From: a virus
Strand: one strand, 5' to 3'
IMG/VR virus record: IMGVR_UViG_3300034375_007338
Location: 1-53,782 of that record
DNA length: 53,782 nucleotides
The notes beneath the pieces are model-generated. The model worked only from the letters and a program-made list of their open reading frames with translations, searched no databases and was not told the DNA's origin. This document shows, in pieces, positions 1 to 53,782 of this stretch; position 1 is the stretch's first letter; every line of letters begins with the position of its first letter. The position numbers and the translations under genes are program-made.

Positions 1-299
1 CTACCCTTAGCTTGTTCGAGACGCTCAATAGTAATACTATCGGTCCCCCTAGCCAAACCACTAGTGCGACTAGTCCGCAACGGGTTAGGGTTCGGGACTA
101 GTTGCGTGTCGAGGAGGTCCTCGTCCTGGTAGACGAGATCCTTCGTGGTCTTCGTCCACCTGGAGGCTTGGGTCAGAACGGCATCGCGCTCATCCAGGAT
201 GAGATGGTCGGCAGCGTGAAGGAGCCCCAGGACGACGTGAAGGTCGTCGGCACACTTCACGGCATGCTCGTTATTCAGAACACGGATCAAGTCTACTGC
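1..299. repeat. left copy of near-identical 299-bp terminal direct repeat
   Basis: This segment aligns without gaps to 53484-53782. I count 11 mismatches, at 105, 111, 114, 120, 138, 165, 240, 249, 252, 258 and 264. The overlap implies a circular or terminally redundant molecule of about 53,483 bp. The two ends are not identical, so they are not simply the same reads placed twice. Confidence 0.95.
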
Positions 300-434
300 C
301 TGCGGGATAAGATCGTGCGCGTAGTCTAATGGCTTGCCCTCTTTAATAGTGTCCTGGACGGTGTCTAGCACGCGCTGCAGCGTCTCCTGGATGGCTTCGT
401 GGTAGTCGGCGCAGGTGAGGTCTTCGGCTTTCAT
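1..434 (-). CDS. hypothetical protein, N-terminal part (continues at 53453-53782)
   Basis: The gene runs off the left end of the window. Joining it to the right end across the terminal repeat gives a 154-residue protein that starts at ATG 434-432 and stops at 53453. It is mostly alpha-helical, acidic and soluble, with no signal peptide or membrane segment, and its C-terminus is rich in Ser, Thr and Arg. I do not recognise the family. Coding status is well supported because the two overlapping copies differ only at third codon positions and encode the same residues. No strong Shine-Dalgarno sequence precedes the start. The stop overlaps the start of a 35-residue membrane protein (53349-53456), so the two are probably cotranscribed. 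Confidence 0.85.
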   Translation of the reverse strand, partial: MKAEDLTCADYHEAIQETLQRVLDTVQDTIKEGKPLDYAHDLIPQAVDLIRVLNNEHAVKCADDLHVVLGLLHAADHLILDERDAVLTQASRWTKTTKDLVYQDEDLLDTQLVPNPNPLRTSRTSGLARGTDSITIERLEQAKG

Positions 435-614
435 GGTGGCTAATGGTAGGGCAAGCAAAATCGCTCGCATGTACATGGTAGCACACTTCGCGGCCTTTTT
501 GGGGCGGCAAAGTCAAAAATGCCTATAGGGATTTCCCTAGTGTATTATTGTGAGATTGTGGCTCCGCTCCTGGTGAATTATGGTAGGCGCAAAAAGTTAG
601 GGGCACTATTGAAT

Positions 615-710
615 AGCAAGCGGCAACTCTTAGCGGCTAGCAAGCGGCAACTCTTAGCGGCTAGCAAGCGGCAACTCTTAGCGGCTAGCAAGCGGCAACT
701 CTTAGCGGCT
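615..710. repeat. four perfect tandem copies of a 24-bp unit
   Basis: The unit AGCAAGCGGCAACTCTTAGC plus GGCT occurs four times without change (615-638, 639-662, 663-686, 687-710), followed directly by AGCTAA. The unit length is a multiple of three, so an open frame from 519 to 716 crosses it and would encode four SKRQLLAA repeats, but I see no other support for coding. The identity of the copies suggests recent expansion by slippage or unequal recombination. Confidence 0.95.
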
Positions 711-767
711 AGCTAATACGTTAGTGGCTTCCCACTTCGGCGCGCTCCTGGTGCTCGGGCTCCTGGT

Positions 768-810
<43 letters not shown>

Positions 811-870
811 TGCGTGGTAATGGGGACCGACCTAGACCTTTACAGACCTAGACCGATCCCCGACCTACCA

Positions 871-1173
871 CTAGGCGGTCTCTTGCTCCTGGAGCGCGCA
901 TGCTCGCAGGAACTCCAGCGTCTCCAGGATCTTCTCCTTGCTGCCCTTGATCCCGAAGTAAGCCTTCACGTCCTTCAATCGCCAATGGCGATGGGGCTTC
1001 ATGCCGTGACTGCAGAACATCCTCAAGTCGCGCACGCTGCAAAGCAGGTTCCACGTCGGCCAATCGAACTTCTTCGATCCGCCATCAATGAGAAGGTCGA
1101 ACGTCTGTTCGGCGTCGTCCAGGCCAGCCCAGAAAGGAGCGGAGAAGTCGAAATCTTTCGAAGTGAATTCCAT
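871..1173 (-). CDS. hypothetical protein, 100 aa
   Basis: The start is coupled to the upstream minus-strand gene through a TGATG overlap at 1171-1175, which supports translation of both as one operon. The protein has no membrane segment. It has an aromatic N-terminal half (FW and WPTW motifs) and a Lys/Glu-rich helical C-terminus. No family is recognised. The plus-strand open frames over the same bases are shadows. Confidence 0.75.
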   Translation of the reverse strand: MEFTSKDFDFSAPFWAGLDDAEQTFDLLIDGGSKKFDWPTWNLLCSVRDLRMFCSHGMKPHRHWRLKDVKAYFGIKGSKEKILETLEFLRACALQEQETA

Positions 1174-1388
1174 CAGAGAAGCCCCCTCGCTTTCGCGACT
1201 TCAGCGAACATCGAACTGTCGGCAGCCTGGACAGCGACGAACTCTTCGAAAGCTGAAGCCACGTCCCATCCCTCATCGAAGAAATCGCGATAGAAGAAGA
1301 GGTCGGGGAAATCGTGGAGCCCCATGCCGAATTCGGCAGAGATCATGCCGTCCAGGCGAGTAACCCATTCCTTGAATTTCATTCTCAT
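1173..1388 (-). CDS. hypothetical protein, 71 aa
   Basis: This is the first gene of a two-gene minus-strand operon with the 100-aa gene. Start candidates are ATG at 1388 and ATG at 1382; I chose the first. The protein is acidic with a Phe/Tyr/Asp-rich middle and an Ala-rich helical C-terminus, and is predicted soluble. The family is unknown. The hairpin array lies directly upstream, so promoter elements for this operon should sit at about 1390-1450. Confidence 0.75.
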   Translation of the reverse strand: MRMKFKEWVTRLDGMISAEFGMGLHDFPDLFFYRDFFDEGWDVASAFEEFVAVQAADSSMFAEVAKARGLL

Positions 1389-1479
1389 GTCTGAATAGTG
1401 GTAGGAGCGAGCCCGATTGGCTCGCCGTTGCCCCTATTCTAGCGTCCCTGCGAGGGGTTGCAAGGGTTCGGGAGCAAAA

Positions 1480-1909
1480 AATACCCCCTAGGATTCCCCT
1501 AGGGGTTTTCCCTAGGGTTGCCGCCGAAATCGCTGCGCGATTTCCCCTAGGGGTTTTCCCTTAGGGGAACCGACCTAGGGATCCTCCGACCTATCGCTAC
1601 GCGATTTCCCCTAGGGGTTTTCCCCTAGGGGTTCCGACCTAGTCCGACTGGGGATTTCCCCGAATCGCTACGCGATTTCCCCTAGGGGTTTTCCCCTAGG
1701 GGTTTCGACCTAGTCCGACTGGGGATTTCCCCAGGCAGGGAAAATCGCTTCGCGATGGGGTTTTCCCCTAGGGGTTTCTCCTCAGCCGACCGAGACTTTC
1801 CCTATTAGGGAAAATCGCTTCGCGATGGGGTTTTCCCCTAGGGGTTTTCCCATAGACGACCAAGAAATACCCCACCCAGGGAAATACCTGAGTGGGGTAG
1901 GGGAAAGCC
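1480..1909. repeat. left half of hairpin/palindrome array
   Basis: Five imperfect units of about 64-79 bp. Each has a small hairpin with a three-base loop: stem ATCGC/GCGAT, extended to AAATCGC/GCGATTT at 1527-1543. Hairpins start near 1527, 1593, 1663, 1744 and 1814, with loops TGC, TAC, TAC, TTC and TTC. A CCCCTAGGGG palindrome follows; in three units it is followed by TTTT and a second copy or variant, which together can fold into a 10-bp hairpin (arms 1544-1553/1558-1567, 1608-1617/1622-1631, 1679-1688/1693-1702). No gene is seen here. Confidence 0.85.
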
Positions 1910-2170
1910 CTAGCTTGTTTTTTGCTGGAGCTTCAGGGCCTTCTCAAGTTCTTGGCGAGTGAAGTTAGTCACCTTCTCCTCTCGCTTCCCGTAACGGACT
2001 TGAATACTGACAAGCCCCTTCTCCATATGGAGAAGTTCGGGGACCGTTGTATAGGTCGATCCCCACGGCGTATTAATGACGAAGTCTTTCGGCTCGATCA
2101 TGTCCGTCAGGAGCGCCTTCTTCGAATTGTAGACACGCCCATAAGCAGGCGAGAAATTTGCGAATCGCAT
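1910..2170 (-). CDS. hypothetical protein, 86 aa, embedded in the hairpin array
   Basis: The frame stays open upstream to 2248, giving 112 aa, but I prefer ATG 2170-2168. The residues before it are of low quality and overlap repeat-like DNA. The protein is basic at the C-terminus (Lys, Gln) with a beta-rich middle. No Cys motif or membrane segment is present, and I do not recognise the family. It lies between the two halves of the repeat array and is the only gene inside it. If transcribed from upstream on the minus strand, the left half of the array would be its 3' untranslated region. Confidence 0.65.
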   Translation of the reverse strand: MRFANFSPAYGRVYNSKKALLTDMIEPKDFVINTPWGSTYTTVPELLHMEKGLVSIQVRYGKREEKVTNFTRQELEKALKLQQKTS

Positions 2171-2329
2171 AGTTTGAAGTGGTGGGGAGTCGCCGGAGTG
2201 GCGATCTCGAAGATCAAATTGTACGGCGAAATCAAGGCTAGGAGACATAAAAAAATGGTATCTATTTTTAGGGGGTTACCCGTAGGTCACTAAGGGAGGG
2301 TTTTCCGTTTGGCGTGGTCCGGGTTTACC

Positions 2330-2840
2330 CGTAGTGTCAAGAGGGCTTTCCCTAGTTCAAGGGTATGACCTAGACCGACCCTGGTTCTCCCCGAAGTCGC
2401 AGAGCGACTTCCCCTAGGGGAAGTCCCGTAGGTGCATCGACTGGGGTTTTCCCCGAATCGCAAAGCGATTTCCCCTAGAGGTTTTCCCTTAGGGGAACCG
2501 ACCTAAGGGTTCCCCGACCTATCGCAAAGCGATTTCCCTTAGGGGTTTTCCCCTAAGGGGTCCGACCTATCGCAAAGCGATTTCCCCTAGGGGTTTTCCC
2601 TTAGGGGGTCCGACCTAGCTTCGCTAGGGTTTTCCCCTAGGGGTTTACCCATAGGCCGACCAGACTTCCCCCACCCTGGGGAAATCCCCTATGGGGCTAT
2701 GGGTAACTCCGTACCCGCTACAGGGAAAACCCCTAGGGGTTTATACTGTTAACAGACCCGACTTTCCCCTAGGGGAAATTACCTATTGGGCTATGGGTAA
2801 TTACCTATTGACACTACGGGTTTACCCATAGCCACATAAG
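2330..2840. repeat. right half of hairpin/palindrome array
   Basis: Five more units of about 45-64 bp. The small stems are GAAGTCGC/GCGACTTC (2393-2411, loop AGA), AATCGC/GCGATT (2456-2470, loop AAA), ATCGC/GCGAT (2521-2533 and 2569-2581, loop AAA) and CCTAGC/GCTAGG (2614-2628, loop TTC). A perfect 20-bp palindrome sits at 2406-2425. The pair 2536-2545 (CCCTTAGGGG) and 2550-2559 (CCCCTAAGGG) is exactly complementary across a TTTT loop. Weaker copies and a 12-bp direct repeat (2777-2788, 2799-2810) follow. Confidence 0.85.
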
Positions 2841-3461
2841 GGAGACCACCTACCAAAATAGGGACAACCCTTAGGGGTCAACCCTTACGTCTGAAACGCT
2901 CTGTGTTGGCCTGTGTTGGACGCTGGCCCGAACGTGGGCTAGGACCCTCAGACGAGACGAACGTCGATTTCTATGGGTATTCCCTATGTTTCGAGCGCCT
3001 GGCTATGGGTAATCCCCTAGGGGCAAGAGGGCTTACCCTGGAACGGGCCGGAACGGGCCGGAAGTGTTCCGGAGTGCCTCATTTTGATAAATAGCTATTG
3101 TTATTCATTAAACATAGCTACTAGTTACTAGTTATTTGTTACTAGTCTAATGTTTGTATATGCCATGCGGAACGGTCTAGAATAAATATAATTATTAATG
3201 AAAACCGCCCTGGAGACCATGCCAGTAACGATTTAGCCACCGCAGATCATACTAGGAACGGAACACCCCGCTCCCCCTTTTCTCTAAGAGAAAGAATAAA
3301 TATATATATACAACTAACCTATAGCATATAGCCCAGATCCGATCGGCTAGACGGTCGTTCCGGTGTTCCAGGCGACGAGGGTATTCCCCTAGGTGAAAGC
3401 CCATCGACAGATTCTAGACTCGGTCCGCCCCGTTCCCCTGGATTATGGTACACTTTAAAGG
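2841..3461. other. non-coding, including an AT-rich tract; candidate origin region
   Basis: No credible gene is present. At 3041-3060 there is a tandem pair of GAACGGGCCG. From about 3080 to 3210 and 3285 to 3335 the DNA turns strongly AT-rich, with three TTACTAGT copies and a TATATATA run, in sharp contrast to the GC-rich genes. CGGAACGG-like motifs recur (near 3168, 3256, 4549 and 4574). An AT-rich tract beside repeats resembles a DNA-unwinding element of a replication origin; this is inference. Confidence 0.4.
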
Positions 3462-3479
3462 CTAGGCAATTTCGCCTAG
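3462..3479. promoter_or_regulatory. inverted repeat upstream of the GP88-like gene
   Basis: CTAGGC and GCCTAG face each other across a six-base spacer, ending 18 bases before the chosen ATG at 3498. The position suggests an operator or an mRNA hairpin near the ribosome binding region. TACACT and TAGTAT nearby could be -10 elements, but I cannot assign one. Confidence 0.45.
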
Positions 3480-3497
3480 TATTTGCTCTCTAATAAC

Positions 3498-4391
3498 ATG
3501 AATCAAAAAATTACGCGCCGCTCGGCGTGCCTGGATATTCGTACCCGTTGGTCTTCTATTGTCGATAACGCTATCGACAACGGTCTTCGGAAAACGCTAC
3601 GGGATAGCGCGATCGATGCACTACCTAAAGGCGACACGTTTAACCTGTCACGCCCAAACTCGAGTGCCAAGGTGGATAAGGGAAGAAAGATCGGTATCGA
3701 TACCTTGATCCTTTATCTATCGCCAGCGGGAGAAGCTGTTACTAGCACATTGTGCGAGGATAGCGTTCCCGCTTGTCGTGCACTTTGCCTAGGCCATAGT
3801 GCTGGGCGAATGATCATGACACCTAGCAAGCTTGCTAGGCTCTGGCGAACTGCACTATGGCTAGGCGATAGGGAAGCGTTTATTCGCTTGCTTATCATGG
3901 ACCTGGAATCGCTGGCACTATCGGCTAAGAAACGCGGACACGTTACGGCGTTCCGTTTCAACGGCTCTACCGATATTGAAGTTCCCGACGTTATCCGCTC
4001 CACTTGCGAGCGCCTGGGCGTTAATGGCTACGGCTATACTAAGTCGCTAGCTCGTGCTATGGCTTCGGTAGGTACTCGATACCCTTTGACGTTTTCCTTT
4101 TCGGGTAACGTGGACCGAGCACTAGTCGCTAGGGACCACGGAGCGAACGTCGCTATGGTATTTGATACCGCTGTCGGCCAAGAATTGCCGGACGCTATCG
4201 TTCTCGGGCACGAGCCCGTAGGCGTTATCGACGGCGATATTTCCGACGCTAGGTTCCTGGATCCGAAAGACGCAGACGGCCGAGGACTTATCGTCGGTCT
4301 ACGCTTCAAAAAGGCGAAGGCCATTGATAAGGGTCTGAAACAAGCTATCCGCTCCGGATGGGTTGTGGAAGCCGATAGGGTAGCCTTTTAG
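3498..4391 (+). CDS. GP88/DUF7227-like protein, 297 aa
   Basis: The pattern of motifs resembles the GP88/DUF7227 family of phage and plasmid proteins of unknown function. A Cys cluster lies near residues 86, 93 and 97 (CEDSVPACRALC). It is followed by an RFNGSTDI segment, a YGYTKS segment, a TFSFSGN strand, GANVAMVF, and a C-terminal DGD...FLDP...GLIVGL block. An in-frame TTG at 3483 could add five residues; ATG 3498 is preferred. The gene shows the same CTAG-rich base usage as the surrounding non-coding DNA, unlike the structural genes. It stands alone between a repeat-rich leader and a strong terminator. Its place beside the AT-rich tract suggests, without proof, a role linked to replication or repeat DNA. 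Confidence 0.7.
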   Translation: MNQKITRRSACLDIRTRWSSIVDNAIDNGLRKTLRDSAIDALPKGDTFNLSRPNSSAKVDKGRKIGIDTLILYLSPAGEAVTSTLCEDSVPACRALCLGHSAGRMIMTPSKLARLWRTALWLGDREAFIRLLIMDLESLALSAKKRGHVTAFRFNGSTDIEVPDVIRSTCERLGVNGYGYTKSLARAMASVGTRYPLTFSFSGNVDRALVARDHGANVAMVFDTAVGQELPDAIVLGHEPVGVIDGDISDARFLDPKDADGRGLIVGLRFKKAKAIDKGLKQAIRSGWVVEADRVAF

Positions 4392-4409
4392 GCTACCCAC
4401 TAAATAACA

Positions 4410-4437
4410 GGGGGACCCTACGGGGTCCCCTTTTTTC
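4410..4437 (+). terminator. rho-independent terminator after the GP88-like gene
   Basis: GGGGACCC (4411-4418) pairs with GGGTCCCC (4423-4430) across a TACG loop and is followed by six T. This is the clearest intrinsic terminator in the window. Confidence 0.9.
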
Positions 4438-4451
4438 GTTTCCGTCCGGCG

Positions 4452-4600
4452 GGAGCTGGAACCCGTCGCCCTGGAGCTGGAACCCATCGCCCTGGAGCTG
4501 GAACCCGACCCCCACGACCCCCACGACCCCTTGACTCGACCCGACCCCGGAACGGCAGACTCGACCCGACCCCGGAACGGCAGACTCGACCCGACCCCGG
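4452..4600. repeat. two adjacent sets of short tandem repeats
   Basis: First set: a 21-bp unit beginning GGAGCTGGAACCC (4452-4472, 4473-4493, partial at 4494-4511), then a CCACGACCC duplication. Second set: a 25-bp unit beginning ACTCGACCCGACCCC (4534-4558, 4559-4583, partial at 4584-4600) that contains CGGAACGG. The remainder to 4735 is non-coding and should hold the promoter of the following gene run. Apart from a short GAAGC/GCTTC hairpin near 4705 I see nothing else in it. Confidence 0.9.
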
Positions 4601-4735
4601 ACTGCGGGTTTACCCGAACCAGACTACAGACATAAAGCGCCCCGGAATTAGCTCCTGACTCTGTACACCTCTGGACCGTTTGCTAGACTGACCGAGTCGC
4701 TGAAGCATTCCGCTTCGGCCCAACTCCTACCTATC

Positions 4736-5143
4736 ATGCGAACCTACATCGCTCGCGGCTCCAACGCATGGAACGCCGCGACTAACAAGACGGAGGCGGT
4801 CATCCGCCTGATGGCCCGAGGGGTCTCCCTCGACAAGATCGCCCTGGTCTCCACCGAGGGCCGGGCCACGGTGGACTGGAACGGGTCCGTGAACTCGACC
4901 CAGAGCATCCGCGACGAGCGGCTCACCTTCGGTGAGTTGGCCGACGCCCTCTACGATCGGATGACGGACGTGCAGGAGGTCCTGGCCAAGCTCCTGGAGG
5001 ACGACGTGCTGGCCACGAAGGACTTCCCCACGTCGGCTCAGGACTACCTGGAGGAAGCCACGAAGCGCGTGGGGGACCTCGTGGACCATCCCATGAGCGA
5101 CCTGGAGTCGAACCTCCTGGAGAACGGGGAGGTGAAGTCGTGA
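4736..5143 (+). CDS. hypothetical protein, 135 aa (first gene of the early operon)
   Basis: This is the first gene of a long plus-strand run with almost no gaps. It starts at ATG 4736 after a non-coding leader. The N-terminal half is basic, with a possible small alpha/beta fold. The C-terminal half is a long acidic helix with heptad-like hydrophobic spacing. No catalytic motif, membrane segment or family is recognised. Its stop overlaps the next GTG start by four bases. As promoter-proximal gene of the run it could be an early host-takeover or regulatory protein, but that is position-based guesswork. Confidence 0.8.
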   Translation: MRTYIARGSNAWNAATNKTEAVIRLMARGVSLDKIALVSTEGRATVDWNGSVNSTQSIRDERLTFGELADALYDRMTDVQEVLAKLLEDDVLATKDFPTSAQDYLEEATKRVGDLVDHPMSDLESNLLENGEVKS

Positions 5144-5484
5144 GCCTCACGAACCGCTACATGGCCGATTGCAGTGGGGCCGTCAAGCCCGAGGTGGGCA
5201 TGCCCGCGACCCTGCTCTACTGGTCCGATCGGAAGCCCGCCACGGTCATCCGCGTCTCGCCCTCCGGGCGCGAGGTCGCGATCCAGCGCGACCGCTCCAC
5301 GCGGATCGACGACAACGGCATGTCGGAGGGACAGGTCTACGAGTACGAGCGCGACCCGGACGCCCTCGTGGAGGTCTTCACCCTTCGCAAGAACGGGCGC
5401 TGGGTCGAGAAGGGCAGGCGTATGGGCCAGGGCCTTCGCCTCGGCCTCGGCTACCGCGAGGAGTACTACGACTACTCGTTCTAG
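5140..5484 (+). CDS. conserved hypothetical protein, 114 aa
   Basis: A GTG start overlaps the preceding stop (GTGA). The order of motifs (YWSDRKPATVI, QRDRSTRIDDNGMSEGQ, YEYERDP, TLRKNGRWVEKG, and a C-terminal YYDYSF) matches a small conserved protein I recall from many phage and bacterial genomes, annotated only as hypothetical. The composition suggests a single beta-rich domain with many charged and aromatic residues. The function is unknown. It is followed by 120 non-coding bases with two hairpins. Confidence 0.8.
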   Translation: MSLTNRYMADCSGAVKPEVGMPATLLYWSDRKPATVIRVSPSGREVAIQRDRSTRIDDNGMSEGQVYEYERDPDALVEVFTLRKNGRWVEKGRRMGQGLRLGLGYREEYYDYSF

Positions 5485-5492
5485 ATCCCCAA

Positions 5493-5534
5493 GGGGGCCG
5501 GGCAGGCCCCCGCACCCGCCGCTCACCCGGCGGG
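5493..5534 (+). terminator. two adjacent GC-rich hairpins between early genes
   Basis: GGGGGCC (5493-5499) pairs with GGCCCCC (5505-5511), and CCCGCC (5515-5520) pairs with GGCGGG (5529-5534). Neither is followed by a T run, so they may be attenuators or mRNA-stabilising or processing structures rather than full terminators. Confidence 0.5.
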
Positions 5535-5606
5535 CGTCGCCTCCTGTCTGATGGAGGCCCCAGGCGCACGGACGCGCACCCTACCAACCCCTACCGCCCC
5601 GATCCG

Positions 5607-5822
5607 ATGATCACCATCCCCGCAGACGCCTACACCGGGCAGCTCGACCTGCTCCTGGCGGACGGCACCGTCGTCTACATGGACGGCTGCTCCCGCTGGC
5701 ACGCCGCCCACCCGGACGGCACCGAGACCTACCTGGGCCGCGCGGCCCACCTCAACCCCCCGTCCCTGTCTGGGGACGGCGGCTACGACTACGACACCTA
5801 CACCGAGAGGTTCGCCCGATGA
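5607..5822 (+). CDS. hypothetical protein, 71 aa
   Basis: ATG 5607 is the first in-frame ATG after the hairpins, and the longer upstream frame is a shadow of the previous gene. The stop overlaps the next start (ATGA at 5819-5822). The protein is acidic and aromatic, has repeated short beta-turn motifs (ADGTVVYMDG, PDGTETY), and ends in a Tyr/Asp-rich tail. Family unknown. Confidence 0.75.
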   Translation: MITIPADAYTGQLDLLLADGTVVYMDGCSRWHAAHPDGTETYLGRAAHLNPPSLSGDGGYDYDTYTERFAR

Positions 5823-6205
5823 AGCGCACCCCTTTCGTGACCCTGCACCGAGGCTCCGTGGAGGAGCCTATCTTCGACGCGCTGAAGAACGCCGAGGGCG
5901 TGCAGCCCGACCCGAACATCCTGAGCCCGAGAGGGCTCAAGGACCTGATGCTCCTCTACCTGGAGCCCGGCAGCCCCGACGTGCCCGCCTGGGCCGACGA
6001 GGTCTGCAACGGTGCGGGCAGCGCCTACCGTAACTCCGGGCCTTTCAAGCTCCGCGCGGTGAGCACCGCGTGCGGCCTAGACCTCAGCCTGGAGGTGAAC
6101 TCCAAGACCTCGCTTCACGCGCTCCTCTCTTTCGAGACCTTGCTGAAGGCGCTGGTCGAGGAAGGCAACGGATGCACCGTGATCGTCGACCACTTGGAGG
6201 ACTGA
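5819..6205 (+). CDS. hypothetical protein, 128 aa
   Basis: Translationally coupled to the previous gene by a four-base overlap. It looks like a mixed alpha/beta soluble protein with three Cys (CNGAG, ACGLD, GCTV) that are not arranged as a metal site. No recognised family or membrane segment. The next gene begins one base after the stop. Confidence 0.75.
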   Translation: MKRTPFVTLHRGSVEEPIFDALKNAEGVQPDPNILSPRGLKDLMLLYLEPGSPDVPAWADEVCNGAGSAYRNSGPFKLRAVSTACGLDLSLEVNSKTSLHALLSFETLLKALVEEGNGCTVIVDHLED

Positions 6206-6206
6206 C

Positions 6207-6443
6207 ATGCGATACCCCTACCGAGAGCCCCTTCACCGAGAAGCGACCGCCGTGTTCTGCAAGACGGCCCGCGCCATGGGGCACAAGCCCATCACCCGCC
6301 GCGCCAACTCCGTCATCGGGGTCTGGCTCAAGGACGGGCGCGACATCCCCGCGCTCGCGATCTACGAGGACGACCTGGGCAACTGGGTCATGCTCAACGA
6401 GAACGGCAAGGTCCACCAGTACACGCACGACGAGGTGGTCTGA
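6207..6443 (+). CDS. hypothetical protein, 78 aa
   Basis: A small soluble protein with a basic N-terminus and a beta-strand pattern (VIGVWLKDGRDIPALAIY, NWVMLNENGKVHQY) compatible with a small barrel. The stop is coupled to the next gene by TGATG. Function unknown. Confidence 0.75.
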   Translation: MRYPYREPLHREATAVFCKTARAMGHKPITRRANSVIGVWLKDGRDIPALAIYEDDLGNWVMLNENGKVHQYTHDEVV

Positions 6444-6589
6444 TGAAGCTCTTCGACCGCTTCGAGGAGGCCCGCCAGTGGGCCTTCGACAACCTCAAAG
6501 GCTACCCGGCCCACAGGGTAGTCTGGATCGAGTACCATTCCGCGTGGGCCGTTGAACTCTACCCTGATGGACCCCTGGAGCCACGATGA
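6443..6589 (+). CDS. small hypothetical protein, 48 aa
   Basis: The gene is supported by coupling on both sides: TGATG at its start and an ATGA overlap with the next start at 6586. The product is aromatic-rich (FDRFEEARQWAFDNL, VVWIEYHSAWAVELY) and has no membrane segment. Family unknown. Confidence 0.7.
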   Translation: MKLFDRFEEARQWAFDNLKGYPAHRVVWIEYHSAWAVELYPDGPLEPR

Positions 6590-6921
6590 CTGACCACGAC
6601 TTCACCTTTGAGCTGTGCGGAGCCTATTTCAAGGTCTCCTACAGCCTGACCCCGATGTGCCGCGAGACCGGGACCTCGGACCTGATCAATTCCTCGCTCC
6701 GCGTGGAGTGTACCGAGATCGAGGACCCCGACCTCGTAGCCCAGGAGCTGCTCGGGCTCCCCAAGGACCCGATGGACCCGAACCACGGAGACATCAAGCG
6801 CCCGGACGGTGAATCGTTCCACCAGGGCGAGGACTTCTACGAGTCCGTGCTCCTGGCCGTGGACGCCGAGCTTGACCGCGAGGGCGACCTGTTCGACCGT
6901 GTCGTGGAGGCTGGCTGGTGA
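6586..6921 (+). CDS. hypothetical protein, 111 aa
   Basis: An acidic soluble protein. The N-terminal beta-rich segment (FTFELCGAYFKVSYSL) is followed by an Asp/Pro-rich loop and a C-terminal acidic helix. The GTG start of the next gene overlaps its end by four bases. No recognised family. Confidence 0.75.
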   Translation: MTDHDFTFELCGAYFKVSYSLTPMCRETGTSDLINSSLRVECTEIEDPDLVAQELLGLPKDPMDPNHGDIKRPDGESFHQGEDFYESVLLAVDAELDREGDLFDRVVEAGW

Positions 6922-7118
6922 TTCACCGATACCAACCCGTCATGCTCCGATGTGACGGCGAGACGCCTGACGAGACCGACTGGAAGATCTCTCCCTACGG
7001 GGCCGAAGAGCCCGACCGGGAGTGCTACTGGGTCCCCTCGTTCGAGGAGGCCCTGGAAGAACTCAAGTATTGGCGAGAGTGGCACGTTGCCAACCCCGAC
7101 CCCGACCCCCTGAATTGA
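6918..7118 (+). CDS. hypothetical protein, 66 aa
   Basis: GTG start overlapping the previous stop. The product is acidic, rich in Trp, Tyr and Glu, and ends in NPDPDPLN. The following protein ends in the closely similar NPDPDLN, so the two C-termini may share a short duplicated DNA segment. Family unknown. Confidence 0.75.
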   Translation: MIHRYQPVMLRCDGETPDETDWKISPYGAEEPDRECYWVPSFEEALEELKYWREWHVANPDPDPLN

Positions 7119-7119
7119 C

Positions 7120-7389
7120 ATGACCGAAGAAGAGATCAAGCAGCTCATCGAAGACCTGCGAAACCTGAAAGGCGACGAGATGTACCTCGCGACCATCGCG
7201 CTACCGATGAAGATCATTGTGGACGTGCTCAACGAGATGTACGGCACGATGGACGAGGCCGAACCCTTGACCCGCGACCACATGGTCGTGCTGCGCGGAG
7301 GCAGTGCTGTGCTGCACGAAGCGACCGAGACCATCCAGGCCGTCATCGACGGCTACTTCGAAGAGAACCCCGACCCCGACCTGAACTGA
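7120..7389 (+). CDS. hypothetical protein, 89 aa
   Basis: A mostly helical acidic protein that starts with a Glu-rich helix (MTEEEIKQLIEDL) and ends in NPDPDLN, like its upstream neighbour. It is coupled to the next gene by TGATG at the stop. No motif identifies a function. Confidence 0.75.
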   Translation: MTEEEIKQLIEDLRNLKGDEMYLATIALPMKIIVDVLNEMYGTMDEAEPLTRDHMVVLRGGSAVLHEATETIQAVIDGYFEENPDPDLN

Positions 7390-7841
7390 TGAAGAACTAC
7401 TCGCAAGGACCCCGCAAAGACTGCCTGCACGGACGCCTGTGGAAGCGCAAGATTCGTCGCTTCCGCAGAGAGAACTCGGATCGGATCGAGTCCGAATACC
7501 AGTGGGAGCTGCTCTGGGACGGCCTGAGTCCTTCCACAGAGAGCATGACCGCACTGGCCACTGCTGAGGACCTGTCTCAGCGAGCCTTCGACCCGCTCTG
7601 CTCCGAAGACGTGGCCTGCGCCACGCTGCGCGACCCGATGACGGCGCTCATTGCGACCCTGGACAGCCACGGGCTCGTCCCCCGCAGCTGCTTCGCTAAC
7701 CCGCTCGACCGGGGGGTGATCACCAACCCGGCTCCGCTGCTGCCGATCCTGATGAAGCACGCGGCGATGCAGCTGAAGCTCCAGGGCGTCGGCCCGACCG
7801 AGGACTGTCTCATTCAAGGCAACGTCGAGGTCGAGCTGTGA
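7389..7841 (+). CDS. hypothetical protein, 150 aa
   Basis: The N-terminus is strongly basic (KRKIRRFRRE), as in nucleic-acid-binding proteins, and the rest is helical. Scattered Cys (residues 12, 71, 76 and further on) do not form a clear zinc site. Its stop overlaps a GTG-start micro-gene. Family unknown. Confidence 0.75.
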   Translation: MKNYSQGPRKDCLHGRLWKRKIRRFRRENSDRIESEYQWELLWDGLSPSTESMTALATAEDLSQRAFDPLCSEDVACATLRDPMTALIATLDSHGLVPRSCFANPLDRGVITNPAPLLPILMKHAAMQLKLQGVGPTEDCLIQGNVEVEL

Positions 7842-7939
7842 CCATCGTCAAAGACGAGCCGTTCCTTTCCGGCAGGGCGGGGTGTATCCTCTCCTACCTG
7901 TTCTTCGCCCTGGCGCTGGCCCTCACCTTCTTCGTGTAG
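7838..7939 (+). CDS. tiny predicted membrane protein, 33 aa
   Basis: The GTG start overlaps the preceding TGA (GTGA) and the stop lies one base before the ATG of the next gene. The residues give a charged N-terminus (TIVKDEPF) and one hydrophobic helix (about residues 16-33: CILSYLFFALALALTFFV). It is too short for most gene callers. It could be a small inner-membrane effector such as a holin-like or exclusion peptide, but only the topology is visible. Confidence 0.6.
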   Translation: MTIVKDEPFLSGRAGCILSYLFFALALALTFFV

Positions 7940-7940
7940 T

Positions 7941-8117
7941 ATGTTCGTTGACCTTGCATTGAAGACCCTGATCGTGGGTCTGTTCCTCGGAGCCCTCGGA
8001 TCTATGTGCGCCTACGTTGGCCACGAGTACGGATTCGAGTCGGGCATCGGCTTCTCGTTCTTGGGCGCTATCGCCCTTTCCTCTACCTTGCTGGCCTCGT
8101 CCAGCCCTCGACAATGA
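7941..8117 (+). CDS. small predicted membrane protein, 58 aa
   Basis: ATG 7941 follows the previous stop by one base and the stop overlaps the next ATG (ATGA at 8114-8117). Two hydrophobic segments are seen (about residues 6-25 and 36-52, Gly/Ala/Leu-rich) separated by a short polar loop (HEYGFESG). A two-helix membrane protein next to a one-helix one resembles small lysis or exclusion pairs, but no family is recognised. Confidence 0.65.
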   Translation: MFVDLALKTLIVGLFLGALGSMCAYVGHEYGFESGIGFSFLGAIALSSTLLASSSPRQ

Positions 8118-8443
8118 AACGTATTTCACCGGGCCACGCCGCCCTCATGATCTCCCAGCTCCCGCGCAACGGGCAGCTCTTCTCCTGCAAGTGGATCAAG
8201 AAGAACGGCGAGGTGCGCTTCGGCACCTTCCGGCTGGCCGAGACCATGTCCAAGGACAAGACCGGGGAAGGACTCAAGTTCGACCCGGCCAAGAAGGGCC
8301 TTCTTGTCGTCTACGACACGCGCAAGAAGGCGTACCGCATGATCACCGTTTCGACCATTGTCGAGATGAAGATCGACCGTGAGGAGTACCTGATTGTCAG
8401 GGACTCCGTTCTCGAACCCACCCCCGCAGAGCTTCCTTTCTGA
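8114..8443 (+). CDS. small beta-barrel (SH3-like, DUF2693-type?) protein, 109 aa
   Basis: ATG 8114 is chosen because it overlaps the previous stop; the longer upstream frame crosses the membrane gene. The pattern 'WIKKNGEVRFGTF ... KKGLLVVYDTRKKAYRMITV' resembles the strand order of small SH3-like phage proteins grouped as DUF2693 (a charged KKDG turn, a G-T strand, then YD..KK.YR). Basic and soluble, with a Pro-rich C-terminus. Likely a nucleic-acid or protein binding accessory factor. The assignment is by pattern memory only. Confidence 0.65.
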   Translation: MKRISPGHAALMISQLPRNGQLFSCKWIKKNGEVRFGTFRLAETMSKDKTGEGLKFDPAKKGLLVVYDTRKKAYRMITVSTIVEMKIDREEYLIVRDSVLEPTPAELPF

Positions 8444-8721
8444 TGCAGAACTTCCCCGAACCCGACGAACCCTACGACGCCTCTGTCTTCGTGCCTGAGC
8501 CTGACCAGACCGCTGAGGTCATCCGAGAGCTTCGGAAGAAGTCCAAGCTGTCGCGAGCCCAGGTCGCCGTCAAGGCAGGCATCGGCATCGGCGTGCTTGA
8601 GCGCGTCGAGCAGGGTAAGCAGAGCCCGTCCCTGATGACCCTCCTGGGCCTCGCCTACGTCTTCGACGTTGGCGTCGAGGAGATCCTGGACGCGGCTCAC
8701 GACGTGCCGTACAAGGCATGA
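8443..8721 (+). CDS. XRE/Cro-C1 family helix-turn-helix regulator, 92 aa
   Basis: Residues 25-82 match the XRE fold: IRELRKKSKLSRAQVAVKAG (helices 1-2), then IGVLERVEQGKQSPSLMTLLGLAYVFDV with the typical E.G...PS...L..LA..F motif. The N-terminal 22 residues are acidic and Pro-rich. It is coupled by TGATG to the upstream gene and by ATGA to a tiny membrane gene. It probably regulates the early or replication genes around it. No integrase was seen, so it need not be a lysogeny repressor. Confidence 0.85.
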   Translation: MQNFPEPDEPYDASVFVPEPDQTAEVIRELRKKSKLSRAQVAVKAGIGIGVLERVEQGKQSPSLMTLLGLAYVFDVGVEEILDAAHDVPYKA

Positions 8722-8813
8722 ATCCGCTCGTAGCTATCGCTGTGGCACCGCTGCTCCCGTATTGGCTGCTGTACAAGGCAGTCGAGTGGACGTGCCTCCA
8801 GCTGTCTGACTGA
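8718..8813 (+). CDS. tiny predicted membrane protein, 31 aa
   Basis: The ATG overlaps the XRE stop (ATGA). One hydrophobic segment (about residues 4-19, LVAIAVAPLLPYWLLY) is followed by an amphipathic tail. It ends the first gene run just before a hairpin. Function unknown. Confidence 0.55.
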   Translation: MNPLVAIAVAPLLPYWLLYKAVEWTCLQLSD

Positions 8814-8822
8814 GTTGTATGG

Positions 8823-8850
8823 AAGTCCCAGGGCCGCACCCCTGGGGCTT
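8823..8850 (+). terminator. hairpin between the early run and the primase gene
   Basis: CCCAGGG (8827-8833) pairs with CCCTGGG (8840-8846), extended by AAG/CTT with a U-G pair. No T run follows, so this may be a partial terminator or attenuator that separates early from replication genes. A TGCTATTGT sequence just downstream (near 8852) resembles an extended -10 promoter element. Confidence 0.55.
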
Positions 8851-8885
8851 CTGCTATTGTCGAAGATCGACCCCTTTCCGCACCT

Positions 8886-11594
8886 ATGCCCGGACTCCTC
8901 ACGTTCCCTACCCGTTATGTCCCCGGCTACGGACCCGACCGCCCGCTCACAGCAGGGGGAAACTGGTTCGAAGGCACGACCGCGTTCACACAGCGGTTTG
9001 ACTCTGCTGCCCACGGCGTCTGCTACGAGCCCGTGCTCGTCGATGGCCTCGCTGTAAGACTGACGAAGCCTGCCGTTCGCCAGAACATCATCAAGCCCGA
9101 TCAGGTGCGCTGCCAGTGGATCGCGGTGGACGTGGACCTGCCGGGCAAGGCCGACTGGACCGAGGCGCTCCTGGGCGAGCACAACGCGCTGCTGGAGGCT
9201 CTGCCCTACCCTCTCAACCAGTGGCTCTACTGGCACACGACCGAGCACGGGTATCACCTGTGGTACTTGCTCGACGAGACCGTGATGCCGCACCAGCACG
9301 AGAGTCTGTCTCAGTCCGTGCGCGACGGGCTGGTCCTCAACGGGGTCGAGGCCGACGAGACCTGCCGCGACTGGACGCGCCTCGTGGCGCTGCCCAGGAT
9401 CATCAAGGAGAACGGCATCAGCACTGCCGAGCAGCCCTGGTTCTCCGAGCGGTGGCAAGCTGGCGAAGACGGGCTCGCACTCACGCTCCAGGTCGGGTCG
9501 ATCTCTGTCGCAGCGGCAACGCCTTCCAAAGGCCCGGCCATGCCCGTCTCGACCGGGTCTGGTCCCTCATTTGCCTACAGCCCCGAGGACGCGCTCGGGC
9601 TCGTCTACACGCACGGCGACCTGGACTACCCGACCGAGAAGGGGCGCATCCTTCGCAAGGCGGTTGAGAGCAGCCTCATGCGGGCCGGGAACCATACCAT
9701 CGCCGCCGAGCAAGTCCTCGACGGTCAGCCCTTCCCGCAGGGGATGCGCGACACGTCCGTGGCACAGACCGTGGGCTGGCTGGTCTCGAAGGCCCGGTCG
9801 GTCTCAGCCAAGGGCATCACTCCCGACCACCTGCTCGGGCTGCTCTTGCCCGCGTGCCAAGCGACAGACATCGACTCAGGTCCGCAGGACAACGGCAGGC
9901 CGTGGATCGAGAAGGCGGCAGAGAAGACCCTGGAGTACTGGCGCTCAGACGAGGAGTCTGCTGCACGCAAGCAAGTCGAGCTGATCCGCAAGGCACAGAA
10001 CTCGACCACGCCCGAGGGCCTGTGCGACCTTCTCTACAACAAGCTGAAGGACCCGCTCCTGAACCGTGCGACCAACGAAAGCTGGTACGAGCAGCTTCAG
10101 ACGTATGCGTTCGTTCAGACCTCGGCCACTAGCGTGTTCTGCCTCGCACCCAACGGCTGCTACCAAGGGCCGTTCCCCTCGTTCCTGATGGCGATCGGGA
10201 TGTCTGCACGGAATGGGGTCGGGGTACTGCTCGGCGTGCGGTGGATCGACGACTCGGGCAAGACCAAGGAGATCTCTGAGTCGAGCGCCAAGAAGGACTA
10301 CTGCCGCTTCGCGACGGTCGAGCGGCAGGTCTATCACCCGCTCTCGATCCCTGAAGAGGATCGCTTCGAGCCTACGCGCCTGGACCAGCAGCAAGTGTGC
10401 CTCTTCGAGCGCAAGTTCAGGCCGCAGGAGATCGCCGCCGCACGCAGCGAGTGGGTCGAAAAGTACCTGCACGTCCTGACCGGGTCGTCGCCCGAAAAGC
10501 TCACCGAGGACTACAGGCAGCTGATCTACTGGCTGACCTACCTGCGAGACTTCGACAGCTCGCAGCTGCCCATGCTGTACATCTACGGCACCGCTCGTTC
10601 GGGCAAGACTCTCCTGGGCAACGCCATTGAGATGCAGGCGGCGACCGCTCGCCCGAGCACTGCCGGGGGCAACTACAACTCGCACTACGCCAAGGGCCTG
10701 ATCCTGATCTACGACGACGTGCAGCCGATCTCCTACGGCAACCACGGGCAGATGAAGCGGGCCTTGGGCGAGTTCCTGAACGTACTGTCGGGTCAGCAGG
10801 TCGAGGTCCACGAGAAGTACAAGGACGCGCGGGGGCTTCAGTACCCCTGGCGCGTGGTCGTGCTCAACAACTCGTCGGCGTTCTTCGACGACCTGATGCA
10901 GTCCCACAATTCGCACTCCGACCGAGACAAGCGAGACGCCCTGGCTCGTCGAAGCATTCTGCTCAAGGTCAACCCGTACTGCCGCGAGTGGTTGTTTGAC
11001 AATGCTAGGGGCCGGGCCGACGTGGTTTCGGAAGTCGCCGCGCACATCGCGTGGATGAATCAGAACCGTGAGGAGCTTCAGCCCATCTTCTCGGAGTATG
11101 AGAAGCTCGCGGAGCCCGGAGGCATGCGCCTCGTGTCGAACACTCTGGCGATGGGGACCGCAGAGTCTTCGCAATCTCTGGACGAGATTCAGATGATCGC
11201 CGCCGTGGTCCGTCAGCTGTCGAAGTGCCTCCGGTCGAGCATGATCAACGACAACTACGCGATCATGGATCGCTCGGGACAGGTCCTGGCTGTGCGCGGG
11301 GCCTTGATGGAAGCTCTTGGGGCCAAGGAAGCGACGACTTCGCAGCGGTTCCACATGAAGCAAGCCATTGGCTCGGTCATGAACCAGTGCGGAGTCAGTG
11401 CTACTCAAGGCACTGCCATGCAGAAGGTCGAGGGGCAGTGGGTCGAGTCACCCACCAAGTCAGGCAAGCGGCGATGGTTCGCACTCGACTTCCAGGCGCT
11501 CTCGCATTTCTGCGAGTTCCTGCCGCCGGGGATCGACCACACAGTGCAGGAGCTGATCGAGGAGTGCCAGGAGGTACGAGACCTTGGACTATAA
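8886..11594 (+). CDS. AEP-type primase fused to SF3 helicase, 902 aa
   Basis: The N-terminal domain carries archaeo-eukaryotic primase signatures: WIAVDVD with metal ligands D82 and D84, GYHLWYL with H124, and RDWTRLVALPR around D162. The C-terminal half is a superfamily 3 helicase: Walker A GTARSGKT at about 568-575, Walker B LILIYDD at about 605-611, and a sensor-like VVVLNNSSAF near 657. Such fusions (D5/PrimPol-helicase type) prime and unwind DNA at phage replication forks. ATG 8886 is the first in-frame ATG. It is the first gene of the replication module, and its end overlaps the frame of the nuclease gene. Confidence 0.9.
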   Translation: MPGLLTFPTRYVPGYGPDRPLTAGGNWFEGTTAFTQRFDSAAHGVCYEPVLVDGLAVRLTKPAVRQNIIKPDQVRCQWIAVDVDLPGKADWTEALLGEHNALLEALPYPLNQWLYWHTTEHGYHLWYLLDETVMPHQHESLSQSVRDGLVLNGVEADETCRDWTRLVALPRIIKENGISTAEQPWFSERWQAGEDGLALTLQVGSISVAAATPSKGPAMPVSTGSGPSFAYSPEDALGLVYTHGDLDYPTEKGRILRKAVESSLMRAGNHTIAAEQVLDGQPFPQGMRDTSVAQTVGWLVSKARSVSAKGITPDHLLGLLLPACQATDIDSGPQDNGRPWIEKAAEKTLEYWRSDEESAARKQVELIRKAQNSTTPEGLCDLLYNKLKDPLLNRATNESWYEQLQTYAFVQTSATSVFCLAPNGCYQGPFPSFLMAIGMSARNGVGVLLGVRWIDDSGKTKEISESSAKKDYCRFATVERQVYHPLSIPEEDRFEPTRLDQQQVCLFERKFRPQEIAAARSEWVEKYLHVLTGSSPEKLTEDYRQLIYWLTYLRDFDSSQLPMLYIYGTARSGKTLLGNAIEMQAATARPSTAGGNYNSHYAKGLILIYDDVQPISYGNHGQMKRALGEFLNVLSGQQVEVHEKYKDARGLQYPWRVVVLNNSSAFFDDLMQSHNSHSDRDKRDALARRSILLKVNPYCREWLFDNARGRADVVSEVAAHIAWMNQNREELQPIFSEYEKLAEPGGMRLVSNTLAMGTAESSQSLDEIQMIAAVVRQLSKCLRSSMINDNYAIMDRSGQVLAVRGALMEALGAKEATTSQRFHMKQAIGSVMNQCGVSATQGTAMQKVEGQWVESPTKSGKRRWFALDFQALSHFCEFLPPGIDHTVQELIEECQEVRDLGL

Positions 11595-11625
11595 GAGCGA
11601 TAGCTTTGATCCGCCCAAGGGCGCG

Positions 11626-13230
11626 ATGGTTGCAACCACAACTTCGATCAAGGAGTGGAAGGACTGTAAGCGCAAGTGGTACTTGACCCGCGTTGCCGGG
11701 ATGCCCCAGCCCGCTAACGCCGCGTTTAGGATCGGTTCGATCTTGCACCTGTGTGTGGAGCGTTGGCTGCTGTGCCCTCAGGACACCGTCCCGGCACCGG
11801 GGCAGCTCCCTGACCAACCTGTGGACGAGCATGGCAACTATGGCTCCGGCAGCGTCCTGTACAACCAGACCCCCGGCAACCAAGTCGATCTATTTCCCCA
11901 CGAGTGGTGGAAGTACCAAGACCGAGACGGGCGCTGGAACGAGATCGACGAGCCCGATCAAGAGCTAGTCAAAGCCCTGGTGCGAGAGGGAATCTCTAAC
12001 GGCACCGTGGTGCGGCTTCCCGAGGGGCAGGTCGAGAAGAAGTTCTGGCTCCCCTTGGACGGTAACCAGGGCCTGCTCTGGCTCACCTCCCTGGCTGACT
12101 ACCACAGCGCCCCGTTGGCCACGCTCGAAGACCACAAGACCACCAAGTCCCTCAGGTGGGCCGTCAACGAAGACACGATCGCTGACAACTACCAGCTTCA
12201 GATCTACGCGCTCTGGATGTGCGACGAGTATGAGATCGAGGACGGAGTTCACGTCGCGCACAACATCTTCATCAAGGACTACCTGAACCCCCGCACAAAA
12301 AAGGTGCAAGGGTTCATCTCCAAAGACAGGACCGAAGAAATGCGGAGCTACCTCCGCTCTACCGTTCAGGAGATGCTAGACTTGAGGGACGCCTCTCCCG
12401 ATTGGGAAGAGGTCACTCCGAATTGGTCGTCGTGCGATTCCTACGGCGGCTGTGTCTATCGAGGCATCTGTTCAAACCTCGAATCCATTTCTGATTTTCA
12501 ACTACGCATGAACCCTCCCACCCCTACCTCGCCTCAACTCGCTTCCGGTCCCCCTCCCCTGGCTAACTCAGCTCCTGCTGTAGCCAAGCCGAACCTTGAG
12601 ACAGCACGAGGCAAAGCCCCCTGGGCTGCTCCGGCGTGTCCTGTGTGCGGGGGACTAGGCGTTCAGATCAACGGCAGTGCGTGCCCTCACTGCCAGACCA
12701 TCACGGGCATCCTGCCCATGAACTACACATGGGGCTGGAACACTCAAGGTGACTTTGAGGTCTGGCACGATGCCCCTGAGCACACTCGTGCCGCCGCGCC
12801 CGAGCCCGAGCCGGAGCCCGAGCCCACGCCGGGTCCTGAGCCCGCCGCTCCCGTCGAGGTCCCTGACCAAGGTTTTGGAGACCGCCTGAAGGTCGTCGGC
12901 AAGGAAGGCTACAAGGGCAAGGGACGCCCGCCCAAGGCGTTCACCCTGTACATCGACTGCTTGCCTTCAGGAGGCATTGAGAAGGTGTGGCAACTCTCAG
13001 CCGCACTGAAGGTCATCAGCGACCTGTACCAGGAGCGCGTTGGAGAGAGCTACTGGGCGGCTGACACATGGAAGCGAAGAGACTTTCAGCAGCTTTGTCT
13101 CCCTGACGTGATCGCCGCTGTGGACAAGGAAGCTGTCTACGTCAATAGCGACATCTACGAGATCAAACAGCTGGCAGGGATGCTCGAAGCTCACGCGGGC
13201 AAGGTCGTTCGAAGCACTGCTTCTCGATGA
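11626..13230 (+). CDS. RecB/Cas4-like PD-(D/E)XK nuclease with C-terminal zinc-ribbon extension, 534 aa
   Basis: Residues 1-285 show the RecB-family fold: H41/E45 in GSILHLCVE, D158 in LADYH, the D169-H-K171 core and QxxxY at 190-194. Cys14 together with C270, C276 and C282 match the four-Cys iron-sulfur arrangement of Cas4/AddB nucleases. After a Pro-rich linker come two CxxC pairs (CPVCGG, CPHC), a Glu-Pro repeat, and a C-terminal domain of about 110 residues that I do not recognise. An alternative TTG start at 11584 would add 14 residues. It probably works with the following helicase in end resection, recombination or host DNA degradation. Confidence 0.85.
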   Translation: MVATTTSIKEWKDCKRKWYLTRVAGMPQPANAAFRIGSILHLCVERWLLCPQDTVPAPGQLPDQPVDEHGNYGSGSVLYNQTPGNQVDLFPHEWWKYQDRDGRWNEIDEPDQELVKALVREGISNGTVVRLPEGQVEKKFWLPLDGNQGLLWLTSLADYHSAPLATLEDHKTTKSLRWAVNEDTIADNYQLQIYALWMCDEYEIEDGVHVAHNIFIKDYLNPRTKKVQGFISKDRTEEMRSYLRSTVQEMLDLRDASPDWEEVTPNWSSCDSYGGCVYRGICSNLESISDFQLRMNPPTPTSPQLASGPPPLANSAPAVAKPNLETARGKAPWAAPACPVCGGLGVQINGSACPHCQTITGILPMNYTWGWNTQGDFEVWHDAPEHTRAAAPEPEPEPEPTPGPEPAAPVEVPDQGFGDRLKVVGKEGYKGKGRPPKAFTLYIDCLPSGGIEKVWQLSAALKVISDLYQERVGESYWAADTWKRRDFQQLCLPDVIAAVDKEAVYVNSDIYEIKQLAGMLEAHAGKVVRSTASR

Positions 13231-15227
13231 GGACTCTCCAGCAGGACAACCAACGCATAGCGCAGCTGCCTGTGATGCCTCGTCCCACCGAAGAGTGGGC
13301 CGTGGAGTACTCGAAGCACGTCACGCTCGCGTCTGCTCCACTTAACCCGGACGGCTCACCGTTCACGTTGAAGCTGGAGCAGGCGTGGGCGCTGGCGAGC
13401 TACCAGCAGTACGGCGGCTTCTTCGCGCCTATCCCCGTGGGCGGCGGCAAGACTTTGATCTCTTTGTGTGTGCCGCACATCGGCTTCAAGTTCCGTGGGC
13501 ACAAGAAGGCCATGCTGCTAATCCCGCCCAGTCTGGGCGACCAGCTCATTCAGCGAGACCTGCCCTGGGTCCGCGAGCGAATGCCGCTGGGGTACAACTG
13601 GTACAGCCTTGTCGGCAAGTCAAAGGCCGCGCGGACCAAGATCATCAGCAAGGACCGTCCGGGGCTCTACATCGTGCCGTACACGGCGCTGTCTAACCTC
13701 GACGGACTGGAAGTCATGCGAGGCATTTCACCTACGCTGGTGATTGCCGACGAAGCCCATACGTTGGCCAACGACTCGGCCCGCTCAAAGAGGTATTGGG
13801 GCGTGCTTCAGGAGATCGAGCAAGCTCAGGGTCGTCCTGTCGAGTTCTGCGCGTTGTCTGGCACGATGGCAAAGAAGCGGCTCAAGGACTTCTGGAAGCT
13901 CATGCGTCAAGCGATGGGTGAGAACGCGCCGCTGCCATTGAACTCTCAGAACCTCGACGAGTGGGACGAGACGATGGCAGCAGACGGCAACAACTACATC
14001 ACCCTTGCGTGCTCCTGGTTGCCTCCCTGGGCCGAGATCCAGTTCCCTGACGAGAAGTTCACGCGAGACACCGTAGGCGCACGAGCGGCCTTTCAGGCCC
14101 GTCTGAAGAGCGCCCCTGGCGTGATCACGGGAGGTGACGCTTCCTGCGCCGCCGACTTGAAGATCGGTCACTTCGAGGTGCCGGACGATCCTGGGGCAAA
14201 GGGCTGGGACGAGCTTCAGCAGATGAAGCACAACCTGGAGACCCTAGGCATGAAGCCGAACGGCGAGTTGGTCTCTACGCCGATGCACATCTACAACATC
14301 TCAGCCGAGCTGTCTTGCGGGTTCTACAACGACCCGTTCTGGCCAGAGGCTGAGGTCGTATCTCGACGCAAGGAAATCTCAGTCGCAGAAGCGGAGGTGC
14401 TGCTTGATCGCTCGAAGCGATACCTTGAAGCAGACCAGACGTACCGTTCTGTGCTGTTCCCGTGGGTGCGGTCCAGCCCCCTGGGTTTTGACTCTGACCT
14501 ACAGGTCGGCCAGAAGATCGCTAACGGAGAGACGCAGGGTATCGACTCTGCGGTCGTCCAAGGGTGGCATGAACGGCAAGCAGCTGACTTCGAGCATCGC
14601 ATCGAGAGAGATCACCGCTACGTCATGGTCTGCGACTGGAAGCTGGACGCCGTGGTCTCGCGGGTCAAGCGCGTCGTGAAGGACCGAAAGACGGGCACCC
14701 TGGTGTGGGCACATAACCACGCAGTGGTGGATCGCCTGATCGAGAAGCTGCAAGGGGCCGGGTTGGAGACTTACGGCGTCAGTCCTCGTCACGCGAAGCG
14801 CAACATGGACCTGCTGTACGACAAGAGCTACCGCAACTGCGTCTTCGTCTTGAGCCTGGGCCGCTGCGCTCACGGGCTCAACCTTCAGCACAACTTCCAC
14901 ACGAACGTCTACGCCCAGGTCGTCCGCTCGGCAGCGTACTTTGAGCAAAGCCTGGGCCGCACGCACCGCCAGGGGCAGCAGGCCGAGGAGGTTTACGCTG
15001 AGGTCGTGTTGACGGAAGGAACCGATCACGATACCCTCGGAGCGTGCCTCGTTGAGGCGACGTTTACCCACCAAGTTTTGGGTAATGATCACAAAGCTAT
15101 CTTGGCGGCATGGGATCCGCCTCCGCGACTGCCCCCGCCCGAGATGCTTAGGAGCAAGGTGCCGAACGTAGAATCTTTGGCACCATCAGTAGCAAGGGAG
15201 TACCTCCGTAGGTTCGGATGTGCCTGA
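13227..15227 (+). CDS. SNF2-like SF2 helicase/translocase, 666 aa
   Basis: Helicase motifs in order: I (PVGGGKT, residues 70-76), II (DEAH at 175-178), III (ALSGT), V (GLNLQ) and VI (QSLGRTHRQGQ, arginines near 578-581). The RQGQ form of motif VI is typical of SNF2-like enzymes. It overlaps the nuclease gene by four bases and probably acts with it on branched or recombining DNA. There is no separate DNA-binding domain I can name, and the C-terminal 60 residues are unassigned. Confidence 0.88.
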   Translation: MRTLQQDNQRIAQLPVMPRPTEEWAVEYSKHVTLASAPLNPDGSPFTLKLEQAWALASYQQYGGFFAPIPVGGGKTLISLCVPHIGFKFRGHKKAMLLIPPSLGDQLIQRDLPWVRERMPLGYNWYSLVGKSKAARTKIISKDRPGLYIVPYTALSNLDGLEVMRGISPTLVIADEAHTLANDSARSKRYWGVLQEIEQAQGRPVEFCALSGTMAKKRLKDFWKLMRQAMGENAPLPLNSQNLDEWDETMAADGNNYITLACSWLPPWAEIQFPDEKFTRDTVGARAAFQARLKSAPGVITGGDASCAADLKIGHFEVPDDPGAKGWDELQQMKHNLETLGMKPNGELVSTPMHIYNISAELSCGFYNDPFWPEAEVVSRRKEISVAEAEVLLDRSKRYLEADQTYRSVLFPWVRSSPLGFDSDLQVGQKIANGETQGIDSAVVQGWHERQAADFEHRIERDHRYVMVCDWKLDAVVSRVKRVVKDRKTGTLVWAHNHAVVDRLIEKLQGAGLETYGVSPRHAKRNMDLLYDKSYRNCVFVLSLGRCAHGLNLQHNFHTNVYAQVVRSAAYFEQSLGRTHRQGQQAEEVYAEVVLTEGTDHDTLGACLVEATFTHQVLGNDHKAILAAWDPPPRLPPPEMLRSKVPNVESLAPSVAREYLRRFGCA

Positions 15228-15255
15228 GCTAACAACCACGAGACTAGAGATAGAG

Positions 15256-15888
15256 ATGAACGAGAACGCCCCCACCCTTCCTCCGAACGCCCCGCAACAG
15301 ATGGCTGCTCAACCGCAGCCCCTGAGCTTCGACTTTTCCGAAGGTGATTCGAAGCAGGTCATGCAAGGCAGCGGCCCGACTTTCCAGCCGGGCACCTACT
15401 GGTGGACTCTGACCAAGGTCGAGTACCGCCAGTCCAAAGACCCTCAGAAGTCCGGCGCGATGCTGGCCATCATTGAGGGTGTGATCACCAAGAACCTGTC
15501 CGCTGACGGCACCGGGGAGTCTCCGGGCGTCACCCGCGCTTGCGTCTTGGTGAAGAGCAACGAGTTCGGCTTCTATCCGACCATCCGCAAGTTCCTGGCT
15601 TGCCTCCAGGAGATCTCGGACCCGAACCAGACTCGCACCAACTCGTTCAACGACGTGCTCAACAACCCGGCGACCTACGCTGGGGTGACGCTCAAGACGC
15701 GAGTCACTCAGAAGATGTCCAGGGCGAACCGCCCGTACAACATCTTCGATTGGGACGGCATCGTCTCCGACGCGGAAGTCGATGCTCACTTCGCAACGAA
15801 CCCTGAGCTTGACCTCCTCGCTCGACCCTCCGGCAGTAGGGCCGCGCAAGGTCTCGGATCTCCTTCTCAGTACTTTGTCACGAAGTAG
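15256..15888 (+). CDS. putative single-stranded DNA-binding/DUF669-like protein, 210 aa
   Basis: ATG 15256 is preferred over GTG 15220 because it is preceded by a purine-rich AGAGATAGAG stretch. The N-terminus is Pro/Gln-rich and flexible. The core (PGTYWWTLTKVEYRQSKDPQKSG, then a long helix and NRPYNIFDWD) resembles the DUF669-type proteins that often sit between helicase and polymerase genes and are thought to bind ssDNA. Its position just before the polymerase supports that role. The evidence is pattern and context, not a catalytic motif. Confidence 0.6.
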   Translation: MNENAPTLPPNAPQQMAAQPQPLSFDFSEGDSKQVMQGSGPTFQPGTYWWTLTKVEYRQSKDPQKSGAMLAIIEGVITKNLSADGTGESPGVTRACVLVKSNEFGFYPTIRKFLACLQEISDPNQTRTNSFNDVLNNPATYAGVTLKTRVTQKMSRANRPYNIFDWDGIVSDAEVDAHFATNPELDLLARPSGSRAAQGLGSPSQYFVTK

Positions 15889-15913
15889 GACTCAGTTGGC
15901 AGACTGAGGTCTA

Positions 15914-15953
15914 GGGGGGAGCTTTTGGTAGGGGCTTCCCCCGTTTCTATTTG
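15914..15953 (+). terminator. hairpin followed by T-rich tract, before the polymerase gene
   Basis: A G-rich arm (15914-15922) pairs imperfectly with GCTTCCCCC (15934-15942), and GTTTCTATTT follows. This probable intrinsic terminator separates the helicase operon from the DNA polymerase, so the polymerase may have its own promoter. Confidence 0.65.
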
Positions 15954-15961
15954 AGGTTGCT

Positions 15962-18277
15962 ATGCGCTTCTACGGCATCGACACAGAGACGTTCCCTATT
16001 TCAGGAACGCACCCATACCCGCAAATGGTCTGCGCTCAGATCTCATGGCAAGACTCTGATCGAGTTCGTGCCTGGGTCGCCAGCGCCAAGTGCGACCGGG
16101 ACCAGCTCCTTTCGTTTTTGCAAGGGGTCCTGGCAGACCCAGAGGCGAAGTTCGTGCTGGCCAACGCGCAGTTCGACATGATCGTTCTCTCGCTCTGGGA
16201 GCCTTTGCTGGAGCCCTTGATTTGGGAAGCCTACGCCCAAGGCCGCGTGGTCGATATCTTGACGATGCACAAGATGCTGGCCTTGGCCGAGTGGGGCGAC
16301 ATTGACAGCACGCCGTTTGATGATCCGAACCGTCAGGCAGAGTACAGCCAAGCGTCATTGACCCGGTGGTACTTGGGAAAAGACCGTGCTCAAGAGAAGA
16401 AGAGCAGCGTCCGCACGGAGTACTCGTTCGTAGACGGGGTGCCAGTAGGCGAGTGGGAAGAGGAGTTCGTCAGGTACGCGATGGATGACGCTGCTGACCT
16501 GATCGTCATCCTGGAGCGCCTTCTGAACCGATCAGACAAATCCCTTGGGCGCGAAACCCTACTACGACTGGCGGGGAAGCGAGCTGCCAAGCATCTCGCC
16601 CTTGGCTGGATGACTTACAACGGGATGCGCGTCGATAAGGAGCGCGTCCTCTGTGTGGAAGACGAGGTTGAGACTGAGCTTGACCTTTCAAACTTCCCGA
16701 ACTTGATCGAGCAGGAAATCATCATCCCCCCGCAGCCTCCGGTGCCTTACGCCAACGGTGCCAAGGCTCACGTCAAAGGCTGCAAGACCCCAAAGACGTG
16801 CGAGTGTCCCCCTAAGCTCGCCGCAGCAAAACGTGAGGTGCTCAAGCGCAAGAAGCTCCAAGACTTGATGCTTTCCGCCGCCAGGAAGGCACCGAATTTC
16901 AAGCTGGCACTGACGGACAAAGGCGTCTCAGAGCACGACGCTATGTTCGGGGAGCGGGTCAAGTCTCTACCCGCAGTGGACGAGAAGTTTGACCAGCACC
17001 CTGAGTGGGTCTCGACTAACAAGAAGGTGTTCACGCCGTTGGTCCCTTTTGACGAGACCGTAGCGGAGTACGCACGAAGGGCAGCAGTCATCAAGATGCG
17101 AACGGACTACGTCCATCGCTTCTTCTGGGACGTAGGCAACGGGATGCCTAAAGCAAAGGCAATGGTTCAAGCGTCGAAGTCCACGGAGGCGCAGAGCGAC
17201 AGCTTCAATGCGGAAGCGATGGACATCCAAGTGACAGACCGGATGCGGTTCAACTTCAAAGAGTTGGTCTCGACGGGGCGCACTGGTTCGTTCGCCGGAA
17301 CTCTTTACCCGTCGATGAATGGGCAGAACCCTGACCCGCGCATTCGCGTGGCCCTGGTCGCGGACCCTGGCTACATCCTCTACTCAACCGACTACGGTGC
17401 CCTGGAGCTGCGCTGCGCTGCGTGGCGGTGCCTTCAGGAAGGGATTGACAGCGTCCTCGTCAAGCTGTTTCGGGACGGCAAGTGCCCGCACCAGTACCTC
17501 GGTGCCGCGCTCTTGAGGGACCTGGGAGAGAACGTCCCGATGGACCTGCGAGGGGCGCAGGGCATGGAAGCCTATGCCGCTTTCGAGGCCCTGAAGAAGT
17601 CTGACCCCAAGCTGTTCAAGATGTGGCGCACCCTAGCCAAGCCGACCGGACTGGGAAACTGGGGAGGCATGGGTCCTGCGACTGCTCTCGTGACGGCGCA
17701 CGCGCCGCCGTACAACCTGACGCACATCACCTTGGATCAGATGACTGCAGCCCGTGAAGTCTGGCGTGCCGAGTTCCCCGAGTGGTCAGAAGCCTTTAAC
17801 GTCTTCAAAACGAAGCTCGTGGATGAGGAGTTCTCTCATTACGACCAGGAGGGCGAGCGCCAGACCCGGTACATGGTCATCACTCCTGGCGGAATGGTCC
17901 GACGAAACTGCGTGTACACCGTGGCCGCGAACGGTTTGCTGCTCCAGCCCCCGTCTGCTGAGGGCGTTGGCCACGCAGTCTTCGACTGTGTTCGGGCCAG
18001 TCGGGACGTTTCGCAGGGCAGCGCCGCCTACGGCGCGGTGTTCGTGGACTTCCTGCACGACGAACTTCTGTACCAGTTGCCCGAGCACGAAGACTTCGAC
18101 CGCACGGAATCCATGCGGCACGAGATCGAGCGCCTTATGTGCGAAGGCGTAAATAAGGTTCTCACAGGCATTCCGATGACCGTAGAATCGGCGGCGATGT
18201 ACCGCTGGGACAAGTTCGCCCCTGAGACATTCGACGAGCAGGGGCGCTTGGTTCCTGCCGACAAACCAATTCTCTAA
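15962..18277 (+). CDS. family A DNA polymerase with 3'-5' exonuclease domain, 771 aa
   Basis: The N-terminus holds the exonuclease Exo I motif (GIDTE, D7 and E9). The polymerase palm shows motif A (TDYGALELR, D477), motif B (RTLAKPTGLGNWGG, R556 and K560) and motif C (HDE at 699-701). Between the exonuclease and polymerase parts lies an insertion of about 100 residues with Cys-rich HVKGCKTPKTCECPP, possibly a small zinc-binding element, which I do not recall as a standard feature. No 5'-3' exonuclease domain is present. It replicates the phage genome together with the primase-helicase. ATG 15962 follows a terminator. Confidence 0.93.
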   Translation: MRFYGIDTETFPISGTHPYPQMVCAQISWQDSDRVRAWVASAKCDRDQLLSFLQGVLADPEAKFVLANAQFDMIVLSLWEPLLEPLIWEAYAQGRVVDILTMHKMLALAEWGDIDSTPFDDPNRQAEYSQASLTRWYLGKDRAQEKKSSVRTEYSFVDGVPVGEWEEEFVRYAMDDAADLIVILERLLNRSDKSLGRETLLRLAGKRAAKHLALGWMTYNGMRVDKERVLCVEDEVETELDLSNFPNLIEQEIIIPPQPPVPYANGAKAHVKGCKTPKTCECPPKLAAAKREVLKRKKLQDLMLSAARKAPNFKLALTDKGVSEHDAMFGERVKSLPAVDEKFDQHPEWVSTNKKVFTPLVPFDETVAEYARRAAVIKMRTDYVHRFFWDVGNGMPKAKAMVQASKSTEAQSDSFNAEAMDIQVTDRMRFNFKELVSTGRTGSFAGTLYPSMNGQNPDPRIRVALVADPGYILYSTDYGALELRCAAWRCLQEGIDSVLVKLFRDGKCPHQYLGAALLRDLGENVPMDLRGAQGMEAYAAFEALKKSDPKLFKMWRTLAKPTGLGNWGGMGPATALVTAHAPPYNLTHITLDQMTAAREVWRAEFPEWSEAFNVFKTKLVDEEFSHYDQEGERQTRYMVITPGGMVRRNCVYTVAANGLLLQPPSAEGVGHAVFDCVRASRDVSQGSAAYGAVFVDFLHDELLYQLPEHEDFDRTESMRHEIERLMCEGVNKVLTGIPMTVESAAMYRWDKFAPETFDEQGRLVPADKPIL

Positions 18278-18567
18278 TGAGTAACGAAGACGAAGAGACT
18301 CTCCTTGAGTGGGGTCCCGACGAGGTCAAGATGTTTCATGACCTCAAGCACGCCAACCTGCTGGACCCGTGGCGAGACATGGTCGATAGGGCCATCAAGC
18401 TCATGACGGGCGTGGAGGCAGTAGACGAAGACTGGTGTGACAACTACCCGGCTTATGTTGCTCACCTGGAAGTCCAGGCGCTGCACATCATGGATTCTCG
18501 CCGCGAGGCGTTCAATTCGGACTACCAGTCCCGCAAGCAGTCAAGGCCGCGTAGGGGCTACGATTGA
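18277..18567 (+). CDS. hypothetical protein, 96 aa
   Basis: The start is coupled to the polymerase stop (TAATG). It is a helical, acidic N-terminal protein with a Lys/Arg/Gln-rich tail (SRKQSRPRRGYD) that could touch nucleic acid. The next gene starts three bases after its stop. No recognised family; the context suggests a replication accessory protein. Confidence 0.75.
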   Translation: MSNEDEETLLEWGPDEVKMFHDLKHANLLDPWRDMVDRAIKLMTGVEAVDEDWCDNYPAYVAHLEVQALHIMDSRREAFNSDYQSRKQSRPRRGYD

Positions 18568-18570
18568 GCC

Positions 18571-19125
18571 GTGCGGATAGTCGCGTTTGACCCAGGGCTG
18601 CACCACTTTGTGTGGACATCCACGTCGTGGTCCGACGACGGTGCGCTCCAGGGAGTCGAGCAGGTAGGGCTTCTAGAACGCAAGAAGCCTCTGAGAAAGG
18701 GGCTGGACGCAGTCACAGACACAGTCAAGATGCTGACCAGCTGTGATATTGCCTCCTTATTTCCCCAGGAGCCCTACGACCGCTTCGAGGTTGTGCTGGT
18801 CGAGACTCAGCACTTCAAAGCACGGAACGTCCGCAAGGAGGACATCCGAGACCTAGCTATGGTCACCGGGGCTCTCGCGGCAGCGTTGGGCAGGGAAATC
18901 CAGTGGGCACCCACAGGCCAGGGTGGTTGGTCCACTACCAAGAAAGACATCCGCCGCGAGCGGCTGATCCAGTACTACCTGCCTGACGCCGACCTGAGCA
19001 AAGAGCACTTCGACTCCGTGCTGGTAGGTCACAAGCGAATCACGAAGCGGCAGTACCACGACGCAATCGACACTGTCGGCATGGCGCTTTGGCACGCCCG
19101 TGGACGCCCTCGGCAGGGCGTCTAG
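18571..19125 (+). CDS. ruvC-like: RuvC-like Holliday junction resolvase, 184 aa
   Basis: An RNase H fold is suggested by the first strand VAFDPGL (D7), the second acidic motif VVLVETQ (E79) and the last motif YHDAIDTVGMALWHA (D164/D167), in the RuvC order. GTG start. It should cut four-way junctions made during recombination-dependent replication, before packaging. It is the last plus-strand gene of the replication module and overlaps the convergent PAS gene by four bases. Confidence 0.82.
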   Translation: MRIVAFDPGLHHFVWTSTSWSDDGALQGVEQVGLLERKKPLRKGLDAVTDTVKMLTSCDIASLFPQEPYDRFEVVLVETQHFKARNVRKEDIRDLAMVTGALAAALGREIQWAPTGQGGWSTTKKDIRRERLIQYYLPDADLSKEHFDSVLVGHKRITKRQYHDAIDTVGMALWHARGRPRQGV

Positions 19126-19667
19126 ACCCCAGCCATCAGCTTGTGCGCCAGGGCGCTTAGAGCAGCTGCCACGGCCCCCAGCAAGGCAGTCAGCGCCCCC
19201 AGCAGCTTCTTGTTGTCTCGCAAGAAGCTCGTGATCACGATCGAGCTGTCCACACGAACGTCTTGGCAGTCCGTAGCCCGTCGCTTGCCTGAGTGGACGT
19301 TCACCTTCGGGACGATCTGGTTCAAAAAGAACTCAAAGCTGCCGTCCTCCTTTTTGATGGGCCACACGACCAAGTCGATCTGAACCGGGTAGCCGCTCTT
19401 CTTGAGGTAGGTCTTCGTCATGCGGAAGTGACTCAGCTCCCCTCGCGCCACTTGATCCTTCATGGCCACGGTCGCCATCACGTCTGAAGGGTGCGTGATA
19501 TCTTGGTAGGTCAGAGCCTCAAGCTCGACCTGCGAGTACTCCAGCAGCTCACACAGCTTCTGGTTGACGGCCATGAACTTGCCGTCTTCGGACACAAGAC
19601 AACAGCCGACCTCCGCAAGCCGCCAGAACTTCTCCAGCACTCGCCTCTCTACTGCTTCGAGCTTCAT
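19122..19667 (-). CDS. PAS-domain protein with C-terminal membrane anchor, 181 aa
   Basis: Residues about 13-118 form an S-box PAS domain: VGCCLVSEDGKFMAVNQKLCELLEY, then ITHPSDV, then YLKKSGYPVQIDLVVWPIKKEDGSFEFF. A linker leads to one hydrophobic Ala/Leu helix (about 155-175) with a Lys/His-containing end, so the protein should sit in the inner membrane with the sensor facing the cytoplasm. No kinase, cyclase or HTH domain is attached. It is the last gene of the minus-strand portal cassette, an unusual place for a sensor. Possible roles are lysis timing or interference with host signalling; neither is shown. Confidence 0.85.
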   Translation of the reverse strand: MKLEAVERRVLEKFWRLAEVGCCLVSEDGKFMAVNQKLCELLEYSQVELEALTYQDITHPSDVMATVAMKDQVARGELSHFRMTKTYLKKSGYPVQIDLVVWPIKKEDGSFEFFLNQIVPKVNVHSGKRRATDCQDVRVDSSIVITSFLRDNKKLLGALTALLGAVAAALSALAHKLMAGV

Positions 19668-20221
19668 TAGAGGGTGATGTTGATGCGGATGTCCTTCGTG
19701 ATCTCTTTGAGGTAGCTGCGGGCGGTGGTCCTGGCTGTTCGGCCCAGGATCTCCGCAGCGTCTCGTTTGAACCTGCCCTTGGCCTTGATCACAAAGTTGG
19801 TCGGGGTCAGAGGAGCGGCGTAGTTGGTCAGGATCAGCCTGCCTTCTTTAATCGCTCGCTTGAACTCCTCCGGCGGCATATCCAGCCTGGAGTTTGAGGC
19901 TTCTTCGTAGGTACGGTGATACCCTCCGCGAAGCCTTGGGTCGTCCTCCAGCGGGTTCGCAAAGAACGCCAGCTTGCGGGGAGGTGCAATCGTGACCGCC
20001 TTTCGGCCTCGGTCGATGATGTTCGCCCAGAAGAACGGCGTCTCGACTCGGAACGAGAAGCCCTTTGGAGTTGGCTGAAGAGGTGTCCTGAAGAAGCTCT
20101 CTGCCAGGGTGGTCGAGTAGATGCCCGCTTCAGCAGCGAGGTTCGCGACGTACAAGTCCGCTATCTGGTCCGTGGCCTGCCGAAGGCCCGGTTCCAGACG
20201 ATCTACAAACTTGCGCGGCAT
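19667..20221 (-). CDS. putative neck/head-tail completion protein (HK97 gp10-like?), 184 aa
   Basis: The product has an N-terminal helix (FVDRLEPGLRQATDQIADLYVANLA), a beta strand with FFWANIIDRGRKAVTIAPPRK, and a basic C-terminus. The '...I..G......APP' pattern and the location beside the portal recall gp10-like head-tail completion proteins, which lie just downstream of connector genes. It shares one base with the PAS gene start and directly follows the portal stop. Assignment is tentative. Confidence 0.5.
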   Translation of the reverse strand: MPRKFVDRLEPGLRQATDQIADLYVANLAAEAGIYSTTLAESFFRTPLQPTPKGFSFRVETPFFWANIIDRGRKAVTIAPPRKLAFFANPLEDDPRLRGGYHRTYEEASNSRLDMPPEEFKRAIKEGRLILTNYAAPLTPTNFVIKAKGRFKRDAAEILGRTARTTARSYLKEITKDIRINITL

Positions 20222-21622
20222 CTACCGCCTCAGACCCTCGTCGGGATCCCTGTCGGGAGCAGCCGCCACTTGTTCGCGCTGACGCGCCACGGTGTTGAGA
20301 GCCGCCATGTCCATCGCCTCGTGCCACGTCTTGAAGCGGACCTTGGTTCCAGCAAAGCCACGAATCCCGCCGATGGTGGAGAACAGCGTGCGGTTCAGCC
20401 GCTTGGCAAGGTAGTTCTGAACAGGCGAGATGACGTTGCTCTGCATCGTCATGATGGCCTGAGCCATCTCGTTCGCCGCCCCCATCTTGCCAGGGGTCGT
20501 GATGCCTGCCAGAACAGGGGGGACTTGATTGGCTGAAGCAACCGAAAGGTTGATCGTGCCGTGCATATCCTGGAAGCCCGTGCCCTCAACGGAGTCGCCC
20601 ACCTTGATGTGCTCGACCCAAGCACGGTCCTTGGAAGAGCTGGGCATGGTGAACAACGCACTCTGACCTTGGCGCGAGCCAGATGCGCCGGACATCACCT
20701 CGCGCATCTTCAGCAGCTGCTCTCCGTTGATCGGCATGCCGCCCAGGAACAGCATGTTCTGCGGCATGCCCCCGTTAAACATGTAGTCACTGACGCGCTG
20801 AAGAGCACGCACGTCCACGTCCATGTACGGCACGGCAGCAAGCCAGTGGGGCGCTCCGTAGCCTTCCCAGCGCGTGGTGGGTCGAGTGAAGTCCACGACC
20901 TCGTTCAGGATCTCTTGGCGCTCAAGGCTGACTTCGTCGGCAGCTCGCAGTTCCTGCATCTTGCGCCAGCGGGCAAAGAGCACTTCACCATCGTTGTAGC
21001 CGTTGAAGAGCGTGAAGTAGAATCGGTCCCGGCGCTTGTCCAGGTAGTGCGTGCGGTACACGTCCGGGGCAGGCAACCAGTACAGCGAGGACACTTGATC
21101 GTCAGAGTCTCGTCCACACTCCATGTAGGCGTTGCCCACGCCCCAGTAGTTGCCCGCAACCTGGGCCATCAGGTGGTCGAAGTCGTGCTCGCACATCGAG
21201 TCGAGCGTGTCGTACAGCTCCTCGGTGCGCTCGTGGTCAATGACGGGCAGCTTGCCTGCCGCGTCGGCGGTGCTGCTCTGGGCCAGTCCGGCCTTGGCTT
21301 GCGCCGTAGCTTCCTCGTCGATGACGCCCAGCCCGCACCCGACAGTCGCGCTGACCAGAGTCGCTTGACACGACCCGTGGTACGGACTGACCTCGATCAT
21401 GGAGTCAGCAAGCTCCATGTTGAACGGATGCAGAACCTTGCCAGACTCTTGGGTCTTGCGCCCGCTGGCTTCTTGCCCCGGAAGGTCGCGAACCTTGTAG
21501 AGAGTCTTGCGAAGAGGCTCTTTGCTAGAGACCAAGTCGCCAGCTACCCAAGGAGTTGAGCTACCTCCAAAAGCGGCAGTGCCGTCTTCGAAAGGGTTAT
21601 TGCTAGATGTGCGATCTTCCAT
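20222..21622 (-). CDS. portal protein (PBSX/HK97-like), 466 aa
   Basis: Portal features: an N-terminal disordered stretch, a helical and wing region with WLPAPDVYR, the conserved W.GYGAPHWLAAVPYM segment, the stem-like ANQVPPVLAGITTPGKMG motif, and a C-terminal helix with VISPVQNYLAKRLN. It forms the dodecameric ring at the packaging vertex. Unlike in most siphoviruses it is on the strand opposite to capsid and protease, and nearly 30 kb from TerL. It is transcribed divergently from the protease across a 53-bp spacer. Confidence 0.87.
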   Translation of the reverse strand: MEDRTSSNNPFEDGTAAFGGSSTPWVAGDLVSSKEPLRKTLYKVRDLPGQEASGRKTQESGKVLHPFNMELADSMIEVSPYHGSCQATLVSATVGCGLGVIDEEATAQAKAGLAQSSTADAAGKLPVIDHERTEELYDTLDSMCEHDFDHLMAQVAGNYWGVGNAYMECGRDSDDQVSSLYWLPAPDVYRTHYLDKRRDRFYFTLFNGYNDGEVLFARWRKMQELRAADEVSLERQEILNEVVDFTRPTTRWEGYGAPHWLAAVPYMDVDVRALQRVSDYMFNGGMPQNMLFLGGMPINGEQLLKMREVMSGASGSRQGQSALFTMPSSSKDRAWVEHIKVGDSVEGTGFQDMHGTINLSVASANQVPPVLAGITTPGKMGAANEMAQAIMTMQSNVISPVQNYLAKRLNRTLFSTIGGIRGFAGTKVRFKTWHEAMDMAALNTVARQREQVAAAPDRDPDEGLRR

Positions 21623-21628
21623 AATGTA

Positions 21629-21673
21629 AGTAGGCCACTTGATCTTTGGTTAGCCTACTCGTAGTCAGTCTAC
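21629..21673. promoter_or_regulatory. inverted repeats in the divergent portal/protease spacer
   Basis: AGTAGGC (21629-21635) and GCCTACT (21653-21659) are complementary with a 17-base spacer, and GTAG/CTAC (21661-21673) forms a second small repeat. They lie between two divergent late operons, so they are good candidates for an operator that co-regulates both. Confidence 0.5.
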
Positions 21674-21675
21674 TC

Positions 21676-22719
21676 ATGGCAGTCAAACCGAAGAAGATCG
21701 TCGTCAGCAAAGTCACTCGCGTGGCTCTAGTTGACGAAGGGGCAAACCTCACGCCCGGCCTGTTCAAAAGTAAGGAAGGCGAAGAGGAACTGAATCTGGT
21801 TCCGATCATGAAGTCTGCTCCTGAAGAGGGGCTGCTCTACGGGATTGTCTATGCCCCGATGGTTGTGGACGCCCACGGGCACTACATGGACCGCGACAGC
21901 ATCAAGAAGGCGTGCCACAGCTTTGGAAGCTCGGGTATGTCTTTGGACCTGATGCACCAGGAGGACAGCCTCGACAAGGCCAAGGCGGCGGTTGTTGAGT
22001 CGTTCATCATGAACGGCCAGGACGACCGCTTCCCCTCTACAGACCACTTGGGCCGCGAAATCCCGCACGACGGGTCGTGGGCCATGACCGTACAGCTCTT
22101 CGACGAAGAGCTTCGAAAGCAGGCTCGGGAAGGCAATCTTGCTGAACTGAGTTTGACCTCTCCCCCGGATGGTTACTCCTTGGAGGAGCCGTCCGATTCT
22201 GAGCTGGCTCTCTTGAAGTCAGCGACGACAACCCCGGAGCCTAAGGAGGCCCCTGAGGAAACTCAGATGACCGATACCACCCCCGAAGACGGCGTCATGG
22301 ACGCCATCAAAGGTCTTTCCGAGGTCGTTGAGCGACTTGCGGAAGGGCTCACCAAGGAGGAAGCGCCTGTGGAAAAGGCGGTCGAGAAGAAGCTCGACCT
22401 GTCCGACGCCAAGGCCCTTCGCAAGCACCGCTTCGATGCCGCTGTCCGTGGCCTTCAGAAGCAGTTTGAGATTGAGGACGGCGACATCGCCTCCCTCGAC
22501 CTCGACGAACTCGATTCGTACATCGAGCAGCTGGAGAAGCTGAAGGCTGATCACGGCCAAGACGGCACCAAGGGCTCCGCTCGCAAATCTCTTCGCGAGC
22601 GCACTGTCGAGCAACCGGAAGAGGTCGGTTTCGAGTCGGAACTCAACTCGCTCCTGAAGGAGCTTGCCCCCCGTCACGAAGCTGCGAACGAGAAGGCTCT
22701 TAAGCGGTCCCGCCGCTGA
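21676..22719 (+). CDS. XkdF-like prohead protease fused to scaffold-like domain, 347 aa
   Basis: ATG 21676 lies in the spacer after the inverted repeats. The segment LLYGIVYAPMVVDAHGHYMDRDSIKKACHSF...LDLMHQ fits XkdF-type prohead serine proteases. From about residue 195 the protein becomes acidic and strongly helical, with coiled-coil-like Glu/Lys/Leu content, as expected for an internal scaffold that is cleaved out during maturation. It starts the capsid operon, followed by decoration and capsid genes. Confidence 0.8.
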   Translation: MAVKPKKIVVSKVTRVALVDEGANLTPGLFKSKEGEEELNLVPIMKSAPEEGLLYGIVYAPMVVDAHGHYMDRDSIKKACHSFGSSGMSLDLMHQEDSLDKAKAAVVESFIMNGQDDRFPSTDHLGREIPHDGSWAMTVQLFDEELRKQAREGNLAELSLTSPPDGYSLEEPSDSELALLKSATTTPEPKEAPEETQMTDTTPEDGVMDAIKGLSEVVERLAEGLTKEEAPVEKAVEKKLDLSDAKALRKHRFDAAVRGLQKQFEIEDGDIASLDLDELDSYIEQLEKLKADHGQDGTKGSARKSLRERTVEQPEEVGFESELNSLLKELAPRHEAANEKALKRSRR

Positions 22720-22730
22720 GGTAGAAGAAC

Positions 22731-23234
22731 ATGGCTCTTCAAGAACGCAACATGATCAAGACCCGGACGCTTTACGCGGCCAAGGATCTTGAGATCACTC
22801 ACCAGCAGCAGGGCGTCTTCGCGGCGCTCGTCACGACGGGCGGCGGAACCTTCGACAAGGGCACCGTGGTCGTGGACACGCGCATCGACGACTCCACGCT
22901 GACCGGGGGCTCCACGAACCAGGGCGACCTGATCCCGTTCCTGACGCCCCTGGTCTACGACGCCACTGGCACCCCTGGTTGGCGCGTGTGGACTAACGGG
23001 CAGTCCGTTGACGCCTTTGCTGGGGGCCAGACTGGGCTCAGTCTCCACGAGACCGGACTCGTCAAGACTCTCGCCGCTGGTGAAACCATCGGCGTCGTCA
23101 TCCTCGGGGGCAAAGTGCCCGCCGACCAAGTCGTCCTCCCTGCTGGTGAAAGCCAGTCCAACCTCGACGCTGCCCTCAAGACGGGCATGCGAGCGAAGGG
23201 GTTCTTCATCCTCAACCTTGAAGGAGCTGCCTGA
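22731..23234 (+). CDS. putative capsid decoration protein, 167 aa
   Basis: The position between protease/scaffold and the major capsid gene, the small size and the Gly/Thr/Val-rich beta composition (QQGVFAALVTTGGGTFDKGTVVVD, ETIGVVILGGKVPADQV) match lambda gpD-like decoration proteins, which bind the shell after expansion. The ATG is preceded by a GAGGTAG purine tract. It overlaps the capsid start by one base. No sequence signature is diagnostic. Confidence 0.6.
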   Translation: MALQERNMIKTRTLYAAKDLEITHQQQGVFAALVTTGGGTFDKGTVVVDTRIDDSTLTGGSTNQGDLIPFLTPLVYDATGTPGWRVWTNGQSVDAFAGGQTGLSLHETGLVKTLAAGETIGVVILGGKVPADQVVLPAGESQSNLDAALKTGMRAKGFFILNLEGAA

Positions 23235-24343
23235 TGCCCTCTTTTGACATGCAGGGTATGCGGAGCATTGACGTGCTCAAGACGGCATACCTCACCGCCA
23301 ACGTCCTCAACATCGAAGAGCCTGCGGGCCTTCTCAAGGGCCTTCTCGTTGACCCTGTCTCTCCGGTCTTCCCCGGTACGGACAGCATCGAGTTCGGTCG
23401 TGAGCAGCTCGGGCGCGAAGGCGCTCCGTTCATCCCGACTGAAGCCGCTGCGGTCTTCGTTGGTGATCGCACGCGCTCGATGACTGCGATGGACATCCCG
23501 AACATCGCCATGCGGAAGTCGATCCACTCGGGCGACATCGCGCAGGACCGTTCGATCGGTGACCAGATCTTCGTCAACGGTAGCGCCGCCACGACTCAGT
23601 CGAACGGCCTTGCCGCTCGCGTGGACCGCTACCAGCGTGACATGGTTCGTCGCATCGAGAACACCCTTGAGTGGTGGGTCAGCCGGATGCTGTCTGACGG
23701 CACGGTGACGTACTCGGACTCCAACTACGACGCCTTCAGCTACGACTTCGGTCGCAGCGCGGACCTCACGGTCACGCTGACGGGTGGTGCTCAGTGGGAC
23801 GAGACGACCGCCGAGCCCATCGAGGACATCCAGACGATCAAGCAGCTTGTCGCTGATAAGGAGTACTTGAGCGTCAACACGGCGATCTGTAGTCCTGAAG
23901 CTGCTGCTGCGATCCGCAAGGACCTGCCGCAGAAGTTCAACGCGCGGCTCGACAACCGCAACCTGGACGAGTTCCGTCAGACCTCGTACATCGACGTGAC
24001 GGCTCCCTACGCCCAGCAGGGCGCGGTGACCCCGATTGGTCGGATCAACGGCATCGACTTCTGGGAGTACAACCGCTCGGTCACCCTTTTCGGTGGCTCT
24101 TCGGTCCCGCTCGTGGACGCCAACTCGATCTATTTCATGCACGTCGGGCAGGGTGCTGACATCCGTCAGTTCTACGCCCCGGTGTACGACATGAAGGAGG
24201 CCCCCGGTCGCGCCATCAACACCGAGCTGTACTCGAAGTCGTGGTCCGTGGACTACCCCTCCGAGATGCAGATGATGGTTCAGACGCGCCCGCTGGTCGC
24301 TCCGTTCCGGCCTGACTTCTGCGCGAAGCTCATCTGCCTGTGA
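23234..24343 (+). CDS. major capsid protein (lambda gpE-like), 369 aa
   Basis: The overall order and motifs fit the major capsid E family: an N-terminal arm, VEFG-like TDSIEFGREQLGREGAPFI, a long helix around VDRYQRDMVRRIENTLEWWVSRML, the YRQTSYIDV-like stretch and a C-terminal P-loop/A-domain with GRAINTELYSKSWSVDYPSEMQMMVQTRPLVAPFRPD. It forms the HK97-fold shell. A strong hairpin follows the stop directly, which would let this gene be expressed above its downstream neighbours. Confidence 0.85.
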   Translation: MPSFDMQGMRSIDVLKTAYLTANVLNIEEPAGLLKGLLVDPVSPVFPGTDSIEFGREQLGREGAPFIPTEAAAVFVGDRTRSMTAMDIPNIAMRKSIHSGDIAQDRSIGDQIFVNGSAATTQSNGLAARVDRYQRDMVRRIENTLEWWVSRMLSDGTVTYSDSNYDAFSYDFGRSADLTVTLTGGAQWDETTAEPIEDIQTIKQLVADKEYLSVNTAICSPEAAAAIRKDLPQKFNARLDNRNLDEFRQTSYIDVTAPYAQQGAVTPIGRINGIDFWEYNRSVTLFGGSSVPLVDANSIYFMHVGQGADIRQFYAPVYDMKEAPGRAINTELYSKSWSVDYPSEMQMMVQTRPLVAPFRPDFCAKLICL

Positions 24344-24351
24344 TTGCTACG

Positions 24352-24383
24352 CGAGGGGTGGTGCTTTCAAGCACTGCCCCTCG
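24352..24383 (+). terminator. strong hairpin immediately after the major capsid gene
   Basis: CGAGGGG (24352-24358) pairs with CCCCTCG (24377-24383), and GTGCT pairs with AGCAC inside it, with TG/TG mismatches. Only two T follow, so it may be an attenuator or 3'-end stabiliser that lowers downstream expression relative to capsid. Confidence 0.65.
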
Positions 24384-24411
24384 TTCCCACACCCCTTTCC
24401 CCCTCTCTCTC

Positions 24412-24930
24412 ATGTCCAACGAAGTCTTCTATGTGGTCAAAGGCACCGTTCTTGCCCAAGGCAAGGTTCTGCTCACCCACAATCAAGTCATCCGCAACCA
24501 GGAACAGCTTCACTCAGTAGGTATCACCGAGCCTGCTGAGATCCAACGTCTGATCAAACTTGGCACTCTGGTGCCCAGCACAGTCGAGACGGTCGTGGAT
24601 GTTCAGAAGAACAAGGTGATGACCGCGCCCCAAGCAATCGGCAACGCCGCTGCTATCGGGACGTCGACCAAGGCCGAGCGCGTTGATGACGACGCTCTGT
24701 TCATCAACGACTCAAGCACTGCGCTGGGATACGACCAGCGTTACCTTGACCAGAAGTCGGATCACGAGCTTCGTGAAACCGTCAAGCAGGCGATCCCCGG
24801 CATGTCCGAGGAACACCTGAGCAACATGGGCCGCAGCCAGCTTGAAGACATCCTTCAGTCTGACCGTGGCAAAGGCTCCTCCTCGCAGGCCGAGCACACG
24901 CTTGGCGGCGACATCACTCCCGCAACCTGA
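24412..24930 (+). CDS. hypothetical capsid-proximal protein, 172 aa
   Basis: ATG 24412 is chosen because the longer GTG frame at 24340 would read through the hairpin after the capsid gene. The N-terminal half is a beta-rich segment (EVFYVVKGTVLAQGKVLLTHNQVI). The C-terminal part (SDHELRETVKQAIPGMSEEHLSNMGRSQLEDIL) looks like a helix-extended-helix (HeH/SAP-like) element, known in other phage head proteins as a nucleic-acid binder. The order capsid - this gene - connector suggests a head completion role. Confidence 0.6.
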   Translation: MSNEVFYVVKGTVLAQGKVLLTHNQVIRNQEQLHSVGITEPAEIQRLIKLGTLVPSTVETVVDVQKNKVMTAPQAIGNAAAIGTSTKAERVDDDALFINDSSTALGYDQRYLDQKSDHELRETVKQAIPGMSEEHLSNMGRSQLEDILQSDRGKGSSSQAEHTLGGDITPAT

Positions 24931-24935
24931 TCTCG

Positions 24936-25559
24936 ATGGCAGCTTCCGCGACACCCCTGTTTGTGGCCGACAAGGCTACGCTCAAGGCATCTCTCCGTCT
25001 CGGAGGCTTGATCGACACCGACGCCGCTGACGACATCCTCAACGACGCCATGCTCAGGGCTCGGACGCTAATGATCCGGGTCCTGGGCGACGGGGCTGTA
25101 GCGACGCTCGCAGCCTTGCCTTCAACGGACAGCCCGACCACTCGGGAAGAAGTCCAGAAGGTCGAAGCGCAGCAGCTTGAGGTTGTGCTCACGAAGCGTT
25201 TCCTGCTGCCTGATTTGCCTTCTGCGTTCATGGATGACTCGGGGTCGATGCTGGACACCTACCAGCGCGAAGCTCCGTTCCGTCTGTCCAATCCGCAGGA
25301 GCGTGCCAAGCTCGTTATGGAGCTTGAGGCCCAGGCCAATGACATCTCTCGCCGCCTGTTGTCGGATATGCGTGCGGCCCAGAAGGTGGATGAGCTTTCT
25401 TCTGCGAGCAAGATCAGCGGGGTCGGAGCAGTCATGCTTGGCCCCGACAAAGAAGCGCCTCTGCTGACCTCGCGTGATGGTCACCTGACCAACTCGACCA
25501 CGCACTATGGTCCCGTTTCCTCCTACACCCAGCACCGTCTATGGCATCGCCTGTCGTAG
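24936..25559 (+). CDS. putative head-tail connector protein, 207 aa
   Basis: A mainly helical protein in the position of head-tail adaptors, with helices such as VADKATLKASLRLGGLIDTDAADDILNDAMLRARTLM. It overlaps the next gene by 19 bases in another frame. No specific motif was seen; the call rests on gene order between head and tail tube genes. Confidence 0.5.
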   Translation: MAASATPLFVADKATLKASLRLGGLIDTDAADDILNDAMLRARTLMIRVLGDGAVATLAALPSTDSPTTREEVQKVEAQQLEVVLTKRFLLPDLPSAFMDDSGSMLDTYQREAPFRLSNPQERAKLVMELEAQANDISRRLLSDMRAAQKVDELSSASKISGVGAVMLGPDKEAPLLTSRDGHLTNSTTHYGPVSSYTQHRLWHRLS

Positions 25560-25975
25560 AGATCACTGAGACTAGTAGGGAGATCGCCCTTCAAAACGAG
25601 ATCGACGACTACGTCCGGTCTCTGGCGGTCCCCAGGTTGTCTGTGACTCGCGACACTGACGGGTCGCTGATCCTGAACCAGACCACGAACTACGACACTC
25701 CTCGTAGCGTGTACGCACACCCGCTGGTGCAAGAGTTCCAGCCGGGCAGGTCTTGCTCCTCCGTCTCGGAACGGCGTCGTTGGCGCTGGAAAGTCACGGT
25801 AGAGTGGGACCGACAAGTCATCACTGACAGACTCATCGAGAAGTTGGCACATGAAGGTCTTCAAGCGAACGGCGCTTGGCTTCGTCTGCTTGACGTTGAG
25901 TCTCCTTACCGACCCAAGATCGACCCTGAGAAGGGCACGATCCTGATCCTCACCTTCGAGACACTCGTCAGGTAA
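25541..25975 (+). CDS. putative tail terminator/neck protein, 144 aa
   Basis: It lies between the connector and the major tail protein and has the size of tail terminators. An N-terminal helix (EIALQNEIDDYVRSLAVPRLSV) is followed by several strands and a C-terminal helix-strand (ITDRLIEKLAHEGLQANGAWLRLLDVE). The assignment is by order and size only. Confidence 0.5.
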   Translation: MASPVVEITETSREIALQNEIDDYVRSLAVPRLSVTRDTDGSLILNQTTNYDTPRSVYAHPLVQEFQPGRSCSSVSERRRWRWKVTVEWDRQVITDRLIEKLAHEGLQANGAWLRLLDVESPYRPKIDPEKGTILILTFETLVR

Positions 25976-25980
25976 CACCC

Positions 25981-27063
25981 ATGCCGTTTAACAACTCGGG
26001 AACCCCGAACTCCAGCAACCTGTCCATCCCCAGGGCGTGTGTCAAGATCGCGCTTCTGGACGACGCCGATAACCCCGGCCCCTGGCGCGATGTCGGTGAC
26101 GTTAGCTCCGCGCAGCTTTCGTTCGACACCACCGAGGCCGAGCACTACACGTCGTGCGGTGAGCAGCGTGTGCGTGACGCGCGAGTCGCCGTCGAGACGA
26201 ACATCGACCTCTCGATGACGTTCGACCACATCCTCGACACCGCCAACCTTGAGCTGATCTACGCCGCCGAGGCGATCTCTCAGGATTCCCCTGACGCTGG
26301 CTCAGCGGCGATCGGCGCGATCTTCCTGCCGAACATTGGTTACGCGGAACCCCCTGAAGACCCGACCGTTGCTGGCCGGACCTACAAGCTGTGGTCCGAT
26401 GGGCCGGGAAAGGTCTACGCTGGTGTGCCGTACTTGCCTTCAGGGACGACTCAGACCATTGACCCGGATGGAGCGGGAAGCAATCCTGCCTTTGTCCTGC
26501 CGACCTGGAAGCCGACGCATCACCTGTTCCAGGTGGACGCCAGTACGATTGAGATCGAGCTGGCTACGGGCACTGAGAACGATGCGTCCGGCGGCGGAAC
26601 CGCATACAACGCCGCTAGCGGCGCGTTCAGCGTCAACGCGGCCCAGGGGACGATCTTCATCCCGCAAGGGAGCCCTCTGTTGGACTCGGCTGTTTCGGGC
26701 AGCTACGCGACCATCGCAGGTGCTGCTAGCAACAACACCGATCCGAACGTCTGCATGAAGCTGACCTACAACGACACCAACGATTCCGCACCGCAGAAGC
26801 GTCCCGTCGTTCAAGGTCTGGCCAAGGCCAGTCGTGCCATCGCGATCCGCTTCGAGCAGCAGGACTCCAACCGCTCGGGCTACCGCGCCGTGGTCGAGGT
26901 CTTCAAGACGCGCCTCATTCCCTCGGGCGAAGTGGACCTCATCTCTGACGGCACGGACTTCTCCACGGCCTCCCTGGAGGGATCGGTTGAGCAGCCTGCG
27001 TGGATGGATGGCAGTGCTGGCCTTCAAGGGTTCTTCCACAAGTACGACGTGAAGGACTCCTGA
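25981..27063 (+). CDS. major tail (tube) protein, 360 aa
   Basis: The position before the tail chaperones, the beta-rich composition and the opening (PRACVKIALLDDADNPGPWRDVGDVSSAQLSFDTTEAEHYTSC) fit a siphovirus tail tube protein. At 360 residues it is longer than the core fold needs, so an extra Ig-like or surface domain in the Gly/Thr-rich C-terminal half is plausible. A perfect 12-bp hairpin follows the stop, as for the capsid gene. Confidence 0.78.
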   Translation: MPFNNSGTPNSSNLSIPRACVKIALLDDADNPGPWRDVGDVSSAQLSFDTTEAEHYTSCGEQRVRDARVAVETNIDLSMTFDHILDTANLELIYAAEAISQDSPDAGSAAIGAIFLPNIGYAEPPEDPTVAGRTYKLWSDGPGKVYAGVPYLPSGTTQTIDPDGAGSNPAFVLPTWKPTHHLFQVDASTIEIELATGTENDASGGGTAYNAASGAFSVNAAQGTIFIPQGSPLLDSAVSGSYATIAGAASNNTDPNVCMKLTYNDTNDSAPQKRPVVQGLAKASRAIAIRFEQQDSNRSGYRAVVEVFKTRLIPSGEVDLISDGTDFSTASLEGSVEQPAWMDGSAGLQGFFHKYDVKDS

Positions 27064-27097
27064 GCCACCTGGGGCGAGAGCCCGAGGAGGAAAGGGT

Positions 27098-27126
27098 GGG
27101 GGCCAGGGTTTTTCACCCTGGCCCCC
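27098..27126 (+). terminator. strong hairpin after the major tail gene
   Basis: GGGGGCCAGGGT (27098-27109) is perfectly complementary to ACCCTGGCCCCC (27115-27126) across a TTTTC loop, then TATTCC follows. TTAGTATGCTG just downstream (27133-27143) could be a promoter -10 region for the chaperone gene starting at 27150. Confidence 0.8.
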
Positions 27127-27149
27127 TATTCCATTAGTATGCTGTAGCC

Positions 27150-27782
27150 ATGAGTAATCAAACTTGGATGGAGCCCCGCACCGAAATTCATGAGGTGAAC
27201 GGGCGAGAAGTGGTCTTCCACGAAGTTTCCGTGGGGATGTTCTCGAAGCTCCGCAACGTAGCCACCCTTTCCACCGACGCGATCATGCAGCTCATGCGGA
27301 ACCCCCGCGATGACGCAGGATCCCAGACCTCCTACAACCAGACGGGAGACGAGCAAGTCAGCAAAGACGAGACCCACCTTTCGGTCTCGCCGGAGCTGGC
27401 GCGGCACCACGAAGAGAAGCGCACCGAAGCGATCCACCAACTCGGTGAGGCTCTGATGGGTCAGACCAACCAGCAGCTGCTGTCAGAGTTCATCGCGGAC
27501 TCTCTGCGCCTCGACGGCGTTACAGGCAAGACGATGCTCGAAGACTGCGGGGCTGGTGTGTTCGTCGAGTGCCTGCTCGGGGCCTTGAAGGCCAACGCAG
27601 GAGTCTTCGGCCCTTTTTCGGGGGCGGTGCGTCAGATGCTGAACGTGAAGCTGGACGACGCCGCGCTCGGAGATCTGGCCGAGACCCTCAAACAGTCGAT
27701 GAGCGAAACGACCAGTCCTGGCGCACCGTCGCTGACTGTGTTGCCTACCTCGCCCGCAGAGGAAGCGATCCCAGCTACCTGA
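27150..27782 (+). CDS. tail assembly chaperone (gpG-like), 210 aa
   Basis: It lies directly before the tape measure gene and is the in-frame product of a gpG/gpGT pair. The protein is helical and acidic. Tail assembly chaperones coat the tape measure protein before tube polymerisation and are not in the virion. A CCCTTTT slippery site at 27611-27617 is in the correct frame to direct part of the ribosomes into the -1 frame. Confidence 0.8.
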   Translation: MSNQTWMEPRTEIHEVNGREVVFHEVSVGMFSKLRNVATLSTDAIMQLMRNPRDDAGSQTSYNQTGDEQVSKDETHLSVSPELARHHEEKRTEAIHQLGEALMGQTNQQLLSEFIADSLRLDGVTGKTMLEDCGAGVFVECLLGALKANAGVFGPFSGAVRQMLNVKLDDAALGDLAETLKQSMSETTSPGAPSLTVLPTSPAEEAIPAT

Positions 27783-27943
27783 CCACCTTGGGAGTCAGCC
27801 AGCTTCTTGAGCTGGCTGCTCTTGAGTCCAAGGCGGAAATGTCTGAACAGGCACTCCACCTTTCCAACACGGCCCTTGGCGCACAGGGAAGCGGCAAGGA
27901 CATCAAGAAACGCCTCAAGGAGTTCCAGAAGAACTCACGCTGA
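27150..27943 (+). CDS. frameshifted tail assembly chaperone (gpGT-like), about 264 aa
   Basis: A -1 frameshift at 27611-27617 joins 156 codons of the G frame to 108 codons of an overlapping frame that stays open to 27943, four bases before the tape measure start. The T part contains WRTVADCVAYLARRG and YLTTLGVSQLLELAALES, then a Lys-rich coiled tail that should contact the tape measure protein. The -1 frame has no start codon of its own with support, as expected. The ratio of G to GT cannot be read from sequence. Confidence 0.78.
27611..27617 (+). promoter_or_regulatory. -1 ribosomal frameshift slippery heptamer CCCTTTT
   Basis: Zero-frame codons are GGC CCT TTT, so the heptamer C-CCT-TTT fits X-XXY-YYZ. 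After slipping, the next codon is TTC at 27617, which is in the open T frame. I found no better heptamer in the overlap. Confidence 0.75.
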
Positions 27944-27946
27944 CTC

Positions 27947-30900
27947 ATGGCCGAACAAGAAGAACTGAAGCTAATCATCAGCGCCGAGTTCGCTAATGAG
28001 AACGAGTTCGACCGTGTTCAGCGTGAGATCAAACAGCTTGAAACCGCCGTTCGAGACGCCAAGGGGAGGTTCAAAAAGGGCTCCCTGACCCTGGTTGAGA
28101 AGGACGAGCTGTCTCGGCTCAAGAAAGTTCGTGCAGACCTTCGCCTGTTGGTCGCGGAAGAGAACAAGCTCAACGAGGCGATCAGGAAGACAGCAACCTC
28201 AAACGTCAGCCTTCGCAAGGCACAAAACGAGGGCGGCAAGACCTACGTCGAAGGACTCAAGCTGAGTCGCCAGCAGAACAAGCAGCTGCTGAAAGAAACA
28301 AACGCGCGAATCACGGAGGTTAAGCGCGAGTCGAGGCTTCAGGCAGAACTGAACCGGAGGAGAAAAGAGTCCGGCGCGGTCACGGGAAGAGACAAGGAGG
28401 GAAGGTTTGCGACAAAGGTCCCTATTGTCGAGCGGGCGTTTAAGGCAAGCGAATCCTCGATCAAGCAACTGACTCAAGAAAGGGTCAAACTTGAGCAGAA
28501 GCGAGCAATCATTCTCGCGGAACTGCAACGGCAAGAAGCCGACATAGAAAGAACCAAGACGCGACAGCTCAAGGCCACGCAGACCCTTCGTGCGGCTGAA
28601 GCTCAGATTGTCGCCAAGGCCGACGAAAGGCTGGCCAGCGAGAAGTCCAAGCTCGCTTCCGAGAAAGGGACGTTGCTGAGGCTTCAAGAGGAGCAAGCTC
28701 TTCGGAAGGCAAACCTGCGTCTTGCGAAGGTGGAGAGGTCGTTGGCCGCTGACCGATTGGCGCAGCCGGGCGAGAAGCTCTCTCCGGTAGGTCGTCTTGC
28801 ACTTCAGACCGAATTCAACTCGGCACAGGCAGACCTTGCTCGCGTAGTCAGGAGCAGCAACAAGGAGGTCAAGAAGCAGAACGAGTTCTTCAATCGCCTG
28901 AAGGGCACCGTCCGAGGCGTGGTCGTTGGTCTCGTAGTGTACCGAGGCATTACGCGAAGCATTGACGCCGTTAAGTTCGGGCTCAAGAACGCTGTGGAGT
29001 TCGGCAATGAGCTTGAGACTGCGAGACTTTCAGTAGCGGGTCTTGTGGCAGGTGCTTCGGACATCGTTGACAGTCAAGGCAACCTGCTCCAAGGGGCTGA
29101 GAAGTACGCAGAGGCCCTGAAGATTTCCAGGGTCGAGATTACTGAGATCCGCAAGCAGGCCCTGGGCACAACCGCGACGTTTGAACAGCTGCTGACGATC
29201 TACCAGCAGAACGTCAGTCAGGCCCTAGGCAACGGCTTGGACCTCAGTCAATTCCGCGAGGTGGCGTTGCTCTTCTCGCAGGGTGCCACGCTTCTCGGGG
29301 TGCCGCAGACCCAGCTTGCTGAAGAGATCCGCTCGGTGCTTCAGGGCACCGTTCGCCCGCGAGACACGCGAATTGCCACGGCGCTCGGAATTACGAACCC
29401 GGACATCCGCAAGGCAAAAGAAGCGGGCAGGCTGTTCGAGTTTATTCAGGAGAAGTTCTCGGGTATTGCTGAGGCTTCTGAGGCTCTGCGTAACACGCTC
29501 CCGGTCATTGCTTCCGACCTTGAGGATGCGTTCCGGTTGGCAGGTGCAGCGGGCACCGAACAACTGAGAGACACCTTGGGACGGGTTGGCTCTGAGGTTA
29601 GGGACGCTCTTTCAAACGACGAAGCTCAACGCGAACTGGCTACGTTTATCCAGTTCTTGGTCGAGCCGTTCGACGAGATCACTGAAATCCTGGGCAGGGA
29701 CGGTCAGCCATTCGGGGAGCTGATCGGGCTTCTGGCAAAGGGCTTTTTCGAGCTTGGCGAGTCTGCGGCACTGGTAGCTACCGCGTTCGCCCCGCTCGTG
29801 CAGGTGTTTAACATCCTGTTCAGTGTCGCACTTGGTCTTCTTGAAGCTGTTCAAGAGCTTTCAGGGAGTGCGCTAGGTAGGGCACTAAGTTCGTTTGCCG
29901 CGATTGCAACGGCCAGCTTGTCGGCATCGGCAGCTCTCAAGTTGCTGATCTTCCTGACCCCGAAGCAGATCACTGCGGGCATTGGAAAACTGGTCACTGC
30001 GACTAGGTCGCTGACTTTCAGTTTGGCCGGGCTCAAGGCGGCAGCACTTGCGGTCAACTCCGCGTTCCTGGCGACTCCGCTACTGATCTTGGCAGGGATC
30101 GTTGCAGTTGAAAAGTTCGCTGCATCGTTGCCTGGGCTGAACGCAAATCTTGAAGCAGCAGCTAACGGACTCAAGGTCACTATCGGGATCGCCAAGCGTT
30201 TCTTCTCCGGCGAGTTCGGGGCTGCGGGGAATTTTGCCGCTGAAGCCAAGCTTGTCCAAGACCAAGTCAAAGAACTACGCAACGCGCAGCGCGTGCTGAG
30301 GATCTACGAGGATCAAAAGAGAAAAGCGCGTGGCGCGTCCCTAGCTGAATCCGAGCGCATTGACAAACGCATTCAGGAGCGCATTGACCAAATCAGCAAC
30401 CTGGAAACTGAGATAAATAGGTTCATCAGTGTCAGTCCGTTCAAAGAAGACTTGGAGGGGCTTACGCCAGAGGGCGGCGTCGGGCTGGACGGGTTCTCTG
30501 ACGATCTCTTTGAGGCGATCTCGTCAGGGGTTCGCTCTCTCAGCAATAAACTGTTTGGGCTCGGGGAAGATATCGGAGAGGGCATTTCCGCCGGAGCAGT
30601 CTCCAAGCTGCTGACTGCCGAGGACTTCGCCAAATCTCTCAGGGAGTTCAACCGTGGTTTTCAGGGAGAGTTGGCGGCTGCTCAGGCAGGCGCTCTGGGC
30701 ACGGGCACAGAGGATGTGATCAAATCCCTGAACGAGGCCCTGGTCGAGACAGAAAAGAAGAACGAAGCACTCCTTCGCACGCAGAAAGAGATCAACGAGG
30801 CGATCAAAACTCAGAGCGCCTTCAGTAGCAGATTGCTGCTACTGAAGGCGCAGCGTAAGCTGATCGACGCGGACCTGAAACAGGGAGAGAAGGACCGCCT

Positions 30901-32206
30901 GGAGCTAGTCACCAAGCAGCTTGAGATTTTGAACGCTCAAGCCGACGTGCAGCAACGCCCCGACCTTCAAACTGCGGAGCGTCTGCGTCAGGTGCCCGTG
31001 TTCGGTCCATTGGGGGATCAGCTTCGTCAGGTCATTGAAGGGGGCTCTCAAATTCGAGAGAACCTGATCGAGCGCGAGCAGATCTTGAAGCGGGTCGAGG
31101 CCCGCAACGAGGGAGTGGCTGCTGCGGAACTACTGCTGGCGAAACTTGGCCAACGCTACCCTCAGGAGAACGCGGCGTTCAAAGAGTTCGTGAGGCTGGC
31201 GAAACAGCGCAACGAGGTAGATCTCGACTCTGCCGAGATCCTGAAGCTCCAGAACGAGGAAATCGACAAGCAGCTAGAGCGCACACGGAAGCTCCTGTCG
31301 TTGAGCAACGTGGGCCGGGGCGGCGCGGGCGCGATTGACACGCTCAGTAGCCAACTGACTACCGAGGCGATCTCCCAGACCCTGTTCACGGGCACGTTCC
31401 AGACGCTGCAAGCCGGGGTCAAGAACGCCGCTACGACGGCGCTTCAGGCAGCATTCACTGGTGAAGACGTGGACTTCGGGCTGCTCGCCCGACGTCTGGG
31501 CCAAGACCTCGCGAACCAGTTCGTCAACGCGGTGATCGACAAGTTCCTGTTCCAGCCCCTGCTGAACGGCCTCTCGGAGCTGTTCGGTCTTCAGCTCTTC
31601 AACAACATCGCGTTGGAGACGAACACGGCTGCACTCGTTAGTCTGACAACCGCGTTGTACGCTCAACAGGCCCAGGCAGCGTTTTCTGGGCTGGGTGTGT
31701 CGGCAACTCCTAGTCGGGCCGGGGTCCTGACGGGTGCTGCCGCCAATGCACTTGGGGGACCGATAACGGCAGGAGCGCATACGGGGCCGGGTGCAGTTTC
31801 CAGTACCCTGGCGCTCCCTTCAGCGCCTCACAACGGCGACCCCAGGGACACGATCCCGGCGTTCCTGCGGCCCGGCGAGTACGTCGCCACACCCGAGATG
31901 GAGCGGCGTGCTCCTGGGCTCTTCTACGCGCTTGAGAAGCTCCGGCGCGGGGTCCACGGCCTGCCGAACTTCGGGTCGCTCAGGAACGCTCCCAAGGGCT
32001 TTGCAACGGGCGGTCCTGCCTCGGGCACTCTTCGCACGGCAGACCAACTGGCAAGCTCCAACCAGGGCACCGCAGTTCTCCCGGTGCTGGTCACGGACGA
32101 GCGCAGCATGAGGCGCATTCACGACAACCCGCAATTCGTGGCAGGGATCAACAAGCGGACTAACCAGCAGGCCCTGCGGATGCTCAACAAGCGTCCTATG
32201 CGCTAA
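27947..32206 (+). CDS. tail tape measure protein, 1419 aa
   Basis: It is one of the two longest genes and follows the chaperones. The N-terminal 320 residues are a long Lys/Glu/Gln-rich coiled coil. A hydrophobic Ala/Leu/Phe-rich middle (about 590-740) should contain the membrane-spanning segments used in DNA entry. More coiled coil and a Gly/Pro-rich C-terminus follow. At about 1.5 angstrom per residue the tail would be near 210 nm. No muramidase or peptidase motif was seen in it. It overlaps the next gene by one base. Confidence 0.92.
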   Translation: MAEQEELKLIISAEFANENEFDRVQREIKQLETAVRDAKGRFKKGSLTLVEKDELSRLKKVRADLRLLVAEENKLNEAIRKTATSNVSLRKAQNEGGKTYVEGLKLSRQQNKQLLKETNARITEVKRESRLQAELNRRRKESGAVTGRDKEGRFATKVPIVERAFKASESSIKQLTQERVKLEQKRAIILAELQRQEADIERTKTRQLKATQTLRAAEAQIVAKADERLASEKSKLASEKGTLLRLQEEQALRKANLRLAKVERSLAADRLAQPGEKLSPVGRLALQTEFNSAQADLARVVRSSNKEVKKQNEFFNRLKGTVRGVVVGLVVYRGITRSIDAVKFGLKNAVEFGNELETARLSVAGLVAGASDIVDSQGNLLQGAEKYAEALKISRVEITEIRKQALGTTATFEQLLTIYQQNVSQALGNGLDLSQFREVALLFSQGATLLGVPQTQLAEEIRSVLQGTVRPRDTRIATALGITNPDIRKAKEAGRLFEFIQEKFSGIAEASEALRNTLPVIASDLEDAFRLAGAAGTEQLRDTLGRVGSEVRDALSNDEAQRELATFIQFLVEPFDEITEILGRDGQPFGELIGLLAKGFFELGESAALVATAFAPLVQVFNILFSVALGLLEAVQELSGSALGRALSSFAAIATASLSASAALKLLIFLTPKQITAGIGKLVTATRSLTFSLAGLKAAALAVNSAFLATPLLILAGIVAVEKFAASLPGLNANLEAAANGLKVTIGIAKRFFSGEFGAAGNFAAEAKLVQDQVKELRNAQRVLRIYEDQKRKARGASLAESERIDKRIQERIDQISNLETEINRFISVSPFKEDLEGLTPEGGVGLDGFSDDLFEAISSGVRSLSNKLFGLGEDIGEGISAGAVSKLLTAEDFAKSLREFNRGFQGELAAAQAGALGTGTEDVIKSLNEALVETEKKNEALLRTQKEINEAIKTQSAFSSRLLLLKAQRKLIDADLKQGEKDRLELVTKQLEILNAQADVQQRPDLQTAERLRQVPVFGPLGDQLRQVIEGGSQIRENLIEREQILKRVEARNEGVAAAELLLAKLGQRYPQENAAFKEFVRLAKQRNEVDLDSAEILKLQNEEIDKQLERTRKLLSLSNVGRGGAGAIDTLSSQLTTEAISQTLFTGTFQTLQAGVKNAATTALQAAFTGEDVDFGLLARRLGQDLANQFVNAVIDKFLFQPLLNGLSELFGLQLFNNIALETNTAALVSLTTALYAQQAQAAFSGLGVSATPSRAGVLTGAAANALGGPITAGAHTGPGAVSSTLALPSAPHNGDPRDTIPAFLRPGEYVATPEMERRAPGLFYALEKLRRGVHGLPNFGSLRNAPKGFATGGPASGTLRTADQLASSNQGTAVLPVLVTDERSMRRIHDNPQFVAGINKRTNQQALRMLNKRPMR

Positions 32207-33612
32207 TGCCGTTCCGAAGCCTGACATCTACGGTGTCTGCTTTCACGCGGACAATGGAGTCTCAGCCGCTTGAGTTGGGAAGGCCCGCCTACGCCCACCA
32301 CAATTGGAAAGACGAATTCCGGGTCTCAACCTCGTATGAAGTGGAGACGCTGGCCAGCACGTTCGGCAACCGCGAGCAGTACACAGCCTTGGACGTGCGC
32401 CCTCTTCGGGCAGCCAGCTTCTCAGCTATCTCGGACGAGATCAAGGCAGGCTTCCTTGAGCAGTTCTTGGCTCGGACGAGCCCTGACATCTCCGCTACTC
32501 TGGCGAACGCCTACGACTTCTTTGGCTTTGGTCTGGGCAAGTCGTGGAAGCTGCCTCTGGACTGTGACTCGACTGAAATCGTCAACATGACAGCGACGTA
32601 CATCGTCGTCGAGGGTCTAGACACCCGCAGGTTCTTTGAAGGGCAGGGAGTGTTCCTGGTGCCTCCGTACAACACGCCGCTGCTTCGCTTCAACGGCACG
32701 ACTGAGCTACCTGCCCTGTACGCGGTAATTCAGCCGGGCAGCATGACCGCTGGCGACCCAAACCGCCTAGTGCTGACGCCCGACCCGCAAGGGTTTCAAA
32801 CTGACGTAGACCCGCCCCTGGCCCTAGGTTGGCGGGTAGTTCCGGTGATGGATTGTTTGCCGTTGCTCGAAGTGCCTTCGTCGTACACCACGGCCAAGGT
32901 GATCGAAGCGGAAATCTCAGGCGAAGAGTACCCTGGCATCAACGTAATCCCCTCTTCGCAGCCTGCCGGGACGACCCCTTCTGGCTACAGCACGTTCACA
33001 GGACAGAGCGGCGCGGCCCGCCTAGTGTTCCCCGTAGACCACAACTGGGCAGAGGCGCTTAAAGTCAGCTACGTCCGCCCAGGCAACTCTGGTGCGGGCA
33101 GTTTGACGAGAATGTCGGGGTTCCGTCCCCGTTGGTCGATGGAGGTCACGTCGCTGACAGTGACCCGACAGGAGTGGTACTCGATCCTTCAGGCGTTCGA
33201 CTCTACCCAGGGCGGCGCTAGGCCCATGTGGGTTGTCAGCCCTACGGTCATCTACGAGAAAGCACAGCGGGCTAGCAGCACTAGGTTGGTCGTACCGATC
33301 GGGGGCAACCTTCAAGACTTCCTGAACACGACCACCGCGACAGCTTTTCAGTACGACGGGGACTGGTACGTCAACGAGATCTCTGCGGGCAGTCCTGTGG
33401 TCGGAGGGGCGGGGCGGGTGACTGCTTGGAACCTGGACATGCACAACACCGTGTTTCAGATTCCCGGCACCAACTTGACTCCTTGCCTGCACCGTGCTTT
33501 TGCTGGTAGGTTCTCAGGTGCGTTGGAGGAGAAGTGGATCACCCGCGATATTTGCGAGGTCTCCTTCACCATCGTCGAGTGTGAGGACAAGGTCCCCGAG
33601 GAACTGACATGA
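32206..33612 (+). CDS. distal tail-like minor tail protein (DUF2460-like?), 468 aa
   Basis: The gene order tape measure, this gene, four-Cys hub protein, NlpC/P60, large hub matches the RcGTA gp11-gp15 and lambda M-L-K-J logic, placing this protein as the distal tail ring. The opening (RPAYAHHNWKDEFRVSTSYEVETLASTFGNREQ...ALDVRPLR) fits ring proteins of that family. About 250 residues in the middle (roughly 100-350) look beta-rich and could be an extra carbohydrate-binding or Ig-like insertion. Confidence 0.6.
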   Translation: MPFRSLTSTVSAFTRTMESQPLELGRPAYAHHNWKDEFRVSTSYEVETLASTFGNREQYTALDVRPLRAASFSAISDEIKAGFLEQFLARTSPDISATLANAYDFFGFGLGKSWKLPLDCDSTEIVNMTATYIVVEGLDTRRFFEGQGVFLVPPYNTPLLRFNGTTELPALYAVIQPGSMTAGDPNRLVLTPDPQGFQTDVDPPLALGWRVVPVMDCLPLLEVPSSYTTAKVIEAEISGEEYPGINVIPSSQPAGTTPSGYSTFTGQSGAARLVFPVDHNWAEALKVSYVRPGNSGAGSLTRMSGFRPRWSMEVTSLTVTRQEWYSILQAFDSTQGGARPMWVVSPTVIYEKAQRASSTRLVVPIGGNLQDFLNTTTATAFQYDGDWYVNEISAGSPVVGGAGRVTAWNLDMHNTVFQIPGTNLTPCLHRAFAGRFSGALEEKWITRDICEVSFTIVECEDKVPEELT

Positions 33613-34490
33613 GCCTACAGAGCGAGTCACAGATCAGCGTATTGACGGTCACGTTTAGCTACGCCAACTACAACCCTTCGGGCGGGCTGGAGTCGCCGCT
33701 GCGGCTGGCCGACACGCACAACAACTTCAACGTGCAGGACGCTCAAGGAGACACCTTGACGTTTTCGCCTGAGCCGACGCTTCAGGTTGAACTGCCTGAG
33801 CGCAACGGCTCGTTGGAGGAAGATGACGCCATCATCACCCTCAGCTCAGTTTCGGCCAACATCCAGCCGTTTCTGAACATGGTCTCAGGCCGCTCGCACC
33901 CGACAGTGACCGTCGAGGTGGTGGAGTACATCATCGAAGATCAGAGCATCACGCTCGAAGCCACCGAATGGGCGTACTTGTTTTGTGGCAAACTGCTGAC
34001 GGTCGAGGTCAATACAGACGGGGCCGAGGGCGTGTTCAAGCTCACTTGCCTCAACCCGAAGCAGCGCACCGAGAAAGCCTTGGACAGCCTCGCCCTTGAG
34101 AAGTGCCGCAACGATTTCGCCTCAGGCAAGGTTTGCAAGTTCAACCTGACTAATGCGCTGGAGACCGGGACGGCAAGCTCGGCTTCAGGCAATGAGATCA
34201 CCATCACGGGGCTCCCCAATAAGCCCCCTGGGCATTGGCAGGACGGTTACGTTGACTTCGGAGGACATCGGGTTCACATCAAGTACTGGCGTGAGGGCAA
34301 CGACTTCGTCCTGAACCAAGCTGTGCCAACCTACTGGGAAGAGGCCGGGTCCTTTCCTGTTCAGGTGGCTCCAGGGTGTAACAAGGGCCTCCAGAACTGC
34401 ACTTCGTTCGGGCAGACCGAGAACTTCAGAGGCATCGGGGTCGAAATTCCTGACCACCACCCCGTCTTCGCGAAGCCCGTGGCTCAGTGA
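33609..34490 (+). CDS. lambda gpL/DUF2163-like tail tip protein, 293 aa
   Basis: The C-terminal third holds four spaced cysteines (C166, C176, C257, C264: ALEKCRNDFASGKVC and GCNKGLQNCTSFG), followed by NFRGIGVEIP. This is the typical C-terminal pattern of gpL/BR0599-like tip proteins, in which the cysteines bind an iron-sulfur cluster. It forms part of the tail tip between distal ring and hub. It overlaps both neighbours by four bases. Confidence 0.78.
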   Translation: MSLQSESQISVLTVTFSYANYNPSGGLESPLRLADTHNNFNVQDAQGDTLTFSPEPTLQVELPERNGSLEEDDAIITLSSVSANIQPFLNMVSGRSHPTVTVEVVEYIIEDQSITLEATEWAYLFCGKLLTVEVNTDGAEGVFKLTCLNPKQRTEKALDSLALEKCRNDFASGKVCKFNLTNALETGTASSASGNEITITGLPNKPPGHWQDGYVDFGGHRVHIKYWREGNDFVLNQAVPTYWEEAGSFPVQVAPGCNKGLQNCTSFGQTENFRGIGVEIPDHHPVFAKPVAQ

Positions 34491-34954
34491 TGCAGTTCAC
34501 CAGGAAAGCCATCAGTCCCGACGCCGAGGCGTCCCTGAAAGCGGCCATCGCGCCTTGGGTAGGGACTCCGTACCGCCCTGGGCACCAGCAGCCTGGAGTA
34601 GGTTGTGATTGTAGGTCTTTCGTCCTGGGCGTTCTTGATCAGCTGTACGGCACCGAGACTGTGCTGGAGCTTCTGCCCGAGGACGCGGCGTTGCATCAAC
34701 CCGAAATCTCGCGCAGCTTCCTTCGCAAGATGGCTAGGTTGTGGGACGTGCAGAAGGTGACCGACAGCACGCTGGAGCCAGGGGACGTAATCATCTGCGC
34801 CTATCCCGGTGCTGGTCCGACCCACGTCATACTGTCTGGTCCCTGGCCTCGCTTCTACCACGCGACATCGGACGGCGTTGCCATGACGAGCTTTGGTTTG
34901 TCGGGGCTTGAGTTTCACTCGCACTATCGCCTTCCCGGCAAGGAGAACTGGTAA
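34487..34954 (+). CDS. NlpC/P60 family tail peptidase, 155 aa
   Basis: Catalytic Cys41 is in GCDCRSFVLGVL, His112 in GPTHVIL and a third polar residue His124 in FYHAT, in NlpC/P60 order. The location between the four-Cys tip protein and the hub is that of lambda gpK and RcGTA gp14, which cut cell-wall peptides during entry or tail assembly. It is not the expected place for a lysis endolysin. It overlaps the hub start by one base. Confidence 0.85.
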   Translation: MMQFTRKAISPDAEASLKAAIAPWVGTPYRPGHQQPGVGCDCRSFVLGVLDQLYGTETVLELLPEDAALHQPEISRSFLRKMARLWDVQKVTDSTLEPGDVIICAYPGAGPTHVILSGPWPRFYHATSDGVAMTSFGLSGLEFHSHYRLPGKENW

Positions 34955-37900
34955 TGGCTGATCCCGTCACGATCATCACGTTTGCGTCCAAGGTGGCGGC
35001 TGGTTTCTTGGTCGGTCAGGTGCTGCGAAGCATCTTCAAGCCTGACTCCCCTAAGGCCGAGACTCCTGAGTTTCGCTCCACCAAGGCTACGCGGGGGGAT
35101 CAACTGCCTCTGTTGGTCGGGCGAGACCTGCTAGCGCCGCTAGTGCTCTCTGAATGGAACCGCGAGGTTCGTCTAGAGTCACAGTCTACCGCAGGCGGCA
35201 AAGGGGTTGGAGCCGGGGGCGGGGGCCTCACGAACGAAGTCTTTTACGCTTCGTACTTGATGGGCGTGTGTGTCGGCCCGGCGCACCGCTTGCTTGAGAT
35301 CAAGTACAACGGCGAACGCATCTGGCCAATGCCTACTTCTGGCGGGGCCAGCGAATACCCCAACGGAGTGCGGGCTCACGAGGCTCCTTCAGGCACTCAG
35401 TTCTCTACGGGGAGGACGGCCAGTGACCCCGAGTCGCCAGGGCCGTTCAGGATCTATTGGGGCGAAGAGGACCAGCCCGTTGAGACGGACGCATTCGGGC
35501 CAGTCGGCGGCGGGTTTCCTACGCAGACCCGGCTCCCCTTTGTGTGCTACCTGTACTGGCCTTCGTTGCGCCTGGGCGGCGCGGGCACACTGGGCAACTT
35601 CCAGGTCGATATTGAGTCTCGTCCGTACAACGACAACAACCGCTACGGCGCGGACGGAACCGACAGCTACGAAGATGTCGTGTCGGTGAGCGGAACAAAC
35701 CTGGGAGGCACCTCAGACCCTTGGTTCCGTAACGCCAGGAAGATCGACGAAGCGAACTGCTTCGACGTGCTGTTTTACTATGTAAGCAGCCCTAACCTGC
35801 CGAACAACTCGATTCGGATCATTGGAGACGCCTCTACGGAGCTTGCCGCAGGCGCTTACTTGGCTCTGAAGTACGAGCCCGGTAGTGTGGGCGGCACGGA
35901 GCTGCCGATCGCTTATGGGAGGTCATACGGGGCGACCTACGACGCCACCAGCGTGTTCACTGCACCCGATACGGTATACCAAGATCGAGCCCTGGAGACC
36001 GATGCGCTGACGTACTGGGCCGAAACCGCGACCCAAGGCACCGAGTCTAAGGCAGCTCCTCTGACCTCAGGCCCTCCTGGGGTTGACCCTACCAACTATC
36101 ACGGAGTCCGGTACACGTCTCAGGGGACGTTTGCTGCCAAGACTCTGAAGCTGACCCGAGATTTGGCACCTGGGGCGTCGGGCTACTTGCCCCCCGGCGG
36201 GTCTACCGAGGAAGACTTCGGAGACGGTTTCTCGTGGTTTGAAGGCTACTTCCATGTGTCGAGTTTGATCATCGTCGAGGACCACACCGCGACGGTGGCC
36301 CTTAGGTCGGACGCAACCTCTTCATCTCTTGAGTCGGGGTCAGTTCAAATCGACTGGCCGGGTGGAAATCAAGGACAGCCGACGCTGGGAACCATTCAGG
36401 GAGATGTCACGGTCACGGACTTCCTCAACCTAGGGCCCCGTTGGTGCTTCCTTAGGTTTGGGCTCGCCACAGGTGCGAGCAGCTCCGTAAACACCATTGA
36501 CGCCACCGACCAGATCCAGGTTGATGTGACGTTTGCTAGCGTTCAAGGCGGGCTGTATGGGGAGATGTGGCTTCGAAAGCCGGACGCTCCTTCCGCAGGG
36601 GGGCAGTTTCAGCCCGCGCTCCGGTTCGCTCCGTACTTGAGCATTCAAGGCACGACGGTGGTAGAAACCGACTTCGACCTAACCGGAAGAGTTAACTTTG
36701 TCGGTGAGGTTTGTCCTTACGTCGTGGACGCCGATGGGGACGCTGGCGCGAACGCCGCGCATATCCTCTACCAGCTGATGTTCGACACGGATCCGCACGG
36801 GCTGGGGTTGGACCCAAGCTGCTGGGATCTGACCTCACTTCAGGCCATTGCTACGACGCTCGACACCGAGGGGATCCGGTGCCACCTGATCGTCGAAGAC
36901 TACGCGACTGTCAAAGAGCGTCTGTCGGCACTGATGCTGGAGGTTGGCATTGATGTGACGTGGGACCTTGTGCAAGGCAAATACGTCTTTGGGCTGAGAA
37001 GGCCCGCAGCTCCTGTGACTTCGGTTCCTCAGGAGTTGATGACGAAAACGGTGCCTGCCAGGACCCGCAAGCTGGAGTCAGACCCGACCAAGACCATCGT
37101 CTTCACTTACAAGTCTGCGTCCGAGGAGTACCAGACGCGCAGCATCGAGGCTGACGAACACGGCAACGTACAGGTCGCTGAACGCTCCGGGGTCGAGAGA
37201 GACGACCTCAGAACCCCGAGGGACGTTATTGCTGGACAGCTGATCGCTTCACGTCGAGCGTCTGAGGAACAGTCCAAGACCTCGATCACGAAGTTCAAGC
37301 TGATGCGGGACGCGATGACGCTTCGGTCCAATGACGTGATCGACGTTTCAGCCATCACCAATGACAGCCTGGCCCACCGCATCTTGTCGGTCAACGTCCA
37401 GCCAAAATCCAGAGAGGTGGATGTCACTGCCTACCCTGAGTCGTTCCTGCTGGACGAAGATCCCATCACTTTCGACGTAGGCGGGCCTAGCTATTTCCCA
37501 GCACCTATCACGTCAGACTTGTCCTCGGGCACGTTCAACACGAACGAAGGGATTGTGGTGCTTCGCCTGCCAACAGACAAGCGAGCCACCCAGGGCGTTG
37601 TGCTCGCGTCGGAAGACGGGGTTTCGTACTGGACCGTGGGGAGCGTGCCTGGAGTAGGCGGCGGCTACTGGACATCTACCGATGTGACCAACATCACGTT
37701 CTACACGCCAGTGCCCATGTTCACCGACGCGGTGCCGCGAGCCGACGCATCAAACGCGAGCAGCTCAGTCATGCGAGGGGCCACCAGTCGGGGAGAGATG
37801 TTCACGTTCCGAAGCATCGTCGATCTGGGTGGCGGGGTGTATCGAGTCGAGGGTTGTTTGAGGCCGACCCCGGTGACTCTGTCGGACGGAGACTTTGTGT

Positions 37901-38352
37901 ACGTCTACCGGGACGGTCAGGTGCCTCCTGTAAGAACTAGCTTGCCTGTGTCGGCAGGGAGGCAGTTCAAAGTGGTTCCTGCTTCGTCCACTTCGCTAGG
38001 AAACGCTGCCGCCGCGCCTGCAATGACTGAGGTTGATGCAAGAACCGCCACTGAAGGTGAAATGCCCTCGGGTGGATTGCCGGGGCAGGTTCTTGTGAAG
38101 TCAAGCGGCGACGACTACGACGCAACTTGGGAAACTCAGGACCCCCCGGAAGTTCAAGACGGGGTAGGATACTACGACGTGCCTGAGAACTACTTCTACG
38201 TCACCTTCGGGCAAGACGGCAACTGGGAAGCCGTTCGTTACAGAGAGACTGACGAGTCCACAGGCCCTCAGCTGGGCACGATGCCGACGACCTTGAACGC
38301 CCTTAAACTACTCGACTACACCGAAGCCGGGCCTCCCTCGCCCGCACCCTGA
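34954..38352 (+). CDS. central tail hub protein (gpJ/RcGTA gp15-like), 1132 aa
   Basis: The hydrophobic N-terminal helix (VTIITFASKVAAGFLVGQVLRSIF) followed by GDQLPLLVGRDLLAPLVLSEW is typical of tail hub proteins. The long middle contains receptor-side domains rich in Gly, Ser and Thr. Around residues 600-850 come the conserved hub-type segments, and a C-terminal Thr/Pro-rich part should attach fibres. It carries the distal end of the tail that contacts the host. Confidence 0.8.
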   Translation: MADPVTIITFASKVAAGFLVGQVLRSIFKPDSPKAETPEFRSTKATRGDQLPLLVGRDLLAPLVLSEWNREVRLESQSTAGGKGVGAGGGGLTNEVFYASYLMGVCVGPAHRLLEIKYNGERIWPMPTSGGASEYPNGVRAHEAPSGTQFSTGRTASDPESPGPFRIYWGEEDQPVETDAFGPVGGGFPTQTRLPFVCYLYWPSLRLGGAGTLGNFQVDIESRPYNDNNRYGADGTDSYEDVVSVSGTNLGGTSDPWFRNARKIDEANCFDVLFYYVSSPNLPNNSIRIIGDASTELAAGAYLALKYEPGSVGGTELPIAYGRSYGATYDATSVFTAPDTVYQDRALETDALTYWAETATQGTESKAAPLTSGPPGVDPTNYHGVRYTSQGTFAAKTLKLTRDLAPGASGYLPPGGSTEEDFGDGFSWFEGYFHVSSLIIVEDHTATVALRSDATSSSLESGSVQIDWPGGNQGQPTLGTIQGDVTVTDFLNLGPRWCFLRFGLATGASSSVNTIDATDQIQVDVTFASVQGGLYGEMWLRKPDAPSAGGQFQPALRFAPYLSIQGTTVVETDFDLTGRVNFVGEVCPYVVDADGDAGANAAHILYQLMFDTDPHGLGLDPSCWDLTSLQAIATTLDTEGIRCHLIVEDYATVKERLSALMLEVGIDVTWDLVQGKYVFGLRRPAAPVTSVPQELMTKTVPARTRKLESDPTKTIVFTYKSASEEYQTRSIEADEHGNVQVAERSGVERDDLRTPRDVIAGQLIASRRASEEQSKTSITKFKLMRDAMTLRSNDVIDVSAITNDSLAHRILSVNVQPKSREVDVTAYPESFLLDEDPITFDVGGPSYFPAPITSDLSSGTFNTNEGIVVLRLPTDKRATQGVVLASEDGVSYWTVGSVPGVGGGYWTSTDVTNITFYTPVPMFTDAVPRADASNASSSVMRGATSRGEMFTFRSIVDLGGGVYRVEGCLRPTPVTLSDGDFVYVYRDGQVPPVRTSLPVSAGRQFKVVPASSTSLGNAAAAPAMTEVDARTATEGEMPSGGLPGQVLVKSSGDDYDATWETQDPPEVQDGVGYYDVPENYFYVTFGQDGNWEAVRYRETDESTGPQLGTMPTTLNALKLLDYTEAGPPSPAP

Positions 38353-38355
38353 TTT

Positions 38356-38718
38356 ATGTCTCACGCCCTCATCATCACCGCGAAGCCCAGCGGCGGCTTG
38401 ACCTACGACGACAACGATGTCGTTCAGATCCTTGACGGCCACCAGAACCCTGGGTCGGCAGTCACGCCGACCGAGAGTGGGTTCCTGTTCTGCTACATCA
38501 GCGACAAGGACCACGACGACCCCGACGTGCTCGCGCTCATGCAGCCGTGGGAGGACGACACTCAGGACCCGCCGGAGCAGCTCGGCAAGCGTCGGTATCA
38601 GGTGACGCTCACGGGCTCGGAGTTCGAGACGTGGGTGCCTGAGGACGAGGCGCACGACGCTGGGATCGAAAAGACCTGGGCCGAGATTCAGGCGATCACG
38701 ATCGACAAGGAGGCGTGA
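38356..38718 (+). CDS. hypothetical tail-module protein, 120 aa
   Basis: A small acidic protein between the hub and the large fibre. It has an Asp-rich DDNDVVQILDGHQNPGSAVTPTESGFLFCYISDKDHDDPDVLALMQPWEDD segment and ends in a charged helix. Such genes often encode fibre chaperones or adaptor subunits, but no motif decides this. Confidence 0.7.
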   Translation: MSHALIITAKPSGGLTYDDNDVVQILDGHQNPGSAVTPTESGFLFCYISDKDHDDPDVLALMQPWEDDTQDPPEQLGKRRYQVTLTGSEFETWVPEDEAHDAGIEKTWAEIQAITIDKEA

Positions 38719-38721
38719 TCC

Positions 38722-41700
38722 GTGGTCACGGTCATCATCAAGACAATCGGCCCGACTGGCCGTGACTACACTACGTTTGCCTTGGCCGAGGCAGATACGT
38801 CGAACATCGGGACCTCGGCGGACCTCGTCGCTAACGACGAGGCGATCGTGTTCGAGGCCGACGACACGACGTTCACGACTGCATCCACGCTGAACATCGC
38901 CAACACCGCGCTGACCGTAGACGCTACGCGCAACGTCTCCTACACGGCGGCAAGCGGTCGGCCTGTCTACGAGTACACAGGCACGGGAACAGGCGTCGCG
39001 TTCTTCGACCCCTACACGCGCTGGAGCGGTATCGACGTACTCGCAAGTTCAGGCAGCGCAGCCACGCAGGTTCGCGCCAACTCGGGATATGGCGCAGCGC
39101 AGGCTGGCACCGTCATCGAGAACGCGACGATCACAGCGAGCGTGAGCGCCGTCTCTTGCGAGAAGTTCGCGACAGGCCATGCGCTGGGCACAAGTTCGGA
39201 ACCTATCACGCTCCGCAACCTCGTCACGAAGTCAATCGTCGCCGTCAGTCAGTTCATCTCAGGCACCGGGCACACGACGGGGGCTCACTGCCTCGTCGTC
39301 AACTGTACGCACCTTGGCGGCTCCTCGCCTAACCAAGTGTGGAACTGGGCGCTGACTGGCGGTATGCCGGACGCCTCGTTCAAGATCATCAACTGCGCGA
39401 ACCTCGCCCAGAATACGAGCAACGACGCAAACATCACGGGCGGCGGCGTCGATATCTCTGGCTCGACAAACAACATCGGGAACGCGGCAGGCTCAAATTC
39501 CTCCTTCCATTTCGCCAACATCGGCGGCGGGATCGGAGCGCAGTACACGCCTACAACGAGCTTCTCCACGCCCCTCGGCTCAGGCGACTACGCGGTCTAC
39601 ATGGGCAGCAACGGCTCGCTCGCGAACGTCACAGGCAACGACGTGTGGCAGCAGGGAGTCGGCCCAGGAACCAACTCCGATGTCCCGACGACCGACATCA
39701 ACGGCGTGGCCCGCTCAGGGGCGACCTGTAACCCCGGAGCATTTGAGGCCGATGGGTTTGTTGCGCCCACGGTGACGACGCAGACGATCGGTCCTGTGGG
39801 TCGTGATTACGCGACGTTCACCCTAGCCGAGGCTTCGCTTCCTGCGGAGGACATCACGTTCACGAACCGAGCTTTCGTGTTCGAGGCGGATGCGGCAACG
39901 TACTCGGAGAGCGTGACGTTCGACAGCTCGCTAACGACGGACGCGACGAGGAACGTGACCTACAAGGCTGCTGCGGGGAGTGAGCACGGCGGCGTACCGG
40001 GCCAAGGGGTGCGGATCCAATTTGGCAACCTATCTCTGAGCAGTGCGTGCGTCGGGGTCAACGACCCGTTCACTGCTGTCAAAGGCTTGGAGTTTGATTG
40101 GACGGACAGCGGTGGCACTGGGCGTCCAGCCGAAACGCAAAAGAACATAGAAGGCGTCACCTTTAGCGACTGCATCATTCGGAGCGCGGGTACTGGAGTC
40201 GTGTTTCAGTCGACTCAGTCCAACACCTCAGACACGCAATCCTTCCCTGTTCAAGTCAGTAACTGCGTGCTGGACGGGAGCAGCGCTGATGGCTTCAGGC
40301 TGTGGAACTACGGCGCGAGCGACAAGGCATGGACGGTCACGAACTGCACAATTAGATGCAGCGGCAGAGCCTTTGACATCTTCAGCAGCACGAATAACAG
40401 CACCTACACGATCACAAACAACCTGATCTTGTCGGCGGCGGAGGACTTGCGTGATCAGGGCGGCGGGGGCACCAACACGGTGCTGGGCTCGAACAACTTC
40501 GGCCCGCAGACAAGCGCGACCCATGTGTTTCCCGATGCGATCAAAGGCTCCCCGTACCCGATCACCGCGACCACGAGCTTCAGCACCCCGCTAGGCTCCG
40601 GCGACTACGCGGTCTACATGGGGGCCACCGGAGCCCTCGCGAACGTCACGGGCAACGACGTGTGGCAGCAGGGCGTCGGGCCAGGAACCAACAGCGACGT
40701 TCCCACGACCGACATCAACGGGGTGGCGAGGAGTGGCGCGAGCTGCAACCCTGGGGCGTTCGAGGCCGATGGGTTCGTTGCGCCCACGATCACGACCCAG
40801 ACCATCGGGCCTGTGGGCAGAGACTACGCGACGTTCATTCTGGCCGAGGCTTCGCTTCCTGCTGAGGACATCACGTTCACGAACCGGGCGTTCGTGTTTG
40901 AGGCGGATGCGGCGACGTACAACGAGATCATTACTTTCCAGAGTTCGCTCACGACAGATGCGACGAGGCAGGTGACTTATAAGCCTGCGACAGGTTCAGA
41001 GCACGGTGGCGACAAGGACGCTGGGGTGATCATTGACGGAGCATCGACGACCCCCGTCAATCTGCGAGACAGCTACATGGCCCTGCGTGGCCTAAATATC
41101 AAATCGCAGGTCACTGCTGTCTATCTTGCCCTGCCGACAACTGGTCGAGTTCTAGAGGGACTCATTATTGGGCCTTCTACAACCACCGGAGGATATACCC
41201 AAGTTCGCGAAGGCGCGGACCAGACTGTGTTCCGCAACTGCGTGTTCCGCGATACAGGGGCATGGGGCGTCAACTTCAACCCGGCCACGGTCAACGGCAG
41301 CAACTCCTGCGCCTTCCTGAACTGCACGTTCTTCGCGTCTACGAGTGCCATCATTGACCAGCCAAGCGTCGCCGCAAGTGTCACGCTTCTAAACAACTTG
41401 TTTCTCACTGGGTCGATCGCCTACAGCGAACACGCCAACACGACAAGCACAGGATCGAACAACTACGCTGCTGGGGCACTGTCGCCCGTCGCCCTTCAAG
41501 GCTCCCCCTATCCGATCACGCCGACCACGAGCTTCTCCACGCCGCTGGGCGCGGGCGACTTCGCGGTCTACATGGGCAGCAACGGCTCGCTCGCGAACGT
41601 CACCGGGAACGACGTGTGGCAGCAGGGCGTGGGGCCTGGAACCAACTCCGACGTTCCGACCACGGACATCAACGGCGTGGCCCGGTCAGGCGCGACCTGT

Positions 41701-44700
41701 AACCCTGGGGCCTTCGAGGCCGATGGGTTCGTTGCGCCCACGGTCACGACTCAGACCATCGGTCCTGTGGGCCGAGACTTCGCGACGTTCACTCTAGCCG
41801 AGGCTTCGCTGCCCGCTGAGGACATCACCTTCACCAACCGGGCGTTTGTGTTCGAGGCTGACGCGGGGACGTACTCGGAGAGCGTCATAATCGACCACGC
41901 GCTGACCTGTGACCCCACGCGGAATGTCACGTTCCAAAGTGCGACCTTTGATATCGCGCACATAGAAACGGATGCGTCCTTTGGCGTGCTTCAGATTAGG
42001 GACGGTGTGTTCACGACTTTGCGGCGGCTTCAAATCACAAACACGAACACAGGAGCAGCGTGCAGGGGCGTAGAGATAATCCCTGCGAGCGGTGATTCGT
42101 GCGAGGGATGCACTCTAGATGGCCTCACAGTCACAGGAGCCAACAGCGCAAACTTCACGGCATTTGAGGTGGAGCTGAATACTGGCGCGGCTGCTGGGGG
42201 AGCGGGGAGCGCGGCGCACCCATCTGTTTTGCAGAACTGCGTGGCTCTTGGCACAGGAAGTGGCATCGGCATCGCTGGAGGTGCTACCGGAGAGATTCAC
42301 GCTCGCATCGTGAACTGCACCTTGGCGGGGACGGGCCTTGCTGCGATTTCAATCCAGACGCCAAGCGATGTCACCGTTGAGGTAGTGAACACGATCAACC
42401 TCTCGCACGCGCAGACGTTCCGCACTCTGTTTACGACTGGGGCGCTGACGACTTCGGGCTCCAACAACTTTGGCAACACAACGCAGCCCTTCCCCGATGC
42501 GATCAAAGGCTCCCCCTACCCGATCACCGCCACCACGAGCTTCAGCACCCCGCTGGGCTCCGGCGACTACGCGGTCTACATGGGGGCCACTGGAGCCCTT
42601 GCCGACAAGCCGGGGAACGACGTGTGGCAGCAGGGAGTCGGCCCAGGCTCGAACGGCGACGTGCCGACCACGGACATCAACGGTGTGGCCCGCTCAGGCG
42701 CGAGCTGCAACCCCGGAGCGTTTGAGGCCGATGGGTTCGTTGCGCCGACCGTGACGACCCAGACCATCGGGCCTGTGGGCCGAGACTACGCGACGTTCAC
42801 GTTGGCCGAAGCAAGTCTGCCGTCCGAGGACATCACGTTCACGAACCGGGCGTTCGTCTTTGAGGCGGACGCGGCGACGTACTCGGAGAACGTGTACTTC
42901 GGCAGCACGTTGACAACGGATGCAACGCGGAATGTGACGTACAAGCCCGCCGCTGGGAGCGAGCACGGAGGCGTGGTCGGAGCCGGGGTGGTTATCAACT
43001 CGGCTTCAATTAACTTCTTCCGCGACAGCTTCATGCTCTTTGAGGGCATTGAGGTGAACGGGTCTTCGACTCAGACCCTCAACATCGACGCTTGCACTGG
43101 CACCGTGACCCGCCGCTGCATCATCAACGCTACTACGCAGGGTTTTGTGATTGGCAACACAGTTCTGGCCGTTGAGGTCAGTAACTGTGTTATCAGCTCC
43201 AATAACTACAGCTTTCTGTTGCAGTGTTCTACCGGAGCCCAGGCGGTGACGCTATACAACAACACGATCTTGGACGGCCCCTCTGGACTCGTAGCTATTC
43301 GCGTCCTTCAGAGCGGAACGGCAACCATAAGTCTTGACGCGGTAAACAACTTAATGCTCAATGGTGCTGGGGTGTATCTGGCGTCTGGCACCGTAACGGT
43401 CACAGGCTCCAACAACTTCGGCGGCAGCACAAGCCCCTGGCCCGCTGCCATCCAAGGCTCCCCCTACCCGGTCACCGCATCCACCGCCTACGACCCCGGC
43501 GCGGGTGACTTCGCCCTCTACGTCGGCAAGAACGGGGCGCTCCTCGACTCGCCCAATAACGACGTGATCAACGGTGGCGTCGGCCCGGCCTCCAACAGCG
43601 ATGTGCCGACGACCGACATCCTTGGCGACACCCGGTCAGGCACGACGACGAACCCCGGAGCGTTCGCGTTGGCTCAGGCGACGGCGGTGCTGACGAGGAC
43701 CATCGGGCCTGTCGGGCGGGACTACGCGACGTTCACGGCGGCTGAGGCTGACGTGGAGAACATCGGCGGGAGCGCGGACCTCGTGTTTGAGAACGAGCGT
43801 ATTGAGTTCCTGGCGGATGCGGGGACGTACACCACAATCCTAAATCCAAACTCGGGGCTCACCACGGACGCCACAAGGAACGTGACTTACAAGCCTGCGG
43901 TGGGGAGCGAGCACGGTGGAGTCGTAGGCGCAGGCGTTGTTATTGACACTGGTGCATCAAACAGCCCCGTGTTCGTAGATGATGACTTCACGGTCATTGA
44001 CGGACTCAACCTAGCGACAACCACGATGTACTGCGCTTGGATCCTAGGCTCTGGAATTGTCATGCGGAACTGCATTGCCACTGCCTTCAATCGCGGGTTC
44101 CTGATCTATGGCGGCCAGTCGAGTGCCCCCAACATCTTGGAGAACTGTGTAAGCAGAGGCGGGCCTAGTTTCGCATTCCTAGTTCTCGGCGGCGGCCCTG
44201 TGTCGGCAGACGCTCATGCACGGATCGTCAACTGCACAGGATCATCGACGGGCAACGATGCTTTCCGTAATCAAGCCACGGTGTCAGGCACTTCCGCGAC
44301 GGCGGAATACATCAACTGCCTGAGTCTTTCTAGCCCGACGTATCAAACAATCGGCTCGTTTGCGACAGCTACAGGCTCCAACAACTTCGGCGGCAGCTAT
44401 AACCCCTTCCCCGCCGCCCTCCAGGGCTCCCCCTACCCGATCACGCCGACGACGAACACCACGCCCGGCTTCGGGGACTACGCGATCTACGAGGCCGCTA
44501 CAGGCGCTCTCATCGTCGTTGATGACAACGCAGCCCTTGGTGGTGGCGTCGGACCCGCAGCCAACGCGGACGTTCCTGTCTTTGACATCAACGGCGTCAA
44601 GCGCATCGGCGGTGGGTGCGATCCGGGGGCGTTCGAGGGTGTTCGGTCTCGGTCCACGGACGTGTGGGATGTGATGTACGGGTCCCACAACATTCCCGGC

Positions 44701-44874
44701 ACGTTCGGGAAGCTGGTCCAGGACATCCCTGAAGCGGTCCCCTCGGCTGAAGAGATCGCAACTGCGGTATGGAACAAGCTCATTGCTGACCACCAGGGCG
44801 CAGGGTCCTTCGGGGAGCTTTCACAACAAACCAAACTGGCCGCTGATCGTGCGGGCACTCAGAGGCTACAGTAA
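38722..44874 (+). CDS. very large modular beta-helix tail fibre/adhesin, 2050 aa
   Basis: GTG start. The protein is made of six tandem modules of about 312-347 residues. Each starts with TIGP.GRDY.TF.LAEA, continues with a conserved cap (DITFTNRAFVFEADA.TY, LTTDATRNVTYK), then a variable Asn/Thr/Val/Cys-rich core with NC and NN ladders typical of right-handed parallel beta helices. Modules close with TTSFSTPLG.GDYAVYMG, then VTGNDVWQQGVGPG and DINGVARSG. The last 70 residues (VWDVMYGSHNIPGTFGKLVQ...) look like a separate C-terminal tip. It should bind host surface polysaccharide. No catalytic motif was seen. Confidence 0.8.
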   Translation: MVTVIIKTIGPTGRDYTTFALAEADTSNIGTSADLVANDEAIVFEADDTTFTTASTLNIANTALTVDATRNVSYTAASGRPVYEYTGTGTGVAFFDPYTRWSGIDVLASSGSAATQVRANSGYGAAQAGTVIENATITASVSAVSCEKFATGHALGTSSEPITLRNLVTKSIVAVSQFISGTGHTTGAHCLVVNCTHLGGSSPNQVWNWALTGGMPDASFKIINCANLAQNTSNDANITGGGVDISGSTNNIGNAAGSNSSFHFANIGGGIGAQYTPTTSFSTPLGSGDYAVYMGSNGSLANVTGNDVWQQGVGPGTNSDVPTTDINGVARSGATCNPGAFEADGFVAPTVTTQTIGPVGRDYATFTLAEASLPAEDITFTNRAFVFEADAATYSESVTFDSSLTTDATRNVTYKAAAGSEHGGVPGQGVRIQFGNLSLSSACVGVNDPFTAVKGLEFDWTDSGGTGRPAETQKNIEGVTFSDCIIRSAGTGVVFQSTQSNTSDTQSFPVQVSNCVLDGSSADGFRLWNYGASDKAWTVTNCTIRCSGRAFDIFSSTNNSTYTITNNLILSAAEDLRDQGGGGTNTVLGSNNFGPQTSATHVFPDAIKGSPYPITATTSFSTPLGSGDYAVYMGATGALANVTGNDVWQQGVGPGTNSDVPTTDINGVARSGASCNPGAFEADGFVAPTITTQTIGPVGRDYATFILAEASLPAEDITFTNRAFVFEADAATYNEIITFQSSLTTDATRQVTYKPATGSEHGGDKDAGVIIDGASTTPVNLRDSYMALRGLNIKSQVTAVYLALPTTGRVLEGLIIGPSTTTGGYTQVREGADQTVFRNCVFRDTGAWGVNFNPATVNGSNSCAFLNCTFFASTSAIIDQPSVAASVTLLNNLFLTGSIAYSEHANTTSTGSNNYAAGALSPVALQGSPYPITPTTSFSTPLGAGDFAVYMGSNGSLANVTGNDVWQQGVGPGTNSDVPTTDINGVARSGATCNPGAFEADGFVAPTVTTQTIGPVGRDFATFTLAEASLPAEDITFTNRAFVFEADAGTYSESVIIDHALTCDPTRNVTFQSATFDIAHIETDASFGVLQIRDGVFTTLRRLQITNTNTGAACRGVEIIPASGDSCEGCTLDGLTVTGANSANFTAFEVELNTGAAAGGAGSAAHPSVLQNCVALGTGSGIGIAGGATGEIHARIVNCTLAGTGLAAISIQTPSDVTVEVVNTINLSHAQTFRTLFTTGALTTSGSNNFGNTTQPFPDAIKGSPYPITATTSFSTPLGSGDYAVYMGATGALADKPGNDVWQQGVGPGSNGDVPTTDINGVARSGASCNPGAFEADGFVAPTVTTQTIGPVGRDYATFTLAEASLPSEDITFTNRAFVFEADAATYSENVYFGSTLTTDATRNVTYKPAAGSEHGGVVGAGVVINSASINFFRDSFMLFEGIEVNGSSTQTLNIDACTGTVTRRCIINATTQGFVIGNTVLAVEVSNCVISSNNYSFLLQCSTGAQAVTLYNNTILDGPSGLVAIRVLQSGTATISLDAVNNLMLNGAGVYLASGTVTVTGSNNFGGSTSPWPAAIQGSPYPVTASTAYDPGAGDFALYVGKNGALLDSPNNDVINGGVGPASNSDVPTTDILGDTRSGTTTNPGAFALAQATAVLTRTIGPVGRDYATFTAAEADVENIGGSADLVFENERIEFLADAGTYTTILNPNSGLTTDATRNVTYKPAVGSEHGGVVGAGVVIDTGASNSPVFVDDDFTVIDGLNLATTTMYCAWILGSGIVMRNCIATAFNRGFLIYGGQSSAPNILENCVSRGGPSFAFLVLGGGPVSADAHARIVNCTGSSTGNDAFRNQATVSGTSATAEYINCLSLSSPTYQTIGSFATATGSNNFGGSYNPFPAALQGSPYPITPTTNTTPGFGDYAIYEAATGALIVVDDNAALGGGVGPAANADVPVFDINGVKRIGGGCDPGAFEGVRSRSTDVWDVMYGSHNIPGTFGKLVQDIPEAVPSAEEIATAVWNKLIADHQGAGSFGELSQQTKLAADRAGTQRLQ
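38743..44650 (+). repeat. six in-frame ~1-kb repeat modules within the fibre gene
   Basis: The ACNATCGG...GG.CGNGACT start of each module lies at 38743, 39784, 40801, 41755, 42763 and 43699. Spacings are 1041, 1017, 954, 1008 and 936 bp, all multiples of three. Flanking caps (about 250 bp each side) are very similar in DNA between modules 2 to 5, while the cores differ, so the caps could serve as homology for recombination between modules. Confidence 0.85.
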
Positions 44875-44891
44875 GTACGCGGAGGTAAGCG

Positions 44892-45791
44892 ATGCTCAAG
44901 AGACTGAACGGGTACACAAAGGCGCAACTGGCAGCAGGCGCGGGCGACGAAAGTCTTGACTTCCCTGCTGGTGTCGTCGGTGTGCCCACCGACAGCACTA
45001 CAGAGCTGTTCTTCTTTCTTGGAGATGGTGGAAGACTGATCGGAGGAGGCGAGGGCAGTGGGGTCACTACCTTCACGCAACTGACCGACACTCCTGTATC
45101 CCTAGGCACCGCCGGGCAAAAAGCCGTGGTCAACTCGGGTGGCACGGCGCTGGAGTTCACAGACGCGCTTCAGTTCAACCTCAGCGGTAGCGGCTACTCG
45201 TCGGGCCGCGTGCTCCAAGCCAACGGCAGCGAGTACGTTGACATCCTCTCCCCGGCGCTGCCCGAGCCTTCCTCCACAGGGGTCATGTTCGCATGGGACG
45301 ACACGACCGACACCGTTGTGCAGGTGGCGGCGGGAACGCAAGGTCAAGTCCTGGGCGTGGCGGCTACCGGGCTCCCCGAGTTCCAAACGGTCGAAGCCGC
45401 TGCGGGGGACTTCTTCCTGACCCAGGCGGTGGACGGCAACCCCACAAGGACCGAGGTTCAGGCCGGGGTCCAGCGTGGCATCGACTGGGACTACAAGTCT
45501 TACTGCGACAATGGTGGAGACTCGGCTACGTTCATCACCTTCGTTTTGAACTCGACCTCCGCTACGACCTACGAATACCCCATTACTTCTGGGTCTGCTA
45601 CCAACAACCGAGCCTACCTCATGGAGGTCTTCCGAGGTGGAGAGGTGCGTCTCAGTAGTGGCACTGGGTTCGATGAGGGGTTCTTCTACTTTGTGCGGGC
45701 CACGGTGGCTCAGTCCGGGAGCGCCCAACCGACAGTCTACGTTCGCTCCTCCAACAACAACGTGTGGTCCAGCTGGATCGCGCTTCACTGA
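44892..45791 (+). CDS. putative tail fibre/collar-type protein, 299 aa
   Basis: A good ribosome site (GGAGGTAAGCG) precedes ATG 44892. The N-terminal part is Gly/Thr-rich, with repeats such as 'TQLTDTPVSLGTAGQKAVVNSGGTALEFTDA' found in receptor-binding fibres. The C-terminal part (about 190-299: NPTRTEVQAGVQRGIDW..., then FRGGEVRLSSGTGFDEGFFYFVRA) is beta-rich. It probably belongs to the host-binding apparatus with the preceding fibre. Confidence 0.65.
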   Translation: MLKRLNGYTKAQLAAGAGDESLDFPAGVVGVPTDSTTELFFFLGDGGRLIGGGEGSGVTTFTQLTDTPVSLGTAGQKAVVNSGGTALEFTDALQFNLSGSGYSSGRVLQANGSEYVDILSPALPEPSSTGVMFAWDDTTDTVVQVAAGTQGQVLGVAATGLPEFQTVEAAAGDFFLTQAVDGNPTRTEVQAGVQRGIDWDYKSYCDNGGDSATFITFVLNSTSATTYEYPITSGSATNNRAYLMEVFRGGEVRLSSGTGFDEGFFYFVRATVAQSGSAQPTVYVRSSNNNVWSSWIALH

Positions 45792-45794
45792 TTT

Positions 45795-46177
<383 letters not shown>

Positions 46178-46181
<4 letters not shown>

Positions 46182-46576
46182 AGCACCGTCTCGTTCCCAC
46201 TGTCGTGCCGCTCGTTGTCCTCGGGCTGCTTCTCGTCTTTCCGTCGTGCTGCACGGGTTGCCGTACCGTGGAGACAGATCCTGCAAAGATCACAACCACG
46301 GTGGGTCAGTGGGAGCCGCCCATGCTTGAGACTCTGGAGCAACTCCAGGCATACCGCCCGGACCTCGCTGCGCGTGCGGAGTACTACATCAACCTGTTCT
46401 CCGACGAGCTTGACGCTGAGTTTCAGGTTGTCGAGCTTGAGGGTCTGGTGCCGCTACTTCTGGCCTACATCGCAGAGGTCGATCAAGACGACACTCTGAC
46501 CTCTGACGAAAAGGACCTGCTGGTCGCGATCCCGAACATCTGGCTGGAAGCCATCCGCAACTTCCTGAACGACTGA
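46178..46576 (+). CDS. predicted lipoprotein, 132 aa
   Basis: A lipoprotein-type signal: basic MKHR, hydrophobic VPLVVLGLLLVF, then FPSCC and TGC with Cys at 24, 25 and 28 as possible lipidated residues. The mature part is acidic and helical. A lipoprotein near the tail and lysis-like genes is compatible with an outer-membrane spanin or exclusion protein in a Gram-negative host. It overlaps both neighbours. Confidence 0.7.
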
Positions 46577-47463
46577 TGGGCGTTAAGGCTGTCCTGGCTG
46601 TCGTCGGAGACAGTCTTCAAGCGGGGTACAACGGCCCGGCCACGCAGACGCCCCCGTTCGGCGCGAACGGGGACAATCGGGTCTTCATCTACAACCGTTA
46701 CACGTTCGACGCGGGAGTCGGTAACGAAGCCCAGACGGTAGATGTGCGAGCAGGGTTGAGCGACACGGGCCACACCCCCGGCTGGGACTCGTTGCGCTAC
46801 GCAGACTCCAACTGGCAGAACAACGGCCCGCTCCCGGTCTATTACACGGCGTCGGCAATCCGTCGTTATTTGGGTCTGGAGGAGCTTCGGGTCATTTGCA
46901 TGGCCATCCCGGCCACTGACGTGACTCAGACGCCTCCCGGCGGCAACAACACGATCTCTTGGTATCCGGGGCTGTCTGGCGGGATCATGGGCCGCTACCA
47001 GTCGAAGTACCTGACTGAGGCACTGGCAACGGACGAGGTGACGACCGATCACGTCTACCTGGGGTGCCTCGCGTCTCTTGGAAACAATTTGAACAACTCG
47101 ACGGTCTACACTACGGACGAGTCAGGGAACCTGTCCTCGAACCTTGCTAGCGTGTTCTCTGCCGTAGAAGGCTCTGTGCTGGCCTCTGGTGGCGGTAGGC
47201 AAGTCGCGACCCGGATACCACGTTCGGTCATCCAAGAGGCTCCTACGACCTCTGAGAGCCGCGTAGAGACCTGCCAAGCCCAAACTGACCAGTGGAAGCA
47301 AACCTCGGGGCGTGCGACGGCCTGGATGGAAGGCATCCCGTGGAACTCTAGCGATCCGCATTTCTCGGACAGCTCGGCCATGCTCCTGGGGACTAAAATG
47401 TTCAAAGCGTGGAGATCAGCCCAGACGAGAACCGAGACCTTCAACACGGTCGCCGCGACCTGA
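46576..47463 (+). CDS. SGNH/GDSL-family hydrolase, 295 aa
   Basis: Block I GDS is at residues 11-13 (VVGDSLQAG) with Ser13 as nucleophile. GNN at 169-171 could be block III, and DPHFSD (D260, H262) matches block V, which supplies the Asp-His of the triad. The fold fits esterases that remove acetyl groups from sugars. In a phage it probably modifies a host surface glycan beside the beta-helix fibre. It overlaps the next gene by 55 bases. Confidence 0.75.
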   Translation: MGVKAVLAVVGDSLQAGYNGPATQTPPFGANGDNRVFIYNRYTFDAGVGNEAQTVDVRAGLSDTGHTPGWDSLRYADSNWQNNGPLPVYYTASAIRRYLGLEELRVICMAIPATDVTQTPPGGNNTISWYPGLSGGIMGRYQSKYLTEALATDEVTTDHVYLGCLASLGNNLNNSTVYTTDESGNLSSNLASVFSAVEGSVLASGGGRQVATRIPRSVIQEAPTTSESRVETCQAQTDQWKQTSGRATAWMEGIPWNSSDPHFSDSSAMLLGTKMFKAWRSAQTRTETFNTVAAT

Positions 47464-47750
47464 GGGTCTGGACGACGCTAGCGGTTCTACAGCATTGCCA
47501 TCCGCTGGCCCGGCCCTTGGAAGTTCAGATCAAGGAGCTTCCTGAAGCCGAAGGGTCTACCGAGTACAGGGAAGACACCGACTCGTTCGTGATCACGATC
47601 TCGAACGCGCTGGACGAGAAAGCCTTTGACGAGGTATTGGTGCATGAATACGCTCACGCACTGATTCACGAATACTCAGGACCGAGTGAGGACGCCGTAT
47701 GGGGCGTCGTGTACGCGAGCCTGTACAACCTGATCTTTGGAGATCACTGA
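47409..47750 (+). CDS. HExxH zinc metallopeptidase-like phage protein, 113 aa
   Basis: HEYAH at residues 79-83 gives the HExxH zinc site, with downstream acidic residues (E87, E94, D95) as possible third ligands. The tail 'WGVVYASLYNLIFG' resembles a widespread small phage metallopeptidase-like family of unknown role. GTG 47409 is the first in-frame start, but it overlaps the SGNH gene by 55 bases, so a shorter protein starting near 47517 (TTG) is possible. It could cut peptidoglycan peptides or process virion proteins. Confidence 0.6.
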   Translation: MEISPDENRDLQHGRRDLRVWTTLAVLQHCHPLARPLEVQIKELPEAEGSTEYREDTDSFVITISNALDEKAFDEVLVHEYAHALIHEYSGPSEDAVWGVVYASLYNLIFGDH

Positions 47751-48007
47751 TGTCTGACAAAAACGAAGAGCCTGAGTTCATGAAGCTGGACGACAAAGAG
47801 TGGCGCGGTGCAGTCCACGCCACGTTCGCCAACCAACTTGAGGGCTTGCACGAGGTGAACGACCAAGTTGACCGCCTCACGACCGTGTGTGACGAGATGG
47901 GCAGCATGGTCAAAGACCTGCTCAAGCGTGTCGAGCGCATTGACGAGCGCAGCGAACACAACGCGAAAGTGCTCCGCGAAGCTAGCTCGGACGAAAGCGC
48001 CGGATGA
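47750..48007 (+). CDS. coiled-coil protein, 85 aa
   Basis: ATG 47750 is coupled to the previous stop by TGATG. The second half (NQLEGLHEVNDQVDRLTTVCDEMGSMVKDLLKRVERIDERSEHNAKVLREA) shows heptad spacing of Leu/Val, so it should form a coiled coil. There is no membrane segment. The last 26 bases overlap the convergent zinc-ribbon gene. Confidence 0.7.
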   Translation: MSDKNEEPEFMKLDDKEWRGAVHATFANQLEGLHEVNDQVDRLTTVCDEMGSMVKDLLKRVERIDERSEHNAKVLREASSDESAG

Positions 48008-48380
48008 ACCGAATGAAGCGCGGCGTTCCCTGATCGGGGCCTGAGCCCTGTCTGCCGACCAACTCGTTCATCAGTGAAATCACGCCCGGCGGTCGCTGAC
48101 TCTTTTCGGTGCTCGGCGTCACCACAGTTTCGATCTTGGCGGCAAAGTTGACTGTCGATCCGCACTTGGGGCATCCTAGCCGTCCTGTCTTGTATCCGCC
48201 CGAGGTGTAGCTATGGTGGGCTCGCAGTTGCCCGTCGCATCCAGGGTTGGGGCAATCTTTCCACGGGTTGTCCTGTTCGTGATTGCCACAGTTCGGGCAC
48301 ACAGGTCCCTCTAGCTCGTATCCGCAGTTGTAGCAGGGTCGCTTCCAGCGCGGGTCGTTGTACTTGCGCGGACCTACCAT
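47982..48380 (-). CDS. zinc-ribbon protein, 132 aa
   Basis: Four Cys pairs: CYNC, CPNC, the CPNPGC knuckle and CPKC. Together they suggest two zinc ribbons in the first 80 residues, followed by a basic C-terminus. It is the last gene of the packaging operon and overlaps TerL by seven bases. DNA or RNA binding is likely; its role in packaging or late transcription is unknown. Confidence 0.75.
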   Translation of the reverse strand: MVGPRKYNDPRWKRPCYNCGYELEGPVCPNCGNHEQDNPWKDCPNPGCDGQLRAHHSYTSGGYKTGRLGCPKCGSTVNFAAKIETVVTPSTEKSQRPPGVISLMNELVGRQGSGPDQGTPRFIRFIRRFRPS

Positions 48381-49828
48381 GTCTGTTTGAAGATGTCGGT
48401 GTGTTCGGACGGTTCGTCAGACCCGAAGAATGCTCCCATGTCTAGGCTCTGCGAGCCGAGGATGTCACCTTCTTCAGAGAACGCCATGATGAGGGCGTCG
48501 GCGCGGTCGGGACTCTTCTTGAATCCTCGGTCGCGGTACTTCTTCTTGGACTCGACCTCGATCCTGTCCTGGACGTAGGTGAACTCGCGCGTGACCAACT
48601 GCTGGTGCAGGACCGGATCGTCAGGGATGTGGACCGTGCTGTGTTTCATGCGGTGCCGCAGGTTGAACCACGCCGCGCTCAGGTGGTTGCGGTAGCCCTC
48701 GACCGGGCTCTTGCGTGCGGGGTGGAACTCGCACAGGTTCAGGCCCATCTCCAGGTAGTCGTAGGCCAGAGCCTGTCCCATGCCGACGCTGTCGATCACG
48801 AACACAACGGTGGACGGGTCCCAGCCCATCTCCAGGGCCAATTCGCGGCTCCGAGCCGCAGCCACGTTTGGGTCACAGATCGTGGCTTCCCAGTGGATGA
48901 TGGCGTTGCCTGACCGAACGTAGATGACGTTCTCGTCGCCCCCGAACCTCGCGAAGTCCACGGAGATGACGCGCAGCCCTGGCCCGAGCGCAATGGCCAA
49001 CCCCATAGGGTTGCCGACCGACTCCTCGATGAACCGCAGGGGCAGAACGGTCTTAGAGCCCTCTTGAGGAAACTCGCCCATCACGCCGACGAGCCACATG
49101 TCGCTGTCTTCCCCGAACTCCTTGCGGACCTGCTCGATGCGCTCGGGGTCTACGAGGTCGGGGCGCTCGCGCGACAGACTCAGCTTGTCGATCGTCAAGT
49201 TCCACGGCCAGTAGTCCTTCCGAGAGTGGAACATCTCGTAGGCCGTGCCTGAAGTGCGGTCGGGGTTGAAGATGGAGATGAACAGGTTATTCTTCTGCGA
49301 GCAGGTACGCAGCAGCGCCGCGATGATGTCCTCGCGGATACCTGTCAGCTCCTCGGCCATGATGGTCATGTCCGGGTGGTGTAGACCACGGATTGCGTTC
49401 TCGTCCGACGCGGTGGCAGCGAAGATCTTCCAGTGCGGATGATCTTTCATGGTCAACTTGGCCCCGCCCAGATTCACCATGTTGCCCAAGATCGGGCTAC
49501 GCGCGACGTGGTTGGAGATCTCGGCAAAGAACACCTCACGACATTGCCGCTCGGTCGGCGCGGTGTTGACGTGCAGCGAACCCGGTGAGCGCCACCAGCG
49601 CCACATCCCCCCGGCGCTCAACGAAGCAGTCTTGCCGACCCCAGTTCCGGCCTTGACCCCGATTTGCTTCGGCGTCTGGTTGGGGTTCAACGTCAGGTCT
49701 TGGATCGTCTGCAAGAAGTCCACCTGCTTGCCCGCCGGAGTGAACCGGATAACGTGCTCGCAGAAGTAGAAGATGTCGTCCTTGCTACGACGGACCATTT
49801 CTTGGAGCGGCTTATTAGTGCTTGCCAT
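48374..49828 (-). CDS. terL: terminase large subunit, 484 aa
   Basis: ATPase domain: Walker A GTGVGKT (61-67) and Walker B MTIMAEE (E159/E160). Nuclease domain: VDFARFGGDEN with D291 and D298, VIDSVG with D346 and SPDRADAL with D444, the acidic cluster that cuts DNA. It pumps and cuts concatemeric DNA. The HNH gene overlapping its start and the candidate TerS upstream place it in a packaging operon. Confidence 0.92.
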   Translation of the reverse strand: MASTNKPLQEMVRRSKDDIFYFCEHVIRFTPAGKQVDFLQTIQDLTLNPNQTPKQIGVKAGTGVGKTASLSAGGMWRWWRSPGSLHVNTAPTERQCREVFFAEISNHVARSPILGNMVNLGGAKLTMKDHPHWKIFAATASDENAIRGLHHPDMTIMAEELTGIREDIIAALLRTCSQKNNLFISIFNPDRTSGTAYEMFHSRKDYWPWNLTIDKLSLSRERPDLVDPERIEQVRKEFGEDSDMWLVGVMGEFPQEGSKTVLPLRFIEESVGNPMGLAIALGPGLRVISVDFARFGGDENVIYVRSGNAIIHWEATICDPNVAAARSRELALEMGWDPSTVVFVIDSVGMGQALAYDYLEMGLNLCEFHPARKSPVEGYRNHLSAAWFNLRHRMKHSTVHIPDDPVLHQQLVTREFTYVQDRIEVESKKKYRDRGFKKSPDRADALIMAFSEEGDILGSQSLDMGAFFGSDEPSEHTDIFKQTW

Positions 49829-50201
49829 GGGTTCTCAAATAGTCGGCAGCTGCTTGCAGGCGCTGCGGGTCATCCCGAAACTTGCCAAGCCCTAAGTTGC
49901 AGGAGCTGCACAACAGCCCGCGAACCTTCTTGGTGTAGTGGCAATGATCAACACTCAACCTATTGCGACGGCCTTCGTCCTCTGCACCTCGGCAGATGGC
50001 GCAAGCGCCGCCCTGCTTTCGAAAGATCTCAAGGTAGTCTTCGTAGAGCAGGCCATACTGCTTCCGCATATCGTTCTTCCAGTTGCAGCGTTTGCAACTG
50101 GACGACAGTCCGTCAAAGCTTTGAGCCCTTCTGTGATACTCCGAACGATCCAGTAGCTCCTCGCAGACGCTACACTTCTTTTTTCGTGTAGGGGAAGCCA
50201 T
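49815..50201 (-). CDS. HNH endonuclease (recombination endonuclease VII-like), 128 aa
   Basis: LSVDHCHYTKKVRGLLCSSCN is the endonuclease VII/HNH signature (H86, H88, N102). C67 with C70 and C98 with C101 bind zinc, and a second set of Cys pairs (C10/C13, C36/C39) lies in the N-terminal half. HNH proteins encoded beside TerL take part in terminase cutting in several phages. It overlaps TerL by 14 bases and the previous gene by 32 bases. Confidence 0.85.
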   Translation of the reverse strand: MASPTRKKKCSVCEELLDRSEYHRRAQSFDGLSSSCKRCNWKNDMRKQYGLLYEDYLEIFRKQGGACAICRGAEDEGRRNRLSVDHCHYTKKVRGLLCSSCNLGLGKFRDDPQRLQAAADYLRTHGKH

Positions 50202-50364
50202 TGCCTCCGTAGTCCTTGTCGGGCTTGATGCCCCAGGCTTCGAACACTTGACGCTCTGTGGGGGTCAGAGCGACTTTTGACGGTTCGGGCGGGGCCGGGT
50301 TGCCTTTAGGTGTCGGGAGGTGATAGCCGGGCCGAGAGCCGGACATGGTGATTTCATCGCTCAT
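50170..50364 (-). CDS. hypothetical protein, 64 aa
   Basis: A small Pro/Lys/Gly-rich protein without Cys or membrane segment, containing PTERQVFEAWGIKPDKDYG. It overlaps the HNH gene start and the end of the Lar-like gene in other frames, which fits the compact packaging operon. Family unknown. Confidence 0.6.
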   Translation of the reverse strand: MSDEITMSGSRPGYHLPTPKGNPAPPEPSKVALTPTERQVFEAWGIKPDKDYGGNGFPYTKKEV

Positions 50365-50572
50365 GACAGTTCAAGAACATTGTATTCCAAGTCTTGATTG
50401 CTTCCTTGATGGTGTTCTGCTTTGGACCTCGCGTGTCGCAGCACATCGACTCGCCGCAACGCACCTGAACCATTCGGCTTCGCTTCCCTATCCTCACTGA
50501 GCTGAGGGTTGCTCTGCACCCGCAATGAGGGCAATCCGCCAACGCTGGTTCATGTGATTTGCTTGGGTTCAT
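50354..50572 (-). CDS. lar-like: Lar-like restriction alleviation protein, 72 aa
   Basis: ATG 50572 is preferred to the longer frame at 50701, whose N-terminus is a shadow of the upstream gene. The CPHCG pair (C14/C17), a second pair (C39, C44), and EAIKTWN near the C-terminus are the Lar-type pattern of small zinc-binding restriction alleviation proteins. It may protect phage DNA from type I restriction. It overlaps the TerS candidate by 23 bases. Confidence 0.7.
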   Translation of the reverse strand: MNPSKSHEPALADCPHCGCRATLSSVRIGKRSRMVQVRCGESMCCDTRGPKQNTIKEAIKTWNTMFLNCHER

Positions 50573-51356
50573 CGTCGCCGCCTTGGGTGAGCAGTTCCAT
50601 GATTTGCCCTTCGAGCGACTCTGTCTTCTCCTCCTTGCCGAGACCATACATGCTGGCGATGTTCTTCGTGGCGTTGGCCTTGAGGCTCGGTCCAGCGTCA
50701 ACGTGTTGTGCGGCTGCGAGCATTTGAAGCTCTGCTTCGGCGCGAGCCTCTTCTTTGCTGCGCCGCATGGCCAAGGCCATGATGGCTTTCCACGAGTGGA
50801 TCAATTGGATGGCACCTCGGCGCGACTGGTTGCAGATGCGCGTCAGACTGGCGGCGGTCTGAAAGACGGTGCGGTGTTTTGCGTGCTGTGAGGCGACCCA
50901 TTCGACGCAGAGCATCTCAAGGTCATCCAGGAGCGTCAGAGACGGCCAAAGCTCCGTAGAGCGCACTAGGTCCCCGTAGGGGTAACCTTGGTCCTTGCAG
51001 GTCTGGCAGAGCATGGCGCGAATGCCTTCGCGCAACGCGGGCGTGCGCCACGCGAGAAGGTCCCTGAGGTCTGGGTCGTCCAGTAGCGCCCCGAGGGGTA
51101 GGTTCGCTGCTAGGTTAGCTCTGCGCCACGACCGGACCCACTCCGAAGCGGCTTGCCGGGCATCGCTCGGGCAATCAAACGCTGTGGCCACAGGCGGCGA
51201 AGAGTACATCCAGTGCCTGAGGCACAAATACACCACGAATCCCGCTTGCTCGGACTCGGAGGCCGAAGCCAAGTCTTCGATGCTAGTCAGCGGAGCCTCG
51301 CCCCCGCCCGGCAACGAGACCGGATACGGGGGCGGGTTTTCGGGTTCGAGGTTCAC
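50550..51356 (-). CDS. putative small terminase subunit, 268 aa
   Basis: GTG 51356 overlaps the stop of a tiny basic gene (GTGA). A longer frame from 51455 is rejected because it crosses two small genes. The protein has a Pro-rich N-terminus and a long helical body (LTSIEDLASASESEQAGFVVYL..., then QTAASLTRICNQSRRGAIQLIHSWKAIM, an HTH-like helical region) and a Gln/Glu-rich C-terminus. The position upstream of Lar, HNH and TerL supports a DNA-recognising small terminase, but no diagnostic motif was found. Confidence 0.55.
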   Translation of the reverse strand: MNLEPENPPPYPVSLPGGGEAPLTSIEDLASASESEQAGFVVYLCLRHWMYSSPPVATAFDCPSDARQAASEWVRSWRRANLAANLPLGALLDDPDLRDLLAWRTPALREGIRAMLCQTCKDQGYPYGDLVRSTELWPSLTLLDDLEMLCVEWVASQHAKHRTVFQTAASLTRICNQSRRGAIQLIHSWKAIMALAMRRSKEEARAEAELQMLAAAQHVDAGPSLKANATKNIASMYGLGKEEKTESLEGQIMELLTQGGDDEPKQIT

Positions 51357-51421
51357 TTGGGTTTCTTGCGCTTGCGCTTCCCGGTCGGGCTGACGGGGTA
51401 CTTGACGCGCTTCTTGGCCAC
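51353..51421 (-). CDS. tiny basic peptide, 22 aa
   Basis: GTG 51421 begins six bases after the stop of the upstream basic gene, and its TGA overlaps the GTG of the TerS candidate. About half of the residues are Lys or Arg (VAKKRVKYPVSPTGKRKRKK). Its strict coupling on both sides suggests a real micro-gene, or at least a translated leader. Likely role: nucleic-acid binding or none. Confidence 0.5.
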   Translation of the reverse strand: MAKKRVKYPVSPTGKRKRKKPK

Positions 51422-51426
51422 GGGGA

Positions 51427-51531
51427 TTACCTCTTCTTGGGCTTCTTCTTCCCACCCGCAGAGGGCGGCAGTTCCCGCTTCGCGGGCTTCTTCTTCATTC
51501 CCTTCTTTCCGTAACCGATTCCTTTGGGCAT
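51427..51531 (-). CDS. small Lys-rich protein, 34 aa
   Basis: ATG 51531 is preceded by AGGAGGGA, one of the best ribosome sites in the window, about 10 bases upstream. The product starts MPKGIGYGKKGMKKK and ends KKKPKKR. Short Lys-rich proteins like this are known in many phages and could bind packaged DNA. Confidence 0.65.
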   Translation of the reverse strand: MPKGIGYGKKGMKKKPAKRELPPSAGGKKKPKKR

Positions 51532-51563
51532 GGCGAGTGTCCCTCCTAGTGGTTCAAAGCCGA

Positions 51564-51836
51564 CTACCATTTCGTGCGTGAGGCCCAAAAGGCCGCACTC
51601 ATCTTACCCTTAGCGATGTTCTTGGCGTGGCGAGCCTTGAACGATTTGCGACGTGCCTTGTCCTTGGCGGTCTTGGGGTTCTTACCCGCGCCTGAGACGC
51701 CCTGCTGTCCGAAGCGGATCAGCTTGACCTTGTCGCCCTCCTTGGCCAGGACCGCGTGCGACTTGGTCTTGTGTCCGGGCGTCCGCTTGGGCTTGTTGTA
51801 TCCCGAGAACTTTTCGCCGCCGCGTTCGACCGTCAT
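51564..51836 (-). CDS. conserved basic phage protein, 90 aa
   Basis: The pattern KFSGYNKPKRTPGHKTKSHAVLAKEGDKVKLIRFGQQGV followed by KARRKSFKARHAKNIAKGKMSAAFWA is a conserved protein I recall from many aquatic phages, usually annotated as hypothetical. It is very basic, and a DNA-binding or virion role is likely. Its start overlaps the end of the beta-helix gene by four bases. Confidence 0.75.
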   Translation of the reverse strand: MTVERGGEKFSGYNKPKRTPGHKTKSHAVLAKEGDKVKLIRFGQQGVSGAGKNPKTAKDKARRKSFKARHAKNIAKGKMSAAFWASRTKW

Positions 51837-53071
51837 TGGATGCGCTCCCCGGTACGCCCGTCGAAGATGAGTTCGCCGCCGAGGCAGTCGATCTCGTGGT
51901 TGACTGCCTCTTGGTCTCCATCACCGTCAATGTCGAGCATGATCTTGAGGCGCACGCCGACCGACGCGCAGTTACGGAAGACGATGCGGCCCGTTTTGGT
52001 GCCGTTGAGCGCGCCGTAGTCCTTGTCGATCGTGATCCAGGGGTGTTGGTGGTCCCGCGCAATGAACGCGCAATCCTCGAACAGGACCTCGTCCACGGAG
52101 CGGATCGAAGCCAACGAGCGGTCACCTTTGGTAAAGTCGAAGAGGCAGTTCCTGAGCCGCACCTCCCGCATCATGCTCTGATTCACGAGCGGAAGGTTGC
52201 CTTGTGAAGGCGTCACAACCAAGCCCCCGGTGCTGCGCTTACCGTCTGACCGAGGCGTCGTCCACTCGCAGACGAAGCTGGAGTTTTCGATGTAGAGCTT
52301 GCCCGGAAACTGAGACGTGCCGGGGTCAAAGTAGGTCAGGTTGAAGCTCGGGCGCGTACCCTTGTAGCCACAGTCCACGAAGTGGCAGTCCGAGACCGCG
52401 TGGTACGGGGAGGCTTCGTATGGCATGTTGTCGCCCGAGTACTGCTGATAGGGCAGGGGGCGGTACGCCCATTGCGCTCCTTGAGACCCGACTCGGAGGA
52501 ACGTGCAGCCATCGAGCGTCGTGTTGCCGCTCGGAGAGACGTACAAGCCGTGCTCTTGGGTGATCTCCGTGAAGTCGCAGTCGATGAACGAACGGTCGGG
52601 AGCGTTGTACTCGCGGGTGCCCCACTTGAGCTGACGGGCGTCCAACCCTGACGCTACGCCGATGTTCTTCCAGGTGTAGCTACCGCCCCGGCGTACCAGT
52701 TGACCCTTGTGGAGGTTGCTCGACCACTGGTTGTAGCCCCTGGGGACAACCGAAGACAGGTCCGACCATACGAGGTCTTGACCCAGCTTCCAGTCGTTCG
52801 CGCGGATGTCACCCAGGGCCGCTACGTCCTCGCGAGGGGCTCGACTTTGCCGCAGTACCGGAAGACGCACCAGCTTGTTCGTCGTCGGGTCGGATCCGAT
52901 GCACGCAAGCGCGTTGAAGTCTCCAGGCTCCGGTCCAGGCTCCGGTCCAGGCTCCGGTCCAGGCTCCGGTCCAGGCTCCGGCGGTGATTGAAGGTATGCC
53001 TCGACACGCCCAAGTCGCGCCTCAAGCGCGTCCACTCGTGCCTTTGTCGGCACCTCTACGTTCTCTTGCAT
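51833..53071 (-). CDS. right-handed beta-helix fibre protein, 412 aa
   Basis: N-terminal coiled coil (residues 10-28), then a GPEP repeat linker (about 32-50), then a beta-helix domain with short turns (FIDCDF, LDGCTF, VSDCHFVDC, LRNCLFDF, FEDCAF, FRNCA). The pattern resembles pectate-lyase-like tailspike folds, but no active-site pair is visible. It is the first gene of the packaging operon, far from the tail genes on the other strand, and may be a second adhesin. Confidence 0.75.
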   Translation of the reverse strand: MQENVEVPTKARVDALEARLGRVEAYLQSPPEPGPEPGPEPGPEPGPEPGDFNALACIGSDPTTNKLVRLPVLRQSRAPREDVAALGDIRANDWKLGQDLVWSDLSSVVPRGYNQWSSNLHKGQLVRRGGSYTWKNIGVASGLDARQLKWGTREYNAPDRSFIDCDFTEITQEHGLYVSPSGNTTLDGCTFLRVGSQGAQWAYRPLPYQQYSGDNMPYEASPYHAVSDCHFVDCGYKGTRPSFNLTYFDPGTSQFPGKLYIENSSFVCEWTTPRSDGKRSTGGLVVTPSQGNLPLVNQSMMREVRLRNCLFDFTKGDRSLASIRSVDEVLFEDCAFIARDHQHPWITIDKDYGALNGTKTGRIVFRNCASVGVRLKIMLDIDGDGDQEAVNHEIDCLGGELIFDGRTGERIQ

Positions 53072-53136
53072 AGGGGCCAGCCTACACCGCCTTGCAGACC
53101 TAAGAGGAAATTTTTGTGTGTGTGTGGGATCTCCCT

Positions 53137-53190
53137 TTTGTGCAGGGACTCCCCTTTGTGTAGGGACTCCCCTTTGTGTAGGGACTCCCC
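53137..53190. repeat. three tandem 18-bp units
   Basis: TTTGTGYAGGGACTCCCC three times, with only one C/T difference. The GGGACTCCCC core can form a small hairpin, or on duplex DNA an operator-like site. Confidence 0.9.
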
Positions 53191-53297
53191 CTCTATTTTT
53201 GTGTGTGTGGTCCCGCTCTCCTTCTTTTTTGTGTGTGTGGGAGGAGCGTCTAATACGGATGTTATCAAAAAATTAGCGTATCCGATAAGCTATTCGC

Positions 53298-53340
53298 TAA
53301 GGGATAGACCCGTCTAATGTATAGACTAGTCTATCCCTTA
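53298..53340. promoter_or_regulatory. 12-bp perfect inverted repeat
   Basis: TAAGGGATAGAC (53298-53309) and GTCTATCCCTTA (53329-53340) are exact reverse complements, and a nested GTCTA/TAGAC lies in the 19-base spacer. Located at the end of the small membrane gene, it could be a terminator for the minus-strand pair or an operator for the packaging promoter. Confidence 0.65.
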
Positions 53341-53348
53341 TCTGTTAG

Positions 53349-53456
53349 CTACTCCGGTCCCTTATACCATAGGGGCATAAGCGCTGCAGCGATACCGACT
53401 ACGATAAACGCTATGCCGTAGACTATTAGCATAGTCAATTGAATGGCTTCCATCAT
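53349..53456 (-). CDS. small predicted membrane protein, 35 aa
   Basis: ATG 53456 overlaps the stop of the 154-residue gene (ATGA). One hydrophobic helix spans residues about 6-31 (QLTMLIVYGIAFIVVGIAAALMPLWY) and the tail is KGPE. It is too short for most gene callers. Its pairing with a soluble helical partner could be a two-component effector or lysis-type system, but only topology is visible. Confidence 0.6.
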   Translation of the reverse strand: MMEAIQLTMLIVYGIAFIVVGIAAALMPLWYKGPE

Positions 53457-53782
53457 TTCCGGAACGTCTCCTCAACGATGCGCCTACCCTTAGCTTGTTC
53501 GAGACGCTCAATAGTAATACTATCGGTCCCCCTAGCCAAACCACTAGTGCGACTAGTCCGCAACGGGTTAGGGTTCGGGACTAGTTGAGTGTCAAGAAGG
53601 TCTTCGTCCTGGTAGACGAGGTCCTTCGTGGTCTTCGTCCACCTGGAAGCTTGGGTCAGAACGGCATCGCGCTCATCCAGGATGAGATGGTCGGCAGCGT
53701 GAAGGAGCCCCAGGACGACGTGGAGGTCGTCCGCGCACTTGACGGCGTGCTCGTTATTCAGAACACGGATCAAGTCTACTGC
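53453..53782 (-). CDS. hypothetical protein, C-terminal part (continues at 1-434)
   Basis: This is the right-end part of the 154-residue protein, covering about residues 46-154, cut by the end of the window. It ends ...RRIVEETFRK. In the shared 299 bases the encoded residues are identical to the left copy. The N-terminal 45 residues are only present at the left end. Confidence 0.85.
   Translation of the reverse strand, partial: AVDLIRVLNNEHAVKCADDLHVVLGLLHAADHLILDERDAVLTQASRWTKTTKDLVYQDEDLLDTQLVPNPNPLRTSRTSGLARGTDSITIERLEQAKGRRIVEETFRK
53484..53782. repeat. right copy of near-identical 299-bp terminal direct repeat
   Basis: Aligns base for base to 1-299 with 11 mismatches. It ends exactly at the end of the window, which suggests an overlap of contig ends rather than a free-standing gene duplication, but the divergence shows two different molecules or copies contributed. 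Confidence 0.95.

Follow-up and report, generated by a model that had tools for sequence, protein, structure and literature searches.

Phage and plasmid origins of the iteron type, or rich in palindromes, carry repeated sites beside AT-rich DNA, and repeats together with AT-rich DNA at divergent genes are a frequent look of an origin or early control region. GOLLD and ROOL are large phage-associated non-coding RNAs. For the repetitive hairpin-forming elements of organelle DNA an origin by slippage and template switching has been proposed, and mitochondrial DNA already offers examples of repeated hairpins in which the stem is fixed and the loop free to vary (PMC2800124). Template switching between the arms of a hairpin can produce matched changes in a single mutational step (PMC8794818). 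In the N4 promoters the small triloop hairpins, whose loop contains a sheared G-A pair, are extruded at supercoiling below the physiological level (PMC4496689), and DNA mini-hairpins of the GCGAAGC type are unusually heat-stable (PMC10527192).

The hairpin array described here was found in a viral record that was analysed as a whole (the window, 53,782 bases, AT content 40%). The genome encodes a major head protein (phrog_29), a portal protein, a head protease, tail proteins and a terminase, and the virus is therefore a tailed phage. A family A DNA polymerase, a helicase, a PD-(D/E)XK nuclease and endonuclease VII are also encoded, and the replication genes of the phage lie at 8886-18277. The first and the last 299 bases (1-299 and 53484-53782) are 96% identical. 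Their 11 differences all affect third codon positions within a single leftward gene, whose protein is the same in both copies, indicating a true circular overlap between strains rather than a chimeric assembly, which had been considered; the imperfect terminal overlap is best read as one between alleles of two strains. Close relatives were few. They amount to five contigs (G001-G005) from this phage or a sister phage, four of them matching at 97-100% over most of the length and the fifth at 64% in the head protein. Their coverage ends at about 49.2 kb and about 5.3 kb of the window, outside of which lie the array and the junction, and the present contig is the only one to represent the sequence from about 51.9 kb through the junction and on to 5.3 kb. 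Queries with GP88, the small ORF P0001 (see below) and the helicase found no further relatives.

Some features elsewhere in the genome were recorded in passing. A 2050-aa protein without family match is encoded at 38722-44874, a segment with internal DNA repeats about 1 kb apart, to which G001 aligns in rearranged pieces only and G002 aligns through at 99.6%. A PAS-domain protein is encoded by the phage at 19122-19667 (minus strand); its gene and that of the portal protein belong to one short leftward cluster. Of the perfect stems listed in the hairpin scan, the longest was a 16-bp inverted repeat with a 4-base loop in the tape-measure gene (30816-30851).

An earlier note had claimed at least ten triloop hairpins in a single array covering 1480-2840. 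Ten were present at the places given, five in block 1 (1526-1826) and five in block 2 (2393-2628); the repeats do occupy the region claimed, but as two blocks split by a small ORF and not as a continuous array. In most units the triloop hairpin is followed by two 10-mer palindromes of the CCCCTAGGGG type across a TTTT loop. The composite units are spaced by 48-80 bp, the distances between the nine TCGCNNNGCGA cores being 64, 71, 80 and 70 in block 1 and 61, 64 and 48 in block 2. The sequence ATCGCNNNGCGAT occurs eight times in the genome, every time in the array, and its reversed control does not occur. The elements are as follows.

1485-1517: left end of block 1, CCCCTAGG-ATTCC-CCTAGGGG plus CCCTAGGG-GTTTT-CCCTAGGG
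Within 1485-1517, read on the minus strand: terminator-like hairpin CCCCTAGG-ATTCC-CCTAGGGG, then GTATTTTTTG
1526-1544: triloop hairpin GAAATCGC-TGC-GCGATTTC, minus-strand loop GCA
1528-1641: 114-nt segment, duplicated at 2456-2569 (89% identical)
1544-1567: palindrome pair CCCCTAGGGG-TTTT-CCCTTAGGGG, single G-U on the plus strand
1593-1605: triloop hairpin ATCGC-TAC-GCGAT, minus-strand loop GTA
1608-1631: palindrome pair CCCCTAGGGG-TTTT-CCCCTAGGGG, perfect
1663-1677: triloop hairpin AATCGC-TAC-GCGATT, minus-strand loop GTA
1679-1702: palindrome pair CCCCTAGGGG-TTTT-CCCCTAGGGG, perfect
1744-1756: triloop hairpin ATCGC-TTC-GCGAT, GCGAAGC on the minus strand, inside a GGGAAAA...TTTTCCC palindrome (1738-1767)
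1814-1826: triloop hairpin ATCGC-TTC-GCGAT, GCGAAGC on the minus strand, inside a GGGAAAA...TTTTCCC palindrome (1808-1837)
1868-1899: 13-bp hairpin, right end of block 1, single G-U on the minus strand
2393-2411: triloop hairpin GAAGTCGC-AGA-GCGACTTC, with the sole double-sided change among the triloop stems
2456-2470: triloop hairpin AATCGC-AAA-GCGATT
2472-2495: palindrome pair CCCCTAGAGG-TTTT-CCCTTAGGGG, one A-C and one G-U on the plus strand
2521-2533: triloop hairpin ATCGC-AAA-GCGAT
2536-2559: palindrome pair CCCTTAGGGG-TTTT-CCCCTAAGGG, perfect, with the second double-sided change
2569-2581: triloop hairpin ATCGC-AAA-GCGAT
2584-2607: palindrome pair CCCCTAGGGG-TTTT-CCCTTAGGGG, single G-U on the plus strand
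2614-2628: triloop hairpin CCTAGC-TTC-GCTAGG, GCGAAGC on the minus strand
2634-2775: degenerate right end of block 2, more CCCCTAGGGG palindromes at 2634, 2730 and 2766

The plus-strand G-U pairs at 1544-1567 and 2584-2607 are those that had been claimed. At 2472-2495 the claimed A-C mismatch was accompanied by a G-U on the same strand; the arm at 2486-2493 pairs perfectly also with 2502-2509. A hairpin with the CCTAGC stem does exist at 2614, but it is not clearly homologous to the other units.

Hairpins with a stem of at least 6 numbered 22, compared with 3.1 ± 1.8 in first-order Markov controls (maximum 11, n = 200), and triloops with a stem of at least 5 numbered 13, compared with 2.2 (maximum 8). 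A comparison of folding energy, proposed earlier as a check, gave z-scores of -7.9 to -9.8 on either strand. The array is thus real, and an origin by chance is excluded.

When nine units were aligned, differences were found in 16 of 360 pairwise comparisons of stem positions, as against 64 of 108 for the loops; the three loop columns were the most variable of the 13 aligned columns. Because the stems are nearly frozen while the triloops vary, the stems look constrained. The units are paralogous and the independent events therefore few, by our count about five loop changes versus one stem-pair change; the contrast between stem and loop is real, though based on few events. The evidence from covariation is thinner. 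Stems had been said to change on both sides together, and two such changes were found, one replacing A-T by G-C in the stem at 2393-2411 and the other C-G by T-A at 2536-2559, but each occurs in a single unit among the seven that could be aligned, and 15 of 500 shuffles reached the same level of covariation, a test made with paralogous units of one genome only. One pair of 10-base arms across TTTT had likewise been described as exactly matched, and arms of this kind are perfect at 1608-1631, 1679-1702 and 2536-2559. However, CCCCTAGGGG reads the same on both strands, so that direct repeats of this 10-mer always pair and such pairs carry no evidence of covariation; among the TTTT arms only 2536-2559 genuinely tests pairing. 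The claim of selection for the fold is supported for the stems, chiefly by their near-invariance beside variable loops and less by matched changes.

Searched with a covariance model of the unit, the genome gave six full-length matches within 1520-2609, each on the plus strand, and weaker pieces only as far as about 3020; neither the remaining genome sequence nor the fragments of the related contigs contained a copy. As judged from the shared 114-nt block and from full units in one orientation at one locus, the array is the product of tandem expansion in place and not a mobile element with dispersed copies.

The two blocks flank the small leftward ORF P0001, beside the point where leftward and rightward genes diverge. 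Leftward genes supported by codon usage are those in 871-1388 and the gene spanning the junction. The surrounding features are these.

1436-1463, minus strand: promoter-like TTGCAA-16-TAGAAT just left of block 1, directed towards the genes at 1388 and 1173
1916-2170, minus strand: P0001 (85 aa), ORF between the blocks, with weak coding support by codon usage
3061-3200: the 100-bp stretches with the highest AT content in the genome (as much as 73%), candidate origin in the divergent intergenic region
3483-4391, plus strand: GP88 family gene (PF17338 / phrog_1617), first rightward gene

Searches found no relatives of P0001, and its predicted fold is of low confidence (pLDDT 56). The divergent intergenic region (2171-3482) includes block 2 as well as the AT maximum of the genome (3061-3160), within which short direct repeats are located at 3115-3142. 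Lying at the switch between leftward and rightward genes and adjoining the most AT-rich DNA that the genome has, the region probably combines an origin with early control functions. GC skew gave no clear origin signal at the array region. The analysis identified neither an initiator or hairpin-binding protein nor an origin, the neighbours P0001 and GP88 being without an assigned replication role.

The composition of this part of the genome is unusual. In the segment running from 53072 across the junction to 4450, CTAG is about 9-fold enriched and GC is lower relative to the rest, and the GC3 of GP88 is 0.51 as compared with 0.69-0.84 in the tested core genes; the block may possibly be acquired DNA. 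Other minisatellites lie at 53121-53190, 52922-52981 and 4452-4601.

The explanation that we tentatively favour, while granting it somewhat less than an even chance, is that DNA hairpin sites have been amplified in tandem within the non-coding control region of this tailed phage, whose genome is circular. The stems would act as DNA, by cruciform extrusion or by folding in single-stranded DNA, and the hairpins, judging from their position and the constraint on the stems, would be putative sites at which a replication or transcription protein binds or is stalled. Copies would have been produced by slippage or duplication, and matching of the arms may be maintained by template switching between them. 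A hint towards DNA, partial and post hoc, comes from the loops. Read from the minus strand, every loop of block 1 conforms to GNA (GCA, GTA, GTA, GAA, GAA), as does that of the last hairpin of block 2 (2614-2628, GAA); d(GCGNAGC) is present on this strand in six of the ten hairpins, in three of them as exact GCGAAGC. The remaining four loops (AGA and three times AAA on the plus strand) have no GNA on either strand.

The alternative that survives best, although we regard it as rather unlikely, is a hairpin minisatellite without function, whose palindromes were created and homogenised by slippage and template switching with no selected role. The same non-coding stretch is crowded with other tandem repeats (24 bp x 4.2 at 100% in 614-713, 18 bp x 3.9, 12 bp x 5 and 25 bp x 2.8), and a (CGAGCC)n run at 45833-45885 has 18 gapped bases relative to strain G001, indicating that slippage is active in this phage. 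Double-sided changes would need only one step of template switching (PMC8794818), and sponge mtDNA elements with conserved stems and variable loops have no known function (PMC2800124). What such a process accounts for less well is that the stem sequence itself, beyond its pairing, is nearly frozen. Template switching that is neutral should by itself allow the stems to drift, stem pairs changing about as fast as loops, and neutral duplication would be unlikely to yield this contrast. The loop changes, moreover, are not mutual reverse complements, so loop inversion is no explanation for them.

A structured RNA, one of the roles envisaged in the earlier note, is a more distant prospect. In a leftward P0001 message, block 2 would form part of the 5' leader and block 1 would belong to the 3' region, with a function in termination or stability or as a non-coding RNA. 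The folding energy of the minus strand is indeed very low (z -8.3), the minus-strand end of block 1 has a terminator-like hairpin with T6 (1505-1477) and then the promoter-like site (1463-1436), and terminator-like sites are more numerous in 1-5000 than in shuffles (13 versus 5.3 ± 2.5). However, in RNA folding the plus strand is as good as the minus strand, and DNA folding is nearly equal. Deviations from pairing are G-U on the plus strand at 1544-1567 and 2584-2607, and on the minus strand at 1868-1899 and at the A-C of 2472-2495. The Rfam covariance-model search yielded no family, its only two matches being far under the gathering scores. With no strand preference in folding or G-U and no Rfam family, an RNA of one strand is not indicated; the internal hairpins, in addition, lack T-runs, and changes at the level of pairs amount to two.

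Insertion of mobile double-hairpin elements at this locus, also suggested earlier, is very improbable: the unit is modular and double-hairpin elements are known in fungal and sponge mitochondria (PMC2800124), but all six full-length units have the same orientation at one locus, and none is present elsewhere in the genome or in the fragments of the related contigs. N4-like promoters, i.e. supercoil-extruded triloops recognised by a phage RNA polymerase, have the least to recommend them, for although the minus strand of six of the ten hairpins has a C(GNA)G loop, as in N4 (PMC4496689), on a stem of 5-8 bp, no RNA polymerase match was obtained among the three proteins of more than 1000 aa (those with matches belong to tail families), a GNA hairpin on the template strand would have block 1 read rightward, opposite to the local genes and with no supported rightward gene before 3483, and ten copies in about 1.1 kb are unlike a promoter arrangement. 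A profile search with PF00940 gave no match, and neither did its control.

Within the favoured reading of the array as amplified DNA hairpin sites in a control region, a more specific version can be formulated, which we consider unlikely. The ten hairpins would be extruded by supercoiling and read by shape, stem and loop closure being kept while the loop letters are largely free, as a replication or early-control element. If true, this would be a 'hairpin-iteron' control region of a kind previously undescribed, going beyond single sites such as the N4 promoters. A functional array would represent a multi-copy DNA-shape signal in the control region of a dsDNA phage, and the natural set of paralogues with frozen stems and varied loops makes shape recognition directly testable. 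A non-functional one would be a clean natural case of slippage and template switching creating seemingly compensatory changes in hairpins, and a caution for covariation-based RNA discovery from single genomes.

The statement that the unit is undescribed held within the reach of the phage, viral-contig, genome and literature searches. A blastn search of the unit against phage records found none, and three unit patterns gave 0, 0 and 3 unrelated pairs in viral contigs. The search in other phages and hosts that had been called for detected no exact 20-mer core in viral contigs (records very near the window possibly excluded) or in 257 Gb of prokaryote genomes. Two CCCCTAGGGG sequences 2-8 nt apart were found in the 257 Gb as 17 scattered, isolated pairs, none of which was likewise array-like on inspection. 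Picocyanobacteria were rejected as a source of the motif, TTTCCCCTAGGGG having 6 matches in 150 genomes, below the reversed control. The nearest bacterial look-alike seen was a short run of palindromes in an Oxalobacteraceae MAG (L030 1080-1125), consisting of two CCCCTAGGGG, CCCCAAGGGG and CCCTTAGGGG. In a limited literature search no precedent was found for an oriented local hairpin array in a phage control region.

Compared with the described systems, the array shares with GOLLD and ROOL a strongly structured non-coding phage region of several hundred nucleotides, but differs from them in having no Rfam match and no strand preference. The early promoters of the N4 vRNAP resemble it in being short-stem DNA hairpins with a three-base loop of the GNA type closed by C-G; N4, however, has three single sites (PMC4496689), whereas the array has ten copies and additional CCCCTAGGGG palindromes, with no vRNAP found and a direction that is wrong for the local genes. 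The mitochondrial RHE and double-hairpin elements are dispersed over organelle genomes (PMC2800124), unlike the array, which occupies one locus in one orientation and is unrelated in sequence; yet both are non-coding and modular, with single and double hairpins, conserved stems and variable loops, and in both the double hairpins arise through tandem arrangement. From iteron-type origins the array departs in that its repeats are hairpins, not simple direct iterons, and in having neither an identified initiator gene nor support from skew; what it has in common with them is repeats beside AT-rich DNA at a divergent intergenic region.
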